Source: a virus. Taken from it: 64,000 nucleotides of DNA. The DNA is taken from positions 35,767-99,766 of the IMG/VR virus record IMGVR_UViG_3300032235_000653; one strand, given 5' to 3'. Under the pieces are notes generated by a model. It saw nothing but the letters and a program-made list of their open reading frames with translations. It was not told the DNA's origin and ran no database searches. Position numbers and translations under genes: made by a program. This document shows positions 1-64,000 of this stretch, one piece after another. Position 1 is the first letter of the stretch. Every line of letters begins with the position of its first letter.

Positions 1-497
1 CTCGTTCTAGCTCGCGTTCGTTCGCTACTCCACGTAGCTGGACCTTCGTCAGTGAAATTCTTGAAGATGAAGACACTTCAGATTCTGAATTGATCGATTT
101 GGTTGCAGGTGCAGTTGGCGAAGGTGTTGCAGTTAAGTTTATGGCCCATCGCAAAGTTGCAGGGCAACTGCCTAAGCCTGCAGACATTTTGGCTGGCAAA
201 GTCACTGAACTCAAAGTGAAAGAGATCAGTGCCATGTATTCGCTGACTATTGCTATGTGCTATGAGCTCCAAGATGTTGCCAAGAAAGAAGGCGGCAAAC
301 CTTCCGCAGAATGGCATTCAATGAGCGACAACTTCTTTAAGTTCATGATGGATAATTTTACCACTGAGCTTACTGTTATGGGTGCTCGTGTTGCGTTGAC
401 TACTTACAACCTGCCCTTTGTTCCTGGCAAGTTGAAGAACTTCGACGAGTTCCATAAGCGTTTTGGTAAGTATATCGTGGCAGCTAGCCAGAAGTAA
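1..497 (+). CDS. AAA+ ATPase (MoxR-like), C-terminal part only
   Basis: The reading frame is open from base 3 to the stop at 495-497, so the 5' part lies outside the window. The visible ~164 residues begin with a Ser/Arg-rich stretch followed by a TPRSWTFVSEIL-type segment, which resembles the C-terminal lid region of phage-borne MoxR-type AAA+ ATPases. The rest is helical, with no catalytic motif visible. The assignment leans on context: a VWA/metallopeptidase-like protein follows at 906, and MoxR ATPases commonly pair with VWA proteins as a chaperone-like couple acting on other proteins. The TTG at 90 is only the first in-frame start-like codon, not a real start, because the frame continues upstream. 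Confidence 0.6.
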   Translation, partial: RSSSRSFATPRSWTFVSEILEDEDTSDSELIDLVAGAVGEGVAVKFMAHRKVAGQLPKPADILAGKVTELKVKEISAMYSLTIAMCYELQDVAKKEGGKPSAEWHSMSDNFFKFMMDNFTTELTVMGARVALTTYNLPFVPGKLKNFDEFHKRFGKYIVAASQK

Positions 498-549
498 GTT
501 TAGGGGCAGAGATTTCAAACTCCTTTGACTCGTAAGTCCCCAATTTATT

Positions 550-843
550 ATGAAATTTAAAATCGAAAAGTTAGATGGAAGACATAAAGGCAATAGTTCC
601 TTTACTCATCGAGCTGTGGTTTTAGGATTAACTGCGGACAGGTTTATCGACTTTTTAACTCTCAGAGAGTGGTGCTGGAATACTTGGGGACCTAGCTGTG
701 AACGCGAAATTTATCTAAATTCTCATTATAATAAAGTTAGAAATAATCCTTGGGTGTGGCACTATAATGGTGATTATAGCGAGTGTTGTATCTACCTGAC
801 AGGATCCAAAGAATTAGAATTGTTTACCTTGAAATGGTTGTAA
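550..843 (+). CDS. Small conserved-type phage protein ending in FTLKWL
   Basis: 97 residues, unknown function. It is rich in aromatic residues, with several Trp and Cys in the middle (WCWNTWG at 42-48). Its C-terminus LFTLKWL matches the C-termini of two other small proteins here (2191-2481, MFALKWL; 6640-6882, YFTLKWG), so these may share a fold or origin. There is no clear Shine-Dalgarno sequence before the ATG. It sits between the AAA+ ATPase and the promoter of the VWA gene. I infer a soluble cytoplasmic protein because no signal or membrane segment is visible. Confidence 0.6.
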   Translation: MKFKIEKLDGRHKGNSSFTHRAVVLGLTADRFIDFLTLREWCWNTWGPSCEREIYLNSHYNKVRNNPWVWHYNGDYSECCIYLTGSKELELFTLKWL

Positions 844-852
844 AAATTGTTT

Positions 853-881
853 TTGACAATAAATCCAATTTCAAATATAAT
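853..881 (+). promoter_or_regulatory. Consensus sigma70-type promoter before the VWA gene
   Basis: TTGACA at 853-858 and TATAAT at 876-881 are both perfect hexamers, separated by the ideal 17 bases. A good ribosome site (AAGGAG, 894-899) and ATG (906) follow. This is a host-type promoter, so the gene is probably expressed early by unmodified host RNA polymerase. Confidence 0.85.
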
Positions 882-905
882 ATACGAATAAACAAGGAGT
901 ACTAA

Positions 906-2204
906 ATGGCTACTACATCAAGCGAAAAGAAAAGCGAACATAAACTTGCAGGTCAATTGACCGAGAATACAGACCCTCGCCTAGACGCCACAGTGCGTGA
1001 AAAACTTGTTACAGCCCGAATCGGTCTCCTTCTTCGTGCGCCCTTTTTCGGCAATCTTGCTACTCGCCTAAAATTGGTTAATGCAGATAGTTGGCTGGGC
1101 ACTGCGGCCACCGATGGTCGTAACTTTTATTACAATACTGAATTTGTAAACAAACTCAAACCCAAGGAAGTCGAGTTCCTTTTTGGACACGAAGTCCTAC
1201 ATAACGTATATGACCATATCGGCCGTACTGGCGATTTCCGTGACCGTCGCCTGTTTAACTGCGCCGCAGATTTTTGCGTAAACAGTGACCTTATCGAACA
1301 AAAGATTGGTGATAAGATTACTCCTTGCCTGTACGATCCAAAATACAAAGGTTGGAGTGCTGAAGAAGTCTACGACGACCTTTACGAAAAAGCAGAAAAA
1401 ATCGACATCAGTGACCTTCTTCAGCAAGTGTTGGACGAGCACATGGACGGAGACGAACAGTCCGACGGAGACGGTGAAGGCGAAGACGGCGATAAAAAAG
1501 GCAAAGGTCGTCCTCGCTTGAGCGAAGAAGAAAAGCGTCAGATCAAAGACGAAATTCGTGAAGCACTGTTGCAGGCTGCTCAGGCTGTGGGCACAGGAAA
1601 CTTGCCAGGTGGTGTTAAGCGTCTTATTAAAGATCTCACTAAACCCGTGGTGAACTGGCGTGAACTGTTGCAACAACAAATTCAAAGCACTGTAAAAGAT
1701 GACTTTAGCTGGATGCGTCCTAACCGTCGTGGCTGGCACATGGATGCTGTCATGCCAGGCATGAAGCCAGGTACTCAAATTGATGTCTGTGTTGCCATTG
1801 ACACTTCGGGTTCTATCAGCGAAAAAGACCTTAAAGACTTCTTGAGTGAAGTTAAAGGTATCATGGAGTCCTACGACGAGTATAAGATTCGTGTTATTAC
1901 ATGGGATACTTCAGTATATAACCCTGAAGAATTTACCAGTGACAATATGTCAGATATTACCAGCTATACTCCCGGTGGCGGTGGTGGTACTGATCCACAT
2001 TGTGTTTGGGAATGGCTCAAAGACAACGACATCGAGCCTAAGAAGTTGATTATGTTTACTGACTTCTGCTTCTTCGGCTGGGATCCTGCTAGTGTTCAAG
2101 ACTACTGTGACACTGTTTGGGTTATCAAAGGCAACAGAGATGCAGAACCTGAGTTTGGTGTTTGGGCTCATTACGAAGAGGCAAAAAAACATGCTCATGC
2201 ATAA
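906..2204 (+). CDS. VWA-like protein with HExxH metallopeptidase-like domain
   Basis: 432 residues. The N-terminal half holds an HExxH zinc-peptidase signature (H95-E-V-L-H99), as in the DUF2201 family of putative metallopeptidases. A very acidic and then Lys-rich linker follows at ~180-210. The C-terminal third is a von Willebrand A-like domain with an intact MIDAS start D299-T-S-G-S303 and a Gly-rich TPGGGGGTDP segment that would supply further metal-site residues. The product most likely works with the upstream AAA+ ATPase, as MoxR/VWA pairs do, to remodel or process a protein target. The target is unknown. The ATG has AAGGAG six bases upstream, and a consensus promoter lies before it. Confidence 0.8.
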   Translation: MATTSSEKKSEHKLAGQLTENTDPRLDATVREKLVTARIGLLLRAPFFGNLATRLKLVNADSWLGTAATDGRNFYYNTEFVNKLKPKEVEFLFGHEVLHNVYDHIGRTGDFRDRRLFNCAADFCVNSDLIEQKIGDKITPCLYDPKYKGWSAEEVYDDLYEKAEKIDISDLLQQVLDEHMDGDEQSDGDGEGEDGDKKGKGRPRLSEEEKRQIKDEIREALLQAAQAVGTGNLPGGVKRLIKDLTKPVVNWRELLQQQIQSTVKDDFSWMRPNRRGWHMDAVMPGMKPGTQIDVCVAIDTSGSISEKDLKDFLSEVKGIMESYDEYKIRVITWDTSVYNPEEFTSDNMSDITSYTPGGGGGTDPHCVWEWLKDNDIEPKKLIMFTDFCFFGWDPASVQDYCDTVWVIKGNRDAEPEFGVWAHYEEAKKHAHA

Positions 2205-2481
2205 AGATGTTACTACTGTCCACAAAGATATTGTTGAAAACATTTTAGATAAACTGGCAGATGATCTAGGAAAAGAAATTGACTTCAACATTATGGCAGA
2301 AGAGTTGTCCAGGTGCGGTTGGTCTAATGTAGATCTTCCGCCATTTGATAATCGATACAATCTCAATGACATCTTAGATTGGGCATATCATCATTGTCAG
2401 GGCGGATTTGAAACTTGTGGTGTGCGTTATATTTTTGAAGATCAAAAGGATGCTACAATGTTTGCGTTAAAATGGTTGTGA
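2191..2481 (+). CDS. Small phage protein ending in FALKWL
   Basis: 96 residues. The frame is open further upstream, but a start at 2191 (or 2197) is preferred: it follows the purine-rich GAAGAGG at 2175-2181 and overlaps the preceding stop by only 14 (or 8) bases. The product is acidic and mostly helical, with two Cys (CGW, CGV). It ends in ATMFALKWL, the C-terminal signature shared with the proteins at 550 and 6640. Function unknown. Confidence 0.65.
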   Translation: MLMHKDVTTVHKDIVENILDKLADDLGKEIDFNIMAEELSRCGWSNVDLPPFDNRYNLNDILDWAYHHCQGGFETCGVRYIFEDQKDATMFALKWL

Positions 2482-2483
2482 CA

Positions 2484-2495
2484 TCTTACGTAAGA
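2484..2495. repeat. 12-bp perfect palindrome (TCTTACGTAAGA)
   Basis: A self-complementary 12-mer sits just after the stop at 2481 and 32 bases before the next start (2527). It is followed by ACTTAAATA, which contains the TAAATA core of a late promoter. It is too short and loopless for a terminator, so a protein-binding site is possible. Confidence 0.35.
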
Positions 2496-2526
2496 CTTAA
2501 ATATTTTTAGCTCATCAAAGGTATAT

Positions 2527-2823
2527 ATGAGTCACGAACAAGACAAACTTAAGAACAGTAAACGCAGATTTGAAGATGAGAATGCCGTAAAGAAACAGAC
2601 TAAGATTGCTAAAGAGCACGGTGCTCCTGTAAAAGAACCGCATCGGTTGCATAAAAAACATGCCATGGATTGTGGAAATCCAGAATGCTATCTCTGCGGC
2701 AATCCCAGAAAAACACATAAAGATAAGTTAACTATTCAAGAAAAAAGATTCTATCAGGACACAGATAAAGTCACTGACAGGCATAGTAACGGAATTTCTT
2801 CAAATGAAACGAATGAAAATTGA
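2527..2823 (+). CDS. Small basic protein with Cys-rich CGNPECYLCGNPRK motif
   Basis: 98 residues, very rich in Lys, Glu and His. Residues ~50-62 hold a C-G-N-P-x-C-x-x-C-G-N-P-R-K motif, with a nearby HKKH-type cluster. This looks like a small zinc knuckle and suggests nucleic-acid or protein binding, but no specific function can be given. AAAGG at 2517-2521 precedes the ATG. Its end overlaps the next small gene (start 2804). Confidence 0.65.
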   Translation: MSHEQDKLKNSKRRFEDENAVKKQTKIAKEHGAPVKEPHRLHKKHAMDCGNPECYLCGNPRKTHKDKLTIQEKRFYQDTDKVTDRHSNGISSNETNEN

Positions 2824-2983
2824 TCTTCGAGACGTGATGGACGAAGATGAGTTTTACAGTAAAAATCATCGTGAAACAGACGACGACTTTTATAAGAAGT
2901 CAGATAAAAATTTAAACAATAAGAAATCGACTAAAAATCGACATGCTCAATATCGAGACGAAGACGACAAAGAGTTTCTATAA
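2804..2983 (+). CDS. 59-residue highly charged hypothetical protein
   Basis: ATG at 2804 and TAA at 2981-2983; it overlaps the previous stop by 20 bases. The product starts MKRMKIDLRDVMDEDEFY and is almost entirely Asp, Glu, Lys, Arg and Asn, ending DEDDKEFL. It is probably disordered and may bind a basic or nucleic-acid partner. It fills an otherwise empty gap in a tightly packed gene run, which supports it. There is no known family that I recognise. Confidence 0.5.
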   Translation: MKRMKIDLRDVMDEDEFYSKNHRETDDDFYKKSDKNLNNKKSTKNRHAQYRDEDDKEFL

Positions 2984-3003
2984 AATAACTTAGTGAGTAA
3001 ACT

Positions 3004-3231
3004 ATGAGCAAAAGAGTTGGACCTATTACCCTTGACAGTGACGCTGCGGATCGTATTACTTTGTTGAACTTAAAAGAGTATCGCGGCTTTCTTAAAAAAG
3101 AACTTAGAGATTGGAGGAAAAATCCTCTAACAGATGATAATCCCATGGGACGTTGGTTGCACCCCGAAGATGTCGCACTTAACATCCGTGTAATTGACGC
3201 ACTAACTACAGTTATTAAGCAATTCGAATGA
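3004..3231 (+). CDS. Conserved-type small phage protein (75 aa)
   Basis: 75 residues, mixed charge and predicted helical, with a central DNPMGRWLHPEDV segment that looks like a conserved core. No enzyme motif is visible. Its stop overlaps the next start as ATGA (3228-3231), so the pair is translationally coupled. Function unknown. Confidence 0.65.
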   Translation: MSKRVGPITLDSDAADRITLLNLKEYRGFLKKELRDWRKNPLTDDNPMGRWLHPEDVALNIRVIDALTTVIKQFE

Positions 3232-3695
3232 AGAAAATCTTTTACGAAAAGCAGGGTCGAAAATACGTTCCTGTATACGAGTATGATCAAAATCTACTAG
3301 ATGCCTTTCCCAAGGGCACACACATTGTTATGTGTTATCCAGGTGGGCAAAGTCGCAGATACAACATCGACCCCAACTATGCTGCATTAATTGCTGCCGG
3401 GCGTGTGGCAGAAGAGGCCATGACGAAAGCTATTCGCGAAGCCAGTGAGATGCGGCCCCAACGAGCAATGCTGACTGAAGGTCAGCACAAGGCATGGAAA
3501 AAATTGGCAAAAGAATTTGGGGACGATTTGGCCACACTGAGCATTAAAAGCGCACATGATATTGCCGAAGCTGGATTGGCTGCTCTCAATGAAGAAGCCG
3601 ATAAACTGATGAAAAACGCAAGTGTGCGCGAAGCTTATAATCAGTTCATTATGATGTGTGAACTTTGTAAAGAACACGATGCTGAAGTACGGTGA
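3228..3695 (+). CDS. Conserved-type phage protein (155 aa)
   Basis: 155 residues. The N-terminal ~50 residues are a small beta-rich unit (KGTHIVMCYPGGQSRRY). The rest is helical and includes RPQRAMLTEGQHKAWKKL and an SAHDIAEAGL segment. There is no recognised catalytic motif. It is coupled to the gene before by an ATGA overlap and overlaps the next gene by 17 bases. I cannot name a function. Confidence 0.65.
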   Translation: MKKIFYEKQGRKYVPVYEYDQNLLDAFPKGTHIVMCYPGGQSRRYNIDPNYAALIAAGRVAEEAMTKAIREASEMRPQRAMLTEGQHKAWKKLAKEFGDDLATLSIKSAHDIAEAGLAALNEEADKLMKNASVREAYNQFIMMCELCKEHDAEVR

Positions 3696-3951
3696 AATTA
3701 ATCCTTTGAATGTGTTCGGACTCCGACGGATGGACCATTGTCCCCCACATTTCGAAAAAGTACATTTCGATTTACGCACCAGTGAAAAACATATCACTGA
3801 TTGGATTTATGAGCACCTAATTGGAAGATTTTGGTTTGGTGATTTTTACGACGATAAAAATACTTTGTGTAAATGTGCTGCTTTTGAAACCAAAAGCGAA
3901 GCCAGTTATTTTATGCTGATGATAGACTCTTTTAATGTTTATCAACAATAA
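3679..3951 (+). CDS. Small phage protein with WIYEHLIGRFWFGD segment
   Basis: 90 residues from the ATG at 3679. A GTG at 3658 in the same frame would add 7 residues but deepen the overlap with the previous gene. The product has DHCPPHFEKV near the start, then WIYEHLIGRFWFGDF, two Cys in LCKCAAFE, and ends with an EASYFMLM helix. The layout resembles the small proteins with a C-terminal FxLKW signature, but the signature itself is absent. Function unknown. Confidence 0.6.
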   Translation: MLKYGEINPLNVFGLRRMDHCPPHFEKVHFDLRTSEKHITDWIYEHLIGRFWFGDFYDDKNTLCKCAAFETKSEASYFMLMIDSFNVYQQ

Positions 3952-3980
3952 ACATATTCATACTTAGATCTAAAAATTTT

Positions 3981-4022
3981 CTCCGGTGATGTAACAGGTT
4001 AAATAACTTTATATCACCGGAG
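3981..4022 (+). promoter_or_regulatory. RBS-sequestering hairpin with late-promoter-like core in the loop
   Basis: CTCCGGTGAT (3981-3990) is the exact reverse complement of ATCACCGGAG (4013-4022). The stem extends inward by a G-U and three A-U pairs. The right arm contains the GGAG ribosome site for the ATG at 4028. The region between the arms contains GTTAAATA (3998-4005), sharing the TAAATA core of the T4 late promoter. RNA begun upstream would hide the ribosome site, while RNA begun at the internal late start would lack the left arm. Confidence 0.65.
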
Positions 4023-4027
4023 TAATA

Positions 4028-4234
4028 ATGACCACTGAATCTAAACAAGTTCAAGTTCCTTCTAAAGAACTTCTTACAATCTTATCTAGTATGCAATTGG
4101 CCAGCAGCCGTGGTGCATTCAGGCCTGAAGAATTTACAGAAATCGGATCTGCATATCAGGCATTATATGCTTTTTTAGTTGATCTGAATGTTATCGCGCC
4201 AGCGCCAGCCGCTACAGAAACACCCAATCAATAA
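4028..4234 (+). CDS. Small phage protein, translation probably hairpin-controlled (68 aa)
   Basis: 68 residues: a helical core with SSRGAFRPEEFTEIGSAYQAL (split as SSRGAFRPEE and FTEIGSAYQAL) and a Pro/Ala-rich tail. I recognise this only as a conserved-looking small T4-like phage protein without assigned function. Its ribosome site GGAG (4019-4022) lies in the right arm of a strong hairpin, so it should be made mainly from late transcripts, as for T4 lysozyme and soc. That predicts a late, perhaps virion-linked role. Confidence 0.65.
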   Translation: MTTESKQVQVPSKELLTILSSMQLASSRGAFRPEEFTEIGSAYQALYAFLVDLNVIAPAPAATETPNQ

Positions 4235-4243
4235 GGATTTATT

Positions 4244-4930
4244 ATGATTAAACATGTAGGCAAACACAGTAACAAAAAATGTGTTATTTTATTTAAAACA
4301 GTACCAGGAGAAGAGCATATGTGTTTGGTCATATACCCTGATACATTACCCCGCCACATTCATGACGATGTAATGACTGCTCTAGAAAGCGAATCCGGGC
4401 AGCAAGCCAAAGAGTTCAGTGATTATCTATTTAGATATACACTAAAAGATGGCAACAATGCATTAGAAACTTTACACAAAGAAGGCATGATTAAAAAAGT
4501 GCCAACTAATCAGGTTATTGTTACACCTAATGCCAAAAGCACTGTACGTTTAGATGAACTTAATTCAATTTTATCAAAGTTGGCGCAAGGAGAAGATGCA
4601 GTTAAGGCATTAGCTGAATTAGACAAAAACTCAGGCATGGTAAACCAACGTCGAGTTCGCGAAGGATTGGAACCTGGCGAAGTGCGGGCACCGCGTGAAT
4701 CTCGCAGTACTCCTGCTCAGATTACAAACAACATAAGTATTAATGATGTGCTGTCAGACGAAGACCTTGCCACACAACGTCTAGCCCAAGCACAGAAGCT
4801 GCAATCGGACGCCAAAGCATTGTTAGCAGAAGCAGCTCGTTTGCAAGAAGAAGCATTAAAACTTAACGGTCCCGCAGCAAAAAATGGCACAACAAAATCC
4901 AAAAAAACAGTCAAAGCCAAAGAAGCTTAA
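4244..4930 (+). CDS. Conserved-type T4-like phage protein (228 aa)
   Basis: 228 residues. The N-terminal domain (1-~95) begins KHVGKHSNKK and contains GEEHMCLVIYPDTLP and ETLHKEGMIKKV segments, which look like a conserved fold. The C-terminal half is a low-complexity helix, rich in Ala, Gln and Leu at ~170-208 (probable coiled coil), with a basic Lys tail. AAGGA at 4233-4237 precedes the ATG. It overlaps the next gene by 47 bases. I recall similar proteins in marine T4-like phages, but none with a known function. Confidence 0.65.
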   Translation: MIKHVGKHSNKKCVILFKTVPGEEHMCLVIYPDTLPRHIHDDVMTALESESGQQAKEFSDYLFRYTLKDGNNALETLHKEGMIKKVPTNQVIVTPNAKSTVRLDELNSILSKLAQGEDAVKALAELDKNSGMVNQRRVREGLEPGEVRAPRESRSTPAQITNNISINDVLSDEDLATQRLAQAQKLQSDAKALLAEAARLQEEALKLNGPAAKNGTTKSKKTVKAKEA

Positions 4931-5222
4931 TTTAAATTCAAAATCTATTTGGAAAAACATTCTTAAAGAAGTTGAAAAGAGGGAAGTACCTATACATGTT
5001 TTAGAAAAACTTATGGTACATCTTAAAGACGGTACTATGGTCACAGTTGATATTAAAAAACTGTTGGCCGAAGGTGCAGATCCCGACGAAATAGAACAAC
5101 ATGTTTCTAGTAGACTCGATGAATTAGATTTATATATAGACAACGTAGATTTTTTTGTAGACATCGATTTAGTAGAAAAAACAGTACAACCAGAAACAGA
5201 CAGGCTATTATCTAAACTATGA
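4884..5222 (+). CDS. Conserved-type small phage protein (112 aa)
   Basis: 112 residues: a basic N-terminus (NPKKQSKPKK) and then an acidic, ordered core with VHLKDGTMVTVDIKKLL, an ADPDEIEQHV helix and repeated acidic beta strands (LYIDNVDFFVDIDL). No catalytic motif is visible. The ATG lies inside the 3' end of the previous gene, and its stop overlaps the dihydrofolate reductase start as ATGA (5219-5222), so it is co-translated with nucleotide metabolism. Function unknown. Confidence 0.65.
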   Translation: MAQQNPKKQSKPKKLNLNSKSIWKNILKEVEKREVPIHVLEKLMVHLKDGTMVTVDIKKLLAEGADPDEIEQHVSSRLDELDLYIDNVDFFVDIDLVEKTVQPETDRLLSKL

Positions 5223-5722
5223 TCAAGGCAATTTTTGCTGTAGATCACTGGGGAGGAATGGGGTTTAACGGTTCATTGCCGTGGCCTCATCATCCCGAAG
5301 ATTTACAATATTTCAAAGAACAAACCATGGGAGACATTGTCGTCATGGGAAGAAAAACATGGGATGATCCCAAAATGCCAAAACCGTTGCCTGGACGTAT
5401 AAATTACGTAGCAACAAATAAACCCATTTTTGGTTATGGCATTACTACTATCCGCGGAGATCTGCAGGAAAATATTCGTAAAATTCAAAATGTATATCCA
5501 AAAAAAACAATTTGGATTATCGGCGGGCCTGACATTTTGATGGAAACTCGAGATTTAGTAGATCAAGTTCATATTACTCATTTCAAAGGTCAGTTCAGAA
5601 CTGACCGGCAAATTGACTTAAAAAAATATTTAAGTTTATTCAGAGCTACCAGTGCTGCAACTAGTTTAGACAAAAAATGTTCCTGGATGACTTATAAAAA
5701 TATTGACATATTCCGTCAATAA
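5219..5722 (+). CDS. folA: Dihydrofolate reductase
   Basis: 167 residues, a normal DHFR length. It reduces dihydrofolate to tetrahydrofolate with NADPH, replacing the folate oxidised by the neighbouring thymidylate synthase. Visible motifs are the N-terminal strand and loop with GMGFNGSLPW (13-22), the catalytic acid D28 in PED followed by LQYF, the GRKTW segment (44-48) of the NADPH site, and IGGPDIL (101-107). The start overlaps the previous stop as ATGA. The last codons overlap a promoter-like sequence for thyA. Phage DHFRs of this type also act as virion components in T4, but nothing here shows that. Confidence 0.93.
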   Translation: MIKAIFAVDHWGGMGFNGSLPWPHHPEDLQYFKEQTMGDIVVMGRKTWDDPKMPKPLPGRINYVATNKPIFGYGITTIRGDLQENIRKIQNVYPKKTIWIIGGPDILMETRDLVDQVHITHFKGQFRTDRQIDLKKYLSLFRATSAATSLDKKCSWMTYKNIDIFRQ

Positions 5723-5731
5723 AATTATACT
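5703..5731 (+). promoter_or_regulatory. Sigma70-like promoter before thyA
   Basis: TTGACA (5703-5708), a 17-base spacer and TATACT (5726-5731). This is a near-perfect host-type promoter lying across the end of folA. The predicted start point falls at about 5738, which is the thyA ATG itself, and there is no Shine-Dalgarno sequence before that ATG. Confidence 0.55.
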
Positions 5732-5737
5732 TGATGC

Positions 5738-6643
5738 ATGGAACAACAATACTTAGATGCATTAAAATATGTGCTAGAAAATGGCACTAACAAATCCGAT
5801 CGCACTGGCACTGGCACCATTAGCGTGTTTGGTATGCAACAACGCTACAACTTACAACACGGATTCCCTGCCGTAACAACTAAGAAGCTCGCATGGAAAT
5901 CTGTTGTGTCCGAATTGCTGTGGTTCATTGAAGGTTCGGGGGACGAAAAGCGGTTACGCGAGATATTACATGGTAGCACCGAGTCTAGCAAGACAACCAT
6001 CTGGTCTGCCAATGCCACAGCACCTTATTGGACTAATAGATATAAAAAATTCCCCCCACGTGGTCCACAATTTGAAGGCGACCTCGGTCGTGTATATGGT
6101 GTACAGTGGCGACATTGGCGCACCAGTGAGAAAAAATTAAATGATAATAACAACGATATTGTCAATGTTGAAGTAGATCAACTCTTAGAATTAATTAAGG
6201 GAATAAAAGCAGACCCTCACGGACGAAGACATATATTATCTGCATGGAATCCAGGTGAATTACAAGACATGGCCCTGCCACCGTGCCACTGCTTTGCTCA
6301 ATTTTATGTAGCAGATGGTAAACTAAGTTGCCAGATGTATCAAAGAAGTTGTGACATGTTTTTAGGTGTTCCCTTTAACATCGCGAGCTACAGTTTGTTA
6401 ACACACCTAGTGGCTCAAGTGTGCAATTTGGATGTTGGAGAGTTCGTTCACGTGCTGGGAGATGCACACATATATCTAAATCATGTAGAGCAGGTAAAAG
6501 AACAATTATCACGTGAACCATTGCCTGCCCCACAATTGTGGTTAAACCCAGACATCAATGATATCGATAAATTTACCATGGCCGATATTCAATTAGACAA
6601 CTATCAAAGTCATGGTACTATCAAAGCAGACATGGCTGTATGA
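5738..6643 (+). CDS. thyA: Thymidylate synthase (ThyA type)
   Basis: 301 residues. It converts dUMP to dTMP with methylene-tetrahydrofolate. Key motifs are present: the N-terminal DRTGTGTISVFG, R-R-H around 163-165, the active-site loop P181-P-C183-H-C with the nucleophile C183, and QRSCDMFLGVPFNIASY (202-218). It is slightly longer than the bacterial enzyme (~264), with an insert around residues 128-147 rich in Asn and Lys. It lies directly after folA, forming the classic dTMP-synthesis pair. It is the ordinary dUMP enzyme by motif. A dCMP hydroxymethylase, a distant relative, is less likely because the whole ThyA signature is intact. Confidence 0.95.
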   Translation: MEQQYLDALKYVLENGTNKSDRTGTGTISVFGMQQRYNLQHGFPAVTTKKLAWKSVVSELLWFIEGSGDEKRLREILHGSTESSKTTIWSANATAPYWTNRYKKFPPRGPQFEGDLGRVYGVQWRHWRTSEKKLNDNNNDIVNVEVDQLLELIKGIKADPHGRRHILSAWNPGELQDMALPPCHCFAQFYVADGKLSCQMYQRSCDMFLGVPFNIASYSLLTHLVAQVCNLDVGEFVHVLGDAHIYLNHVEQVKEQLSREPLPAPQLWLNPDINDIDKFTMADIQLDNYQSHGTIKADMAV

Positions 6644-6882
6644 AAGTAAAAGTACACGAGTTTACTATGAGTGATGTAGACGACTTTGCAATTTACGTCG
6701 CTGAACCTTTATATAATTGGGAAAAGAGCGAGCAAGGCCAGTGGGTTATGAATAATGCTGTCGGAGCACCTTCATGGCATTCGGGCTGGGATGCCAATAC
6801 TTTTCAAAATAAGGTAACCATTATAGCAGACTTGCAAGAAAAAGATCTAACATATTTTACATTGAAATGGGGCATTAGATGA
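6640..6882 (+). CDS. Small phage protein with VxEFTMxDVDD start, FTLKWG end
   Basis: 80 residues. It begins with KVHEFTMSDVDDFAIYVAEPLYNWE, here given in two parts: a beta strand KVHEFTMSDV and the segment AEPLYNWEKSEQGQWVM. It also contains a W-H-S-G-W-D segment and ends TYFTLKWGIR. The C-terminus matches the small proteins at 550 and 2191. It is coupled by 4-base overlaps to both thyA and the epimerase gene. Function unknown; the consistent placement beside thyA may reflect co-regulation. Confidence 0.65.
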   Translation: MKVKVHEFTMSDVDDFAIYVAEPLYNWEKSEQGQWVMNNAVGAPSWHSGWDANTFQNKVTIIADLQEKDLTYFTLKWGIR

Positions 6883-7847
6883 GATTCATAGTAACAGGCG
6901 GTGTAGGATTTATCGGACATAATGTAGTAAGACAGTTAGAACAGTTAGGTCATGAATGTTTTATAATCGACTGCGTCACTGATTATGGTTTTGTATCAAA
7001 AGACGAATTAGCTTATTTGGTTAAAGCTCGTAAAAATAGAATTCGTAGTTCCGTACATCATATCGATATTAGAGATCATTCTAACTTAGAAACATTTTTT
7101 AAAACTTTTGGACATACCTGCGATGCTGTCATTCATTTAGCAAGTTTTCCTAGACAAAAAGTAGTCAATCAAAACCCAATTTGGGGCAGTGAAGTAATGA
7201 GTACTTCTTTGGTAAAACTATTAGAACTAACAAAAATTAGCCGAATCCCCAAATTTGTTTATATCAGCAGCAGTATGGTGTATGGAGACTTCACTGATCA
7301 AGTAACAGAGGACTTCAACTGTAAACCCCAAGGGCAGTACGGTATTATGAAATTAATGGGCGAATGGTTAGTTAAAGATTATTCGCGAAGAAAATGTTTT
7401 GATCATGTTATTATTCGACCCAGTGCTGTATACGGCGAGTATGATGTCGAGGATCGTGTGGTGTCTAAATTTATGTTATCCGCAATGAGAGGACAAACAC
7501 TTAAAGTCAATGGCGCTGGCGAAACATTAGATTTTACATATGTCGAAGATGCCGCAATGGGTATAGTACAGGCTGCATCGAGTAGTAATGCTATTAATAA
7601 GACATACAATATCACAAAAAGTCATAGTCATAGTCTACTAGATGCTGCAAATTTAGCAGTAAAAATTGCAGGCCGCGGGTCGATCGAATGTAAAGACAAA
7701 GATGCCGACTTTCCCTCAAGGGGTGCATTAAACATAGATGCAGCTCGCAATGATTTTGGCTTTGATCCCAAAGTAGATGTCGAAGAAGGATTTCGTCGAT
7801 ATCATAATTGGTTTTCTGAAAGTAAATTTTGGAAGTCAAAACTATAA
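6879..7847 (+). CDS. NAD-dependent epimerase/dehydratase (extended SDR)
   Basis: 322 residues, typical of the extended short-chain dehydrogenase family acting on nucleotide sugars. The Rossmann motif TGGVGFIG is at 6-13, a Ser-rich active-site strand YISSSMVYG at 128-136, and the catalytic pair Y154-x3-K158 (YGIMK). It likely interconverts or dehydrates a nucleotide sugar that the next gene's aminotransferase then uses. The exact substrate cannot be read from sequence. It is ATGA-coupled to the gene before and overlaps the DegT gene by 19 bases. Confidence 0.85.
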   Translation: MRFIVTGGVGFIGHNVVRQLEQLGHECFIIDCVTDYGFVSKDELAYLVKARKNRIRSSVHHIDIRDHSNLETFFKTFGHTCDAVIHLASFPRQKVVNQNPIWGSEVMSTSLVKLLELTKISRIPKFVYISSSMVYGDFTDQVTEDFNCKPQGQYGIMKLMGEWLVKDYSRRKCFDHVIIRPSAVYGEYDVEDRVVSKFMLSAMRGQTLKVNGAGETLDFTYVEDAAMGIVQAASSSNAINKTYNITKSHSHSLLDAANLAVKIAGRGSIECKDKDADFPSRGALNIDAARNDFGFDPKVDVEEGFRRYHNWFSESKFWKSKL

Positions 7848-8938
7848 TTCCATTTTTTGGAGTAAAAAGGCAATACGCCAATTTACGAAAAGAAATACTG
7901 GATGTAGTGGACACTGTCTATAGTACAGGTCAAGTCTTAGACGGACATTACACTAAAGAGTTTGAAAAGCAAATTGCGAAAAGATGTCATCGCCGATATG
8001 CTGTTGCAGTTAATAGTTGCAGTCAAGGTTTGCTGTTTGCTCAACAAGTTTTGTTCTTAGAGAATACAAAAATTCTCATTCCCACTATTAGCTTTGTTTC
8101 TACTATTAACAGTGTATTGCTAAATGGCAATGAACCAGTGTTGTGTGACACGGATGATCAAGCGTTAATAAATTTAGAAAGCTTAGACTACGCTATTAAA
8201 GGGGCAGGGGTACAAGGTATTATGTATGTTAACCTGTTTGGCAATACAGTTGACTGGGACCGGTTTAAGATGACCACAGAATTCTTTAATCAAGATTTGA
8301 AAATCATCGAAGATGCGGCGCAGAGTTTTGGCGCTAGCTATAAAGGAATGCCCAGCGGAGCATTAGGTGATATCAGTGTATTAAGTTTTGACCCTACAAA
8401 AAATTTACCCAATTACGGTAGTGGCGGTATGATACTGACAGATGATTTAGAAATAGCCGCTTCTCTGAGAGATCTACGAGATAATGGCAAAACCAGAGGA
8501 CACGAAAACCCGGGCACTAACAGTAAAATGAGCGAAGCAGACTGTGCTCAGATGTTAGTTAAGCTTGAATATTTTAATGCCTGGCAATCTCGTCGAACAC
8601 AAATTGCAGAATATTATAACGCCGAACTAAACGATTGCGTTGACACACCTAAGACCACAGAAGGCACTGTTCATGCTTGGCACAAGTATGTAATTAAGCT
8701 GAATGATCGAAACGGATTAAAACATCATTTAGCAATTAAAGGAGTAGAAACTAAAGTACACTACGAAGCTCCGCTATACGAGCATCCAGTGGGATATCCT
8801 TACATTAACTATGCGTCAGAACTATATAGAGAAGCCAGCGCATTTTGCCAAGAGTGTTTAAGTTTGCCTATCTATCCTGAATTAACAGATTCTGAAGTTG
8901 AATCTATTGTAGAATCTGTTAAAGAATTTAATTCTTAA
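7829..8938 (+). CDS. DegT/DnrJ/EryC1/StrS-type aminotransferase
   Basis: 369 residues, a PLP-dependent sugar aminotransferase by family. Motifs: VNSCSQGLLFA in the cofactor-phosphate region (61-71), IIEDAAQSFGA (159-169) with the PLP-binding D162, and LSFDPTKNL (185-193) with the probable Schiff-base lysine K191. It would aminate a keto sugar, fitting the epimerase gene it overlaps. The start is TTG at 7829: an in-frame stop lies two codons upstream and there is no ATG or GTG nearby, so TTG is forced. Its stop overlaps the stop of the convergent gene (8935-8938). Confidence 0.85.
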   Translation: MEVKTIIPFFGVKRQYANLRKEILDVVDTVYSTGQVLDGHYTKEFEKQIAKRCHRRYAVAVNSCSQGLLFAQQVLFLENTKILIPTISFVSTINSVLLNGNEPVLCDTDDQALINLESLDYAIKGAGVQGIMYVNLFGNTVDWDRFKMTTEFFNQDLKIIEDAAQSFGASYKGMPSGALGDISVLSFDPTKNLPNYGSGGMILTDDLEIAASLRDLRDNGKTRGHENPGTNSKMSEADCAQMLVKLEYFNAWQSRRTQIAEYYNAELNDCVDTPKTTEGTVHAWHKYVIKLNDRNGLKHHLAIKGVETKVHYEAPLYEHPVGYPYINYASELYREASAFCQECLSLPIYPELTDSEVESIVESVKEFNS

Positions 8939-10659
8939 GTTTGATCTTCTTTAAATGCACTTCTTATTCTACTGAATAAGCTAGGTTTCATTTTAGGTTC
9001 TTCTGGTTTAAGTGCTACCGGTTTTCTAATTGATTTATTTAATCCAGTCCACATACCTTTGCCCATATCTGTTTGCATAGCACTGGGCTGTATATCATTG
9101 CCCAATGTATCATTGGCATATTGATACATTAATTTAGCAAGCCCTTTGCCTCGATGTCTCGGAGAAACAAATACGTATGCAGCTTCTAAATATTTTTCAC
9201 CATCTTCATGACGTTTTTTAACTAAAAAGTCTGTCCAGGCAAGTTCTTCGCGCTCTGGCGTATTGGTTAATACTCGTATATGTAAGACATTTACGTCAGT
9301 GTTATAAACTTTCCTGTCTTCTCCTTCAGCAGTGAGTAATAAATCCCCCACAACTTGTTGATCTCTAAATCCTGTCTTAACAGTTTCAGCATTTACATAT
9401 TCGGTTATGCTGTCAGATTTCCATTTATCAGCTAAAAGCTCCACTAATTTTTTTACAGTAGATACATTGTTTCGACGCATGTAATTAATGATTTTAACTG
9501 CATTAGCTCTATCGGCGCCGGCACTGGGTTTTCTAGCATTGCTTAAATCTGTATTCAATCCTTGAGCAGCATTTTCTTTATCGTAAGTATAATTTAAACT
9601 GTATCGCAGATCGTCGGCTTTTTTACTTAACTGACTTTTATTTTTGGCACTAATTAATTCTATCCACGGAAGCAAGTATTCTCGTTCAGGATAACTACGA
9701 TAACTTGTATGTTCCGGACCTGTCAACAAACTGACATCTCCTGGATTTCTTTGATCAAAATTTCGCCAAGCTTTAGGGTCGGTATAAAAATATGTATCAA
9801 TGCCCAGACGTTTAGCTGCTATTAGTGCTTGTCTGGCTCTAGCACGAACTTCAGGATCAGATTTGGGATCAATATAAATGTGTACGGCCACAATTCCATC
9901 AATGGGTATAGTAGGTTCTCGACTGAACACTCGATCTTCAGCTTCATGTTTTCGATGATGTGCCAAAGATGGGTTACGATTTTCCCAATAGTCCACTGGA
10001 CGAGAAATATAATGATTGTTGAACCAGTTACCATCTAATACAAACAACACAGCCTGATTACCAATATAGTCATGATACCCACCTTGTCTCGTGCGTGTAG
10101 TGCTTAAAAAGTAAAGGTGATCTTTAGGTGCGTAACTTTGTTCGATACTACCCAACACACTGCTTAATTCAAACTGCCCAGAACTTAAAATTTTTAAAGC
10201 TGAATGAATATTAGTATAATGATATACTATACGACTCAGACTTTCGTCTAATTTTTCTGGTTCCCAGAACATATTCTTAGAACCCTTTGTAGTAGGTTTA
10301 AATCCATGTCCTTTATAGAACTTAGTTAGTTTGGCTTGACTTACTTGCCCTTTGTCCCAAGGGTACAATGTTAATGCAATATTATCTTCTTTAGCCAAAC
10401 GTTGAAGCTCAGCCATTGCTCGAGAACCCACGCCTTGACGTAGAGGATACGCTTGAAACCATTTAACTTCTACCGCATCGTGTTTAGACAAGCTAGGCAC
10501 TAGTTCGAACATGGCAAACTGTTGTTCGTCACCTTCTCCCCATGTCATGACATGATTGTTTTGCCATACTTGTGGATATTTAGAATAAACTTTTTCTATC
10601 CATTCTTTTGCACGGCTACGATCTATATTAGATAATTTGATAACTTCGTCAATACGCAT
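8935..10659 (-). CDS. Three-domain protein: GNAT, ADP-ribosyltransferase-like, GNAT
   Basis: 574 residues. Residues 1-~135 look like a GNAT acetyltransferase, with an acetyl-CoA loop R-Q-G-V-G-S-R-A (74-81). Residues ~145-440 begin IVYHYTN (H148-Y149), followed by LYFLSTTR (183-190) and EAEDRVFS (240-247). That H-Y / S-T / E-D-R layout resembles ADP-ribosyltransferase-fold domains found in phages. The C-terminal part (~440-574) has a second GNAT loop, RHRGKGLAKL (~501-510). A protein-modifying role on host or virion proteins is plausible but is inference. It is the last gene of the 20.5 kb minus-strand operon and directly abuts the gene before. Confidence 0.65.
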   Translation of the reverse strand: MRIDEVIKLSNIDRSRAKEWIEKVYSKYPQVWQNNHVMTWGEGDEQQFAMFELVPSLSKHDAVEVKWFQAYPLRQGVGSRAMAELQRLAKEDNIALTLYPWDKGQVSQAKLTKFYKGHGFKPTTKGSKNMFWEPEKLDESLSRIVYHYTNIHSALKILSSGQFELSSVLGSIEQSYAPKDHLYFLSTTRTRQGGYHDYIGNQAVLFVLDGNWFNNHYISRPVDYWENRNPSLAHHRKHEAEDRVFSREPTIPIDGIVAVHIYIDPKSDPEVRARARQALIAAKRLGIDTYFYTDPKAWRNFDQRNPGDVSLLTGPEHTSYRSYPEREYLLPWIELISAKNKSQLSKKADDLRYSLNYTYDKENAAQGLNTDLSNARKPSAGADRANAVKIINYMRRNNVSTVKKLVELLADKWKSDSITEYVNAETVKTGFRDQQVVGDLLLTAEGEDRKVYNTDVNVLHIRVLTNTPEREELAWTDFLVKKRHEDGEKYLEAAYVFVSPRHRGKGLAKLMYQYANDTLGNDIQPSAMQTDMGKGMWTGLNKSIRKPVALKPEEPKMKPSLFSRIRSAFKEDQT

Positions 10660-12330
10660 TCAGTATTTAGCGTCATAGTACTGTTTGAGCCAAGCCCACT
10701 CGTAGGATAACATTAGCTTGTCGTAGTCGCCTTTAACAGATTCATAGTAATTGATAGCATCCTGGGCTCCAAGAATACTCCATTCACCGTACTGCCCGTT
10801 GCCCACTGTTAACCATTTTTTAAGTCTGAATTCAGTTTCAACACTGGGCTGTTCGATACTAAAATGTTTTAACTTAATAACTTCGCGAAATGCTGTACGC
10901 CATGTGGTCCAAGAGTCTTGATCATAATGTGCAGTGCCACTTAAAATGGGCACTACGTCGTGAGCTTTACTTAAAGTAAAATCTAGTCCACTGTTCACAG
11001 TTTCCAGTACCAAACGTTTATTGTAAGCAATCATTGCCTGATGTCCGTAGACCAATCCATTTACTGGATTTCGAGCATGAAAAATGTAGTGTTTTGGTTC
11101 TTGAAAGTAGTCAGGTTGCCATGACCAATTAAAATTAACGTCAACTTCTAATTTAGCAAACACAGCAAAGAACCACGGTGTTTCGCTTTTTTCAGCGGCA
11201 GTTTTGTATGCGGCCATACGACCGTCGACATTTTGGACACGTTTGATTGCATTACTGAACTTTAGTACAGGAAATCCAGGGTCTTCTTGATCCAAAACTT
11301 CACACAAATGATTATACCACTGTTCTGCTTCTGGTTCGCCGTTACTGATATAGACTATGTCTAAACAGTCTTCTGTGTGTATAGATTTGCCCCTTTTTTC
11401 AACGTTTACGTAAGGATAATCGTAGATTTGTGTGCGTAAATGTGTCTTAACGTCTCGGGGCACTACACAAATACTGTTGCTTTCTGTAAAACTTTCCACA
11501 GTCCTGTCTTTTTCAGTCCATAAGCAAATTTCACTGTTAAGTAAAATACTGGGCCTATTCGAAAATGCAGCATAGGGGAATTTGAAATCGTGTTTACGAA
11601 TTTCATCTACTAGATTGTCATGATCATAATGAACTCTGGGACACATATATCGATATACTCTTTGATCTTCACAATAGTTAATAACATTAAACCAATCCAA
11701 TAATTCCAAATCGACCATTTGCTTTTTGAATGATTCTACATGAATATAAAATGTATCTCCACGTTTTTGATTATTGCTGGAAAAACAATGAATCATTTCT
11801 TCTTGCCACTGAGCAGGATGCCAAGTAAAGTCAAAATCTCGGTAATCGCAGACACTGCTAATCACCCACACATATTCTGTGGTAGCTAAATTTACTATAC
11901 GTTTTAGTACGTTTAAATGATCCGACACATATCTGGTAGATTTAATCAAAGGATATCTTTCTTTAAGAGCAACAAGTTGTACTTGACTCTCTGGGTTCAT
12001 AAAATCCATATAGAAAATATCAGTACTACCGGTACGAGGAACACAATAATCATTTACAGGACAATGCCAGTGCCATTGATGCTCTTTTGTATTTTTTGGT
12101 ATCAGATAAGTGCCACCATTTTGTTGCCATTGGCTGGGCCAAACATGTGTATACTCTGCTTCATAACTAATGGGTTTCCAATGAAAGTCAAAATCACTAT
12201 AGTCATTGTGCCCGTCTACGTACCAAAAATATGCCGTACGACAAAGTGTATCAGCCTCTACTAGAGAGGCTGCCGGTTGTTCAAAGGCAAACAGGTTAGG
12301 CTTTGGTCCTTTGTAAAATATATCAAACAT
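10660..12330 (-). CDS. Multi-repeat glycosyltransferase-like protein
   Basis: 556 residues built of about three similar units. Each holds a D/N-F-D/N-F/W-x-W-x-P segment (DFDFHWKP, DFDFTWHP, NFNWSWQP) followed by Gln/Trp-rich strands. The last ~215 residues share a chain of motifs with the 308-residue protein at 26164: NPVNGLVYG vs NHINGLMYG, TTWRTAFREVIKL vs QAWRAGFREGVKM, and NGQYGEWSILGA vs ENGQWAIYGA. That protein carries a VLIDGDN glycosyltransferase-like DxD site. I infer a sugar-transfer role in the operon's glycan pathway. The earlier repeats have no clear catalytic site. It overlaps dCMP deaminase by 8 bases. Confidence 0.6.
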   Translation of the reverse strand: MFDIFYKGPKPNLFAFEQPAASLVEADTLCRTAYFWYVDGHNDYSDFDFHWKPISYEAEYTHVWPSQWQQNGGTYLIPKNTKEHQWHWHCPVNDYCVPRTGSTDIFYMDFMNPESQVQLVALKERYPLIKSTRYVSDHLNVLKRIVNLATTEYVWVISSVCDYRDFDFTWHPAQWQEEMIHCFSSNNQKRGDTFYIHVESFKKQMVDLELLDWFNVINYCEDQRVYRYMCPRVHYDHDNLVDEIRKHDFKFPYAAFSNRPSILLNSEICLWTEKDRTVESFTESNSICVVPRDVKTHLRTQIYDYPYVNVEKRGKSIHTEDCLDIVYISNGEPEAEQWYNHLCEVLDQEDPGFPVLKFSNAIKRVQNVDGRMAAYKTAAEKSETPWFFAVFAKLEVDVNFNWSWQPDYFQEPKHYIFHARNPVNGLVYGHQAMIAYNKRLVLETVNSGLDFTLSKAHDVVPILSGTAHYDQDSWTTWRTAFREVIKLKHFSIEQPSVETEFRLKKWLTVGNGQYGEWSILGAQDAINYYESVKGDYDKLMLSYEWAWLKQYYDAKY

Positions 12331-12757
12331 CGATTTGTTCTACTGTAACTTTACACTTGTTTAAAAATTCAACACCGGACGTATCACGATAAGCTTGCCC
12401 AAAATACACATGAGATATGCCTGCTCCGTAAATACTTTTAGCACACTCTAAACAAGGAGCATGGGTAATGAACATAGTAGATCCTAGCCCGCCCTCATTG
12501 CCTTTTGCTAACTTGTCTAGAGCATTTCGCTCTGCGTGGAGCACTTCTGGTTTTGTTTTTAATTCGTAATCGCCTGTTTCATCCCAAACTTTGGTTTCAC
12601 AGTTGTTATCCCACCCGGCAGGCATGCCGTTATAACCAATACTGATAATTCTATCATCTTTAACCACAATGGCGCCAACATGCAGTCGCCGAGCATGACT
12701 GAGTTCAGCAAATATTTTTGCAGTCTGCATATATGCTTGAATTAATTTTTTCTTCAT
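12323..12757 (-). CDS. cd: dCMP deaminase (ComEB/T4 cd-like)
   Basis: 144 residues from the ATG at 12757, which overlaps the previous stop as ATGA. A TTG four codons upstream is a weaker alternative. The zinc-deaminase motifs are intact: H74-A-E76 and P-C102-L-E-C105. It deaminates dCMP to dUMP, the substrate of the thymidylate synthase at 5738, so it belongs to the same dTTP supply route although it sits inside the accessory operon. An internal KVWDETGDYELKTKPEV insert carries the substrate and effector region usual for phage dCMP deaminases. Confidence 0.9.
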   Translation of the reverse strand: MKKKLIQAYMQTAKIFAELSHARRLHVGAIVVKDDRIISIGYNGMPAGWDNNCETKVWDETGDYELKTKPEVLHAERNALDKLAKGNEGGLGSTMFITHAPCLECAKSIYGAGISHVYFGQAYRDTSGVEFLNKCKVTVEQIDV

Positions 12758-13455
12758 TTTCTTAACCAAGAAATATTATCCCAGGCATCACCACTGGGAT
12801 TAAATTTTTGAACAACTCTATTGTATAAATCAATGTCAGGTAACAAATATTCCATTATTTTTTCATTGGGGGAAGACTTAAACTTTTCTTTTATATTTGC
12901 TTCGAGTTTCTTTTTTGACCCAGATGAAATATTTGACTTTCCGTCAGTTGCCCAATAACTATCTATATAAATTTTATATTTTTCTAAGAGTTTTGCAATC
13001 GCCCATTTAACCCCGTCGTGATTTTTTACAGATTCCATTGGAATCCAATCAATTTGATCACAGAAATTTTCGTAATAGTTATAAACATACCCGTATGAAT
13101 GTATGTCTATTATAGGAGTACTCAAAACAAAGTTTTGCAATTCAACATTTTTATAATATTCAGATACTAGATTCTTTTGAAATAACCATTCTGCTATTGC
13201 TTTATAACGCCTAGTTAAAGGATCCGTCATCAAAGTAAAAACATGACTCTTATCCCAATTGATTTCTGAAAACGGTATTTTCCTCCATCGACAGTTTTGA
13301 TTAAAAGTGGTCGTCAAAAAACTGGAGCCGCATTTTAAAGTTGCAATACAGGTCAATACTTCGCAGGTATACACTGCTGCTGTGGCCCCAGGACTTCTTT
13401 CAAATTTATTAAATTCTTCAACTTCTGAAAAATAGGGTAACAGATTCATTGACAT
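12754..13455 (-). CDS. Sulfotransferase-like protein
   Basis: 233 residues. CIATLKCGSSFLTTTF near residues 36-51 resembles the 5'-phosphosulfate loop of sulfotransferases (K-x-G-S/T-S), and TDPLTRRYKAIAEWL (~77-91) resembles the 3'-phosphate-binding R-D-P-x-x-R segment. The gene lies one short gene downstream of an APS-kinase-like protein that could supply PAPS. The acceptor is unknown. The C-terminal half is helical and Lys-rich and less family-like. No clear Shine-Dalgarno sequence precedes the ATG. The assignment is moderate because it relies on two short motifs plus context. Confidence 0.5.
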   Translation of the reverse strand: MSMNLLPYFSEVEEFNKFERSPGATAAVYTCEVLTCIATLKCGSSFLTTTFNQNCRWRKIPFSEINWDKSHVFTLMTDPLTRRYKAIAEWLFQKNLVSEYYKNVELQNFVLSTPIIDIHSYGYVYNYYENFCDQIDWIPMESVKNHDGVKWAIAKLLEKYKIYIDSYWATDGKSNISSGSKKKLEANIKEKFKSSPNEKIMEYLLPDIDLYNRVVQKFNPSGDAWDNISWLRK

Positions 13456-13482
13456 GAATTATAAATGTATAAATGATATAAG

Positions 13483-13707
13483 TCAATCTTTGTCAGTTAC
13501 TATAACTGCAACTTGGTCCACCCAAATCATTCTGCCATGGCAAGCAATATTCCATTTTGTTTCACCATGCTCGTGTGTGCATTCAGTAAAAGTTTCTCCG
13601 ATAAGTCGAACATCTTTAGCTAAATGTTCTACTCCGTTTTCGAATACACGCCAGACTAATTCACTGCCGTTGTGTTTAGTATTAAATCTGACGTGATACT
13701 TGTTCAC
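13483..13707 (-). CDS. Conserved-type small phage protein (74 aa)
   Basis: 74 residues, beta-rich: KYHVRFNTKHNGS, LVWRVFENGVEHL, CTHEHGETKWNIACHG. I recognise this pattern from T4-like marine phages as a conserved protein without known function. Two Cys and several His are present but with no clear metal-site spacing. Its start overlaps the stop of the APS-kinase-like gene by 4 bases. The antisense frame of similar length is a shadow. Confidence 0.65.
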   Translation of the reverse strand: MNKYHVRFNTKHNGSELVWRVFENGVEHLAKDVRLIGETFTECTHEHGETKWNIACHGRMIWVDQVAVIVTDKD

Positions 13708-14495
13708 TTTAGTCCTAGTTCTTTTCTAATTTTAGTGGCAGAAATATCGGTAATTGACTCATTAAATGTTTCTTCACCAGCAGAATATCCCACGCCACGA
13801 CCCCAACCTATATGCACAATATTTGGAACTACTTGTATGTCGTACTGTCCTTGGTATAGTGGATCTAAGTCTCGACGGATAAATGATTTAACCTTTTCTA
13901 CTTCGAAAGGATTGGACCCTTGCCAGCCCTGCACATCACGAACTTGAATAATAACTTGACCTGTACGTTGTAACAGTCTTTCAAATAATGCTCTATGACC
14001 ATCGTGCCACGGTTGCCAACGCCCTAACATTTGGACTGTTTCTTTTTTCCAATCAAAGACAGGTCGTCTACGATGGTCAATAATATGGTCAGCAATAAAA
14101 TCTGCCCATTTTTCTGCATTTTGTTCCGTGACCCTAAAATCATAAACTTCGGGTTCAACAAACATTTTATTTGTATCAGCGTAACGACCTTCGCGTATAG
14201 TATCTACCCATACAGTCCAATCTGCTTTAAAATTATTACGCATTTCTACTAATGGTGCAACGAAATCACATAGTGCATAATCTGTGTTGCACGACATTGA
14301 TAATTCAAACATACGTTTACTTTGGCGAATCCTACCAGCTTCGCTGAAATCCCAATCGTCGAATTGTTTTCTTACTTCATCTGCGTTAAACCAAGTAACT
14401 GTTTTGCCATTGGCTTCTAATAACTTCTTTAATTCTGTTGCCAAGAAGGTTTTTCCTGCTCCGGGCAGGCCCATAATCAAAATTCGTTGTGTCAT
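13704..14495 (-). CDS. APS kinase-like / nucleotidyltransferase-like fusion
   Basis: 263 residues in two halves. Residues 1-~145 are a P-loop kinase close to adenylylsulfate kinase: Walker A G9-L-P-G-A-G-K-T16, FNADEVRKQFDDWDFS (36-51), then GRIRQSKRMFEL, all typical of the CysC fold. Residues ~155-263 are a nucleotidyltransferase with the GRWQPWHDGH signature (158-167, HxGH) and a late ISATKIRKEL motif, as in NMN/FMN-type adenylyl- or cytidylyltransferases rather than ATP sulfurylase. It could make PAPS for the nearby sulfotransferase-like protein, while the second half would activate another phospho-substrate. The true substrates are unknown. It is ATGA-coupled to the carbamoyltransferase. 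Confidence 0.75.
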   Translation of the reverse strand: MTQRILIMGLPGAGKTFLATELKKLLEANGKTVTWFNADEVRKQFDDWDFSEAGRIRQSKRMFELSMSCNTDYALCDFVAPLVEMRNNFKADWTVWVDTIREGRYADTNKMFVEPEVYDFRVTEQNAEKWADFIADHIIDHRRRPVFDWKKETVQMLGRWQPWHDGHRALFERLLQRTGQVIIQVRDVQGWQGSNPFEVEKVKSFIRRDLDPLYQGQYDIQVVPNIVHIGWGRGVGYSAGEETFNESITDISATKIRKELGLK

Positions 14496-15967
14496 GATAG
14501 TACTTTTACTCCGTATAATTGTTCAAATCTGTTAGCGTCCTTACGGTCATTGACCATAGGCTCGCCTCGAATGTTTAGACTAGTATTTAATAGCATAGGG
14601 CACCCCGTCATAATAAACCATTTTTCTAAAAGTTGTCTGATTCCTGATCCATCCGGCGGCACAGTCTGAACACGACTAGTTCCGTCATAATGCACAACAG
14701 CAGGAAATAAGTCAGGATTCCTGCACTGACTGATGACTTGCATATACCTACTGTTATTCCAATTACAAGGGATGTCGAAATAATTATCAGACAGTTCCTC
14801 CAAAATAACCGGCGCAAAGGGTCTGAATTTTTCTCTTTGTTTAATTTCATTTACTCGATCCTTGATATCACTGCCCCGTGGGTCAGCTAATAAACTCCTA
14901 TTTCCCAATGCTCGGGGGCCAAATTCTGCTCTGCCAGATGCCACTCCTACAATACGATTAGATAATAGTTCATCTAATAGAGCATTAACAGGATAAGGCC
15001 CAGGTATGTTATGACCTAAATAAGCATTTTTCCAATTTATCTTTTTTCCATATGCCAAAGCTGCGGCACCCAGACTGGAGCCAGCATCACCAGGATTAGG
15101 CATGACCCAAATGTTTTTAAAATATTCACCCAATCTATCATTGACTTTACAATTTAAAGCAACACCGCCCATATAAACTAAATTGCTGCTCCAATTAAAA
15201 TCTTTGGCGCGGCGCATTACATTTAGTATCAATTCTTCTGTTAAGTCTTGTGCGCTGGCTGCAATGTCCATATCCCCGACGTAGGACAAATACTTTTGTT
15301 CTATGCCAGCGTGAAGATTTTCTTTAAATTTAATTTGCCATTCGTCGGATAAAAATTTAGATTTAAATAAATCAGTGAACACAGGTGCACCATATGCAGC
15401 CATGCCCATCATAATGTATTCTTCTTCATTGGGTTTTAGTCCTACCCGTTCTGTCATTGCACTATAAAATAATCCAATGCTGTGTGGATATTTTTGGCGC
15501 CATAATCTTTTATAAACGGCTTTTCCTTGATTGTATTCTGCTGCCCAAATACTTATTGTGTCCCATTCCCCTATAGCGTCAATTACAACCACTGTGGCTT
15601 TAATAAAAGAGCTTGTTTGAAATCCTGCAGCCGCATGGCATAGGTGATGATTGAAGTTGTACACACGCTCTGGATCGAGCTGGCCACCTAACTGCTGAGT
15701 TAATATTTGTCGAGTGGTAAGTTTGTTCCACTCAATACCCTGTCCTGCATACCACTGACGCAGTTGTTTTGACCAAGGGCGCTCATAATATGCAATTACT
15801 CCTGGACCATAATCCGACACATCATCTAATAACCCTTGACAAAAGTTGGGATCGTTTTTCTTTTTCGAATAGCGTTCCGAATGCCCAGCAAACAATATCT
15901 CGCCGTCTGGTGAAACTACTGCGGCGGCTGCATCATGAAATCCTGCAGATATTCCTAAAATATTCAT
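14492..15967 (-). CDS. Carbamoyltransferase (NodU/TobZ/CmcH family)
   Basis: 491 residues. The N-terminal ASKHA-type domain starts with NILGISAGFHDAAAAVV (2-18) and has the metal-site motif F-N-H107-H108-L-C-H111-A. The C-terminal carbamoyltransferase domain holds GRAEFGPRALGNRS (~343-356) and KFRPFAP. By family it transfers carbamoyl from carbamoyl phosphate to a hydroxyl on a sugar or natural product via carbamoyl-AMP. In this operon it would decorate the same product as the glycosyl- and sulfotransferase-like proteins, which is inference. The start overlaps the stop of a 33-codon gene as ATGA. Confidence 0.88.
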   Translation of the reverse strand: MNILGISAGFHDAAAAVVSPDGEILFAGHSERYSKKKNDPNFCQGLLDDVSDYGPGVIAYYERPWSKQLRQWYAGQGIEWNKLTTRQILTQQLGGQLDPERVYNFNHHLCHAAAGFQTSSFIKATVVVIDAIGEWDTISIWAAEYNQGKAVYKRLWRQKYPHSIGLFYSAMTERVGLKPNEEEYIMMGMAAYGAPVFTDLFKSKFLSDEWQIKFKENLHAGIEQKYLSYVGDMDIAASAQDLTEELILNVMRRAKDFNWSSNLVYMGGVALNCKVNDRLGEYFKNIWVMPNPGDAGSSLGAAALAYGKKINWKNAYLGHNIPGPYPVNALLDELLSNRIVGVASGRAEFGPRALGNRSLLADPRGSDIKDRVNEIKQREKFRPFAPVILEELSDNYFDIPCNWNNSRYMQVISQCRNPDLFPAVVHYDGTSRVQTVPPDGSGIRQLLEKWFIMTGCPMLLNTSLNIRGEPMVNDRKDANRFEQLYGVKVLS

Positions 15968-16065
15968 TTATAGATAAAAGGATCTCGCTTGCGTAATTCT
16001 TTAAGTTTTTTTCTATATCGAATTTCAAGCACTATTCGGTAGTATAAATTTTTAATCCATTTCAT
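15964..16065 (-). CDS. 33-residue basic small protein
   Basis: The product starts MKWIKNLYYRIVLEIR and ends RKRDPFIYK; about a third of it is Lys or Arg. A strong AGAGG ribosome site is at 16073-16078, eight bases before the ATG, and the stop overlaps the carbamoyltransferase start as ATGA, so both initiation and coupling support it. The pattern (short amphipathic basic helix ending DPFIYK) is one I have seen in other phage genomes, always without function. Confidence 0.6.
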   Translation of the reverse strand: MKWIKNLYYRIVLEIRYRKKLKELRKRDPFIYK

Positions 16066-16080
16066 AGTTGAATCCTCTTA

Positions 16081-17181
16081 CTATTTATTGATCAAACTAC
16101 TACTATAATCATAGCCAGGTTTTAATCGTTCAATTTGTTGCTGGTAATAATCTTTGTCTGTCCATGTATAAGGATACACAGATTGCAAAATATTTTCCGA
16201 CCCATCGTCGCATTGTATAGCATAAATGTCCAGATATTTTGACAATATAGGCCACACTTCGCTATAGTTGGTTGTGCCAAAGCTTGTTTGTAGATCAACT
16301 TTACCAACTGGATGATATCCAAAATTATATTCAGGATTTTCTGGGTCAAAACCGTTTCTGACTAGCCATGGACGAAAGCCAGACATTACGTTATCGTACC
16401 ATGGCGCCATACCGTTGTAGCAAATATCTTGTGCCCATTCGATATCAAATTCACCACTATAATAACGTAAATGGGTTATAGCTTCACAGACTGCTTTATC
16501 GATGTCTATGCCATTTTCATCTTTGAATACTTCGAATAGAGTTTTACCAATTTGAGACCAATGCAAATAAACTTCTCCAAATTTTCTATCATATCTTTTT
16601 TCATCGAAAGTTGTTTTGTATTCTGCAGGAAATTCATATCTTTGTGCATTTAAAAATGTGGTAATTTGACTGGGTCTAACCCACTCGGGTGCGGTTATTT
16701 TTTTACGCTGACTGAGCACCAGACTTTCTGCTTCGTGACACAGATTATTCAATTGTCTGATTGCAAACTTTGTTGTATAATCAGCTCTTTTATAATAGTC
16801 ACTGAGTCCCCAAACCGTGCCTTGCAATATTTCAAAATGATTATGAAGTTTATTCATCAAATCATGATCGAGTTTTAAGGTATGGGAATCTCTGAGTGTG
16901 TCTGGCAGAAATACTTCTTTAATCTGATATTCTTCGCCGAAGAAACTGTTTATTTTGTTTACTGCCCACGCCAGCTCAGAACAAATAAATTGCAAATTTC
17001 GTTGACTGTCCGGAAATCCTAAAAAACAAAAATTCTTTTCTAGATACTTGTTTTGTCTTAATAAGTCTTGCAAGGCCACAAACCATTTCTGTGCCATGTT
17101 ATGGTCATATACGTCGATTATATAATCTAGTGTATCTGATTTAATCAACGGGTTACGCAGTGTTACTATTACTTTATTCAA
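16081..17181 (-). CDS. Unknown 366-residue protein of the radical SAM operon
   Basis: 366 residues, mostly helical, rich in Trp, Tyr and Asp. Segments that look conserved are KLHNHFEILQGTVWGLSDYY (as HNHFEILQG and VWGLSDYY), LNNLCHEAESL and the C-terminal NFGYHPVGKVDLQTSFG. The pairs H-N-H and H-E could bind metal, but no known family motif is certain. The gene overlaps the radical SAM gene at 17174 by 8 bases, so it is co-translated with the array and is probably a partner or substrate-handling protein. I do not recognise the family. Confidence 0.6.
   Translation of the reverse strand: MNKVIVTLRNPLIKSDTLDYIIDVYDHNMAQKWFVALQDLLRQNKYLEKNFCFLGFPDSQRNLQFICSELAWAVNKINSFFGEEYQIKEVFLPDTLRDSHTLKLDHDLMNKLHNHFEILQGTVWGLSDYYKRADYTTKFAIRQLNNLCHEAESLVLSQRKKITAPEWVRPSQITTFLNAQRYEFPAEYKTTFDEKRYDRKFGEVYLHWSQIGKTLFEVFKDENGIDIDKAVCEAITHLRYYSGEFDIEWAQDICYNGMAPWYDNVMSGFRPWLVRNGFDPENPEYNFGYHPVGKVDLQTSFGTTNYSEVWPILSKYLDIYAIQCDDGSENILQSVYPYTWTDKDYYQQQIERLKPGYDYSSSLINK
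16082..16089 (-). promoter_or_regulatory. Late-promoter-like octamer AATAAATA
   Basis: On the minus strand AATAAATA lies 17 bases before the 33-residue gene and overlaps the stop of the gene upstream. It differs from the T4 late octamer TATAAATA at one base. The leader would be very short, so confidence is low. Confidence 0.3.
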
Positions 17182-18463
17182 TCGAATTCCACCATTCTAA
17201 TACTTCAGGTTTTGTTGAAAGTATATCACGCATAGTATAACTATCATTTCGAATTTGTTCAAGTCTTTCGATTCTTGCTTTTCCTTTACGCAAGCCAATT
17301 TGATAGTCATCGGGCCACTGTTCTGCAAATGTAGGTCTAGTTTTTAGCTGGGCAAGGATATCCTTTAAGGCGCCGCCTACTACGGGTACGAGTTCATCTA
17401 TCCATGGATCTAATAGATTCCTGGGCAGTGATAAAGGTGACATAACTATGTCCGGACTAAAACTAAAAATTACTTTCGCGAGAATATCGACTTTTTCTTC
17501 TTCTGCAAGTCGCTGGATATTAATAACTTCGAACATGCCGGGCAAAGTGAGCGTAAAGTCAATTCGCATTTGACGTCGGTGACTAGCGATTTTAGTTCCT
17601 TGGCGGAAGTTCTCAAGCCATTCATTGTAGTTGAGACCTGTTCTAATGTATTCGCCAATCGGGCCTGTGCCGTCGATGCTTGCACAAATCTGCCAATCAC
17701 GAAGCCTGTTGAGAATATCACTATAAAGATTAATGCCTTTATAATTAATTCTTGATAAATTAGTGTTATACCTAGCATAGACATTTGGGCCATCTCCTAA
17801 CTCTATTATTCTTTTCATGTAGCGCCAATGTTGTTCGTACATTAAAGGTTCGCCACCAACCCAATATACTTCTTCAACTCGATGCTCTTCGACAGCTTGG
17901 CTAAATTCTGCTTCGACTTGATTATCTTGAAATTGTTCAATTTGTTTTTTGATGTCAGGTTGCATCCAATTATTCTTTGGATCTGACCAATTGATCATGT
18001 TGTGCTGACGTTGTTCACTTTCCCATGAACTACTTAACATGTCTCCACACATTCGACATTTAAAATTACAAAGATTACTAAATCTGTAATCCCAACTCAC
18101 AGGCTTCATATCTGTTGAGCCGTCGGGCTGTGTCTTTTCCATTGCCTCATTGTACTTATGGCCAAATAACTGATTAAAATAGCTACGGTAAACGCTGGTG
18201 TTTAGTAATTTGTCATTGCATACTTCACACTCAGGCAAAGTTTCCCCTGCCATCATGCGACGACGAACAGACTTCATATGCTCGCCATTCCAGTGCTCGT
18301 CTAAAGTGACAGGTATATACTTTCCTGTACCTGCACTAGTATCAATATACTGTTGAAAATTTTGTGCAGGTTCTCGACTCGCGCAACACATCCTGCGTTC
18401 TGTTTGCGGACTTAGATATGTATGTGTCCATGGAGCCATGCACAGTGTCGCAGGTTTAGTCAT
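17174..18463 (-). CDS. Radical SAM enzyme with N-terminal Cys domain (array member 7)
   Basis: 429 residues. The 4Fe-4S/SAM signature is C132-N-F-K-C136-R-M-C139, followed by VGGEPLM, the usual SAM-binding strand. An extra Cys set precedes it: C8 (CMAPW), C26-C27 and C79-x2-C82, so a second metal cluster is likely and lies N-terminal rather than in the usual C-terminal SPASM position. The protein is closest to the members at 19607 and 20809 (same CMxPW opening). It would generate a 5'-deoxyadenosyl radical to modify a peptide, sugar or other small substrate, and the substrate is unknown. It overlaps its neighbours by 8 bases on both sides. Confidence 0.85.
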   Translation of the reverse strand: MTKPATLCMAPWTHTYLSPQTERRMCCASREPAQNFQQYIDTSAGTGKYIPVTLDEHWNGEHMKSVRRRMMAGETLPECEVCNDKLLNTSVYRSYFNQLFGHKYNEAMEKTQPDGSTDMKPVSWDYRFSNLCNFKCRMCGDMLSSSWESEQRQHNMINWSDPKNNWMQPDIKKQIEQFQDNQVEAEFSQAVEEHRVEEVYWVGGEPLMYEQHWRYMKRIIELGDGPNVYARYNTNLSRINYKGINLYSDILNRLRDWQICASIDGTGPIGEYIRTGLNYNEWLENFRQGTKIASHRRQMRIDFTLTLPGMFEVINIQRLAEEEKVDILAKVIFSFSPDIVMSPLSLPRNLLDPWIDELVPVVGGALKDILAQLKTRPTFAEQWPDDYQIGLRKGKARIERLEQIRNDSYTMRDILSTKPEVLEWWNSIE

Positions 18464-19592
18464 TTAAATCATTGACCCAGTAATTTTTAATTATGATATC
18501 ATCTTCTAGTATTTCAGGCTGTCTTAATACGTCTAAGAATTCTTTATATTGTGGATGATTCTTATCGCTAACATTTCTTTCTTGAAATTCTTGTTGCGAC
18601 CATGTATCCCAGTTCCACATTTTTCCTATTCTAATAATATCAAACCCAAGCTGCTTGGATATCTGTACATAATCGGAAATTTCTTTGTAGTTATTTAACT
18701 GAGCAACAAAGTCTGCAGACACTTGAGTTTTAAAATTATATTTTTTAATTAAATCAATTACCCAAGCGCAATTTTCTAATAGAGTTTGCCAGTTTCCGTT
18801 TACCCTGTTTTTCTCATATGTTTGTGCTGTTCCAGCATCAAAACTAATTCTTAATTCAGTTATGTACGGCAAAAACTCTATTAACAAATCTTCTTTCTTT
18901 TTTAAATAACTACCATTGGTCTGAATAATATTCTTAATAAATTTGTTTTTCGACTTGGCAATATATTCCCACAGCTCAACATATGCTTTGCTAATAAAGG
19001 GCTCGCCGCCTGCCCATCTAATTTGTGTGGGTGTCGAAATATTATCTATTAACAGCGTTTTAATTTTTTCGACTATTTTCTTATTAGTACTTGCCATCGG
19101 TCCTGTATTATTATTAACAAGATCGGTACGACAAGAAGGACATACAAAATTACAAGTATAGTCAAAATCAAAAATAATTTCTTTGGGTATTTTTTTTACT
19201 TTTGCTTTCTCTGTAAAGCTAACAGAATCCAGTAACACAAACTCCGTAGTGTCAGACGCAGAATTAAATTCTGTCTTATCTAACTGATTAAAAAACATCC
19301 CGCATATATTTGAATTACAATACGAATATCGGTTATTTAAAATTTCAGTTCTAATAGACATTGCCTCATGAGAATTCAACAAATCGTAAACATTATCATA
19401 ATCTAAGATACTGCCAATGGACTTTGGTAACCATGCAGGACTCAAACAAATATAACTTTCTCCAAATTGATTTACTACTAATGTTTCCCAAGGATAATTA
19501 CATCTTCTAATAGATTTAACTTTTTTATCAAATAAAATTTGATTATTATTTTTTCTTTGATAATAGTCGGAAAACAAAATTACTCGTTCCAT
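18456..19592 (-). CDS. Radical SAM enzyme, most divergent array member (6)
   Basis: 378 residues. The CxxxCxxC site is C147-N-F-V-C151-P-S-C154, with WAGGEPFIS following. Extra N-terminal cysteines C31, C49, C92 and C97 parallel the array pattern but with different spacing and no CxPW opening. Base composition is more A/T- and Lys/Asn-rich than its neighbours, hinting at a separate origin. The C-terminal part has IRIGKMWNWDTW, a Trp-rich segment that may cap the active site. Substrate unknown. A 14-base gap separates it from the member upstream. Confidence 0.85.
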   Translation of the reverse strand: MERVILFSDYYQRKNNNQILFDKKVKSIRRCNYPWETLVVNQFGESYICLSPAWLPKSIGSILDYDNVYDLLNSHEAMSIRTEILNNRYSYCNSNICGMFFNQLDKTEFNSASDTTEFVLLDSVSFTEKAKVKKIPKEIIFDFDYTCNFVCPSCRTDLVNNNTGPMASTNKKIVEKIKTLLIDNISTPTQIRWAGGEPFISKAYVELWEYIAKSKNKFIKNIIQTNGSYLKKKEDLLIEFLPYITELRISFDAGTAQTYEKNRVNGNWQTLLENCAWVIDLIKKYNFKTQVSADFVAQLNNYKEISDYVQISKQLGFDIIRIGKMWNWDTWSQQEFQERNVSDKNHPQYKEFLDVLRQPEILEDDIIIKNYWVNDLND

Positions 19593-19606
19593 CGATACTC
19601 CATAAA

Positions 19607-20812
19607 TTAATTGTAACCCATTGCTTTGGCTATTTCTGGATGAGTATCCATAAAGTTTTGTTTTCGATATGTATCTGTGCGCTTCATATTGTTTAAAAAT
19701 ACTTGCCCATCGCTGCCTGCACCATTTTCAATAAATTTAATTACATTCTCAATTTCTTGATGATGTTCCTTTGTATTCCAAAAAGTTGTTTTGAGTTTAT
19801 TTAAAACTAATTCTCTGGCTGCGGGCGTTAATTGCTGAATACTCATATGATCAGGGCTGTGCAACATATTAAAATAAATGCTGTCAAAAGGTTTAGTGCT
19901 TGCCCATGCCAGTAATTCATCTAAGTAATATACATTTTGAATATTAATAGTGAAACAAAGTTGAGTAGTAATGTTAGGCGTGTCAACATCCCGTGCAAAA
20001 TGAACTCCGTCGATTATTTCATTGGCTTTATCCCAGTCTGCACCGTATCGTTCATATTCAAATCTTACGCCAACATTGTCGATACTGAATGCAATATCTA
20101 CACGGCCAAAATGATTCCATAAAGCTGATTTTTGTATGCCCAACCCGTTAATAGTTGCATTGGTGTTATAATGAATATCAATGTGTTTACTATGACCTGT
20201 AGCTACTGCATATCGCAGTAGCTCCCAATGTTCTTCGATTAACCAAGGCTCACCTCCGGTAAATTCAAAATACTTAATATTGGGCAGCAATGATTTTAAA
20301 TTCTCCCAAAAATCAGGACTTTCCTCTGGCCATTTACCTTGTTTAAGCCAAGTATATGCAACATGTTTTTTCTTATCATATCCTTGCGGCAAATACTCCA
20401 ATTCTTCTGCCGCCCACTTACTACTGCTCCAGCTGCCGCATATCCTGCACTTTAAATTACAAATGTTGCCCAGCTTTAAATCAATGAACCACAATTGATC
20501 AGGTACATCGTTTTGCCAATCAACCAATGGGTATAACTCTTTGAGTCTGACTTGACTGTGAATACGTTTACTAGTCCTGTTTGCTGCTTCTTCATCCCAG
20601 CATAATTTACAGGTATTTGGTTTTTCGCCGCGGCGGAATTGTCTACGTAAGTTTTGCATATACTCGCTGGTATATGCATCTTGTAATGTATGTCTTCTAA
20701 GATCAATACTGGTAATATCTTCTCTTGCAAGACAACAAGGTCTTGCGGTGCCCATTGGACTGGCTTCTATACTAATCCATGGCAACATACAAATACTATT
20801 AGGTAGTGTCAT
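19607..20812 (-). CDS. Radical SAM enzyme (array member 5)
   Basis: 401 residues. The radical SAM site is C118-N-L-K-C122-R-I-C125, with EFTGGEPWL as the GGE motif. The N-terminal Cys set is C8 (CMLPW), C26-C27 and C68-x2-C71. The C-terminal part contains a family-like DTHPEIAKAMG ending, matching the F-P-E / T-K-P-E endings of sister proteins. It is coupled to the upstream member by a 4-base overlap. The shared N-terminal layout with 17174 and 20809 says these three arose by tandem duplication. The reaction is unknown. Confidence 0.86.
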   Translation of the reverse strand: MTLPNSICMLPWISIEASPMGTARPCCLAREDITSIDLRRHTLQDAYTSEYMQNLRRQFRRGEKPNTCKLCWDEEAANRTSKRIHSQVRLKELYPLVDWQNDVPDQLWFIDLKLGNICNLKCRICGSWSSSKWAAEELEYLPQGYDKKKHVAYTWLKQGKWPEESPDFWENLKSLLPNIKYFEFTGGEPWLIEEHWELLRYAVATGHSKHIDIHYNTNATINGLGIQKSALWNHFGRVDIAFSIDNVGVRFEYERYGADWDKANEIIDGVHFARDVDTPNITTQLCFTINIQNVYYLDELLAWASTKPFDSIYFNMLHSPDHMSIQQLTPAARELVLNKLKTTFWNTKEHHQEIENVIKFIENGAGSDGQVFLNNMKRTDTYRKQNFMDTHPEIAKAMGYN

Positions 20813-22146
20813 TTATTTTTTAACTCGCTTAATTCAGGAAATGTATTCCAAAAGTTTTCTCCCCTAAGATTATCAATTAAATTAATTTCTTGTTTAAATT
20901 TATCCCAGTGCTGTGAGCCGTCAGTGGACATTAGGAAATTAATGACGCTCTTGAATCCGGTGGTTGCTCGTTTCAATGAGTCTTGAGGTTCTAACCATTC
21001 TATGTGTTGTTCATACGCAGGCTTAATTACACGTTCTTTAAATTCTTGTGGGAATATATCAATCCTATACCACTCAGGACTTTGGCAAATATTCACATTA
21101 AAATCCTTGGGTTTAATAAACCCCATGTCGACCCATTCTTTATGAAAATCTAAGACGTGTAATACATTCATGGAACTAATAGTGCTGGCGATATAAAAAT
21201 CTACATGCGGCACTTCTTCTAACATACGTTCACGATTACGAACTGTTTGTTTCCAGTCTGTGCCTTTTCTCATTAATTCTGCTCTAGTACCGCTGGCATC
21301 CAGGCTGGCGCCTACCCCCACTGTTCTAAAATGTTTCCAATACTCGAATACGTGTTTATCTTTGAATGCTAATTCGCTAAAGTTTGTATTGTACTGAATG
21401 CATACGTCTGTTCGGCCTGCTTCAATAAGTTTTTCTAATAGATAATAGTGTTCCTTCATAATCAAAGGTTCACCGCCTGCAAAATAAACTTGTTCCAAGT
21501 AGGGAATATGTTCTTCCATTTGTGCAATCATATAATCTTCGTCGCCGGCAGCATATTCAATTCTGGCCAAATCTTTGCCATTTACGTCAGGTACTCTATT
21601 GAATAATTTGACATGATCATTATACCAGTTACTGCTAAAAACAGGACCGCACGTTCTGCAACGAAAATTACACAGATTACTAAATCTAACGTCCCAATAT
21701 CTAATCTTAAATTCTGGATGTGTTCCGTCTGGCAGTGTTTTATCTACGTCTGCAATGTTATGTCCGTAACTACGATTAGCATCATAGCGCATACTAAAGA
21801 ATCCGTTTTCTTCCTGTTCGTAACATTTGGTACATTGTTTGACTGGCTGATCTGCCATCATCAATCGTCTAATTTCTTTATAGCCTTCTTGATTCCACAC
21901 TTCTTGCATTGAGTTCTTTTTTAAATTCCCAATTGGATGAAAATATTCTGCAAGGCAACAAGGATATACCCTGCCGTCCGGATAAGCATGTTGGTGAACC
22001 CATGGCAACATACAAAAAGATTTACTGTTCGTTAATCTGTTGATTTGAGTTTCTGTTAGTGTTTCAGAATCTGCAAATAATGGTTTCCTACTATTGTAAT
22101 CGTAACCACGTTTATAAAATCTATCAGTTTTTTTATCTTCGCTCAT
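20809..22146 (-). CDS. Radical SAM enzyme (array member 4)
   Basis: 445 residues. The cluster is C159-N-F-R-C163-R-T-C166, followed by YFAGGEPLIMKEHY. The N-terminal Cys set is C45 (CMLPW), C63-C64 and C105-x2-C108, after a ~40-residue extension rich in charged residues. RYWDVRFSNLCNFRC before the cluster is nearly the same as in the 17174 protein (SWDYRFSNLCNFKC), so these two are close paralogues. ATGA overlaps join it to both neighbours. The substrate cannot be inferred. Confidence 0.86.
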   Translation of the reverse strand: MSEDKKTDRFYKRGYDYNSRKPLFADSETLTETQINRLTNSKSFCMLPWVHQHAYPDGRVYPCCLAEYFHPIGNLKKNSMQEVWNQEGYKEIRRLMMADQPVKQCTKCYEQEENGFFSMRYDANRSYGHNIADVDKTLPDGTHPEFKIRYWDVRFSNLCNFRCRTCGPVFSSNWYNDHVKLFNRVPDVNGKDLARIEYAAGDEDYMIAQMEEHIPYLEQVYFAGGEPLIMKEHYYLLEKLIEAGRTDVCIQYNTNFSELAFKDKHVFEYWKHFRTVGVGASLDASGTRAELMRKGTDWKQTVRNRERMLEEVPHVDFYIASTISSMNVLHVLDFHKEWVDMGFIKPKDFNVNICQSPEWYRIDIFPQEFKERVIKPAYEQHIEWLEPQDSLKRATTGFKSVINFLMSTDGSQHWDKFKQEINLIDNLRGENFWNTFPELSELKNK

Positions 22147-23492
22147 AGTGTACTATACCAATCTGCTAAAGCAGGAAATGTTTTACAGAAGTCTTTACCT
22201 CTGCGCTGATCGTACTGTGTATAAAATTGTTTGAAATCACTGCGTAATTTAGATAGTTCAAATGCATCGCTGTGTGGAGTTTTTACAACATCCAAGTAAT
22301 CTACTAATCGTTGTAAATGATTTATTTCATGTTCGTGTAAATAGTTATTCCCTTTATGTCGAACAAGAAAATTAACTAATTGATCTTTATATTTTGATTT
22401 AATGTCATCAGGCAGCACTAATGGGCTTTGAAAACTAGGAAAACGTAAAATATTTAAAGTAAAATTAGGATAATCTCGGCCGAATTCTTTCTTTAAGTCT
22501 ACTAAAGTATCTAAGAAATCAGGCAATGTGTCCAGACATAATGCATTAATTGTACACATCACATGCAGTCCGCGAAACTTTTTACTTTTTGCAAGCTTTA
22601 TAACATTTTCTAACCACAAAGTATAATTTAACCCATCTCGTATATATTCTGCTTGAACATGATCGCTTTCGTTGCTGGTATATAAATCCATTTCTAAACC
22701 ATCTATGCTATCAATCAATCTGTCGATATCAACTTGATAACCTAAATTACTATTAATGGCTAAACGGGTTTGGCTTTTGCCTTTGTTAGATTTAAACCAA
22801 TCAATTAGCTTCCAAGTCTCTGCACTCATTAATGGTTCCCCGCCAGTGATTCGCAATTCTTTAAGAGTTCTATGTAAGTCGCTTTCCCACCATTTGTGAA
22901 ATGCTTCTGCATACGGATTAGTTTCGCCAAATTTATATAATTGACTGCTGTCGTGCGTATGAGTAAAATGATTTCTGCCGTCACTGACAAGATTGGTATA
23001 AGGCCCGTTACGCTTTATATCATTTACCCAGGTACTACTGAACGCAGGATTGCAGTAACTACAAGCAAACTGACAAGTACGATCAAACGCAATTTCGAGA
23101 GTTTTGAGATCAAAATCTTCTCGGGCAGGTGTTCTGTATGCATATGCCAAGTCTTCATCATTGTAAATTACAGTTTTGTATACACGATCACTTACTGCAT
23201 CTCGGCCCATGTCTTCGATCTTCCAGCAATACTCACAACCAGATGGACGCTCACCTTTTTGCATTTGTTCGCGTTCCATCTTTTTCTTTTGAGTATTGTG
23301 TAATGCCTTGGGATTTCGTTCGACATCATCGATATCTACTTTGTGCGGCAAAGGATGGTGGCAACTAGTAGTCATTCCGCTACCTAACCATATAGTAGCA
23401 TTATACCACTTAGCTCCGCAAAAAGATTTCGATTTAATATCGATTACTCTGCGTTTGTAATCTAAATCTGTTTCATTGTTTATTCTTGGCAT
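22143..23492 (-). CDS. Radical SAM enzyme, CxAKW subtype (array member 3)
   Basis: 449 residues. The site is C140-Q-F-A-C144-S-Y-C147, with RITGGEPLMS after it. The N-terminal Cys set is C25 (CGAKW), C44-H-H and C86-x2-C89: a C-H-H replaces the C-C of the CMxPW subtype. It shares its long middle and its C-terminal RRGKDFCKTFPALADWY with the 24773 protein (RRGTNFILAFPEMVDFW). This fixes a second subtype made of 22143, 23644 and 24773. The start ATG at 23492 overlaps a candidate 26-codon ORF. Confidence 0.86.
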   Translation of the reverse strand: MPRINNETDLDYKRRVIDIKSKSFCGAKWYNATIWLGSGMTTSCHHPLPHKVDIDDVERNPKALHNTQKKKMEREQMQKGERPSGCEYCWKIEDMGRDAVSDRVYKTVIYNDEDLAYAYRTPAREDFDLKTLEIAFDRTCQFACSYCNPAFSSTWVNDIKRNGPYTNLVSDGRNHFTHTHDSSQLYKFGETNPYAEAFHKWWESDLHRTLKELRITGGEPLMSAETWKLIDWFKSNKGKSQTRLAINSNLGYQVDIDRLIDSIDGLEMDLYTSNESDHVQAEYIRDGLNYTLWLENVIKLAKSKKFRGLHVMCTINALCLDTLPDFLDTLVDLKKEFGRDYPNFTLNILRFPSFQSPLVLPDDIKSKYKDQLVNFLVRHKGNNYLHEHEINHLQRLVDYLDVVKTPHSDAFELSKLRSDFKQFYTQYDQRRGKDFCKTFPALADWYSTL

Positions 23493-23553
23493 AGTTGTTA
23501 AATTTAGTTATAAAATCATTTATTAGTTGTTTATGGGCGGGTGTGAATGTCAT
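23473..23553 (-). CDS. Candidate 26-residue peptide between radical SAM genes
   Basis: ATG at 23553 overlaps the stop of the 35-codon ORF as ATGA, and its stop lies 20 bases inside the next radical SAM gene. The peptide begins MTFTPAHKQLINDFITKF and ends in Lys/Asn/Gln. Translation coupling is its only support, since no separate ribosome site is visible. It could be a real leader-like peptide or chance. Confidence 0.25.
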   Translation of the reverse strand: MTFTPAHKQLINDFITKFNNYAKNKQ

Positions 23554-23657
23554 TGCATTCTCACTATATCATGCTCTATTATTTCGAAATAATCAGGATA
23601 CCAATTAAAGAATTCTAAATCATTGTCTTTTAACGAGTTAATTTTAATCTTTTGCAT
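23550..23657 (-). CDS. 35-residue peptide gene between radical SAM genes
   Basis: The product begins MQKIKINSLKDNDLEFF and continues with NWYPDYFEIIEHD; it is acidic and rich in aromatic residues. A good ribosome site, AAGGATC (minus strand, 23664-23670), lies six bases before the ATG, which sits 14 bases inside the end of the upstream radical SAM gene. Its stop is ATGA-coupled to the next small ORF. Small peptides beside radical SAM enzymes can be substrates (RiPP precursors), but there is no Cys, no repeat core and no known leader here, so that is only a possibility. Confidence 0.45.
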   Translation of the reverse strand: MQKIKINSLKDNDLEFFNWYPDYFEIIEHDIVRMQ

Positions 23658-24789
23658 TTAAAAGATCCTTAACTTTGTCAGGAAGAGTTATATTTTTTCT
23701 ATCTTCCCATTGTTTTAAAAAGTGTAAAAATTCTGAAAATAAAGTTTTATTAAATTTGGTTGAAGACAATATACTTAACACCACATCAACATTCTTTATA
23801 TTCTTATTATCTAACAAAGTTAATAATACAGTCTCTGCTTGTTTTTTAATATTGTCCGGAGTTGCTTCAATACTTTGAATTCTTGGATATTGACAATAAG
23901 ATAATGCCCAAAGAAAATTATCTTTGTATTTTTCTATTCGAGGCATTATTACACTAGATAAAAAGTTTTCAATATCGCAGAGAGTTATATTAGTCATCAG
24001 ACTTAATATATTAATTTTGATATTTCCTTCACTGTTTTCTAATAGATAGTCCAAATTTTTCAAAAATAAATCATAATCGATTCCGTATCTAACAAATTCT
24101 GATATTTCTTTACAAGAATCCAGACTGACATTTATCACAATGTATTTGAATTTATTTCTATAGGTTAGCAATTTATCAATTGATTTTTTATCAACCATTA
24201 GATTTGAAACCAGAGTTAAAACGCCTTTATGATCTATTGTATCTAAGATATTAAAAAATTTTTTATTTATTAATGGTTCGCCTCCTATTATCCTTAAAGT
24301 TTCAAATTGCAGAGTATTCAACAATTCTAAATTTTCATCCACTAACTGTTTATTTTTAACATCCACACTGTAAATATGTCGGTCTGTAAATAATTGATAT
24401 TTTCGATCTTGTACGTCTTTTTCCCATTGACTACTAAATTTTGGATTGCAATACATGCACTGCATATTACAAGCATTGCCGACATTAATTTCAACTAATT
24501 TGGGAATTTTGTTATTTTTATATTCATTAAATGTCGATATTTCAAATTTTTTTAATAATTGAGTTCTGAGACTGGCCCCGTTTGTTTTCTCAGAATTCCA
24601 ACAGTACGAACAACTGGGATCTTGTACGTTGTTTAATAAATTTTGTTTTTGATAATTAATAATTTCGGTATAATCGTTGACAAATTTTTCTGGTCTTGCT
24701 TTACAACAACCATATACATAATTATAACTAGTATTAATAACTAGCTCGTCCCATTTAGCTGGACAAAACGTGTCAGGTAGTTGTTGCAT
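23644..24789 (-). CDS. Radical SAM enzyme, short CxAKW member (array member 2)
   Basis: 381 residues. The site is C107-N-M-Q-C111-M-Y-C114, with RIIGGEPLIN following. N-terminal Cys residues are C9 (CPAKW), C28-C29 and C60-x2-C63, so it mixes the CxAKW opening with the C-C pair of the other subtype. It is markedly Lys/Asn/Ile-rich compared with neighbours, like the 18456 gene, which suggests a different history. It lacks the C-terminal F-P-E-x-x-x-F/W ending of its sisters. Its start overlaps the upstream member's stop by 17 bases. Substrate unknown. Confidence 0.85.
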   Translation of the reverse strand: MQQLPDTFCPAKWDELVINTSYNYVYGCCKARPEKFVNDYTEIINYQKQNLLNNVQDPSCSYCWNSEKTNGASLRTQLLKKFEISTFNEYKNNKIPKLVEINVGNACNMQCMYCNPKFSSQWEKDVQDRKYQLFTDRHIYSVDVKNKQLVDENLELLNTLQFETLRIIGGEPLINKKFFNILDTIDHKGVLTLVSNLMVDKKSIDKLLTYRNKFKYIVINVSLDSCKEISEFVRYGIDYDLFLKNLDYLLENSEGNIKINILSLMTNITLCDIENFLSSVIMPRIEKYKDNFLWALSYCQYPRIQSIEATPDNIKKQAETVLLTLLDNKNIKNVDVVLSILSSTKFNKTLFSEFLHFLKQWEDRKNITLPDKVKDLLNAKD

Positions 24790-26164
24790 AGTATTTGCAT
24801 TCCTTCCAAAAATCTACCATTTCTGGAAATGCCAAAATAAAGTTAGTGCCGCGGCGGCGATCATGTTCATTGAAAAATTTATAAAAATTTGCTTTTTGCA
24901 TTTTAACATATTCAGGATCTAATTTGCTACCTTCTCTCATCCAATCAATGACTCTTTGTAAACGGTGAACTTCGTAATCTTTGAAACCGTGAAATGGAGT
25001 TTCAGGTTGTTCCATTTTTGTAATCATAAAACTCCACGATGTTTCTAAACTGTCTATATAACTTTCTGGTAATAGTTGTAAACTTTGCCATTCTGGTTTA
25101 CGAAGAATTGGAGTATCAAACCAAACACGTTGATATGTTTTGCTGTGTATTTGCCTAAGTCCCAGTATACAGCCCAATAAATTTTGAAGGCCGGCCACAT
25201 TTAAATTATTCATAGTAATTATAAATGTCAAGCTACTACGATTGGGCACTTCATATAAAAATCTGTTGATGTTATCCCAAAATCTTTCAAAATTTAATCC
25301 GTGTCTGATATATTCGGCCTGCATAAAAGTGGCATCTATACTAACATACTGCATGAAATGCTCAATTTTTTTATCTTCATTGCTGCATAGTCGTTTTACA
25401 TAATCCAAATACTTGTCAAACAATGCAGGCTCAACACTGAAATTAGAAGTCACATTTAAGTGTAAGTTGGGACTAGGATTTTCTAATACATAATCAAATA
25501 CACGATATGTATTCTTATCCATGAGAGGCTCTCCGCCAGTCATTCTAAAATGTTCCAATTCTGGATATAGCGTGGGCCACCAAGACCAGAACGCATCAAC
25601 ATAGGGATTATCTTCCCTGGCAGGAATAATTTTTCTTTCTCCGATAAAATGACTGGGATCGTTGTGCAATGGACTTGTAGGAAAAGCGCCATTGCGCTCT
25701 ACGTCACTGGCCCAACTACTGGAGTACTGAGGGCTGCAATAACTACAAGACAAGTTGCAGGCATTATTGAAATTGACTTCTACATAAGAAGGAAGAACGT
25801 CTTCGTCCCCAGTTGAATTAACTATTGTTTCAAAATCTTTTGCAGCCCACGGCTCACCACTGCGATAATGTCGATCGCTTAAGTTGCCTAAATCTTCTTG
25901 AGTCCAGCAATAACTACATTCTTGTGGGCGCTCATTACGCAGCATAATCTTACGCTGCTCTTTTTTATAAGGTGTGTTGTGCAATGCACCAGGATTATCT
26001 TTTAACAGCGTCGAGTCAATTTTATGCAACGGTGGATGGTAGCAACTGTTATTAAGGCCTGTGGGCAAATGTAAGCTAACTTGTTTCCATTTAGCTAAAC
26101 AAAGTGAGGGACCTAATTTAGATTTTGCTTCTTCTGCGGAATTTAAAAATACGCTTTTAGTCAT
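24773..26164 (-). CDS. Radical SAM enzyme, CxAKW subtype (array member 1)
   Basis: 463 residues from the ATG at 26164, which overlaps the previous stop by one base (TAATG). A TTG two codons upstream is less likely. The site is C136-N-L-S-C140-S-Y-C143, with RMTGGEPLMDK after it. N-terminal Cys residues are C22 (CLAKW), C41-Y-H and C83-x2-C86. The protein is collinear with the 22143 product, including LHKID, ALHNT, ERPQECSYCW and the RRGTNF-AFPE ending, so the two are direct duplicates. As the first member after the glycosyltransferase genes it ties the array to sugar chemistry by position only. Confidence 0.87.
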   Translation of the reverse strand: MTKSVFLNSAEEAKSKLGPSLCLAKWKQVSLHLPTGLNNSCYHPPLHKIDSTLLKDNPGALHNTPYKKEQRKIMLRNERPQECSYCWTQEDLGNLSDRHYRSGEPWAAKDFETIVNSTGDEDVLPSYVEVNFNNACNLSCSYCSPQYSSSWASDVERNGAFPTSPLHNDPSHFIGERKIIPAREDNPYVDAFWSWWPTLYPELEHFRMTGGEPLMDKNTYRVFDYVLENPSPNLHLNVTSNFSVEPALFDKYLDYVKRLCSNEDKKIEHFMQYVSIDATFMQAEYIRHGLNFERFWDNINRFLYEVPNRSSLTFIITMNNLNVAGLQNLLGCILGLRQIHSKTYQRVWFDTPILRKPEWQSLQLLPESYIDSLETSWSFMITKMEQPETPFHGFKDYEVHRLQRVIDWMREGSKLDPEYVKMQKANFYKFFNEHDRRRGTNFILAFPEMVDFWKECKYYATTT

Positions 26165-27090
26165 TACCAACCTTCAACTCGTCTAATAACATCTAATTCT
26201 GTCATTGTTGTTCCCATATTACGATGCACTGCTTTATAGTGATGTTTAAAGAATGCACTTTGATCTGCGTTCATATCAACTATAGGCAATCCCAATCGTG
26301 TACGCAATGTTTGTCCGATATTTTCACAAGCAGATTCTTCGTCTTTACCAAAGCTATTCCAAAGATATGCAAGGTGATCAAAATCTTGTACTTGTCGATA
26401 ATCCCACTCTCTTAACATGGTCATATAAGTGCCTAACCGAGCACCGTATATAGCCCACTGACCATTTTCTACATCTTGCCCGACACTTTGCCAAATACAT
26501 AAATGGTCGTAGTTCCGAGCATGAACTTTTTGTTCAAACTCTTGCAAGCTGGGTTTCTTCCCGCGATCCAAACACATTTTAACACCTTCACGGAATCCTG
26601 CACGCCAAGCTTGAAAAGGAGTTGCATTAGGAAATGTAGTACTATAGCAGTCATGCATAGGGATGTATTTTGGATCAAAACAAAACTCTATAACAGTTTC
26701 ATCTCTACCGTCAGTGGCTTCGTGCGTTCGCATTTGATTTACAAAGTCTTTGGTCCAACAACTTATTCCGCCATTACCGTACATCAGTCCGTTAATGTGA
26801 TTACGAGCCTTCCATCTGAACACACAGTCATGATTGTTGTCGTCCAGCTTAAGCTGAAGATTAAAAAATTCAGCGTCTGGTATATTGTCCCCATCTATTA
26901 GCACGAACCTATCAGTGTCACTGGCTGCTGCTGCTGCTTTGTGTGCAGCATCACTGCCTTTTATTCCATCAACACGTTTAGCCCATGGTATTAAATTTTG
27001 AATCTTAATCCAAAACTCTTCTTTTTTTGGTTCGTCGTAGGTTAAAAATATGCAATCAAGATCTGCAATATCAACGATTTTTGTAGTCAT
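26164..27090 (-). CDS. Glycosyltransferase-like protein
   Basis: 308 residues. An N-terminal nucleotide-sugar-like fold is suggested by the strand CIFLTYDEP, then RFVLIDGDNIPD, where D-G-D looks like a metal/nucleotide-binding DxD. A second half carries NHINGLMYGNGGISCW, AWRAGFREGVKM and ENGQWAIYGARLGTYM, shared with the C-terminal domain of the 10660 protein. It is probably a sugar transferase acting on the operon's product or on a host or virion glycan; the sugar is unknown. Its stop and the next ATG share one base, so it is tightly coupled to the radical SAM array. Confidence 0.65.
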   Translation of the reverse strand: MTTKIVDIADLDCIFLTYDEPKKEEFWIKIQNLIPWAKRVDGIKGSDAAHKAAAAASDTDRFVLIDGDNIPDAEFFNLQLKLDDNNHDCVFRWKARNHINGLMYGNGGISCWTKDFVNQMRTHEATDGRDETVIEFCFDPKYIPMHDCYSTTFPNATPFQAWRAGFREGVKMCLDRGKKPSLQEFEQKVHARNYDHLCIWQSVGQDVENGQWAIYGARLGTYMTMLREWDYRQVQDFDHLAYLWNSFGKDEESACENIGQTLRTRLGLPIVDMNADQSAFFKHHYKAVHRNMGTTMTELDVIRRVEGW

Positions 27091-27496
27091 AGTGTTCTAC
27101 ATCTTTATAAGTTTCGCCGTCTTCTAAAATTATACCAGGAAGATTTTTTACTGTTTTGAACCCTGTTTGACTTTTTTCAAGTTGAGGTGTTTGCGTAGCA
27201 TTGTTGTTTTTAATTGTGATTTTATTATTATGTACAATATACTTGTGTACTTCTGCAAATACACTTTTATAAGTATTTTCATCTACTATGATATAATCGC
27301 CGGTAAACCCATACATCTCTGCATCTTTTACAGTAGGGGATGTAGCTGTGATATTTCCTAAATTGTCGTAGTAGATTCGATATTCGTATTCAATTGCTGA
27401 AGGTTTATCTATTAGACCCAACTCGTCTAATTGTCTAATTATTTCTTCTAGTGTGGTATCTTCGTTAACTGTTATGGTAGGTTCGTTCATATTCAT
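27071..27496 (-). CDS. Hypothetical protein (141 aa), operon member
   Basis: 141 residues. An acidic helical start (TLEEIIRQLDELGLIDKPS) leads into a beta-rich core with EYEYRIYYDNLGNITATSP, GFTGDYIIVDENTY and HNNKITI. This resembles a small domain I have seen in marine phage proteins near tail or glycan genes, without known function. The ATG at 27496 follows an AGGGG sequence nine bases upstream. It overlaps both neighbours (32 and 20 bases). It has no catalytic motif. Confidence 0.6.
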   Translation of the reverse strand: MNMNEPTITVNEDTTLEEIIRQLDELGLIDKPSAIEYEYRIYYDNLGNITATSPTVKDAEMYGFTGDYIIVDENTYKSVFAEVHKYIVHNNKITIKNNNATQTPQLEKSQTGFKTVKNLPGIILEDGETYKDVEHYDYKNR

Positions 27497-28313
27497 TTAT
27501 TAATTCCCCTGTTACATAAGATTTATCATAGTAATGCACTGGACTATATTGATTTAAGTTATGAATGTTAATCATATGATTATCTCTATAATGCATTACT
27601 ATGTCCTGCCAGGATTGATCTGTATTGCCCCACCCGTTGATACCAGGTTTCAAATGTACAAAATTAATGAAATCCATGGTTGGTATGGTACACAATTCAA
27701 CCCCTATAGTTTTTGCTGTTAACGCATACAGTACATCAGTGCTAGGCGTGTCTTCTCGACAATTTTTTAGAACATTATCTCTAAAATATTCCCAATTTCT
27801 TAAAATTCGTTGAGCTGTTAAAAAGAAATCATTGGCTACTTTGCTATATCTAAAATACATTAAACCGTTGTAAATGTCCGGTAACTCGTTGTCATCAAAA
27901 AATTTTCTATAAAGTCTAGTTGTAGCTAGTTCTTGCCTATATGTTTTACATCCTGTACTTAATACAACGTCCCGCAGTCTAAACGCATTCCACCAATGGT
28001 CTATATTTCTAGTGAATAACAAATCGCTTTCTAATTTAATAGTTTCTTTAAAAGGACTCAGTGAAAAAACTTGGTATTCATTGGATAGTTTCCATGTACT
28101 GTCTTTATCATTTTCGTCATAGGGTATTTCGATTATATGATCAAATACTTTTTTATGTTTATCCGTGATTTGCTCGATAGTATTTTTATCGCAGATCACT
28201 GCATACTTGGCGGTTGGATGCAGGCTTTTTACATTCATTGCTTGACAATACGCAAGGGATAGATAGTCCACCTTATCTGTATTTTGTGCAAATGTTAAAA
28301 AACCTTTAGTCAT
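27465..28313 (-). CDS. Glycosyltransferase-like protein, paralogue A
   Basis: 282 residues from the ATG at 28313; a TTG six codons upstream is a weaker start. It is collinear with the next gene's product: KGFLTFAQNTDKVDYLSLA, then WKLSNEYQVFSLSPFKETIKLESDLLF. The E-S-D in this strand takes the place of a DxD metal site. Later, PDIYNGLMYFRYS is typical of GT8-like sugar transferases. It probably transfers a sugar. Donor and acceptor are unknown, and the altered DxD could mean changed metal use or reduced activity. Confidence 0.6.
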   Translation of the reverse strand: MTKGFLTFAQNTDKVDYLSLAYCQAMNVKSLHPTAKYAVICDKNTIEQITDKHKKVFDHIIEIPYDENDKDSTWKLSNEYQVFSLSPFKETIKLESDLLFTRNIDHWWNAFRLRDVVLSTGCKTYRQELATTRLYRKFFDDNELPDIYNGLMYFRYSKVANDFFLTAQRILRNWEYFRDNVLKNCREDTPSTDVLYALTAKTIGVELCTIPTMDFINFVHLKPGINGWGNTDQSWQDIVMHYRDNHMINIHNLNQYSPVHYYDKSYVTGELINEYERTYHNS

Positions 28314-29127
28314 TGCAGATTCTTTCCACAAAATTTTTGAATTGATCCGACAATAGATAATTCTTATCCATGATATGTAAATTTTGTCTGCTTATTACAT
28401 CTGCTCGGCTATCATACTTAACCGTTAAAAATTTATTTTTAAGATCAATTGACTCAATGTCATCTTCTATAGTTAACATTGGCCACGGTATACTTTGTTC
28501 GGGAGTAAGGGTATGTCCATTTAAAATAATATTGGCCATACTGAATGCAAAATCATTTCTATAGTTTGTTTCTCTAATAGAGAATAAACTTCTATAATAT
28601 CCATAATTTTTTTGTATGCGTCCCACTAAATCAAAAAATATTTTGGCTCTCAGAGTTTTTCGAAATAACACAACTGTGGCCCATACCATTGGCAAACTCG
28701 CAGGTCCCATTTCATCTGTATTAAGTGCTTGTGGTGTCTGCATGTTGTACATTAATCTATAATCAAAAGGTTGATCTAATAGTTTTAACAAGCTAGTGTC
28801 CAGCATCAAATAATCTGTGTCTATTAGAATAGTTTCATCATAAGGACTAAGATCAAATGCTCGATATCTGTCAAAATTTTTCCATTCGTATACTTGTTGA
28901 TCTTTAGAAAATCTAACATTGCCAGTTTTACTGTCAACGCGAATTATTTGATCATAATCAAATTTTAATTCAGCATCTATGTCGGTGACCAGAGTTATAG
29001 GAAGTCCCAATGTTTGATGGACCAATCTGCTAGTCTGATCTGCTATTTCGGTATACTTAACTTTTTGGCTGTTAAAAGCAAATACAAGTACACCTTTAGA
29101 TTTTTCTAATTTGCTTGAGCTCTTCAT
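28306..29127 (-). CDS. Glycosyltransferase-like protein, paralogue B
   Basis: 273 residues. KGVLVFAFNSQKVKYTEIA, then WKNFDRYRAFDLSPYDETILIDTDYLML match paralogue A position for position. Here the site is a proper D-T-D (DxD), so this copy looks fully equipped. A later MVWATVVLFRKT strand is also family-like. It is likely a nucleotide-sugar transferase. The tandem pair suggests two successive additions in one glycan. It overlaps the gene before by 32 bases and paralogue A by 8. Confidence 0.65.
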   Translation of the reverse strand: MKSSSKLEKSKGVLVFAFNSQKVKYTEIADQTSRLVHQTLGLPITLVTDIDAELKFDYDQIIRVDSKTGNVRFSKDQQVYEWKNFDRYRAFDLSPYDETILIDTDYLMLDTSLLKLLDQPFDYRLMYNMQTPQALNTDEMGPASLPMVWATVVLFRKTLRAKIFFDLVGRIQKNYGYYRSLFSIRETNYRNDFAFSMANIILNGHTLTPEQSIPWPMLTIEDDIESIDLKNKFLTVKYDSRADVISRQNLHIMDKNYLLSDQFKNFVERICND

Positions 29128-29413
29128 GTTGTTGATGCCATTCGTTCATTACACTTTGGTAGTGCTGTCGAGCCTTTGTTAAAAACGATTGTTTATCTAG
29201 TTTAATTGGGTTCAAATAGATATCTTCTACGTATAACACATCCTCGGGCCACGTTGCTACAAATGCCAATAACTCCGGATTTATTTTGAACAATCCGTTT
29301 TCATAGGGCATATGTAACTCTGTTAAAATACGCTCCCTTAACACTCGCTTGTTAATTTGGTAATCTGTGGATAATTTTACTTGATTTACAATTTCTTCTA
29401 CTGTTGTTGTCAT
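29096..29413 (-). CDS. Conserved-type phage protein, first gene of the accessory operon
   Basis: 105 residues: a helical N-terminus (VNQVKLSTDYQINKRVLRERI), then PELLAFVATWPEDVLYVED with NPIKLDKQSFL, and a long C-terminal helix (SVMNEWHQQHEELKQIRKI). I have seen this layout in T4-like phages beside tail-fibre genes, without a function. It is the first gene after the operon promoter at 29440-29469. It is probably a helper of tail or fibre modification, but that is a guess from position. Confidence 0.6.
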   Translation of the reverse strand: MTTTVEEIVNQVKLSTDYQINKRVLRERILTELHMPYENGLFKINPELLAFVATWPEDVLYVEDIYLNPIKLDKQSFLTKARQHYQSVMNEWHQQHEELKQIRKI

Positions 29414-29425
29414 AGCGAATAAAAT

Positions 29426-29458
29426 AATAGGTATATACTATTGTAATATATACCTATT
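29426..29458. repeat. Perfect 12-bp inverted repeat around the operon -10 box
   Basis: AATAGGTATATA (29426-29437) and TATATACCTATT (29447-29458) are exact reverse complements, with a 9-base loop. The loop and the inner arm contain the TACAAT box, and the outer arm would cover the start point. It may be an operator, or a hairpin ending transcripts from the tail-fibre genes upstream; the minus-strand side is followed by TTATTTTATT. Confidence 0.6.
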
Positions 29459-29469
29459 CCACTTGTCAA
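29440..29469 (-). promoter_or_regulatory. Sigma70-like promoter of the minus-strand accessory operon
   Basis: Reading the minus strand: TTGACA (29469-29464), an 18-base spacer, then TACAAT (29445-29440), five of six bases matching TATAAT. The first ATG of the operon is 27 bases further on. This suggests host-polymerase, early-type expression of everything from 29413 down to 8935. Confidence 0.6.
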
Positions 29470-29486
29470 TTGATTAAATTTAGAAA

Positions 29487-30419
29487 TTACGAAATGGTCA
29501 CTGTGCCCCAAGAATTGGTTAAGTTAGTTGTTTCTGGATATACGGCTGTTAACAACATTGTTAAAGTAACATTAATAGTATCGGCTGGCTCAGTTGACCC
29601 TGTAGTAGCAGAAAATGCATTAACTGTGATAGTAAGGACGTTGCCGTTTGCAGCATAAGACCCAGTAGTACCATTGGTGGAATAGTTAACAGCAAAATAA
29701 TCGCCTGTATAGTAACTGGTGCTGTTTACTCGAAAATCTTGTGTAGGAGTAGTGCTTAACCCATAATACCCGCCTGTGGTAGTGTCTGTGACTAAGGTTC
29801 CTCCAGTACCGGTTCTGTTACCGTAAGATGTAGAATATATCGGTTTCGATGAAAAATTAGTTTGGGCTAAAGTTTGAATACTAGTCCCACGAGCTGTTCC
29901 GCCGGTATTAGTGAATGCACTATATCCCAGAGTTAGTCGGCCGCCTGCATTAAAGAAATAACGTGCCTGATCGACTGATGGGAAAGTAACAGTAAAAGTA
30001 ATAGTGCCAGTCGACGAAACATTTGCAGCGGCAGACATTGTTACAGATTTACTAAGTGAAGTTGTTGTGCCAGTAGAAGATGAACTAATTCTATTAGTGG
30101 CCGCAGTTGCAATTGCGGATGTTAATGTGGACAAATAAGATATTGTGGTTCCAGCAGTTGGAGCACTAATGCCCGATCCACTACTAGTTTGATGAATTCT
30201 AGCAGAATTTAAAGTATTAATTAAACTAGCCCAGTTAGTTGCCGCAACAGTTCCACTAATTGATACGTTGCTGACTGCGGTTTGACCGTACCCATAATTT
30301 CCTCGGCCTGTGGCCCAGACTGGATTAAGCTGAGTTCCACCGCCTTGAGTTCCTGCCGCAGCCCCGACTAAATTATTGAAATCACTTGCTTGTATTAGTC
30401 CGCCTGATGAGTACGTCAT
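29487..30419 (-). CDS. Tail-fibre/virion-surface protein, Ser/Thr/Gly-rich
   Basis: 310 residues, over half Ser, Thr, Gly, Ala and Asn. It starts with MTYSSGGLIQASDFNNLVG and has GRGNYGYGQTAVSNVSISGTVAATNWASL, a beginning I know from phage structural proteins that lie near fibres. The rest is low-complexity beta-rich, with GGRLTLGYSAF and VDQARYFFNAGG segments. It probably forms a distal virion decoration or fibre tip. There is no enzyme motif. It is the last gene of the virion block. A TAAATA core (30438-30443) precedes it but is a weak late-promoter match. Confidence 0.7.
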   Translation of the reverse strand: MTYSSGGLIQASDFNNLVGAAAGTQGGGTQLNPVWATGRGNYGYGQTAVSNVSISGTVAATNWASLINTLNSARIHQTSSGSGISAPTAGTTISYLSTLTSAIATAATNRISSSSTGTTTSLSKSVTMSAAANVSSTGTITFTVTFPSVDQARYFFNAGGRLTLGYSAFTNTGGTARGTSIQTLAQTNFSSKPIYSTSYGNRTGTGGTLVTDTTTGGYYGLSTTPTQDFRVNSTSYYTGDYFAVNYSTNGTTGSYAANGNVLTITVNAFSATTGSTEPADTINVTLTMLLTAVYPETTNLTNSWGTVTIS

Positions 30420-30432
30420 GTTTTATTCCGTT

Positions 30433-32085
30433 TTAACTATTTAATTTTACAATGGCCATTACTGTGCCTACATCTGCATCGACTTTATTTTCTAAAGCTC
30501 TACCAATTACATTAAAGGGTGTAACTTCAGCCTTGCTAGCAGCACGAGCCATTCCTTGACCGGCACTGACCAGCCTGTCTCCTTTACGCACGGTACCAAT
30601 GACTTTAACAGGAACACGACCACTGACTGCAATAGGGGGATGAGTTTCATTGGATCCAGCTTGACTATTCATTAGATAAGCTGCTTTTGTACTTACAACT
30701 CCAAAAACTTCATCACTGAGTTCTTCATTGGCCAATGTAACTTCTTTTTCACCACCCATAGTCAATACTGTACCAGGCTGATAATACGCATCTGCTTCGA
30801 ATCGTTCCGCCAAGTCAGCATATAATGCATTAATTGCAACACCGTTAAAGAATGCCCCGTTGACATTTCCCTGTGCAAATATTGCCCCAGTTAAACTCAT
30901 TCCACCTGAAATTCGTACAGCACCTGTTACGTTACTGGTAGCAGCTTCGCCGCCAGTTACCAATAGGTACGCAGCCGTTGATACGTTTCCAGTAGCTTGA
31001 ACTCGCCCAGCAGCAACTATATTCCCAGAAGTTATCACACTGTTTGATGTAAACAGATTACCAGTTAGGCCGATGCCGCCAGTGACTCTGACGGCTCCAG
31101 TTATATTACTGGTGGCATTGTCGCCTTGGGTAGTTTGAATATACCCAGAAGTAACAAATGCACCGGTTGTACTTAAGTTTGCAATGTTCGTTACACCAGT
31201 TTGACCATTTACAGTTAATACTGGAGTCAGAGTGCCTAATACATTGGCCACAACTTGCAAGTTTCCGCTGTTTATATTGTTTACTAACTGAGTTGTGTTA
31301 CCAGTGATAGAAACTGTAAAATTGTTTCCTGTACCAACGGTTAATCCGCTGTTATTGTTTATGTTAATTGTATTGGCAAACGTAGTAGCAATATCTGTTC
31401 TAGCATAACTACTAGCAGGTTGACTACCTAAATTGTTAGCATTGGTTGCGTTGCCCACAAATGCAATATTTCCAACCACTGAAGTAGATGCTAAATTAAA
31501 TCCAGGTTTAATAGTTGTAAATCCAGTTGGACTGTCTGCTGGTGTATATTCTTGATCTCTACTAATAATACCTACTAGAGTTGTGCCAACAAACACATTG
31601 ACTGCAACGTGATCTGCTACCAATGGATTGCTGTCTGCAATTTGTCCTACGCTAACACCAGACTGACCAACGTTACTTGTAAATGCAGGTCCAATTAAAA
31701 CCCAACTTGAGCCATTATAAATATTCAACTGTTGAGAATTTGTATCCCACCATGCATTTCCTGTTTTAGATCCAGTTGGCTGTGTATTACTAGAGGTCAT
31801 TGTCCCCATTGTGCGCCATGTTGATCCAGTGTATACTTTTAAATTTCCAGCAAGATCCCACCATAACTGGCCAGTCAACGGATTAGGAATAGCTGTACTA
31901 TCTCCACCAGCAGTAGACACACTGGCGAAATTTTCCAACATGTGTACTAAGTCAGAATTCAAAAATGTTCCGTAGCCTGCATAGTTTTTACCTATCAGAG
32001 CTAAACTGGTACTAGTTTGATTAACAGTACCATCTTGAATTGTGGTTAAAAGTGTACCGTTACTTAAAGTTATTGTATAGGCCAT
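30433..32085 (-). CDS. Tail fibre with C-terminal intramolecular-processing-like domain
   Basis: 550 residues. The N-terminal ~110 residues contain two copies of a W-W-D motif (GQLWWDLAGNLKVYTGSTW, GNAWWDTNSQQLNIYNGSSW), common in fibre trunks. Residues ~300-420 hold two copies of a repeat with ATSNITGAVRVTGGIGLTG / ATSNVTGAVRISGGMSLTG, giving a beta-helix-like shaft. The C-terminus (~425-550: LYADLAERFEADAYYQPGTV and VFGVVSTKAAYLMNS) resembles the peptidase-G2/IMC-type end domain found on cyanophage fibres. A perfect late octamer (32107-32114) precedes it. It likely binds the host surface. Confidence 0.8.
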   Translation of the reverse strand: MAYTITLSNGTLLTTIQDGTVNQTSTSLALIGKNYAGYGTFLNSDLVHMLENFASVSTAGGDSTAIPNPLTGQLWWDLAGNLKVYTGSTWRTMGTMTSSNTQPTGSKTGNAWWDTNSQQLNIYNGSSWVLIGPAFTSNVGQSGVSVGQIADSNPLVADHVAVNVFVGTTLVGIISRDQEYTPADSPTGFTTIKPGFNLASTSVVGNIAFVGNATNANNLGSQPASSYARTDIATTFANTININNNSGLTVGTGNNFTVSITGNTTQLVNNINSGNLQVVANVLGTLTPVLTVNGQTGVTNIANLSTTGAFVTSGYIQTTQGDNATSNITGAVRVTGGIGLTGNLFTSNSVITSGNIVAAGRVQATGNVSTAAYLLVTGGEAATSNVTGAVRISGGMSLTGAIFAQGNVNGAFFNGVAINALYADLAERFEADAYYQPGTVLTMGGEKEVTLANEELSDEVFGVVSTKAAYLMNSQAGSNETHPPIAVSGRVPVKVIGTVRKGDRLVSAGQGMARAASKAEVTPFNVIGRALENKVDADVGTVMAIVKLNS

Positions 32086-32106
32086 CGTTCGTGTATCCGT
32101 TTAATG

Positions 32107-32114
32107 TATTTATA
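32107..32114 (-). promoter_or_regulatory. Late promoter TATAAATA
   Basis: On the minus strand TATAAATA is an exact match to the T4 late promoter octamer, 21 bases before the fibre gene start at 32085. A gp55-like sigma factor is encoded at 57076. Confidence 0.7.
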
Positions 32115-32125
32115 TTTCTTTTTAA

Positions 32126-32719
32126 TTACAAATTCGTACTCAAATTGGTTAAAGTTTGAATTCTAATAGTGTAATCGATTTGAATAAGTCTGTTAAGTGC
32201 TTTTTGCACTGGATGAAAAATTACGTGAGTTAACAGTTTTCCGCTTTCGCTGATTAACCCTAACTCGTCAAATACATAAGTTCCACTCATTGTTGCACTA
32301 TTGTCAAATGCTTGCTGTCCTGCAGGCTCTGTGTAATCTAGTAGACAACTTACAAAAATATCAGTGTAGATCAAACCTGGGGTGTGTCTTACTTCGATAT
32401 AATTTCTAGCTGGATCCGTGTTTAATGCACTGGTGTTGTCGACTATTTTACTGTAAGTTTGATTGTATAAACTAGCATTTTGTCCAAAAGTATTAGTGGG
32501 CAAATATGTAATAACACCAGTACTATCTACCGCAGTTGCTCCGTTTCCGAACGCCATGTTTTGTATATACCCAATACCTTTGTTCGCAATGCTTTGTGCT
32601 AACGCTTCACTCATATTTTCATAATGAATGGCGTTGGGTTTATCTCTGAAAATTTCGCCGGTTGCAGGATCCCAAATTTTAATGTGTCCTTGTATCATTG
32701 TATTTGTTTTATCTAGCAT
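32126..32719 (-). CDS. Virion structural protein, KIWDPATGE-type
   Basis: 197 residues. The start IQGHIKIWDPATGEIF leads to AIHYENMSEALAQSIANKG, then MAFGNGA, TYLPTNTFGQNASLYNQTYSKIVD and a C-terminal HVIFHPVQKALNRLIQIDYTIRI. I recognise this collinear pattern as a conserved structural protein of marine T4-like phages, adjacent to fibres. Its function is not established; a fibre connector or baseplate part is likely. The neighbouring 56-residue gene shares the KITDPESGD/KIWDPATGE opening. Confidence 0.7.
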   Translation of the reverse strand: MLDKTNTMIQGHIKIWDPATGEIFRDKPNAIHYENMSEALAQSIANKGIGYIQNMAFGNGATAVDSTGVITYLPTNTFGQNASLYNQTYSKIVDNTSALNTDPARNYIEVRHTPGLIYTDIFVSCLLDYTEPAGQQAFDNSATMSGTYVFDELGLISESGKLLTHVIFHPVQKALNRLIQIDYTIRIQTLTNLSTNL

Positions 32720-32729
32720 AAGTGATCCA

Positions 32730-32900
32730 TTAATTTCCAGTTTCTACTATTACATCACCAGACTCTGGATCTGTAATTTTTACAAAACCACGCATATAAA
32801 TTCCCGTAGATTCGTTTGGTTTTTCTGGAACAGATTTTTCAAGTTTTTGTTCCAAATCAGTGTTTGTATGGTTATTTATCATGGTCTTCTGTGTGTTCAT
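32730..32900 (-). CDS. 56-residue structural-gene neighbour with KITDPESGD motif
   Basis: ATG at 32900 or, if the late promoter just upstream is used, ATG at 32882 (50 residues, preceded by AGAAGA). A Gln/Lys/Asn-rich disordered start runs into IYMRGFVKITDPESGDVIVETGN, split here as IYMRGFVKITDPESGD and VIVETGN. This looks like a truncated version of the opening domain of the 197-residue protein that follows it. It fills the gap before the giant gene. Confidence 0.6.
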   Translation of the reverse strand: MNTQKTMINNHTNTDLEQKLEKSVPEKPNESTGIYMRGFVKITDPESGDVIVETGN

Positions 32901-32906
32901 TGTTAA

Positions 32907-32914
32907 TATTTATT
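32907..32914 (-). promoter_or_regulatory. Late-promoter-like octamer AATAAATA
   Basis: Minus-strand AATAAATA, one base from TATAAATA, between the giant gene and the 56-residue gene. It is only 7 bases from the ATG at 32900, so the better start for RNA made here is the internal ATG at 32882. Confidence 0.45.
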
Positions 32915-32920
32915 TGCTTT

Positions 32921-35900
32921 TTATCCTTGCAATCCTTGTTTTAAGAAACTAACTGGTAAAGTATTGGCGTTAAACAATCCTTGTCCATTTGAGGCTGTTG
33001 TATTTCCTAGCACCCCAGTAGCAATTGCCTGAGCAGAATTGCCCAAACTGTACCAAATATTGGTTTGTACATAAGCAACATTTGCCTCAAAAGTATAATA
33101 TGTAGTGAATCTTTCGTTTGTCAAAGTTGCCGAAGAGTTACTGCTGATATAAGCAGAAGTATTACTTACTACATTACTAATAGTGCCTATTAAGTTTCCA
33201 CCATTATCGTATAAATCATTGCCAACATTTAATTCGGCCAAGAATATCGTACCATTTCCGGTAACAATATTACTGCTGTTATTTGCTGTAATATTTCCCG
33301 TATATCGAACGGTAACATTAGATATGTTTGCAGCTACAAAATACGGTGTATTATTCGCAGAAATATATGCCCATTCAACTGGGATTCCTTCTGGTGCATT
33401 TGGATTTCTCTTTGTAACTTGTAATAGTGCAACTGTATCACTTAATACGCTGCTAATAGTACCTATTAACTGTTGACCAGTAAAAGTAGAACTTGTACTA
33501 GAATTTCCCAAAGTTAATTCTACTGCATTTTCGTCTCCGGTGCCAGCAAATATTTGTGTCCCTGGGGTTAACATAGTAAATGTGGTACCTACGCCTTGTA
33601 GTGTACTGCTGTAAACATTTACATTAATTGTGCCAGGGCCTTGGGATCTGGCGTACCATGTACTATTTCCTGAATCGGGTATAACTTGATTTTGACTTCC
33701 ATCTAGCACTATGTTGCCAATAAAATGATTTTTAGCCCCGGTGCCGCCAGTTCCTCTGCGAATTCTTCCCAAAGTATTAGTTGCTAGATCTTTAGAATAA
33801 TAAGTAATTCTTTCACCGTTAATATACACGACTCCGGGTTGTCCACCACTAGGAGACGGTGTCGCTAGTTTACTGGCGTCAATTACTCGAATAACTGTAT
33901 CTGTCAGATTTAAATTTGCAGCTAGTGTTGTAGTGCTTGCCCCATCTTCTCTGAGATATGTGAAATTGTCATTCATATCTTTAAAAATACGATAAGACAT
34001 CAATGGCCATGCATTTCCAGTTGGAGAATCACCTAGCTTCATCGTCGCAGTGGCAATCATTGGTGATGTATTAGATCCCGAAATAACAACGGTAGGTGTT
34101 GTATCATATCCACTGCCGTTATCAATTACCTGGAAAGATATTGCAGATCCATTTGAATCTAATATTACCTGCGCTCGTGCTTGTGTATAATAATCTCCTC
34201 CCAAGATCGTTACCCCAATTTCTTCCGGAGAATATCCACTTCCTGGATCAATAATTTGTATAGATTCAAGTATAACACCGCTAGTGGTTGACCAGTTAAT
34301 ATAATAACTATCAGTAGGATCTGTTGCTATAGTAGTAACTGTCATGTCTAACGTATCATATACTCTACCAGGAATCATTTCCTCAGGAGCATGACTTGCA
34401 TATGGTCCCACGTTGTAAATGGTCAAATTAGCTGTAGAAAATACATTTCCTGTAGTAGTCGGTGTTACTACATACCATACTTTATCGTTATAAGAAATTA
34501 AATCGCCTTTATCATAGTATGTGTTAGCTGTCCATTCAGTGAAATAACTATAAACAAAAGGCCCGCCATCGACGATGATGTCCTCTGGTTTAGTTCCTAA
34601 TGTTGTATCAGCAAAAGTGCTGGTTATCTTAGCATCTAATATAGCATCACTTAAAATAGGAATTCCGTTTTCATCAAATTCCAATGGATCAAATAAAGTG
34701 GCATCAAAACCATCAGCAGCACTGATGCCAGGCAGTGGGGGCTCAGGACCTGATCCGCCAAATCCTCCGTTATCGCTGAATGTTGGGCCTTCTACTTTTA
34801 CCCCAGGATAGTCAATGCCTGATTGCAGTAATGACAAATCTTTTCCGGGCTGACCTAGTTCAGGCTGATAATATGCTTGGATTCTGTCATTTGCATTATT
34901 AATATTATCTACCGGATATACCGTTAGATTAGTAAGAACATTCGAATCGAATGTTGGACCTGAAGTGAATGTCTGACTTACAATGTAAGCAACACCTTTG
35001 TGATCAATTATTGTACCTTGCGTGAACGTAGTGTCTGGCACCCAGTCAATGATGGTGGTAGAATATGTATATCTGTCATATACCAGAGTAGTTTTAATAT
35101 TTCTAATCAGCCCATTGACTAAATTAGCTCGGGCAATTGCTCCTGATCCATTCCCGCCGTCTATGGTAACTACTGGTGTTGTAACATAATCACTGCCGGG
35201 GTATAATAAAATTATTTTTGTTAGTACTCCGTCAGTTACTAGCGCTCGTGCTACTGCATTATTTCCGTTCCTACTACCTGTAATTGTAATAATTGGAGGT
35301 AATGTATATCCTGATCCGCCATCTATTATGTCTATAGAAGAAATACTGTAAGAATAATTAGATAGCCAGTTAGCATATTCGGGTTGCTGCAACAATCTTG
35401 CATCTTGGATAAATTCGCCGCTGGGACTTCTTGTAGTTTTTAATACACTGTCGTAAGTCGGCGGAACATCAAAATCAGATACATAACTGTTATAATTGTC
35501 GTAACCCTGATAGTCTACCACATACTCTCGAAGAGTAGTTTTGTAAGGTTTAACTTCCTCTATGTATTGTTTATAGAATTCTTGATTTTCTTTAATATAG
35601 ATTGCAGGTTGAGTTAATCCTTGTATCTTTTGTAATACATTAATAAAGCTAGTCTTAAATAACCAATCCACATACTTTTGTTCATCTAGTATATAGTTAA
35701 TGAATACAAAGAATAAATTTAAGAATTCAGGATCAAGTTGATCAATAAAAATATCATCTTTAAGAGTTTGAATAATCTGTCGTGTTTCAATTCCAGGATT
35801 TTGATCAAATCTTATAGTATCAAAATTATCTGCATCAAATCCAAGTCCAAATTCTTCTAGTGCGTAAAGATTTTTCTTAAGTTCAATAGTACCATCTTGA

Positions 35901-38900
35901 ATTCCAACAGTAGTCACAGTGTTAGGATATACTTGAATTAAGAACCATTTACCCTGACCATTATTGTTAATTTTAACAAGGTCTTGCGATCGCAGAGTTA
36001 AATCATTCAATTGAGCACTGGTTTCAATAGTATAAGTTGGTCTTACTGTCCTATCAAATCCAGGAGCATACCAATCTTTATATTGCCAGTATTCGCTGGT
36101 TGCATAGCTTTGTACTCTATTCAAATTCCATTCATTTTGTACTTGATAATAAGTATAATCATTTACGTCGAAGGTTGCTCCAGTGGTAATAGTCTGATTT
36201 ACGCTATATGTAATGGTGTTATATCTGACGATTGTGTTTGTTAAATATCGAGTATTTGGTTGCCACTCATCGATCACACCATCTTTAATATAGATAGTCC
36301 ATAAATTGTCCACTGAGCTGTCACTCTGAACTAATACCTTGTACCCCATTGGAAGAATTGCAATATTTACATAACTTAATTCTTCAAGATTATTTACAAT
36401 TAAATCATAAGCTCCAGAATTAGGTGCAGGTTCAGGCTCGCCTTGGCTTAGTCTAGTTAAATCATAGCCTTGACTAATGACATTTAAATCAAAAATAGAA
36501 TTAACATACAGAACCATTTCTCGAATAGCTTCATTCCTATTAATGAACATACTTTGTCGAGGTCTGATATCAATGCCATATCTGTTTTGTACTGCAAGAG
36601 TTGGATCTGGGACTGGATTACCAAATCTATCAATTCCGCTGGCACTATCTAATAATTTGTTGTATATATTATCTGGAATATTTTCAGACTTATTATTAGT
36701 GGCCGATAACAATGCATATTCGTTGTGTATAATATTACTGTTTAACAGTGTTGCATAGTCTAAATGAAATATAATATCTCTGCCCACCGTTTCATTGACC
36801 ATATTGAACAAAGCAACAGAGTCATCTTTTATTGCAGCAAAATATTTTACTCCGCTATTTTTAGGAGATTCGATGTAACTGGCTACTGTTGTCGTAGGAA
36901 TAGTTCTTCCAAATTGATTAATATTTACAGTAGTTTTATTTTTTACCCAGAAATAATATTTTACAGTGGCAAAATTTGTGTTAGGATCTATATAATTCAA
37001 TGTTACATAAGCACCATTGCCAGTGTACTTAGGCTCACCGTCACCACCGTTTGCAACATACTGACTAGGAGGATATAAACTTTCTACCCACTCGTAAACA
37101 TCTATGCTGCTACCTGGAAATGTTCTTCCCCAGTTTGCGGTTCTATACTTGATACTTCCTTGTTCGTAATCTATATATTTTACAGTACTTAAATCCCACC
37201 ATAGCTGACCTACTTGCTGATCGGTCCAATATAAATTGTTGTTAACACTTACATTGTCGACACTAGCGTTATTATAGATTGCAGGATCATAATCAATTTT
37301 ATAAGTAAGTTCTTGCTCAGCAAGGCCTAAAATTTTACCTTTTGCTGGATCAATATAATCCAGATTATATTGCACTGTTTGAGTTAGTGCATTATAAGTG
37401 TACGCTTTAATAATCCCGTTAATCTCTATTTTAGGCTCCTGGCTTCTAAATACATCCCAGCCTAATAAGTTTGTTGGATTAGAAAATTTGTAAACTCTAC
37501 CGCCATTAAACGCTAACTGTTTACTGTTCTTGGAACCAACAATTAATTCATACGTACTAATAGATATAGAGCTTCCAAAACTATCATTTGTTTTTAACCC
37601 ATCATTAGTGGTAGTAGGAGTTAACTGCTGAATGAAAGCAAAAGTGCCTGGGGATTCTATTGTAGATACATTATTTGGCAAATACGAATATATCCAAACT
37701 GCGCCGCTGTCATCCACAGGCTCACTGAAGATGGTTAAGTCTCTATCAAAAGTTGTAGGACTCGGCGTATATGTTTTAGAATTATCAAAAACAGTCTCTT
37801 GTAAAGTTGCTGCAATATCACTTGCAACTACTAATATATCACTGTTATCGTTTATCTTAACAAGTTTTCCAAAGTAATCATATGATTTAGTTGAATTGTT
37901 ATAAATGATATCGACTTCAGGAAATATATCTAATCCCAAGTCTGCAATTGCAGTTCCCACACCAGGTAACACATTCAATTTGTTGAATGTAACTTCTGAA
38001 TTACTGACTAATTTTAATTTATTATTTTCAATACTTGCAGTAACACCCGGAATCTTAGGACCGATAGGTTCTCCAAGTGCATTTACATTGTTAATAGCAT
38101 TAACAACACTCGACAATGATGTGTCAGTGAATTGAACTGCATAGTTGTTAATTCTAATAGAATCCCCACTATTTACAGTGGCATTTGCTATAGTTCCTAC
38201 TAACTCTCCGTAAACTTTTCCTTGATTTAAGAAACGATAAACTGCTCCGTTATATAAATTAATCTGAGATTGATAAGGAGCTCCAGCATATAAACTACAA
38301 CTGTTTGTACATATGTCAACACTGTAGCCAAATTGTTGATCAGCGTACGGCTGTGCCGGCACTATAGTCTGAATTGGATGGAATACATTTGTTTCAATAG
38401 TTAATATTTTACTTTGACCAACTGGACTATAGAATGTTATTAAATTCAACACGGAATTGCTAACATACCAGTCTATACCGACAAATTTTTCTATATTGTC
38501 GACGTATATTCTTGTATATTGGGTAACAGGTGCAACAGCGTTGAAAGTAACAGTGAGATCATCTTGAACAATAAAATTATTAATTGATCTGTTCCACAAA
38601 TGTATTGCACCAGAATCTGTATATGTTGTAATATTACCACTGATATTAGCAGTCACATCTTCTAAAGGGGCGCCAATCATGATTTGCGATCCGTCGACCG
38701 TGGCACTTAAACTATAACCAAATTGACTACCTGAATTGCCCGAGATTGTTCCTACCAGATTGTAACCTGGGCTCTGAGAAATAATGATGGCCCCTGCAGG
38801 GGGCGGAGATGTAAATGTGATAGTCGAAGAGCTTACAGTATAATCCCTGTGCGGAACATAAGTTGCCGTCGAACCTTGAACATAAATGGTTTCTGCACTC

Positions 38901-41900
38901 ACTGGTACATACGGTAAAATAAACGAACTAATTGATCCGTTTGGAGTTAATGTCACTACGTCTTGGTCTGGCACCGTATTATCATATCCATATATGTAAA
39001 CAATGTCATCGTCTGGCGCCCCGATATACAACCAGTTGTCGTCGGCACTAATAGCAATGCTAGTTCCGAACTTGCCAATGTTGGCACTGATTGGTGACAG
39101 TATTTGTACGTCAGATAATGTTCCGATACTTTCTCTCTTGTATACAAAGACATAACCGATACCGTTTGCGCTGTTTGGTGCTCCTGTTATTACTTTAGCA
39201 TTTCCACTTTCAATAACAGATCCTAGACCAACTGTGGCATTTGCGCCAGAAGTAAGAGTAACATCTTCTACTAGAATTCCGTTAAAGTTAATGACATAAT
39301 TAGTAATGGCACCAACATTGCCGTTATATCCAGGTTGGCCGATTACTGCAAAATTATCATCGCCAGCAAGATTTACTGCTGCACCAAATTGAAAATTATT
39401 TTCTAAAGTTCCTTTTTGTAATGCTGTGGTCAATTCCCATGGATTTGTTTTATTATATACTGCCCAATCGCCGTTGGAGTTGTAGGAATTTACCCATACT
39501 TTATTGTTAACACTCCACCCCAATTTCGGAGTTAAATCAGTAATACCAAGAGGACTTTCAGTTTTCATACTGACCAATTTGTATAACTGACCTGTCTGAT
39601 TAAATGTACTAAATCCTCTGAGATCGCCCGTAAATTCAATTATAAAACTAGTTAACCCAATGATACTTTGGACTTTATAAAATCCGGTAAATTTGTCTAC
39701 ACCAGTTAATAAAATAGTGTCGTTTTTTACTAACCCATGTGATTTATTAGTAGTTACTTGAACTTTTCCATTCAGTGCATTACTTAAACTTATAACGTCA
39801 GATTCTGAATCAGATACTCTATATACATTCCAATTTTGTTCATAGTCTTTTGCTATCCAAATTGTTGACCCCGCAGTTATATTAGCTATGTCTGCATTTA
39901 ATGTAGAAACATTAGTTAAATCAAATAGTGTAAAATCAATGTCGTCAATGCTGACATAACCCGCAGTTTGAATATCATCACTGTAATCACTGTCAATGGT
40001 CCTGTTTATTAAGAATGGGGATGACCATGGAACTAAGCTAGTTTTATATAGTGCTTGAATATCATTATAAAGTGAACTAAACAATACAGAATTGTTTGAT
40101 CGAACTTCTAAGCTAGTGGGATTGCTTAACACATAATTTTCGTCGAGAACTAATTCCACAAATCGATTAGTTCCAGTACTACCATAAGATCCAACTCTGA
40201 ATGCCCAATCCTCGCTGATAGTTACATCGCTGGGACGACCGCTGAAACTAACCTTGCCCAACGCATTAATGGCGTTTAGCGTGCCTTTCTCTTTAATAAA
40301 TCCTTGATAGAATTTAACTTGACTAGTATCATCTAATCCCAAATCATTTAAATAATTTCTATTTCTATAACCAATTAGCCCTAAAGAATACTGGTCGAAT
40401 TCACTTTCTAAGTTGACTTTATCAACATTATAAAATGTTTCCCCGATTCCTGCATTTCGAGCAAAGTTATTCAACAATCCTGTTCTAATTTTATTTCTGT
40501 CTACAGGCAACCAATCACTGAATTTGAACTCAGTTGCCCCTGGCAGATTTTTGCTAGCAGTATAATAAAAACTCTTGTATTCAACTAAGTCGCCCTGTAA
40601 ATAATCTTTATTTTGTCTCCAAGCAGCTACGCCTGGTTGATTGTAAATAAATCCTGGTGCAGACAGTGTTCCGGTCCACTCTCCTGTTTTAGAACCAATA
40701 AGCTTTAACCGGTACTGACGTTGTCCCATTATAGGGTCGTATATGATGTCATTGAACTGTGTCTTATTGTCAAAAATCAAAACATGTTCAAATTGAACCA
40801 AATTAAGATCCACATATCCTATTAAATCAGTGGAACTAGTTAACGACAAGGAAAATGTGTTATTATCTCTGACTACAGTGTAGTTGTCTGTATTCAAAAC
40901 TTTATAGTTTTGATTCAACACCTTGGTGCCGTAGAATGTATTATTGATTCCATCTACTACCGCAGTACTGTTGAATAATTTTAAATTATTTGAAGCAGGA
41001 CTTAATACAATAACACTGTTATTTGTCCATCCTTGCTGTACCCAGAACAAAAATTCTTTTACACTCAGTTTCCAATCTTTAATCTGAGCCAATGTTTCGT
41101 CATAATACTCAAATTTAAACCCTTGTAATTGAAGGTATTGCTCGTATCCACTTATAAAATTTGCAACTTGTTGCAGTGTAGTTAATTCAGAACCGTATGG
41201 GATATTAATTTTAAAATTGGTAAATTCATTGTAATAATTTACAGTTTGACCTTCTGATGTAACTAATAGATAGTTACCAGTCTGCGAAGGAGGAACAATT
41301 GTAAAATACGGTCTTGCGCTATCATATCCAGAAATAGTAAAGCCGTTGCCAGTTTTTTCTATTATCACAGCACTATATCTAGAATTAAAAACAGGAGTAG
41401 ACTTATTTAACGCCAGAGAATAGTTGTCGTCTGGGATAATAATAGTTTCATTGGTACTATTTGGACTATTTTGTTCAGCTAAAATCTTTAAATAATTTTT
41501 GCCACTAAATCCCGCCATTCTATAAGATAATTGAATAGAGTAGTCTCTAACAAAATTTAATAATGGAGTTTTATCTGTTGCGCCGACAGTTACTTGATAA
41601 TCACTGATCCAATTTAAATATCCCGAAGCTCTGGCAATATCTCCCGACGAATTCACATACCCGTTAACATCGATGTCTTCTTGTGTAATTCTGTTATTTG
41701 TGCCTATTATCAGATACTGATCTAAATCGCTGTCATAACGATATTTGTTTGTTGTAATACCATACGCAAAATATTTTCCAGGATTAATTATTGCAGAAGT
41801 GTACTGCACTGCAAAAGGATATTCGCTGCTATTTCTCCAAGCAGTCTCGACTGGACTAAACTGGCCCATATTCCAATTATCATTAAACTGTGTGGAATCA

Positions 41901-44900
41901 TAACGATTAGTTAAAAGACCAATAGGCGGCAGTAATTGCCCATTTTCGTTTACTGGAATAAAGTTACTTAATCCAGGTCTTGCAAATTTAGTGTCAAAAC
42001 CGGCCCTGCTTCCAGCCGCAATGTAACCAACTTCTAAATCATCCCACAAAATTTTATTACCAGAAGTATATGGAGCAGGACCATATGTAGATCTCCACCA
42101 GTCCGGTTCTTCACTGAATCCCAGCATTTCCCATGGTGCAGTATTAGGCCGTTGAGTATCATAAAAATACTGAAAACATGCACGCCAAGAACCAGGTAGA
42201 GTTTGACCGTCGACTACATCCAATGCAGTGCTATAATTATAACTAAAAGGTGCATCATTTTGATATGTAGTATTATCTACATAATTCAAATTATTAACAC
42301 TGGCCCATTGCAAATAAAAGCGAGATAACAAATTATTATATTGAGATATAGTATAACCAGTATCTCTGAACTTACCAGGAATCGAATCGTAAGGAGATAC
42401 CAGTTTATCGCTATATTGAACTTTAATGTTGTTGTATATGCGCTTTTCTAGTTCTAAAACAATATTATCTCTAAAATCACCGAAACTAGGCGTTAGACTG
42501 CCGTCATGGCCTCTAATCATAAGTTGAGGTTCTGTATATGTTACGTCTGTATAAATTGCTGGTGTAAATTTTGGATAAAGTCCTAATTTTGAAGGTGTTT
42601 CAGGAATCCAGTTACCGTCTGTGTCTTGATATTCAACAATAGTAAGAGTGTTACCGACTGCTAATGTTATATTGTTTTTAATACTGACACCGGGGCCTGT
42701 TACCAAAAATTCATAATCACGTCCGTATAATAGTTGACTGCCGTTCAAATAAATTAAAATAGACTTGTTGCTTAATGTTTCATTTGAAAAGATAGTTGTA
42801 ATTTCATAATTACGTTGTTGCGGATTAAAAATGTTGTAAGTGATTACATTTTTATTATCCCCATACGGCACCATGTCACTATAGTACCATGGAAACGTTT
42901 TATCTTTAACTGAATTTATTTGTTTAATAATGTAGTCTACTGCCCCAACAGGATCACTAGGGTTGACCTGATTGCTGTTACTAGCAATGTTTATAAACTT
43001 ATTTTTAAATCTTGTATATTCTTGTTGAGCATTAATTAATCCAGATGCAAAATTATATTTTTCATCACTTAAGAACATGGCAGCAAAACTAACTGGTGCG
43101 CTTTGCTGCAACATAGTACCAGATTGATTTTCGATATATAAATCTCTGAGATTGCTTACCCCAGGGTAATTACCGACAAAATATAAACTATTTCTGCTCA
43201 GTGAACCTATGTGATTACGTAGCTCTCCGAGAGTTGGACTTGCTAACGTTCTATTCTGTGCATTTAAATTTAAATTGTCAGGTATTTGATAGAACCCGAG
43301 TTCGCTTATATTTTTGCTATAAACAAGAATATCAATTCTATCGTTAATTTGTAATTTGCTTCTTTTTATAACAATTAAAATTCCATCTGGCACATTATAC
43401 GCCAGGTAATCATTAATTGATATCTCTTTAAAATTAACATAAACTAACAAGTTAGGTTTAACTGTTGCTACTTCCGGAGTAATATCAATTTTGAATGTAT
43501 TGTCAACACCATCGTATGTAAATGGTATATCTTGCATTTGTCTAGTGTCAACATTGACATTAGTCCATACATTAAGTTTAGTAATACTAGAATCTGCATT
43601 ATTTTTATACAACAATCCTGAATCTATTTTTTTAGTGTACACAACTTTGTCGATGCCGTAATTGAACGTTTCGATGTCAAAATTATTATCGAATTGTATA
43701 TCACCGATGTTATTAAAATTTTTATAACTTAAAGGAAAGCCCAATACAGGATCAGCTATACCGGTGCCTGTCTTATAGCTAAAAATTTTGGTACCAACAA
43801 ATTGTGTAGCAGAATTAATTACTGGATATTTTACACTATCAGAAAAACTAACGCCTTCAGTATCAAATACATCAAATAAAGGTGGTTGATTTATGCTAGT
43901 TTTACTTTGACCTTCTACCCAATTTTCGCCCAGAAAGTAAAAACTTTTACCGTTATTAACTACACCGTTAAAAACACTGACAGTGTTAAATTCTTCTACA
44001 GTGTCAACTTGAATCAAATGAATTATAGCAGGATCCAATGGATTACCTGATGTGTTTTCTAGCGTTACTTCCCAAATTTTATTTCTTACAACCGGGTCTT
44101 GGTCAGCCGCAAAAATTACACGCATTCCTTGTACTAGATTAATACCGTCGACGAAAATAGACGTTTTACCTTCGACTGATAAAAATGCATTCGTGTACAC
44201 TGTGTCGAATATATCAACTGGAGGCTTGGCTATTTTTCCAAAATTAATTAATTGTAAATCTGCATCGAATTCGATTATGGGCCTTTTTGCTCGCTGTTCA
44301 GAATCAAAAACTTGCGGAATATTATTATACAAACTAGTTAATTCAATAATGTCTTTATGAAACCACCGATTTCTTCTAGTCCATGGATTAAGATCTCTGC
44401 TGGCTCTACTGATCACAATATAGTCAGGCGTAGACAAACTGGCGTTAGTGTCTATGCTTGTACTTCCATAAAATGCTCTGCCAATTATATAAGGATAAAT
44501 TGGAGATCCATCGCTGGCCTGTGTTGTAAAATATGCATAAGTTCCATTTGGAAATTCCGGTGTTAAACAAAAACGACCGTTGAATTGATCCAGTGTGCCA
44601 CTGCCTTCTACATAAGAATAATCTTCAATGAATGCTCCTGTTAAAAATTCAAATGTTAAAGATGTACCAGCCGTTAATGTAACATTACTGCTTAATTGTA
44701 CTTGACTTGCAGTACCCAAGAACTGTGGTAAGCCTGATGCTGTTTTTAATCCATTGTTAAGTATCCATACACTGCCAGATTCGAGACCAGCAGAGTTAAC
44801 TGTTATCCTCATGCCAGGATTTAATCCATTTGTACTAGATACAGTAATTAAACTATTATTGATTACATCAGCAGTGATAGTTACAGTCTGTGGTACTGGT

Positions 44901-46942
44901 CGAAATAGTCCGTCGTTAGAGGATTCGTATGAACTGACCATGCGAATGATAGAGCTGCCTGCGTTTAGCGGATTCGAATATCCATAAGGTCCGTAAATAG
45001 GATAACCGTCTGCTGCAAATCCTATAAGTTTACTATGATTTGTTGTAGGATCTAAATATCCATTAGTAAACCCTGATACATTTCCCCATGCATTGGCTGT
45101 AATAAAATTAGAATTTGTATAAACATAACGGCCATTCTCCAATGGATAACCACCATAGCTGTCTTGTCCATTTATTAATACCTGAGTAGTATCGTAATTC
45201 CATTTACTGCCGTCTAACCCAGGAACCGAAGCTCCATTGCTTACACCGTTGATAAGAATTCCTGGTAAGGTGACTCCAATTACGTCGGACGAGTATGTAA
45301 GATTATCATGTTCGCCAGGATCATTTAGTCCAGGTCTATAAGGATATTTTAATTTGAGATCTTGAGCAACGATATAATTTGTGTTAACACTGTTAGGAAA
45401 ATTGCCGACTTTTACGTTCACACCGTCAGGAAAATCAGTTGTGGTTACGGTAAGTTGATCTTCTGCCAAATTAAGACTAGCAGTTGCATACAATACAAAG
45501 TTGTTGCCAGGGTCATAATTCGATTTTGCTTGTGCCTGATTGACCACTAAGTCTGACACTGGAATTAATCGAATTCCTGTTCCTACTCCATCAACATAGT
45601 ATTCTTTATTTTGATAAGATGTAGGTGTAACACTGTTATCGAAATTAATTTTTAGTCCGTTAGTAAAAACAACACCATTAGGACTAATATAATTTGTTTT
45701 CCCGATTACTTCCTCATCTATGTTAATGGTATTATTATTAGAATCTATAAGTCTGATCGTGCCAACTTGGTTTGCATCTAACCCATCTTGATAATATAAT
45801 GTATTCAAGGGAGCAGTAATTACTGGTATCTGTTCTAGTGTATTTTCAGAATTTGTATACCATTCGGTGTTACCATAATTAATACCCGACAGTATCAAAA
45901 CTTTGTTGTTACTGGGTATAGGCAAATAGTAAACTAAATCAATGATGTAATCTGCACCGAACGGAGTCAAAACAATTGTCCAAATTCCGTATCTTTGATT
46001 TTCAGGCACAGTAACAGAGTTAGAAGTCCAATCAGCATCCAAATTGTAATTTGGAAAAATTACGTATTTTCCGTTTAAGTTCGCAACTTGTCCGTCGATA
46101 CCGCCGTAATTATTTTTAATGTCGGACAACAGTTTGCCTTGTAAATTAGCATAGCTTATTGTGCTTACTAAATCTACTGTTTGCACTGTTGGCATAGTAA
46201 TATAGAAATCTTGTGCTGTTGAGTCCGGAACAAAGAAGGTTATAGTGCCAACATCGATTCCGTTATTTTGCACACCCAAGACTTGCCTTGTACTTAAATT
46301 AGTTTGAGGACTTAGTCCGCTTAATCCTGGGTTTGTTTGTATCCAAAAAGGCTTGCCGGGCTGATTAACGTTAAACGTATAATTTCCGCCGCGAGCCAAT
46401 ACAATGTCAGGATTAGGCGCAGTGTTGTATCCACTTATATTATAGACTTGCAGACCATTTTCAGCATAGATATTAAATGTACGCGACATATCTGCTTCGC
46501 CGGCGAACACATTAACAGATTCTGGTCCATTTGGTAACCAGTAATATTGACTAAAGTTAATAAATGCATCGGCGTTTATTCTTGGGTTATAACTGTAAAA
46601 ATCACTTTCCCATAGATTGTCTTGATTGTCAATTTTTCCGCCGTAAAAATCTATTTTTTGTAAAACTTCAGGATATGTAGTATGAAAATCCACTTCTCCT
46701 GTTTCTTTATTTTTTACAACTATACTAGGCTCAAGTTGATAGTCTGCACGAAGCGCAGTAGGCTCTTTAACATATGTGTTAATTCCTTTAAACCCGGGCG
46801 CAAATTTTCTTCCAACATAACCATTAATAGGAACCAAATTTGGTTCCGTCATTAGCTGATCAAGAGTAGCGTTTAAAAATCTCTTGTTAGTGTCAGACTG
46901 AAATACTGCTGGAAGAAAATTTATTGTTTTAGTAATTGGCAT
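32921..46942 (-). CDS. Giant 4673-residue virion structural protein
   Basis: One unbroken 14 kb frame. The opening, TKTINFLPAVFQSDTNKRFL, is one I recall from large marine phage virion proteins. Visible parts: a YHYH-like segment GFAADGYPIYGPYGY (~640-660); five FG-GAP-like units (~2520-3140) with IGQPG, IGAPDDD, IGAPLED, AGAPYQS and IVGSKN; four chitin/cellulose-binding-like units (W-x-x-x-x-x-Y/F-x-x-G/N-x-I/V-x-Y/H, near 2108, 3557, 3966, 4134); and repeated G-S-G-Y-x-x-P-x-V/I-T-I units (~3870-3920, 4230-4280). No coiled-coil tape-measure run or enzyme site is apparent, so a peripheral baseplate or fibre-type adhesin is likelier than a tape measure. Confidence 0.8.
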   Translation of the reverse strand: MPITKTINFLPAVFQSDTNKRFLNATLDQLMTEPNLVPINGYVGRKFAPGFKGINTYVKEPTALRADYQLEPSIVVKNKETGEVDFHTTYPEVLQKIDFYGGKIDNQDNLWESDFYSYNPRINADAFINFSQYYWLPNGPESVNVFAGEADMSRTFNIYAENGLQVYNISGYNTAPNPDIVLARGGNYTFNVNQPGKPFWIQTNPGLSGLSPQTNLSTRQVLGVQNNGIDVGTITFFVPDSTAQDFYITMPTVQTVDLVSTISYANLQGKLLSDIKNNYGGIDGQVANLNGKYVIFPNYNLDADWTSNSVTVPENQRYGIWTIVLTPFGADYIIDLVYYLPIPSNNKVLILSGINYGNTEWYTNSENTLEQIPVITAPLNTLYYQDGLDANQVGTIRLIDSNNNTINIDEEVIGKTNYISPNGVVFTNGLKINFDNSVTPTSYQNKEYYVDGVGTGIRLIPVSDLVVNQAQAKSNYDPGNNFVLYATASLNLAEDQLTVTTTDFPDGVNVKVGNFPNSVNTNYIVAQDLKLKYPYRPGLNDPGEHDNLTYSSDVIGVTLPGILINGVSNGASVPGLDGSKWNYDTTQVLINGQDSYGGYPLENGRYVYTNSNFITANAWGNVSGFTNGYLDPTTNHSKLIGFAADGYPIYGPYGYSNPLNAGSSIIRMVSSYESSNDGLFRPVPQTVTITADVINNSLITVSSTNGLNPGMRITVNSAGLESGSVWILNNGLKTASGLPQFLGTASQVQLSSNVTLTAGTSLTFEFLTGAFIEDYSYVEGSGTLDQFNGRFCLTPEFPNGTYAYFTTQASDGSPIYPYIIGRAFYGSTSIDTNASLSTPDYIVISRASRDLNPWTRRNRWFHKDIIELTSLYNNIPQVFDSEQRAKRPIIEFDADLQLINFGKIAKPPVDIFDTVYTNAFLSVEGKTSIFVDGINLVQGMRVIFAADQDPVVRNKIWEVTLENTSGNPLDPAIIHLIQVDTVEEFNTVSVFNGVVNNGKSFYFLGENWVEGQSKTSINQPPLFDVFDTEGVSFSDSVKYPVINSATQFVGTKIFSYKTGTGIADPVLGFPLSYKNFNNIGDIQFDNNFDIETFNYGIDKVVYTKKIDSGLLYKNNADSSITKLNVWTNVNVDTRQMQDIPFTYDGVDNTFKIDITPEVATVKPNLLVYVNFKEISINDYLAYNVPDGILIVIKRSKLQINDRIDILVYSKNISELGFYQIPDNLNLNAQNRTLASPTLGELRNHIGSLSRNSLYFVGNYPGVSNLRDLYIENQSGTMLQQSAPVSFAAMFLSDEKYNFASGLINAQQEYTRFKNKFINIASNSNQVNPSDPVGAVDYIIKQINSVKDKTFPWYYSDMVPYGDNKNVITYNIFNPQQRNYEITTIFSNETLSNKSILIYLNGSQLLYGRDYEFLVTGPGVSIKNNITLAVGNTLTIVEYQDTDGNWIPETPSKLGLYPKFTPAIYTDVTYTEPQLMIRGHDGSLTPSFGDFRDNIVLELEKRIYNNIKVQYSDKLVSPYDSIPGKFRDTGYTISQYNNLLSRFYLQWASVNNLNYVDNTTYQNDAPFSYNYSTALDVVDGQTLPGSWRACFQYFYDTQRPNTAPWEMLGFSEEPDWWRSTYGPAPYTSGNKILWDDLEVGYIAAGSRAGFDTKFARPGLSNFIPVNENGQLLPPIGLLTNRYDSTQFNDNWNMGQFSPVETAWRNSSEYPFAVQYTSAIINPGKYFAYGITTNKYRYDSDLDQYLIIGTNNRITQEDIDVNGYVNSSGDIARASGYLNWISDYQVTVGATDKTPLLNFVRDYSIQLSYRMAGFSGKNYLKILAEQNSPNSTNETIIIPDDNYSLALNKSTPVFNSRYSAVIIEKTGNGFTISGYDSARPYFTIVPPSQTGNYLLVTSEGQTVNYYNEFTNFKINIPYGSELTTLQQVANFISGYEQYLQLQGFKFEYYDETLAQIKDWKLSVKEFLFWVQQGWTNNSVIVLSPASNNLKLFNSTAVVDGINNTFYGTKVLNQNYKVLNTDNYTVVRDNNTFSLSLTSSTDLIGYVDLNLVQFEHVLIFDNKTQFNDIIYDPIMGQRQYRLKLIGSKTGEWTGTLSAPGFIYNQPGVAAWRQNKDYLQGDLVEYKSFYYTASKNLPGATEFKFSDWLPVDRNKIRTGLLNNFARNAGIGETFYNVDKVNLESEFDQYSLGLIGYRNRNYLNDLGLDDTSQVKFYQGFIKEKGTLNAINALGKVSFSGRPSDVTISEDWAFRVGSYGSTGTNRFVELVLDENYVLSNPTSLEVRSNNSVLFSSLYNDIQALYKTSLVPWSSPFLINRTIDSDYSDDIQTAGYVSIDDIDFTLFDLTNVSTLNADIANITAGSTIWIAKDYEQNWNVYRVSDSESDVISLSNALNGKVQVTTNKSHGLVKNDTILLTGVDKFTGFYKVQSIIGLTSFIIEFTGDLRGFSTFNQTGQLYKLVSMKTESPLGITDLTPKLGWSVNNKVWVNSYNSNGDWAVYNKTNPWELTTALQKGTLENNFQFGAAVNLAGDDNFAVIGQPGYNGNVGAITNYVINFNGILVEDVTLTSGANATVGLGSVIESGNAKVITGAPNSANGIGYVFVYKRESIGTLSDVQILSPISANIGKFGTSIAISADDNWLYIGAPDDDIVYIYGYDNTVPDQDVVTLTPNGSISSFILPYVPVSAETIYVQGSTATYVPHRDYTVSSSTITFTSPPPAGAIIISQSPGYNLVGTISGNSGSQFGYSLSATVDGSQIMIGAPLEDVTANISGNITTYTDSGAIHLWNRSINNFIVQDDLTVTFNAVAPVTQYTRIYVDNIEKFVGIDWYVSNSVLNLITFYSPVGQSKILTIETNVFHPIQTIVPAQPYADQQFGYSVDICTNSCSLYAGAPYQSQINLYNGAVYRFLNQGKVYGELVGTIANATVNSGDSIRINNYAVQFTDTSLSSVVNAINNVNALGEPIGPKIPGVTASIENNKLKLVSNSEVTFNKLNVLPGVGTAIADLGLDIFPEVDIIYNNSTKSYDYFGKLVKINDNSDILVVASDIAATLQETVFDNSKTYTPSPTTFDRDLTIFSEPVDDSGAVWIYSYLPNNVSTIESPGTFAFIQQLTPTTTNDGLKTNDSFGSSISISTYELIVGSKNSKQLAFNGGRVYKFSNPTNLLGWDVFRSQEPKIEINGIIKAYTYNALTQTVQYNLDYIDPAKGKILGLAEQELTYKIDYDPAIYNNASVDNVSVNNNLYWTDQQVGQLWWDLSTVKYIDYEQGSIKYRTANWGRTFPGSSIDVYEWVESLYPPSQYVANGGDGEPKYTGNGAYVTLNYIDPNTNFATVKYYFWVKNKTTVNINQFGRTIPTTTVASYIESPKNSGVKYFAAIKDDSVALFNMVNETVGRDIIFHLDYATLLNSNIIHNEYALLSATNNKSENIPDNIYNKLLDSASGIDRFGNPVPDPTLAVQNRYGIDIRPRQSMFINRNEAIREMVLYVNSIFDLNVISQGYDLTRLSQGEPEPAPNSGAYDLIVNNLEELSYVNIAILPMGYKVLVQSDSSVDNLWTIYIKDGVIDEWQPNTRYLTNTIVRYNTITYSVNQTITTGATFDVNDYTYYQVQNEWNLNRVQSYATSEYWQYKDWYAPGFDRTVRPTYTIETSAQLNDLTLRSQDLVKINNNGQGKWFLIQVYPNTVTTVGIQDGTIELKKNLYALEEFGLGFDADNFDTIRFDQNPGIETRQIIQTLKDDIFIDQLDPEFLNLFFVFINYILDEQKYVDWLFKTSFINVLQKIQGLTQPAIYIKENQEFYKQYIEEVKPYKTTLREYVVDYQGYDNYNSYVSDFDVPPTYDSVLKTTRSPSGEFIQDARLLQQPEYANWLSNYSYSISSIDIIDGGSGYTLPPIITITGSRNGNNAVARALVTDGVLTKIILLYPGSDYVTTPVVTIDGGNGSGAIARANLVNGLIRNIKTTLVYDRYTYSTTIIDWVPDTTFTQGTIIDHKGVAYIVSQTFTSGPTFDSNVLTNLTVYPVDNINNANDRIQAYYQPELGQPGKDLSLLQSGIDYPGVKVEGPTFSDNGGFGGSGPEPPLPGISAADGFDATLFDPLEFDENGIPILSDAILDAKITSTFADTTLGTKPEDIIVDGGPFVYSYFTEWTANTYYDKGDLISYNDKVWYVVTPTTTGNVFSTANLTIYNVGPYASHAPEEMIPGRVYDTLDMTVTTIATDPTDSYYINWSTTSGVILESIQIIDPGSGYSPEEIGVTILGGDYYTQARAQVILDSNGSAISFQVIDNGSGYDTTPTVVISGSNTSPMIATATMKLGDSPTGNAWPLMSYRIFKDMNDNFTYLREDGASTTTLAANLNLTDTVIRVIDASKLATPSPSGGQPGVVYINGERITYYSKDLATNTLGRIRRGTGGTGAKNHFIGNIVLDGSQNQVIPDSGNSTWYARSQGPGTINVNVYSSTLQGVGTTFTMLTPGTQIFAGTGDENAVELTLGNSSTSSTFTGQQLIGTISSVLSDTVALLQVTKRNPNAPEGIPVEWAYISANNTPYFVAANISNVTVRYTGNITANNSSNIVTGNGTIFLAELNVGNDLYDNGGNLIGTISNVVSNTSAYISSNSSATLTNERFTTYYTFEANVAYVQTNIWYSLGNSAQAIATGVLGNTTASNGQGLFNANTLPVSFLKQGLQG

Positions 46943-46951
46943 CTTATAAGA

Positions 46952-49900
46952 TTAATTAATTATAGTATTTACCGTTAAATTTTGTATGTTTAATTGTGCT
47001 GCGGTAATAGCGCTGATAATTTCAATATTTTCTACAGTAGCAGAGCTTATTAAAATTTCGTTAGGTTCACTGTTGATTTGTTGCAACGATCCATATGTTT
47101 GACTGGTACTATTAGGCACAATAATAATACTACTAATGTTTGGAGCCAACCCTTGCTGTATGTACGTTGCTAATTCTGTGAAGTAAAATGTTTCTCCAAA
47201 ATCCCAATTACCTACAGCAAAAAATGCATTAATATATGCAAGCACTTGGCTTCGAATTTCGCTGTCAGTTAAATTGATATTTGGATTTTTAATAATCTTA
47301 AATGTGGCTTGAAGCTCAGGTCTGGCTTTATTGCCAAACAAAGGCTTAAACACTGCTGCATTATAAATGATAGCATCGCTGACTGATTTATAATTTTCTA
47401 AATCACCGAATGCCAACTTTAGACTTTCTCCTGTTTCTTTTTCAGGCTCTTGAACTGTTCCGGTAGTATCCAATATCCATGCTCTGTATTCTGTTTCGTA
47501 TTCTTTAGTTAGCACATACAAATCTATTAGATTACTTGGACTTGGGTCTATCCTTCTACTACCAGGAGCATTGTGTTTATATTGAAAATACAGCGATGAC
47601 CTGCCAACTCTTGCAATATAATCATTGCTTTCAGTTAATGATCGTGTAGTAAGATTAATAGTTAGAACATAGAAAATTTCTTCTTCATATGCATAAAAAA
47701 TCTGGCCTTCAATATAATTGTTAATATTTGGAATAACATCAAGTTGATTTCTAACAATAACTACTGCAGATGAAGGGATAGGTGTGAAAGTCACAAAGCT
47801 ATTGTATTCATAAGTTTTTTCAAAGAAAACAAACTTAGTGGGAGGAGAGTTGTTAACGTTGGGTTGCACCACGGTATTGAAAATATCTGGATCATCTGGA
47901 ACACCGTCATTGTTTATATCACTGTATGTAACTAAAACTTTACTAGCATCTACGTATCCATCAGATTCTGCAATCTGATCGTATATGTACCAAAGAACAT
48001 TTTCTGTTAATGGTTGACCTGTGTCGGGATCTCCGTTAACTTTTAAAATATTCACACTGTCGTTGACTGTATACCCAGTTACTGGATCAAAAATCTTTAT
48101 TCTATTATCAAAATAAAATTTTGTTTCTTGTGTACTTTCAAAAATATAACTTAATCCTCTAATTTGTACTGTATAAGTGGAATTCGAAACGGTGAAGCTT
48201 AGTAACCAGCTAGCGTCTAAATTTTGACCGCTAGTAGAGCCTTGATAAATTTGACTAAACGGATCAGTCAAATTTAAATCTTGAGCACTAATAGTTTGCC
48301 AGGTTTGTGTGTTTTGATCATATCTGATACCAAACTCGCTGTAGTTACTGATTAGTCCTATAAGTTTAGAAACAAACTCTGTTGTAAAAGTATTACTAAA
48401 TGTAGGTATTACAGTGACAGCTTGAGCAGTGGACGGTAAATTTAAACTTAATTTAACTGGACCTTCACCATTACCTAAATTGCCTTGATTACCGTTGCCT
48501 ATTAAATTTGTAATAGAAACATAAAGTAAAGGTTGTCCGTTTTGCGGCACTTGACCACTGGAAGGTAATGCTATTATTTCGTTGGCAGAGTTAAAATAGT
48601 TACCGGGACCTGGGCTGAACACAATGATACAGCCTTCTGTCAAGTACCTATTATTTCCCACTACACCTGTTCCCACAGCAACTTTATTTCCTGATGAAGG
48701 AAAATCTATGAAATACCCAGTGCTACTGCCAGATCCTGCAGTACTTCTATTCCAATATAGGTTAGTCAGTGAGAATCTATTAAAATATTCATAATAAAAA
48801 TGTTGCAGCGACTTACTTCTTATGCTAGGCAATATTTGATTTTCAATAATTCTATTAATATCTGCTGTTGTCCCAAATGTAAAACTAAAACTAGAATCAG
48901 CATCTTCTTTATATAATATTCCATCTTCTGAAAAAATATTAGTGCTGCTGTATCTACCGCTGGTATCAAATATATCTAAGTATCTACTGATTCCGCTACT
49001 AGTGCGATTAACAGCTTTTACTTTACTGATTGTACTATAGTTTGCATAAGGAAATGTGTTATAGTCTTCTCCGGTGACCATACGATTTTGTGTATAGTAC
49101 AGTTGTGGCGCTTTGGTTTTAATTTCATTAATACTTTCTCTAGGAATAGCATTGGCCACTGTGTATTTTAGACTGGCAACAATGGTTAATGTTTCCAATC
49201 TACCTGCACGACTAATATAAGGTATAGTCAGACGAATATTTGTCATTTCGTCTGGTGTAATTTTATAACTTAATCCAGTACTAGTTCTAAAATAAGTTAT
49301 GAAACTCCCCACAGGGACAGCAGCAAAAGTTCCATCGCCGAATACTAAATCAACTTGATCTCCTGCTCTGGTGTTGACTTGATAACTTTTTTGTGCTGCA
49401 TTGTTATTATAGATAATATTAACTCCGTTAACACTGGGGATTTGATTCCATGCTTGCCCTATGTTACCTAAACTGCCAATTTCATACAGCCAAACGTCTG
49501 ACTTGTTGATGTTATCAAAATTAATACTGACTAAGTTGTTAGGTAAACTTTCAGGAAATCTAAATGTCTGTGTTTGTAAATTTCCTTGTTTAAAATAAAA
49601 GAAAAACCCTGTGTTATTGCTGGCATTGCCTAAATTATCGTTTTTATAAATTACGTTAAGAGGACGGCCAGGCGCAGGCGCTGATTCATAGATATAACTC
49701 TCATCTGCACTAGTACCACTGACTACTTCAAAATTTAACACAGAATTTTCGATTTGTGTATTATATCCAAAAACTGGTAATGTTCCGGGAGGTAAATTTA
49801 TATTATATTCTGCGTTCAGAACTCCGGCAATAGTCTTGCTATTGGCAGGTTTGCCAACTTGCTGATTCGTTGGTAGCGCAGCATTAATTATTGTAATAAA

Positions 49901-50365
49901 TTGTTCATACCAATTGACATTTCCATTATCGTTCCAGTTTATAATAAGATTAGTAAGGTCGATCCCGTTGCTATCCTGTAATCTTTCAGTGGTTTGTACA
50001 CTGTCAAATTTTATAAAACCATTGGCTGTTTGGTTACGTTTAGGTACGTAGCTAATTAATTTAGCTAGTTTTAAAACACTGTCCCTACGTTCTGCTGTAT
50101 CGATAAAATTTTCACGAGCGTTTAAATCTGTACGGAATGCAAGACTCTGCCCCAAAAATGCGATAAGATCAATTAATGCTATGTATTCACTGGATTCAAT
50201 AAAATCATTGAAATTTTCTGGATAGTATATGCGTAGATAATCCAGCATTGTTTTACGCAAAGTTTGAAAATCATAACTTTGAAAATCTGCGTTTCTGAAA
50301 GTTTCGTAAAGAATAGTCCAGTCTTGATTGACTAAAAGACTACTTTGTCTGGTTGTAAGTGCCAT
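46952..50365 (-). CDS. 6: Baseplate wedge protein, T4 gp6-like
   Basis: 1137 residues, longer than T4 gp6 (660), as in marine relatives. The N-terminal region is typical: QDWTILYETFRNADFQSYDF, LDYLRIYYPENFNDFIESSEY, LIAFLGQSLAFRTDLNARENFI and LAKLISYVPK. A middle strand QVDLVFGDG.FAAVPVGS and YNTFPYANYSTISKVKAVNR also fit the gp6/gpJ-type baseplate fold. It joins with gp25 and gp53 to form the wedge. The start is preceded by GAGGA (50371-50375) and a late octamer. The extra ~400 residues in the middle may be an added decoration domain. Confidence 0.9.
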   Translation of the reverse strand: MALTTRQSSLLVNQDWTILYETFRNADFQSYDFQTLRKTMLDYLRIYYPENFNDFIESSEYIALIDLIAFLGQSLAFRTDLNARENFIDTAERRDSVLKLAKLISYVPKRNQTANGFIKFDSVQTTERLQDSNGIDLTNLIINWNDNGNVNWYEQFITIINAALPTNQQVGKPANSKTIAGVLNAEYNINLPPGTLPVFGYNTQIENSVLNFEVVSGTSADESYIYESAPAPGRPLNVIYKNDNLGNASNNTGFFFYFKQGNLQTQTFRFPESLPNNLVSINFDNINKSDVWLYEIGSLGNIGQAWNQIPSVNGVNIIYNNNAAQKSYQVNTRAGDQVDLVFGDGTFAAVPVGSFITYFRTSTGLSYKITPDEMTNIRLTIPYISRAGRLETLTIVASLKYTVANAIPRESINEIKTKAPQLYYTQNRMVTGEDYNTFPYANYSTISKVKAVNRTSSGISRYLDIFDTSGRYSSTNIFSEDGILYKEDADSSFSFTFGTTADINRIIENQILPSIRSKSLQHFYYEYFNRFSLTNLYWNRSTAGSGSSTGYFIDFPSSGNKVAVGTGVVGNNRYLTEGCIIVFSPGPGNYFNSANEIIALPSSGQVPQNGQPLLYVSITNLIGNGNQGNLGNGEGPVKLSLNLPSTAQAVTVIPTFSNTFTTEFVSKLIGLISNYSEFGIRYDQNTQTWQTISAQDLNLTDPFSQIYQGSTSGQNLDASWLLSFTVSNSTYTVQIRGLSYIFESTQETKFYFDNRIKIFDPVTGYTVNDSVNILKVNGDPDTGQPLTENVLWYIYDQIAESDGYVDASKVLVTYSDINNDGVPDDPDIFNTVVQPNVNNSPPTKFVFFEKTYEYNSFVTFTPIPSSAVVIVRNQLDVIPNINNYIEGQIFYAYEEEIFYVLTINLTTRSLTESNDYIARVGRSSLYFQYKHNAPGSRRIDPSPSNLIDLYVLTKEYETEYRAWILDTTGTVQEPEKETGESLKLAFGDLENYKSVSDAIIYNAAVFKPLFGNKARPELQATFKIIKNPNINLTDSEIRSQVLAYINAFFAVGNWDFGETFYFTELATYIQQGLAPNISSIIIVPNSTSQTYGSLQQINSEPNEILISSATVENIEIISAITAAQLNIQNLTVNTIIN

Positions 50366-50383
50366 GCCTGTCCTCGTTTTATG

Positions 50384-50391
50384 TATTTATT
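50384..50391 (-). promoter_or_regulatory. Late-promoter-like octamer AATAAATA
   Basis: Minus-strand AATAAATA, one base from the T4 late consensus, 18 bases before the gp6 start at 50365, with a GAGGA ribosome site between. Confidence 0.6.
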
Positions 50392-50410
50392 GAGAACAAA
50401 ATATGGTATT

Positions 50411-50788
50411 TTAAAGCATTGAATTATTTTGAATCATTTGCTGATCAAACTGTACAGCTAATTTAGCAGTCTGATTTGTTTGAATATAAATTAGCTCTAA
50501 TTCTATTTGTAATCCTCTGTCATACTGAGTTACAATTACATTCTGGGCTGCAATCCTTGGATCGTTTGCAACAATACGTTTTATGTCCTGTATTATTGTA
50601 GTTTTGCTTTCTTCATTCAATGGTTCAAATAGCATGTCCCATATGATGGTACCAAACTCAGGATTCATTAACTTTTCGCCTTTGCGAATGTTAAAATGAT
50701 TTTGTAGATCTCGTTTTACTAATTCAAAATCAGTCAATCGAAATCTCTTGTTACTTTCTAATGTGCTGAATCCGTTGTATAATGCCAT
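50411..50788 (-). CDS. 25: Baseplate wedge protein, T4 gp25-like
   Basis: 125 residues, the normal gp25 size. KRFRLTDFELVKRDLQNHFNIRKGEKLMNPEFGT contains the family hallmark R-K-G-E-K-x-M-x-P-E/D-F-G (here split: NIRKGEKLMNPEFGT), then IWDMLFEPLNEES and a strand-rich C-terminus with IVTQYDRGLQIELEL. gp25 (lysozyme-like fold, not active) is part of the wedge core and contacts the sheath. It lies between gp6 and gp5, as expected in T4-like baseplate clusters. Confidence 0.92.
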   Translation of the reverse strand: MALYNGFSTLESNKRFRLTDFELVKRDLQNHFNIRKGEKLMNPEFGTIIWDMLFEPLNEESKTTIIQDIKRIVANDPRIAAQNVIVTQYDRGLQIELELIYIQTNQTAKLAVQFDQQMIQNNSML

Positions 50789-50796
50789 AACTATAT

Positions 50797-52956
50797 TTAC
50801 CCTGTGCTAGTTATATTAGAGCTTTCAACACTAGCTTGTATAACAGGAACCTGTGTTTGACTGTATTTTCCTTGATTATAAAAAGCAGAAGCAGTTCTGC
50901 CATTATCGTCAGTTGTAGGCTGTCCTGTTTTGTACCAGTTAGTTGCAGCAGCAGACCCGACTAAATGGGCAGCACTAACAATGCCTGCAACATCTTCTGC
51001 AGAACTGTCTGCTGTAATAATACCATTTTTTTGTAATCTTGCATAATTATTTTTGGTATAGTTATACATTGCCTTTTCTTGAATGGTCCCATTTTCTCTG
51101 AATGCATCCGAGCTTGATATACCATCTTTTCCAGTCCAATTGTTGGGATTATTCAATGCTTCTGCTGTCTGCGGCGTCCCAACCTTAATATATCCCAAAT
51201 CTTGCAGTGCAAGAGCCCCTAATTGATACTTGCCCTGATACCCTGCGTCGTTTTGTGCTTGATAAGACCCACCGCTTTCACTGTGTCCAATTTGTGCCAT
51301 GACAGCTCTAAGTTGATTTTTATCTAAATTTCCCAGACTATCAATCGGTTCAGGCTGGGCAATAAAAACTCCAGCTGGTGCTGCTCCTGTTAAGTTTTCA
51401 GTAGCTGCTTGATTCGGCCCTACCCTACTAATATCAACAGGGGGATTTATAGGATCCCCTAAAACGTCTTTTGGCAAGCTAGCCACTGTTTCTCTTTGAC
51501 TCTGAAATACTGCTGCTGCATCACCTCTGATATATGGTTCGTGAGTCGGTACTTTATAATTTGTAGAAATTAAAGAATTTTGTTGCGCGAACCAAATACC
51601 TGGATTAGCAACTTTAGCATCAGGTAATTGATATAAGTTTATCCTACTAGGCGGATTTATTTCTGCACCCCCACCCCCGCCACCATTTAACGCAATAGCA
51701 GCACCGTTGACTGCAATAGATCCGCCTGCTCGTATACCCATAGATTGTTGAGCAACAATCGACAACCCTGAACCGCTTCTTAATTGCGCTTGTTTGCCGT
51801 AAAGATTCAGCGCAGTTTCTGCACTGGCTTGAACTAATTGTCCTGCCATCTTAACACTACCCACTGCTTGCATATTAATATTACGACCTGCAAAGAAACT
51901 AATATTATTATCACTGTGCATCATAATATTGCCTTGAGTGCGTAAAGCAAAATCTTTTGCACCGTAGACTAAAATGTCTCCTTCTTTAGTAAGTTCTATC
52001 CATGCAGTACCGTTAGAATTTGCAACATATATAAAACCTTCAGTGTCGTTTAACATTATCTGATGGCCCATTGCTGTTTTTAATCTAACTAAGTTATCTT
52101 TACCAAACAGATCTCCGTCGTCCATGACAAAACTATGGCCGCCCATTCTTGTTGTAACATTGTACGTTGCAGGATTAAACTCACCCGACACTAATTTTTG
52201 TGCGATATTGGGATCTGTGGCAGGATCTTGGCTGCCGAATGGACGGCCTGGTGTACTAACTCCGAATACTGCGCTGACTGGGTCTCGTTGACTGCTACTG
52301 CTGATGGCTCCCCGAACATTGTCGCTGTCTAGACCTTGTACTACTAGTCTAATAGTCTGCGGGATGTGTAAGGGTTTTTGTAAATTTGGCAAAAATCCAG
52401 CTTTACCGTATACATCTTTACTCTCTACTGTTTCTGCCACAGGGTAAAATTTTCCTGGTAGCAAGTAAGGCCCTAAACCTGATTCAGAAATGCTTTCTTG
52501 AGAAATATAACTAAGTTCTACTGAACCAATTGCCGGAGTCATATTTCTTGTAATTGAAGAATTCACACACGCAAACCAATACCCTTCTTGGCTTCCTGGT
52601 ACAAAACAACACAAGACTTCTGTGCCAATATCAGGCGGCGTCATGTAAAATCCGTAACTCTGTGTCGATAATGAAAAAGTATTTTGGCCTGGTACAGGTT
52701 GTGTATATTCTCCTAATGCACTGGAAGTACTGCCCATAAAGGGACTAGCATAGGATACAAGTTTCCATGTTGTTGGATTTTCAGGATTTGCGCCGCCAAA
52801 TTGAGGTATGAATACTTGTAACCTACCAGATCGTGTATTTGTATCAATGGCTTTTACTTTTCCAATATATATTCCGCTGGGTTGCGGAATATCCATTTTT
52901 GTAGTATCGATGAATGTGGGGTGTTTTGTACCCAAATATGGTTGATTGTATGACAT
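50797..52956 (-). CDS. 5: Baseplate hub spike, gp5-like with C-terminal muralytic domain
   Basis: 719 residues. An OB-fold start (GIYIGKVKAIDTNTRSGRLQV, DIGTEVLCCFVPG) and a VgrG-like spike with MGHQIMLNDTEGFIYV and a string of short repeats (NIMMHSDNNISF, GRNINMQAVGSVKM, GSIAVNG, GGGGGGA) match the gp5 needle. T4 gp5 has its lysozyme domain between these parts. Here a lytic-transglycosylase-like domain instead follows the spike (~550-690): RAVMAQIGHSESGG with a likely catalytic Glu, and GYQGKYQLGALALQDLGY. It would pierce the outer membrane and cut peptidoglycan during injection. Moderate certainty for the enzyme. Confidence 0.85.
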   Translation of the reverse strand: MSYNQPYLGTKHPTFIDTTKMDIPQPSGIYIGKVKAIDTNTRSGRLQVFIPQFGGANPENPTTWKLVSYASPFMGSTSSALGEYTQPVPGQNTFSLSTQSYGFYMTPPDIGTEVLCCFVPGSQEGYWFACVNSSITRNMTPAIGSVELSYISQESISESGLGPYLLPGKFYPVAETVESKDVYGKAGFLPNLQKPLHIPQTIRLVVQGLDSDNVRGAISSSSQRDPVSAVFGVSTPGRPFGSQDPATDPNIAQKLVSGEFNPATYNVTTRMGGHSFVMDDGDLFGKDNLVRLKTAMGHQIMLNDTEGFIYVANSNGTAWIELTKEGDILVYGAKDFALRTQGNIMMHSDNNISFFAGRNINMQAVGSVKMAGQLVQASAETALNLYGKQAQLRSGSGLSIVAQQSMGIRAGGSIAVNGAAIALNGGGGGGAEINPPSRINLYQLPDAKVANPGIWFAQQNSLISTNYKVPTHEPYIRGDAAAVFQSQRETVASLPKDVLGDPINPPVDISRVGPNQAATENLTGAAPAGVFIAQPEPIDSLGNLDKNQLRAVMAQIGHSESGGSYQAQNDAGYQGKYQLGALALQDLGYIKVGTPQTAEALNNPNNWTGKDGISSSDAFRENGTIQEKAMYNYTKNNYARLQKNGIITADSSAEDVAGIVSAAHLVGSAAATNWYKTGQPTTDDNGRTASAFYNQGKYSQTQVPVIQASVESSNITSTG

Positions 52957-52959
52957 AAT

Positions 52960-55758
52960 TTAAATTAAACCAGTAAAGTCACCGAATTCTAAATCGCTTA
53001 ATCCTTCGAATGCTGCGGTCACATCGATATCTGTTACTCCGACATCCAAATCGAAATTGCCAATTGAGTCGAATCCGGATGCGTAATCCAGTGCTCCTGC
53101 GTATTGAAAATCTCCGATGGAATCAAAACTAGTATTATAGTCTGTGCCTAGTGCAGTTGGGCCTTTAAGTATATCATTAATTCCAGCCGTTACTTTATCT
53201 ACTGCAATATTTAATCCTCGGCCGACAACGTTATTAACTAAAGATCCCGCTACTTGCGCTCCGATAGCTTGTAGGAAGCTTCCACCTTGTCCATTTGCTA
53301 GTGCAGTGGCTCCTTGTATTGCAAGGTTTACTGCTGCTGAAGAATTAGTAGACGGAAGCAAGGAAGAAATATTAGTTCTTGGGCCTGCAAATCTGATTGC
53401 TGTATTTACTGTTGGGGTTAGCGCATTTGTAAATGCAGTTTCTACTCTCTGCTGAGCTGAACTCGACGGAACTGGTTTTCCTTCTTGATCATATAATAAC
53501 TTTGCTAAAGTTAAATTTTGCTCAAATTTGCCTTTACTAAAAGAATTATCAACAGTAATTATTTTATAAACTCCGCTAAATTCACTGTATCTATATCTAC
53601 TAGATGTTACATCTGCTATACCTTTAGTTTCGTCGTAGTCCACTGGACTTTGGAAATTCACAAACACATACAGTTCTCCACCGTCCATATATAAACTACT
53701 GCCAGAACTATTGTTTAAAAATTGGCCCGAAGGTGTATCTAATCCCTGCCCCATGAAAAAATCATCTTGTTTAATAAAGTGCGGATCACCTACAATTTTT
53801 AAATTTAACGTTATCATATCCCCTTTAGCGCCTAGCATCAAAGATCTATTCAAATCTCCTGCGTCCACGGATGCTTGAGGCATTCCACCAGCTCTTATAG
53901 TTGTTGCAACATTGTCACTGACTAATGCTATAGAAGTTGGCGCAATATTCTCTTGTGGTCTTTCTTCAGTATTGGGATTAGGAGGCGCAATGTTTTTTCC
54001 GTAATCTGGATTGGCCGTGGCTCCACCGTCCCCCGGAGTTCCTGTTTGTGGCTGTCTACTTTTTACACGATTGGTAGACATTTCTATTAGATATAGTGTA
54101 TTAAAGTCTATTTGTAAATCAATAACATCTTTGTTTTTTCCTGTAAAAATATAATCATATTTTTTTACAAATCCAGGTACACGCCCTTTGGGATAAAATG
54201 GATGTTTGGCAGATAAGTTGTATGGCTTTACATAAAACACCACATCCATACTATATCTATTTTGCGTTGGATCGTATTCTCTTATATAAATGTTAGGAAT
54301 AATTTTAAACCATCTCAACCATGTAACAGTATTAGGATTTCCTCCTGATATAACACCTTCTCTCTGGGCTGGAGTTATTGTTGGGTCTTTTAATTGTTCA
54401 CTGATATATTCGCTATTTCTGACTGCCCAATCGATCATTCTGTCAACAGTAGTCCCTGCAGGAATATTTACTGTTGCTCCGTCGAATCGTAGTTGCCCTT
54501 TAGCAGCGCCCGATGCTGCTTGAATTTGTGCTTTTTGGGCATTAGTTGATGTTCCACTGACCGGAGTGCCTGCTGCATTTACAGGCCCTGCTGTTGTATA
54601 TAATTTACTGTTGCCTATTTTTGCATCAAATACAACCCTGACTGTATTAATTCTAGATATTTGATTTTGTAGCTTCAATGAACTAAAATAACTATTGATA
54701 GCAGCGCAGAATCCAGTTATTCCAAAATTTCCATACTCATTATTCAATTGATCTGTTAAGTCACTGATTTTTGATCTGGCCTGAGATGCAAATCGAGCGT
54801 CGAAGCCCCCTGATGCGGATGCTGTAAATGGTCTGAGTTCACTAATCTCCCGCTCAATATTAGCTTTATTAACAAGTTTTACAGAGAATTCATTGTCGCT
54901 GGCTGACACTTGTGCTGGCCCACCAAAAATTTGACTGACTGTGGTAGCAGTGACTGTAGTGCTAACAGGCAAGCTTACATTTATTTGATTAAATGCCTGA
55001 TGATTAAATGGCACTGCATCAATTTGATATTCTGTGCCTCTGGAAGTCAACTTGGATTTAATATTGGTCAGCCTAATAGGAATAAATTTTGAATGTTCTT
55101 TGAGCGGACCTGGAGGGCCACCATCTACACTGCCAAAGAAGTCTATTTCTAACATGTATGGCATTTGCAGATAGCTACCCAATCCCGCGTTAACCCTGTT
55201 TGCGGCATCCAACATTCTATTAATTAAAGTAAACCCTAATGGTTCAATTATAGTGAAACTGCATTCAATTAAATTACTGTTTCTATTTCTGGAAGTAGTA
55301 TTGACTATAGTTTTTATTTTTAAATCTTCAAAATAAAAATCTTCTTCAAATGCAGGATCTCGTCTAAAAGTTTCCCCGTATCTTCCTGCACTACTAATTA
55401 AAACATTTTGTGGTACATACTGTTTTTGTAAAGTATTGTTCTTACTCACTAAGTTATTGTAATTTTGAATTCCCATTAGGTGCAAACTTAGACAATAGGT
55501 ATAAGAATCATATTCTAACAATGGATTATCAACTACACCTTGTCTAGTGTTAGAACCTATAAAAGCAGTGGTACCAAATATTGTACGACCTTCTGCATCA
55601 CGTATCTGTGCCAACTCAGCTTCGTTGGCTGCATCTATTGCTTCATCACCCACAGCTGGAATTAAATCTATCACAGGAGTGGTAATATTTTGTCTTTCAT
55701 TGAGAGAAATAGCAACAGCTGATGCGTTGATGACCGTAGAATCTAAAGGATTTATCAT
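52960..55758 (-). CDS. Large baseplate hub/tail protein
   Basis: 932 residues. Segments: YCLSLHLMGIQNYNNLV, SFTIIEPLGFTLINRML, YMLEIDFFGSVDGGPPGPLKEHSKFIPIRLTNIKSKLTSRGTEYQI (split as EIDFFGSVDGGPPG and FIPIRLTNIKSKLTSRGTEY) and a Ser/Ala/Gly-rich C-terminal 250 residues. It sits between gp5 and gp53, so a hub protein (gp27-like role) is the most natural guess, but I see no clear gp27 signature. A repeated GFDSIGNF / SFDSIGDF pair occurs near the C-terminus. Confidence 0.65.
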   Translation of the reverse strand: MINPLDSTVINASAVAISLNERQNITTPVIDLIPAVGDEAIDAANEAELAQIRDAEGRTIFGTTAFIGSNTRQGVVDNPLLEYDSYTYCLSLHLMGIQNYNNLVSKNNTLQKQYVPQNVLISSAGRYGETFRRDPAFEEDFYFEDLKIKTIVNTTSRNRNSNLIECSFTIIEPLGFTLINRMLDAANRVNAGLGSYLQMPYMLEIDFFGSVDGGPPGPLKEHSKFIPIRLTNIKSKLTSRGTEYQIDAVPFNHQAFNQINVSLPVSTTVTATTVSQIFGGPAQVSASDNEFSVKLVNKANIEREISELRPFTASASGGFDARFASQARSKISDLTDQLNNEYGNFGITGFCAAINSYFSSLKLQNQISRINTVRVVFDAKIGNSKLYTTAGPVNAAGTPVSGTSTNAQKAQIQAASGAAKGQLRFDGATVNIPAGTTVDRMIDWAVRNSEYISEQLKDPTITPAQREGVISGGNPNTVTWLRWFKIIPNIYIREYDPTQNRYSMDVVFYVKPYNLSAKHPFYPKGRVPGFVKKYDYIFTGKNKDVIDLQIDFNTLYLIEMSTNRVKSRQPQTGTPGDGGATANPDYGKNIAPPNPNTEERPQENIAPTSIALVSDNVATTIRAGGMPQASVDAGDLNRSLMLGAKGDMITLNLKIVGDPHFIKQDDFFMGQGLDTPSGQFLNNSSGSSLYMDGGELYVFVNFQSPVDYDETKGIADVTSSRYRYSEFSGVYKIITVDNSFSKGKFEQNLTLAKLLYDQEGKPVPSSSAQQRVETAFTNALTPTVNTAIRFAGPRTNISSLLPSTNSSAAVNLAIQGATALANGQGGSFLQAIGAQVAGSLVNNVVGRGLNIAVDKVTAGINDILKGPTALGTDYNTSFDSIGDFQYAGALDYASGFDSIGNFDLDVGVTDIDVTAAFEGLSDLEFGDFTGLI

Positions 55759-55762
55759 CGTA

Positions 55763-56065
55763 TTATCCTATTGCGCTGGTTATTGCAGCTTTCTTAGGCA
55801 AAAATATTCTATTGCCTATTTTCATATCGAAGATAGGATCTTTAATAGTGTTGGGATTACGTAGTGCAAATACCCACCAAAGGCCTGTATCTTCGTACAA
55901 GTCGTATGCTAACAAGTCAGGTCTGTATTGATAAGTTTTGTTTATAGCAAAAAGTACGTCATCTGGGTTTTTAGGTATTGCTGGAAAATTTGCAAGATCT
56001 AAAAAGTCTCCATAAAAAGATGTCTTAGAATATAAACTATTTTGAGCATATTGAATTTCAGCCAT
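55763..56065 (-). CDS. 53: Baseplate wedge protein, T4 gp53-like
   Basis: 100 residues. TYQYRPDLLAYDLYEDTGLWWVFALRNP with NTIKDPIFDMKIGNRIFLPKK is the conserved core of the gp53/LysM-type baseplate proteins (quoted in pieces: YRPDLLAYDLYEDTGLWWVF and KIGNRIFLPKK). T4 gp53 is longer (196), so this is the short form seen in marine phages. It attaches wedges around the hub. It shares one base with the upstream structural gene. Confidence 0.8.
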   Translation of the reverse strand: MAEIQYAQNSLYSKTSFYGDFLDLANFPAIPKNPDDVLFAINKTYQYRPDLLAYDLYEDTGLWWVFALRNPNTIKDPIFDMKIGNRIFLPKKAAITSAIG

Positions 56066-56964
56066 TATAGGAAACCTCCAATAGGTGAATTACCATTTTG
56101 AATTAGAACGCCTCGCGCGAATCTATCTAGTGTAAAGTTTCTAGCAATATTTTGTCTGCTGTATACAGGTTGTAGGGTAATGTTCACTGTGCTACTTGTT
56201 GGCAGTCTGACTGGGCCTCCTAGATTTTGTGTAGGAGAACCTATTACTACGCCTGACCTATCATTGTAAATAGGTGCGCCAACTGGAATGGCAACATAAT
56301 CTACTTCCCCTGGCATAGTATGACTGAATGCCGTTACAACACAAGGAACATGAGGAAGATATGCTGCCCCAAATCCATCTAAGAATACCAGTGGAGGGGG
56401 ACTACCTGCATTTTGATCTGCGCCAAAAAACATCTTAGTAACAGTTCTAAAAAATTGTATTACTGCCATCAAATACTGACCTTCTTGAATATTCTGAACC
56501 GTAAACTCTCCGTTTATATTAATTGAAGCAACTTCGCTGCCCTCATAAAAATAACTGGAATAATTGCTATGTGTTAATGGAGTAGAACCATATCTTGCAT
56601 TGTGTGTTACAGACAATGACGGCGTATACGGAAACACTACTCCGCTAGTAGCTGCCAATGGACGGAGAATGACATTATCTGTCCTATTGTAAAATAAATC
56701 AGCAGTGGCTTTTGCCATGCTAATTCGTACTCGCCAATCATCTTCTGATTTTATAGGTGATCCGTCGGTGCCGTTAAAATTAACGTTAAATACACTACCG
56801 GCTATATCTGTCAACAAACCATTGGCACCAGGAGCAAGTCCAGAATTCGCTAACCTCGATCCACTCGACGATGCTGAGCCAGTAGATCCTAGTACACTGA
56901 CTGGGTCGTACAATGCATTTTGGTTGGAACCGTCCCCTGCAAAATTAGAAGTGTTATATGACAT
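56065..56964 (-). CDS. Tail-tube/baseplate junction structural protein
   Basis: 299 residues. A low-complexity N-terminus (~60) precedes a core with WRVRISMAKATADLFYNRTD, VVFPYTPSLSVTHNARYGS, LTHSNYSSYFYEGSEVASI, GEFTVQNIQEGQYLMAVIQFF and SHTMPGEVDYVAIPV, and an ending with STVNITLQPVYSRQN. I know this pattern as a marine T4-like virion protein in the baseplate cluster, probably joining tube and baseplate (gp48/gp54 role). That role is inferred. A late octamer lies 18 bases upstream. Confidence 0.7.
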   Translation of the reverse strand: MSYNTSNFAGDGSNQNALYDPVSVLGSTGSASSSGSRLANSGLAPGANGLLTDIAGSVFNVNFNGTDGSPIKSEDDWRVRISMAKATADLFYNRTDNVILRPLAATSGVVFPYTPSLSVTHNARYGSTPLTHSNYSSYFYEGSEVASININGEFTVQNIQEGQYLMAVIQFFRTVTKMFFGADQNAGSPPPLVFLDGFGAAYLPHVPCVVTAFSHTMPGEVDYVAIPVGAPIYNDRSGVVIGSPTQNLGGPVRLPTSSTVNITLQPVYSRQNIARNFTLDRFARGVLIQNGNSPIGGFL

Positions 56965-56981
56965 TTTTTACCTGTTTTAGA

Positions 56982-56989
56982 TATTTATC
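56982..56989 (-). promoter_or_regulatory. Late-promoter-like octamer GATAAATA
   Basis: Minus-strand GATAAATA, one base from TATAAATA, 17 bases before the structural gene at 56964. It is in a 111-base divergent region whose other half holds a host-type promoter for the sigma-factor gene. Confidence 0.55.
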
Positions 56990-57018
56990 GAACCAAAAAT
57001 AGTAGCTTATTATTGGCA

Positions 57019-57048
57019 TTGACATCACCGCTTATACTATGTTAGTAT
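57019..57048 (+). promoter_or_regulatory. Possible sigma70-like promoter for the gp55-like gene
   Basis: TTGACA (57019-57024), an 18-base spacer and TAGTAT (57043-57048). The -10 is only four of six, with TATACT (57033) at the wrong spacing. The AAAGGA ribosome site (57066) and ATG at 57076 follow. Confidence 0.4.
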
Positions 57049-57075
57049 GTACCAACCGCAGATTTAAAGGATAAA

Positions 57076-57957
57076 ATGAAATCAAATTACTTAAACAATA
57101 AAGATATTCTTAAAGAGATACACAAGAGCAAGAATTCATATTGCACATTCAGTGACCCAGAAGTTGCAGACTATGACATGATTCTGCCAGACATTAAAAA
57201 AATTAACAAAAAAAATATTTTAGATGCCCGAAAACTAAGAGCAGAAAGATTGAGTAAATTGGCACACGAAGCTGCTGTGGCGGCCACTGGGGAAAAGCAA
57301 AAAGCTGACCAATTTGAAATCAAATATACTAAAATTCCCCAGACTGATGTAGTCTTTCGAATTATGACATGGGAACATATACCATTAGACGACGTTAAAA
57401 CTAAAAAAGCCAAAGATGCAGCCAAAGAATTATTTGACGACGAAGACGAAACTTCTCATACTGAATATGATGAAGATGATCCTAAACACAACAAATACGT
57501 TAAAGTTAACTTCCCGCCGTTTTTTCATTACAAAGTAGATGAAGAAGGCAACCCTATTCTAGTAGGCAAAAGTCATTGGTCGGGCGGATTAGACACTGGA
57601 TCTTTTAACAGAGATCACGGTGCAATGACTAATAAACTAGCTCACATGTTTATGAAACTGTGTGAACGTTATGCAACTAGAAGTAATTGGAGAGGGTATA
57701 CTTATAACGATGAAATGAGAAGCCAAGCCCTACTACAGCTCAGCCAAATTGGCCTTCAATTCGACGAATCAAAATCGCAGAACCCTTTTGCGTATTATAC
57801 TGCCGCTATCACTAATAGCTTCACTCGTGTGTTGAACATCGAAAAACGCAATCAAAACTTACGTGACGATATTTTAGAAATGAACAATCTTAATCCGAGT
57901 TACACCAGACAAGGAATGAGTTCTGGCGGCAGCGGGGGTAGCTTTTATGACGAATAA
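57076..57957 (+). CDS. 55: Late-transcription sigma factor, T4 gp55-like
   Basis: 293 residues, longer than T4 gp55 (185). The C-terminal half carries the sigma-like core: TNKLAHMFMKLCERYATRSNW, GYTYNDEMRSQALLQLSQIG, FDESKSQNPFAYYTAAITNSFTRVLNIEKRNQN. This is the region that binds core polymerase and reads the TATAAATA octamer. The N-terminal half is an added charged, acidic extension (~80-170 with EDETSHTEYDEDDPKHNKY). It pairs naturally with the octamers found before virion genes. The gene lies next to gp47/46, as in other T4-like phages. Confidence 0.88.
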   Translation: MKSNYLNNKDILKEIHKSKNSYCTFSDPEVADYDMILPDIKKINKKNILDARKLRAERLSKLAHEAAVAATGEKQKADQFEIKYTKIPQTDVVFRIMTWEHIPLDDVKTKKAKDAAKELFDDEDETSHTEYDEDDPKHNKYVKVNFPPFFHYKVDEEGNPILVGKSHWSGGLDTGSFNRDHGAMTNKLAHMFMKLCERYATRSNWRGYTYNDEMRSQALLQLSQIGLQFDESKSQNPFAYYTAAITNSFTRVLNIEKRNQNLRDDILEMNNLNPSYTRQGMSSGGSGGSFYDE

Positions 57958-57974
57958 TGTGTTATACTAGGTAG

Positions 57975-58991
57975 ATGAGTAATTTATTTAAAAAAGCCGC
58001 AATATTTACTGACATCCATTTTGGCTTAAAATCAAATAGTCAGTTACACAACGAAGATTGTTTAAATTTTGTTAAGTGGGCAACTAACAAAGCAAAACAA
58101 GAAGGCTGTGAAACCGCCATGTTCCTCGGAGATTGGCATAACAATCGAGCCAGTATTAATATTGTTACCCTCAATTACAGTTTAAAGGCACTGGAGTACT
58201 TAAATGATAATTTTGAACGTGTTTATTTTATTCCTGGTAATCATGATTTGTATTATCGGGATAAACGTGATATTCAATCGGTTGAATGGGCTCGTCATCT
58301 CCCGAACGTTCAAATTGTTAACGATTGGTTTACTAGCGGCGATGTGGTTATTGCTCCTTGGCTTGTCGGAGACGACCACAAACGAATTTCCAAACTTAAA
58401 GGAAAATACATGTTTGGACACTTCGAGCTGCCCCACTTCTATATGAACGCCATGGTGCAGATGCCTGATCACGGCGAAATTAAAAATGAACATTTTGGAA
58501 ATTTTGATCAAGTATTCACTGGTCACTTTCATAAAAGACAGCAACGTCAAAATATTACGTATATCGGAAATTGTTTCCCTCACAACTATGCTGATGCTGG
58601 CGACGACGATCGTGGACTAACTATTTTAGAATGGGGCAAACCCCCAGAACATCATGCCTGGCCTAATCAGCCCCGCTATCGTGTTTTAGGCTTAGGTGCT
58701 ATTTTAAATAATGCAGATTCTGTTCTAGGACAGGGTATGCATGTTCGTGTTAACATTGACATTGATATTAGCTACGAAGAAGCAACGTTTATTAAAGAAA
58801 CGTTTATGCAAAGTCACAAGTTACGTGAGATTACATTAATTCCCCAAAAGAATGCAGACTTAAATGAATTTGCAATACAAGGCAATGTTAATTTTGAAAG
58901 TGTAGATCAAATTGTTACAAATCAATTAACAGCAATTACCAGCGATCACTACGATAATAATTTGTTGCTGGATATTTACAGAAATTTATAA
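57975..58991 (+). CDS. 47: Recombination nuclease subunit, T4 gp47-like (SbcD/Mre11)
   Basis: 338 residues, the normal gp47 size. It has all phosphoesterase motifs: D13-I-H15 (TDIHFG), G-D53-W-H55-N-N, G-N89-H90-D91 and, near 180, TGHFHKR. It forms the nuclease half of the Mre11/Rad50-type complex with gp46, resecting DNA ends for recombination-dependent replication. The gene is separated from gp46 by only two bases. No unusual features. Confidence 0.94.
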   Translation: MSNLFKKAAIFTDIHFGLKSNSQLHNEDCLNFVKWATNKAKQEGCETAMFLGDWHNNRASINIVTLNYSLKALEYLNDNFERVYFIPGNHDLYYRDKRDIQSVEWARHLPNVQIVNDWFTSGDVVIAPWLVGDDHKRISKLKGKYMFGHFELPHFYMNAMVQMPDHGEIKNEHFGNFDQVFTGHFHKRQQRQNITYIGNCFPHNYADAGDDDRGLTILEWGKPPEHHAWPNQPRYRVLGLGAILNNADSVLGQGMHVRVNIDIDISYEEATFIKETFMQSHKLREITLIPQKNADLNEFAIQGNVNFESVDQIVTNQLTAITSDHYDNNLLLDIYRNL

Positions 58992-58993
58992 TC

Positions 58994-60766
58994 ATGTTTA
59001 AGATTAAATCACTGTCAGTTAAAAACTTCATGAGCGTGGGCAATGCTACCCAGGGTATCGACTTCGATCGCAACGATTTAACTCTTGTGTTAGGCGAAAA
59101 CTTAGACTTGGGCGGTGATGACAGCGGTGCTCGAAATGGAACTGGTAAAACTACTATCATTAACGCATTGAGCTACAGTCTGTTCGGCCAGGCACTAACT
59201 AATATTAAAAAAGACAATTTGATTAATAAAACTAACAGCAAACACATGTTAGTTACCATTGATTTTGAATCCGAAGGTCGCCGTTATAGAATTGAACGGG
59301 GTCGTAAACCAAATGTACTAAAGTTTTACGTAGACGACGAAGAATTAGAAACCAAAGACGATAACAGTCAGGGCGACAGTCGCGAAACACAATTAGAAAT
59401 TGAACGACTGTTAAACATGAGCCACGATATGTTCAAACATATTGTTGCTCTAAATACATACACAGAACCATTTTTAAGTTTAAAAGCCAATGATCAACGA
59501 ACTATCATTGAACAATTGTTGGGTATTACTGTACTGTCAGAAAAAGCCGAAGCTCTTAAAGAGCAAAACAAATCCACTAAAGACGCAATTCAACAGGAAG
59601 AATTTCGAATTAAAGCTGTAGGCGATGCAAACAAACGAATTCAAGATCAAATCGATGCGCTGATTCGTCGACAAACATTGTGGACTAATAAGCACAAAGA
59701 TGATATTGCATCATTACAGGCAGCATATGATCAGCTCGCAGAATTAGACATAGAGTCTGAGTTAGACGCTCATAAAAAACTAGCAGAATATAATACAAAA
59801 AGTAAACAAATAGCTGATTTTAAAACTTTGGTTAAGCGCTGCGAACAAGACGAAACCAGAGAAACCAAGGAGATAGAAAAGCTTAAAAAAGAAATTTTGG
59901 CTTTAGAAAATCATACTTGTCATAGCTGTGGGCAATCATTTCATGATGCCAAACAAGTAATTGTTTTGGAAGAAAAACAAAAAACACTGCAAGAAACTGC
60001 ATTGCAAGCATTGGCTACTAATACACAATTGCTGGAAAATCAAGAAGCTCTCAACCTACTAGGCGAGCTGGGACAGAAACCAGTGACATTTTATAAAGAC
60101 GAAAGCGATGCTTTTGAACATCGTAGCAGCATGGCATCTGTTCTTACACAATTAAATTCTAAACAGTCAGAACAAGACCCGTACACAGATCAAATTAATG
60201 ATATGAAGGAAACGGCTGTTGAAGAAATAAATTATGATTATATGAATTCATTGGTACGAATTAAAGATCATCAAGAATTTTTACTTAAGTTATTAACCAA
60301 TAAAGATAGTTTTATTCGTAAAAAGATCATCGATCAAAATCTAAGCTACTTAAATGCAAGATTGGGATTTTATTTAGATAAAATCGGTTTACCGCATACT
60401 GTTAAATTCAACAATGACTTATCTGTTAGTATCGAAGAACTAGGTCGTGAACTAGACTTTGATAATTTAAGTAGGGGCGAGCGTAACAGACTTATACTCA
60501 GTCTAAGTTGGTCCTTCCGAGACGTCTGGGAAAGTTTGTATCAACCTATTAATTTATTGTTCATCGACGAGCTTGTTGATAGCGGTATGGATGCTAGTGG
60601 TGTTGAAAATAGTTTAGCAATTTTAAAGAAAATGAGTCGAGAAAGTAACAAGTCTGTATGGCTAGTGTCACACAAAGACGAACTGGCTGGGCGAGTAAAC
60701 AACATACTTACTGTTGTTAAAGAAAACGGTTTTACTAACTATAATACAGATATTGAAGTTGTTTAA
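58994..60766 (+). CDS. 46: Recombination nuclease ATPase, T4 gp46-like (SbcC/Rad50)
   Basis: 590 residues. Walker A GARNGTGKT (45-53), long coiled-coil arms (~150-460) around a zinc hook C309-H-S-C312, an ABC signature LSRGERNR (~492-499) and Walker B LLFIDEL (~521-527) followed by the D-S-G-M-D loop. It works with gp47 as an ATP-driven end-processing complex. The 3' end overlaps the radical SAM-SDR gene. Confidence 0.94.
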   Translation: MFKIKSLSVKNFMSVGNATQGIDFDRNDLTLVLGENLDLGGDDSGARNGTGKTTIINALSYSLFGQALTNIKKDNLINKTNSKHMLVTIDFESEGRRYRIERGRKPNVLKFYVDDEELETKDDNSQGDSRETQLEIERLLNMSHDMFKHIVALNTYTEPFLSLKANDQRTIIEQLLGITVLSEKAEALKEQNKSTKDAIQQEEFRIKAVGDANKRIQDQIDALIRRQTLWTNKHKDDIASLQAAYDQLAELDIESELDAHKKLAEYNTKSKQIADFKTLVKRCEQDETRETKEIEKLKKEILALENHTCHSCGQSFHDAKQVIVLEEKQKTLQETALQALATNTQLLENQEALNLLGELGQKPVTFYKDESDAFEHRSSMASVLTQLNSKQSEQDPYTDQINDMKETAVEEINYDYMNSLVRIKDHQEFLLKLLTNKDSFIRKKIIDQNLSYLNARLGFYLDKIGLPHTVKFNNDLSVSIEELGRELDFDNLSRGERNRLILSLSWSFRDVWESLYQPINLLFIDELVDSGMDASGVENSLAILKKMSRESNKSVWLVSHKDELAGRVNNILTVVKENGFTNYNTDIEVV

Positions 60767-62471
60767 TTTTAACAAAATCGACGAATATCAAATTGAGCTG
60801 ACTACTTACTGTAATGCAGCGTGTCCACAATGCCCTCGAAATATTAATGGTGGACGTATAAACCCACACTTAAAATTAGAGCATTTGTCAAGAGCTGTTA
60901 TAGATCAAGCGTTTTCCACTGATCTATGTAATAGACTAAGACAAATATTTTTCTGTGGTAGTTATGGTGATCCTATCATGCATCCAGATTTTCTGGACAT
61001 ACTTTGGGACTTTAGACAAAAATCGCCTAAATTATGGCTTTACATGCATACAAACGGCGGAGCGCACGATACTGAATTTTGGCAAGAGATTGCTTATATT
61101 TTAAACGGTCACGGTCAAGTTGATTTTAATATAGACGGTCTCGAAGATACAAATCATCTATATAGGCGCAATACTGATTTTAATAAAATCATTAAAAATG
61201 CAAAAGCATTTATTGATGCAGGGGGCAGGGCTGTTTGGAACTTTATTGTGTTCGAGCATAACCAGCATCAAATTAAACAAGCAGAACAACTAAGCAAAGA
61301 ACTGGGATTTGAAAAGTTTTTGTATCGTTCAACTGGGAGATTCTTAAATCACAGGACCATGACAACGTTTGACGAATGGCCTGTAGTAGATCGCAATGGC
61401 AATAAAATCTATAGCATAAAACCGACAACTAGTGTAGAATTTACAAATCGCAGTATTAACAACCTGCCTGTATTGCAGGAAAAGTACGAAGATTTTACAG
61501 ATTATTTTAAAAATGTAGAAATAAAATGTGATTCGTTAACTCATAAAAGAGTTGCTATTAATGCACACGGGCTTGTTTTACCTTGCAATATGCTTAATCA
61601 TAATTTGCACGATGCAAGATTTTATGACGACAATGTAATGCCTTGTAGCAATAGCTTGAGTACCGTGGACAAAAAGAATCAAGTTGCAGAATTTATCAAA
61701 CAACACAATGAACAAAGCCTAAACATAAAAAGCAATAGTCTAGAACAAATATTCAAAAGTACATTTTGGTCTGCCTTGGAAAAAAGTTGGAGCTGTAATA
61801 GTTTTCCAGAACGTATTTTTGAGTGTGCATTGACTTGTGGAAAACAATTTACAAAAGTTTGGGATCAAACAAAAATGAAAAAGAAATTTTTAATAACGGG
61901 CGGCAACAGAGGGCTAGGTCTTTCACTGGCAACGCATACCAATGGCCAAAGTGTTAGCAGAGCAGAGGGATACGATATTACTAAAAATGATGACATTCAG
62001 CGCATTGCTCAGAAGAGTCTCGAGTATGATGTTTTTATCAATAATGCGTTTGACGGTCCTCCACAAGAAGCATGGGCTAATTTTGCACAAACTAACTTGT
62101 ATATGGCTGTCTACGATGCGTGGAAAACTGCCAATAAGCAGGGCTGGATTATCAATATCGGTAGTTCAGGATCCAAATCTATAGTTGCACCCGAACCCAG
62201 ATTTGAAACATATCGTATTAGTAAGGCTGCACTAGAACATGCTAGCAAGCAAGGCACACAAGCATTTAAACAAAACAAAGTACCTTTTAAAACAACATTA
62301 ATCACTTTAGATAGATTAGACACTGAATTAAGCAGAAATCGTTCAAACTGGACAGGTAACGGCATTGATTTGACTGATGTGTATAATTTTATCGACTATG
62401 GCTCAAACATAAATCCAAACACCTGCATAGAAGAAATAACATTTTATTGTAACTTAGACTATCTGGCATAA
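60753..62471 (+). CDS. Radical SAM - short-chain dehydrogenase fusion protein
   Basis: 572 residues if translation starts at TTG 60753 (TTG 60759 or 60714 are also open; no ATG and no clear ribosome site is present). Residues 1-~370 are radical SAM: C20-N-A-A-C24-P-Q-C27-P-R-N, CGSYGDP-type GGE substitute (FFCGSYGDPIM), and a late Cys set around KCDSLTHKRVAINAHGLVLPCN, a SPASM-like cluster. Residues 375-572 are a complete small SDR: ITGGNRGLG (380-388), NNAF, and Y487-R-I-S-K491. Oxidation/reduction of the radical SAM product is a natural idea for the fusion. Substrate unknown. An ATG at 61875 could also start the SDR alone. Confidence 0.75.
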   Translation: MKLFNFNKIDEYQIELTTYCNAACPQCPRNINGGRINPHLKLEHLSRAVIDQAFSTDLCNRLRQIFFCGSYGDPIMHPDFLDILWDFRQKSPKLWLYMHTNGGAHDTEFWQEIAYILNGHGQVDFNIDGLEDTNHLYRRNTDFNKIIKNAKAFIDAGGRAVWNFIVFEHNQHQIKQAEQLSKELGFEKFLYRSTGRFLNHRTMTTFDEWPVVDRNGNKIYSIKPTTSVEFTNRSINNLPVLQEKYEDFTDYFKNVEIKCDSLTHKRVAINAHGLVLPCNMLNHNLHDARFYDDNVMPCSNSLSTVDKKNQVAEFIKQHNEQSLNIKSNSLEQIFKSTFWSALEKSWSCNSFPERIFECALTCGKQFTKVWDQTKMKKKFLITGGNRGLGLSLATHTNGQSVSRAEGYDITKNDDIQRIAQKSLEYDVFINNAFDGPPQEAWANFAQTNLYMAVYDAWKTANKQGWIINIGSSGSKSIVAPEPRFETYRISKAALEHASKQGTQAFKQNKVPFKTTLITLDRLDTELSRNRSNWTGNGIDLTDVYNFIDYGSNINPNTCIEEITFYCNLDYLA

Positions 62472-62508
62472 ATTAAAGTACATATCATGGAAATCGTACA
62501 AATACAAT

Positions 62509-62943
62509 ATGACTTGGTTATTCGAAGGCTCTGAGGTTGAGAATTTACCCGACAGTTGTGTTGGATTTGTATATCTTATCACAAACAAATCAACAAACAA
62601 AAAATACATTGGCAAAAAACTGGCAAAATTTAGTAAAACTACGCAACGAACAGTAAAATTAAAAAACGGTACAAAAAAGAAAAAGAAAATTCGCTCAAAG
62701 GTCGATTCGGACTGGAGAGATTATTATGGATCAAGTCCTGAATTAAAAAGGGACGTAGAAACACTGGGCTTAGAAAATTTTACTAGAGAAATTCTTTATT
62801 ATTGTGAATCAAAAGCAATTTGTAGTTATATTGAAGCAAGAGAACAATTTACCAGGCGTGTATTAGAATCAGATGAATATTACAACGGCATAATCGACTG
62901 CCGTATCCATGGCTCCCATATAAAAAATAAGTTAAGCATTTAA
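62509..62943 (+). CDS. GIY-YIG-like nuclease-type protein
   Basis: 144 residues. GFVYLITN (19-26) and KKYIGKKLA (31-39) correspond to the two strands of a GIY-YIG fold, and a later YIEAREQF with its Glu could complete the site. A Lys-rich loop (TVKLKNGTKKKKKIRSK) and the ending GIIDCRIHGSHIK look DNA-binding. I have seen the collinear form in T4-like phages next to recombination genes. It may be a repair or homing-type endonuclease. No intron flanks are visible. Activity is inferred. Confidence 0.65.
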   Translation: MTWLFEGSEVENLPDSCVGFVYLITNKSTNKKYIGKKLAKFSKTTQRTVKLKNGTKKKKKIRSKVDSDWRDYYGSSPELKRDVETLGLENFTREILYYCESKAICSYIEAREQFTRRVLESDEYYNGIIDCRIHGSHIKNKLSI

Positions 62944-63056
62944 GACTCGCACAAGTCAATATCATGTGCCCTAGACCTGGATCTCGGATCGCAGGGATGG
63001 AAGACTCACCGTGCTAGTGAGCACTCAACCACTACCCGAAAGGATGAGGATTGCCA

Positions 63057-63281
63057 ATGCCGCAATTTGGTTGTTTGAAAAGGATTAATAGGCTAAAAAG
63101 ACGTAGCAGTGATGCTACACGGTTTATATGTATGTTAGCGTATAGATATAAACCTGCCGTTGTGATAAGAACTGAGCTCGAGGTACCGGACAACCGCCTC
63201 TGTAACTGCTTTAACGCTAATGACTGTGCTACTCGGATGAAGCATTATCATTTTTGCCCTGTGCGGGCAAAGTGTGACTGA
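63057..63281 (+). CDS. Possible 74-residue Cys-rich basic protein
   Basis: ATG at 63057 follows a good AGGATGAGGA ribosome site (63041-63050). The product starts MPQFGCLKRINRLKRRS, is basic, and ends with C-N-C, D-C-A-T-R-M-K-H-Y, H-F-C-P-V-R-A-K-C-D, a Cys pattern that could bind zinc. Against it: the same bases form several long hairpins that a coding constraint would not require. Either a real zinc-ribbon-like protein or an accidental frame in a structured RNA. Confidence 0.4.
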   Translation: MPQFGCLKRINRLKRRSSDATRFICMLAYRYKPAVVIRTELEVPDNRLCNCFNANDCATRMKHYHFCPVRAKCD

Positions 63282-63353
63282 TTAATCTGGATGAAACTTA
63301 TATCGCTTCGCTCTTTAATTAAAATATATCACTGAGCGACAGCGAAAGTGATA

Positions 63354-63370
63354 GATGTGCTACGCACATC
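63354..63370. terminator. Hairpin GATGTGC/GCACATC at convergent gene ends
   Basis: Perfect 7-base stem with a TAC loop, followed on the plus strand by only TT then A-rich sequence, so a poor U tract. The minus-strand gene ends at 63371. It probably marks the boundary of the two converging transcription units. Confidence 0.4.
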
Positions 63371-63589
63371 TTAAAAGAATGGTAATCCTGTTTCTTTTGT
63401 AGTATTGATGTTGTCTTCGATGATACCATTAATGATTTCTCTTTCTTGAAAACTTATTTCCAAAGCTTCGCTATAAGTTATTCCACCCCTCATGTGCCAA
63501 CAAATTTTTAATATATTCTTCTTAAGGGCTTTTGAATCTTTCTCGAAGTCTTTAATCATTTCGACGATCGATTCATTATCTAAACTCAA
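63371..63589 (-). CDS. Conserved-type small T4-like phage protein (72 aa)
   Basis: 72 residues: SIVEMIKDFEKDSKALKKNIL, then CWHMRGGITYSEALEISF and a C-terminus NTTKETGLPFF. The MRGGITYSEAL and TGLPFF pieces recall a small protein that in T4-like genomes lies beside baseplate-hub genes; a hub-assembly helper is a reasonable guess, not proven. The start is TTG at 63589 since the frame has no ATG; AAGG lies just upstream and a 5-base gap separates it from the hub gene. Confidence 0.65.
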   Translation of the reverse strand: MSLDNESIVEMIKDFEKDSKALKKNILKICWHMRGGITYSEALEISFQEREIINGIIEDNINTTKETGLPFF

Positions 63590-63594
63590 AAGCC

Positions 63595-64000
63595 TTATAC
63601 GAAAAAACTTGCTTGCTCAAAAACTAATGGGGTTTCATAGGGTTTGTTACAGTCTTCGTGTTCACACGTTATAGGAACTTTTTTAAGTGGGCTTTGTTCT
63701 CCAAAGCTTTCTAACTTTGATTTAACTGAGTCCCACACTGTTTTATTGCAATTTTGAAAGAATTCATGAATCTGTTCCGGATTTTCTACTACAACACCTT
63801 CTTCGGTTTTAACCCCAGCTACACTTATACTGATTTGTTCAACTGTTAGAGTTAATAATCTTTGAAAAACAACATTGAATTTTGCTAATTTTTCTTCTTC
63901 ACTCAACGAGTCATCTCCCACTACAGATAATAATCGTTGATGCTCGTAGTTTTCTAAACTGGCTTTGTTAAATTGTTGGTAATCATGAGGCTTGATATAA
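63595..64000 (-). CDS. 26: Baseplate hub protein, T4 gp26-like, C-terminal part
   Basis: The frame stays open beyond a GTG at 63921 to the window edge, so the N-terminus is outside; ~134 residues are visible. The sequence (NKASLENYEHQRLLSVVGDD, then KFNVVFQRLLTLTVEQISISV, an NPEQIHEFFQNCNKTVWDSV helix, and an end domain ITCEHEDCNKPYETPLVFEQASFF) matches the T4-type baseplate hub family. The C-terminal C-x-H/4-C pattern could hold zinc. It belongs to the hub-assembly group with gp51-like and gp27-like proteins. Confidence 0.7.
   Translation of the reverse strand, partial: YIKPHDYQQFNKASLENYEHQRLLSVVGDDSLSEEEKLAKFNVVFQRLLTLTVEQISISVAGVKTEEGVVVENPEQIHEFFQNCNKTVWDSVKSKLESFGEQSPLKKVPITCEHEDCNKPYETPLVFEQASFFV

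Follow-up and report, generated by a model that had tools for sequence, protein, structure and literature searches.

A giant protein in the gp7 gene position of a jumbo-phage baseplate operon combines a conserved backbone with three variable slots

The stretch of viral DNA analyzed here (the window, 64,000 nucleotides) belongs to a 99,766-base virus record, which is probably a fragment, and encodes a protein of 4673 aa that consists of a conserved colinear backbone and three variable slots with interchangeable modules. By its sequence, the protein is classified as a divergent member of phrog_10938, a family of RaK2/CBB/PA5oct/Atu_ph07-type jumbo myoviruses. We favor the view that it serves as a baseplate scaffold of a RaK2-like (T4-derived) jumbo myovirus, with the backbone at the wedge and the slots displaying surface-binding modules; this is the probable reading. 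The protein ranks among the largest in RaK2-type jumbo-phage particles and was known before as a virion structural protein. With this anatomy, what was a large structural protein without an assigned role becomes a proposal open to test: a baseplate scaffold that occupies the gp7 gene position and has three sites of exchange. The most interesting part is an integrin-like propeller placed in one of the exchangeable slots.

The gene and its product are as follows.
32921..46942, minus strand: giant baseplate/virion protein gene (4673-aa open reading frame (ORF); phrog_10938, E=0).

The ORF is read 46942→32921, from an ATG start through a stop, with 4673 codons and no internal stop. These are exactly the coordinates given in a preliminary description of this DNA, which had also put the product at about four times the size of its largest neighbor; the second-largest ORF in the window, gp6, has 1137 aa. 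The computed mass is 517.2 kDa, with a pI of 4.5 and four cysteines. A promoter scan gave a signal at background level. Extreme length and adhesin-like domains might indicate an unrelated cellular adhesin ORF or an assembly artefact. The chance of either is close to nil, and the idea is refuted by eight near-relative contigs with identical length (exactly 4673 aa) and identical neighbors, by the backbone in many further contigs, by dN/dS far below 1, and by homologs detected by mass spectrometry. Since the other complete homologs are likewise single-frame, the ORF is not an assembly accident. In one relative, L058, the ORF stops after 2109 codons (L058 position 13213). Only one base differs between L058 and L057 in the 600 bases around this stop, and this single nonsense change creates it; a split gene was therefore rejected, and the stop is either a natural nonsense variant or a sequencing error.

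The profile search matched the protein to phrog_10938 ("virion structural protein") with E=0 and 1120 bits. A scan of viral contigs gave 303 relatives, and 80 were kept. A complete single giant ORF (3924-5097 aa) with gp6 directly upstream was present in 55 of the 80, and one relative (L048) is located on a 329-kb contig. Seven isolates carry homologs: PA5oct gp355, Atu_ph07 gp180, Phosso, SCTP-2, Vibrio phage 2.275.O, CBB_236, and RaK2 ORF070. The PDB was searched by sequence with the window giant and its N-terminal/core profile, and also with the giants of RaK2 and PA5oct; no relevant relative emerged. The large protein gp76 of cyanophage ACG-2014d showed no homology to the giant.

The neighboring genes on the same strand are listed below.
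56964-56065, minus strand: virion protein (phrog_12050).
55763..56065, minus strand: gp53-like baseplate wedge subunit (phrog_7145 "baseplate wedge subunit", E=4.5e-24), matching the location of the annotated gp53 in CBB.
50797..52956, minus strand: gp5-like hub/tail lysozyme (phrog_27932, phrog_13211).
50411..50788, minus strand: gp25-like baseplate wedge subunit (phrog_43, E=4e-13).
46952..50365, minus strand: gp6-like baseplate wedge protein, directly upstream of the giant (phrog_10646, E=3e-300; phrog_219).
32126..32719, minus strand: very conserved 197-aa protein after the giant (phrog_11259).
30433-32085, minus strand: fiber-like 550-aa protein, 3' of the 197-aa gene (phrog_19602, E=3e-5).

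The order of transcription is virion protein, gp53-like, a 932-aa structural protein, gp5-like hub/lysozyme, gp25-like, gp6, giant, 197-aa protein, and fiber-like protein. The opposite strand holds gp55 (late sigma), gp47, and gp46. This gene block recurs in RaK2 and CBB, and its outline in PA5oct. The order gp25-gp6-giant is common to PA5oct, Atu_ph07, Phosso, CBB, and RaK2, and gp53, gp5-lysozyme, and gp55/gp47 surround the giant in PA5oct, CBB, and RaK2. Environmental loci long enough to include this region have gp6 directly upstream of the giant. The block is a T4-derived jumbo-phage baseplate operon.

Presence in virions has been reported by others for homologs. The sequence record of PA5oct gp355 notes its detection by ESI-MS/MS, and CBB_236 was identified in virions with 21 peptides by mass spectrometry (PMC5259590). 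For phAPEC6, the virion proteins include gp245 (381.9 kDa, 17 peptides), which follows the baseplate wedge protein gp244 in the list (PMC7247149); its position and size, rather than its sequence, mark gp245 as a homolog. The invariant position behind gp6, the PHROG membership, and these mass spectra, which are those of homologs, together make a virion/baseplate component a well-supported reading of the window giant, as had been proposed at the outset. In relatives with 89-93% identity in the giant, the 197-aa protein reaches 96-100%. This small protein has homologs in 60 phage records; its PA5oct homolog, gp357, is recorded as detected by ESI-MS/MS. It is probably an essential virion part and possibly a partner of the giant. 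In GAP32, the homolog lies ~17 kb from the giant.

In T4, gp7 comes after gp6, and here the giant holds that gene position. The gene position is the common point: the T4 gp7 baseplate wedge protein has 1032 aa, against 4673 aa in the giant. In hhalign comparisons of the giant segments with T4 gp7, gp8, gp9, gp10, gp6, and gp53, in which the T4 side consisted of a shallow profile or single sequences, all probabilities were below 2%, and for gp7 they were below 1% with every segment. The backbone (N-terminal/core) model, built from residues 1-1200 of the relative L076 and poorly predicted at residues 1-110, had no match at E<=0.001 in the PDB fold search. The T4 gp7 family (phrog_964) was undetected in all six RaK2-type genomes, whereas the gp6 family (phrog_219) was detected in all six. 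T4 gp8 was likewise undetected in the RaK2-type genomes, and gp10 was partially detected in PA5oct only. Pelagi- and cyanomyophages have been reported to lack gp7, with VrlC in its place (PMC7029224). The giant probably does the work of gp7 in addition to occupying its gene position. Because similarity to gp7 in sequence or fold was not found, we describe the giant as "in the gp7 gene position" and not as "a gp7".

An alignment of 38 homologs (36 environmental, PA5oct, and Atu_ph07) and segment HMMs run on the seven isolates defined the backbone. Colinear conserved stretches occur in all at residues 1-140, 851-2100, 2150-2290, 3165-3550, and 3600-3860, with a mean identity of 40-67% in most 50-residue blocks of the 38 homologs. 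The backbone HMMs matched 7/7 isolates in colinear order. The segments are as follows.
46523..46942, minus strand: N-terminal conserved backbone domain (residues 1-140; HMM in 7/7 isolates, iE 1e-19 to 1e-39).
45593..46522, minus strand: first part of slot 1 (residues 141-450; present in environmental homologs, undetected in isolates).
44393..45490, minus strand: slot 1 insertion with YHYH domain (residues 485-850; Pfam PF14240, E=9e-29).
40073..44392, minus strand: main conserved backbone (residues 851-2290; profiles, alignment, and segment HMMs).
37484..39388, minus strand: slot 2 seven-bladed beta-propeller of FG-GAP units, with extra domains between the blades (residues 2519-3153; profile and model).
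36293..37450, minus strand: conserved backbone (residues 3165-3550; 7/7 isolates, iE 1e-40 to 1e-88).
35363..36145, minus strand: conserved backbone with the helical motifs DWLFKTSFI and EEVKPYKT (residues 3600-3860; 7/7 isolates).
33653..34015, minus strand: C-terminal partly conserved segment (residues 4310-4430; also in PA5oct, Atu_ph07, and Phosso).

Slot 1 (residues 141-850) spans 710 aa in the window giant; its RaK2 counterpart has about 20 aa. Slot 2 (about residues 2290-3165) holds the propeller in the window giant and in environmental homologs, and measures 219 aa in RaK2/CBB, 270 aa in the Vibrio phage, 323 aa in PA5oct, 515 aa in SCTP-2, and about 1530 aa in Atu_ph07/Phosso. Slot 3 is everything beyond residue 3860 and contains GSGY and CBM5/12-like units. 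RaK2 ORF070 (3326 aa) and CBB_236 (3340 aa) resemble the window giant in their colinear backbone blocks and their place directly behind gp6, but have a short slot 2, no propeller, no YHYH, and a strongly divergent sequence. PA5oct gp355 (3857 aa) shares the backbone, the order gp25-gp6-giant-(about 200 aa), and GSGY and CBM-like matches, but lacks the propeller and YHYH and is 29% identical in the core. Atu_ph07 gp180 (4449 aa) and the giant of Sinorhizobium phage Phosso (4555 aa) have the backbone and gene order of the window; where the window giant has its propeller, they have several copies of the GSGY-type repeats that the window giant carries C-terminally.

The propeller is the best defined of the modules. 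The FG-GAP_2 family matched the giant with E=1.9e-9 in Pfam; a search with FG-GAP_3 (PF13517) across the genome gave no match. A profile of residues 2246-3440 matched integrin alpha-4 in the PDB with E=2e-8, as well as many further integrin alpha chains. The AlphaFold model of the same residues (pLDDT 84.5, pTM 0.78) matched integrin alpha-V (E=1.8e-10) and alpha-5 (E=5.3e-9), with TM scores of 0.56-0.61 when referred to the integrin chain. Seven blades were counted from sequence motifs, a number consistent with the integrin match; the five FG-GAP-like units described previously are thus real, but belong to a set of seven blades. For FG-GAP and CBM, comparing regular-expression repeat counts with those of shuffled sequences gave no useful information, and profiles and structure were therefore relied on. 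Slot 2 shares seven FG-GAP blades, profile, and fold with the beta-propeller of integrin alpha subunits, which are animal receptors, but differs in that domains are inserted between the blades, it is embedded in a phage protein, and the Ca-binding loops are missing (the motif D.[DN].[DN] is absent from residues 2500-3160). The propeller HMM matched none of the seven isolates, and Pfam found FG-GAP in 3/10 distant homologs. The best predicted viral structure matches were "YHYH domain-containing" and uncharacterized uncultured-phage proteins, the Atu_ph07 structural protein, and giant-virus FG-GAP proteins. In a literature search, we found no description of a phage baseplate protein with an integrin-like propeller and no solved RaK2-type baseplate.

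The YHYH insertion is present in 9/38 homologs. On the basis of its conserved histidines, the YHYH domain was predicted to be a Zn-dependent hydrolase in a comparative jumbo-phage study (PMC7824862). In the window giant, the motif reads YVYT; with the metal-ligand histidines replaced, the copy is unlikely to be enzymatically active. YHYH is retained in L020-L022.

Pfam found CBM_5_12 in three stretches of the giant (E=1e-12) and CBM5/12-like matches in 8/10 distant homologs. Four CBM5/12-like units and two pairs of GSGY repeats were located.
40538..40624, minus strand: CBM5/12-like unit a (residues 2107-2135; 36/38 homologs).
36179..36268, minus strand: CBM5/12-like unit b (residues 3559-3588; 4/38 homologs).
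34958..35047, minus strand: CBM5/12-like unit c (residues 3966-3995; motif scan).
34448..34537, minus strand: CBM5/12-like unit d (residues 4136-4165; 7/38 homologs).
35156..35326, minus strand: GSGY repeat pair 1 (residues 3873-3929, repeats at 3873/3913; motif scan and segment HMMs).
34076..34252, minus strand: GSGY repeat pair 2 (residues 4231-4289, repeats at 4231/4273; motif scan).

These units bear out the four chitin/cellulose-binding-like units and the paired GSGY repeats of the preliminary description. They are putative readers of host polysaccharide, or could equally be structural decoration. Stretches of three giant ORFs, those of Atu_ph07, Phosso, and the relative on the 329-kb contig, were matched by the middle of phrog_438 (baseplate gp8 family). 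These matches suggest that baseplate proteins carry repeats of this type, but indicate no ligand. A "baseplate wedge subunit" of cyanophage ACG-2014d (L003 14659-18123, 1154 aa) has YHYH and GSGY modules in common with the giant, but not the backbone; for ACG gp74, these two modules are all that is shared. From this wedge subunit, we infer that YHYH/GSGY modules move between different baseplate proteins.

The giant might be purely structural, with the propeller, GSGY, and CBM-like units as spacers or decorations that stabilize a large baseplate without binding any host ligand. We regard this as possible but not the likelier case. The propeller without Ca loops, the lost YHYH histidines, the uniform purifying selection (below), and the matches with the central part of the gp8-type wedge family agree with it. 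Modules, however, come and go between related phages, which is unexpected if the baseplate body needed them, and members of the CBM5/12 and FG-GAP families elsewhere bind external ligands.

Selection was assessed as dN/dS against the eight near-relative contigs, which have 89-93% aa identity and identical length, some being near-copies of each other. The ratio was about 0.05-0.06 overall and 0.01-0.13 per segment, repeats included, and no positive selection or hypervariability was seen in the repeats in this comparison by segment. gp6 is slightly more conserved in the near-relatives (93-97%) than the giant. The room for rapid evolution once ascribed to domain repetition is thus unsupported within the lineage, where dN/dS is low everywhere along the gene and all eight lengths are identical. 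Over long distances, whole modules have been gained or lost at three sites. The variation is domain exchange across long distances, a plasticity distinct from fast repeat evolution.

The low dN/dS throughout also argues against a long adhesin or receptor-binding tail fiber that lies behind gp6 by chance, with the propeller and CBM-like units as its receptor-binding tip. The domain content is adhesin-like, and tail-fiber-like genes come after the giant in the window (30433-32085) and in PA5oct. Unlike receptor-binding fibers, however, the backbone is kept across hosts, both in the 38 homologs and in all seven isolates, and known tail-fiber families gave no match in profile searches. We consider such a fiber unlikely.

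In the baseplate scaffold that we favor, the backbone (residues 1-140, 851-2290, 3165-3550, and 3600-3860) would be built into the baseplate wedge or its surroundings, beside gp6/gp25/gp53, and would probably fill the role played by gp7 in T4. Adjacency to gp6 alone leaves the wedge location unproven, as gene position is not particle position. Three loops or ends of the backbone would act as display slots, with YHYH in slot 1, the propeller in slot 2, and GSGY and CBM5/12-like units at the C-terminus. The slot modules would probably point outward and bind, with low affinity, glycans on the host surface or proteins of its envelope. Such binding may keep the baseplate in place on the cell and possibly link cell contact to sheath contraction. 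A bolder and rather doubtful proposal is that the integrin-like propeller in its exchangeable slot is a host-contact sensor and the giant both a wedge element and a receptor-binding/trigger element. The slot 2 propeller is a defined foldable domain suited to expression and host-binding assay.

Other genes in the window were also observed. Downstream of the baseplate operon (14492-26170, minus strand), a carbamoyltransferase gene adjoins a run of seven radical-SAM genes, of which several encode SPASM domains. Their density is unusual for a phage, and they are possibly a modification or secondary-metabolite-like cluster. The ORF at 60714-62471 (plus strand) has a radical-SAM-like N-terminus (CNAACPQCP) and a C-terminal FabG-like reductase match, and is a possible fusion gene. 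At 5738-8938 (plus strand), genes for thymidylate synthase, a nucleotide-sugar epimerase, and an aminotransferase are clustered, which suggests phage-encoded sugar modification.
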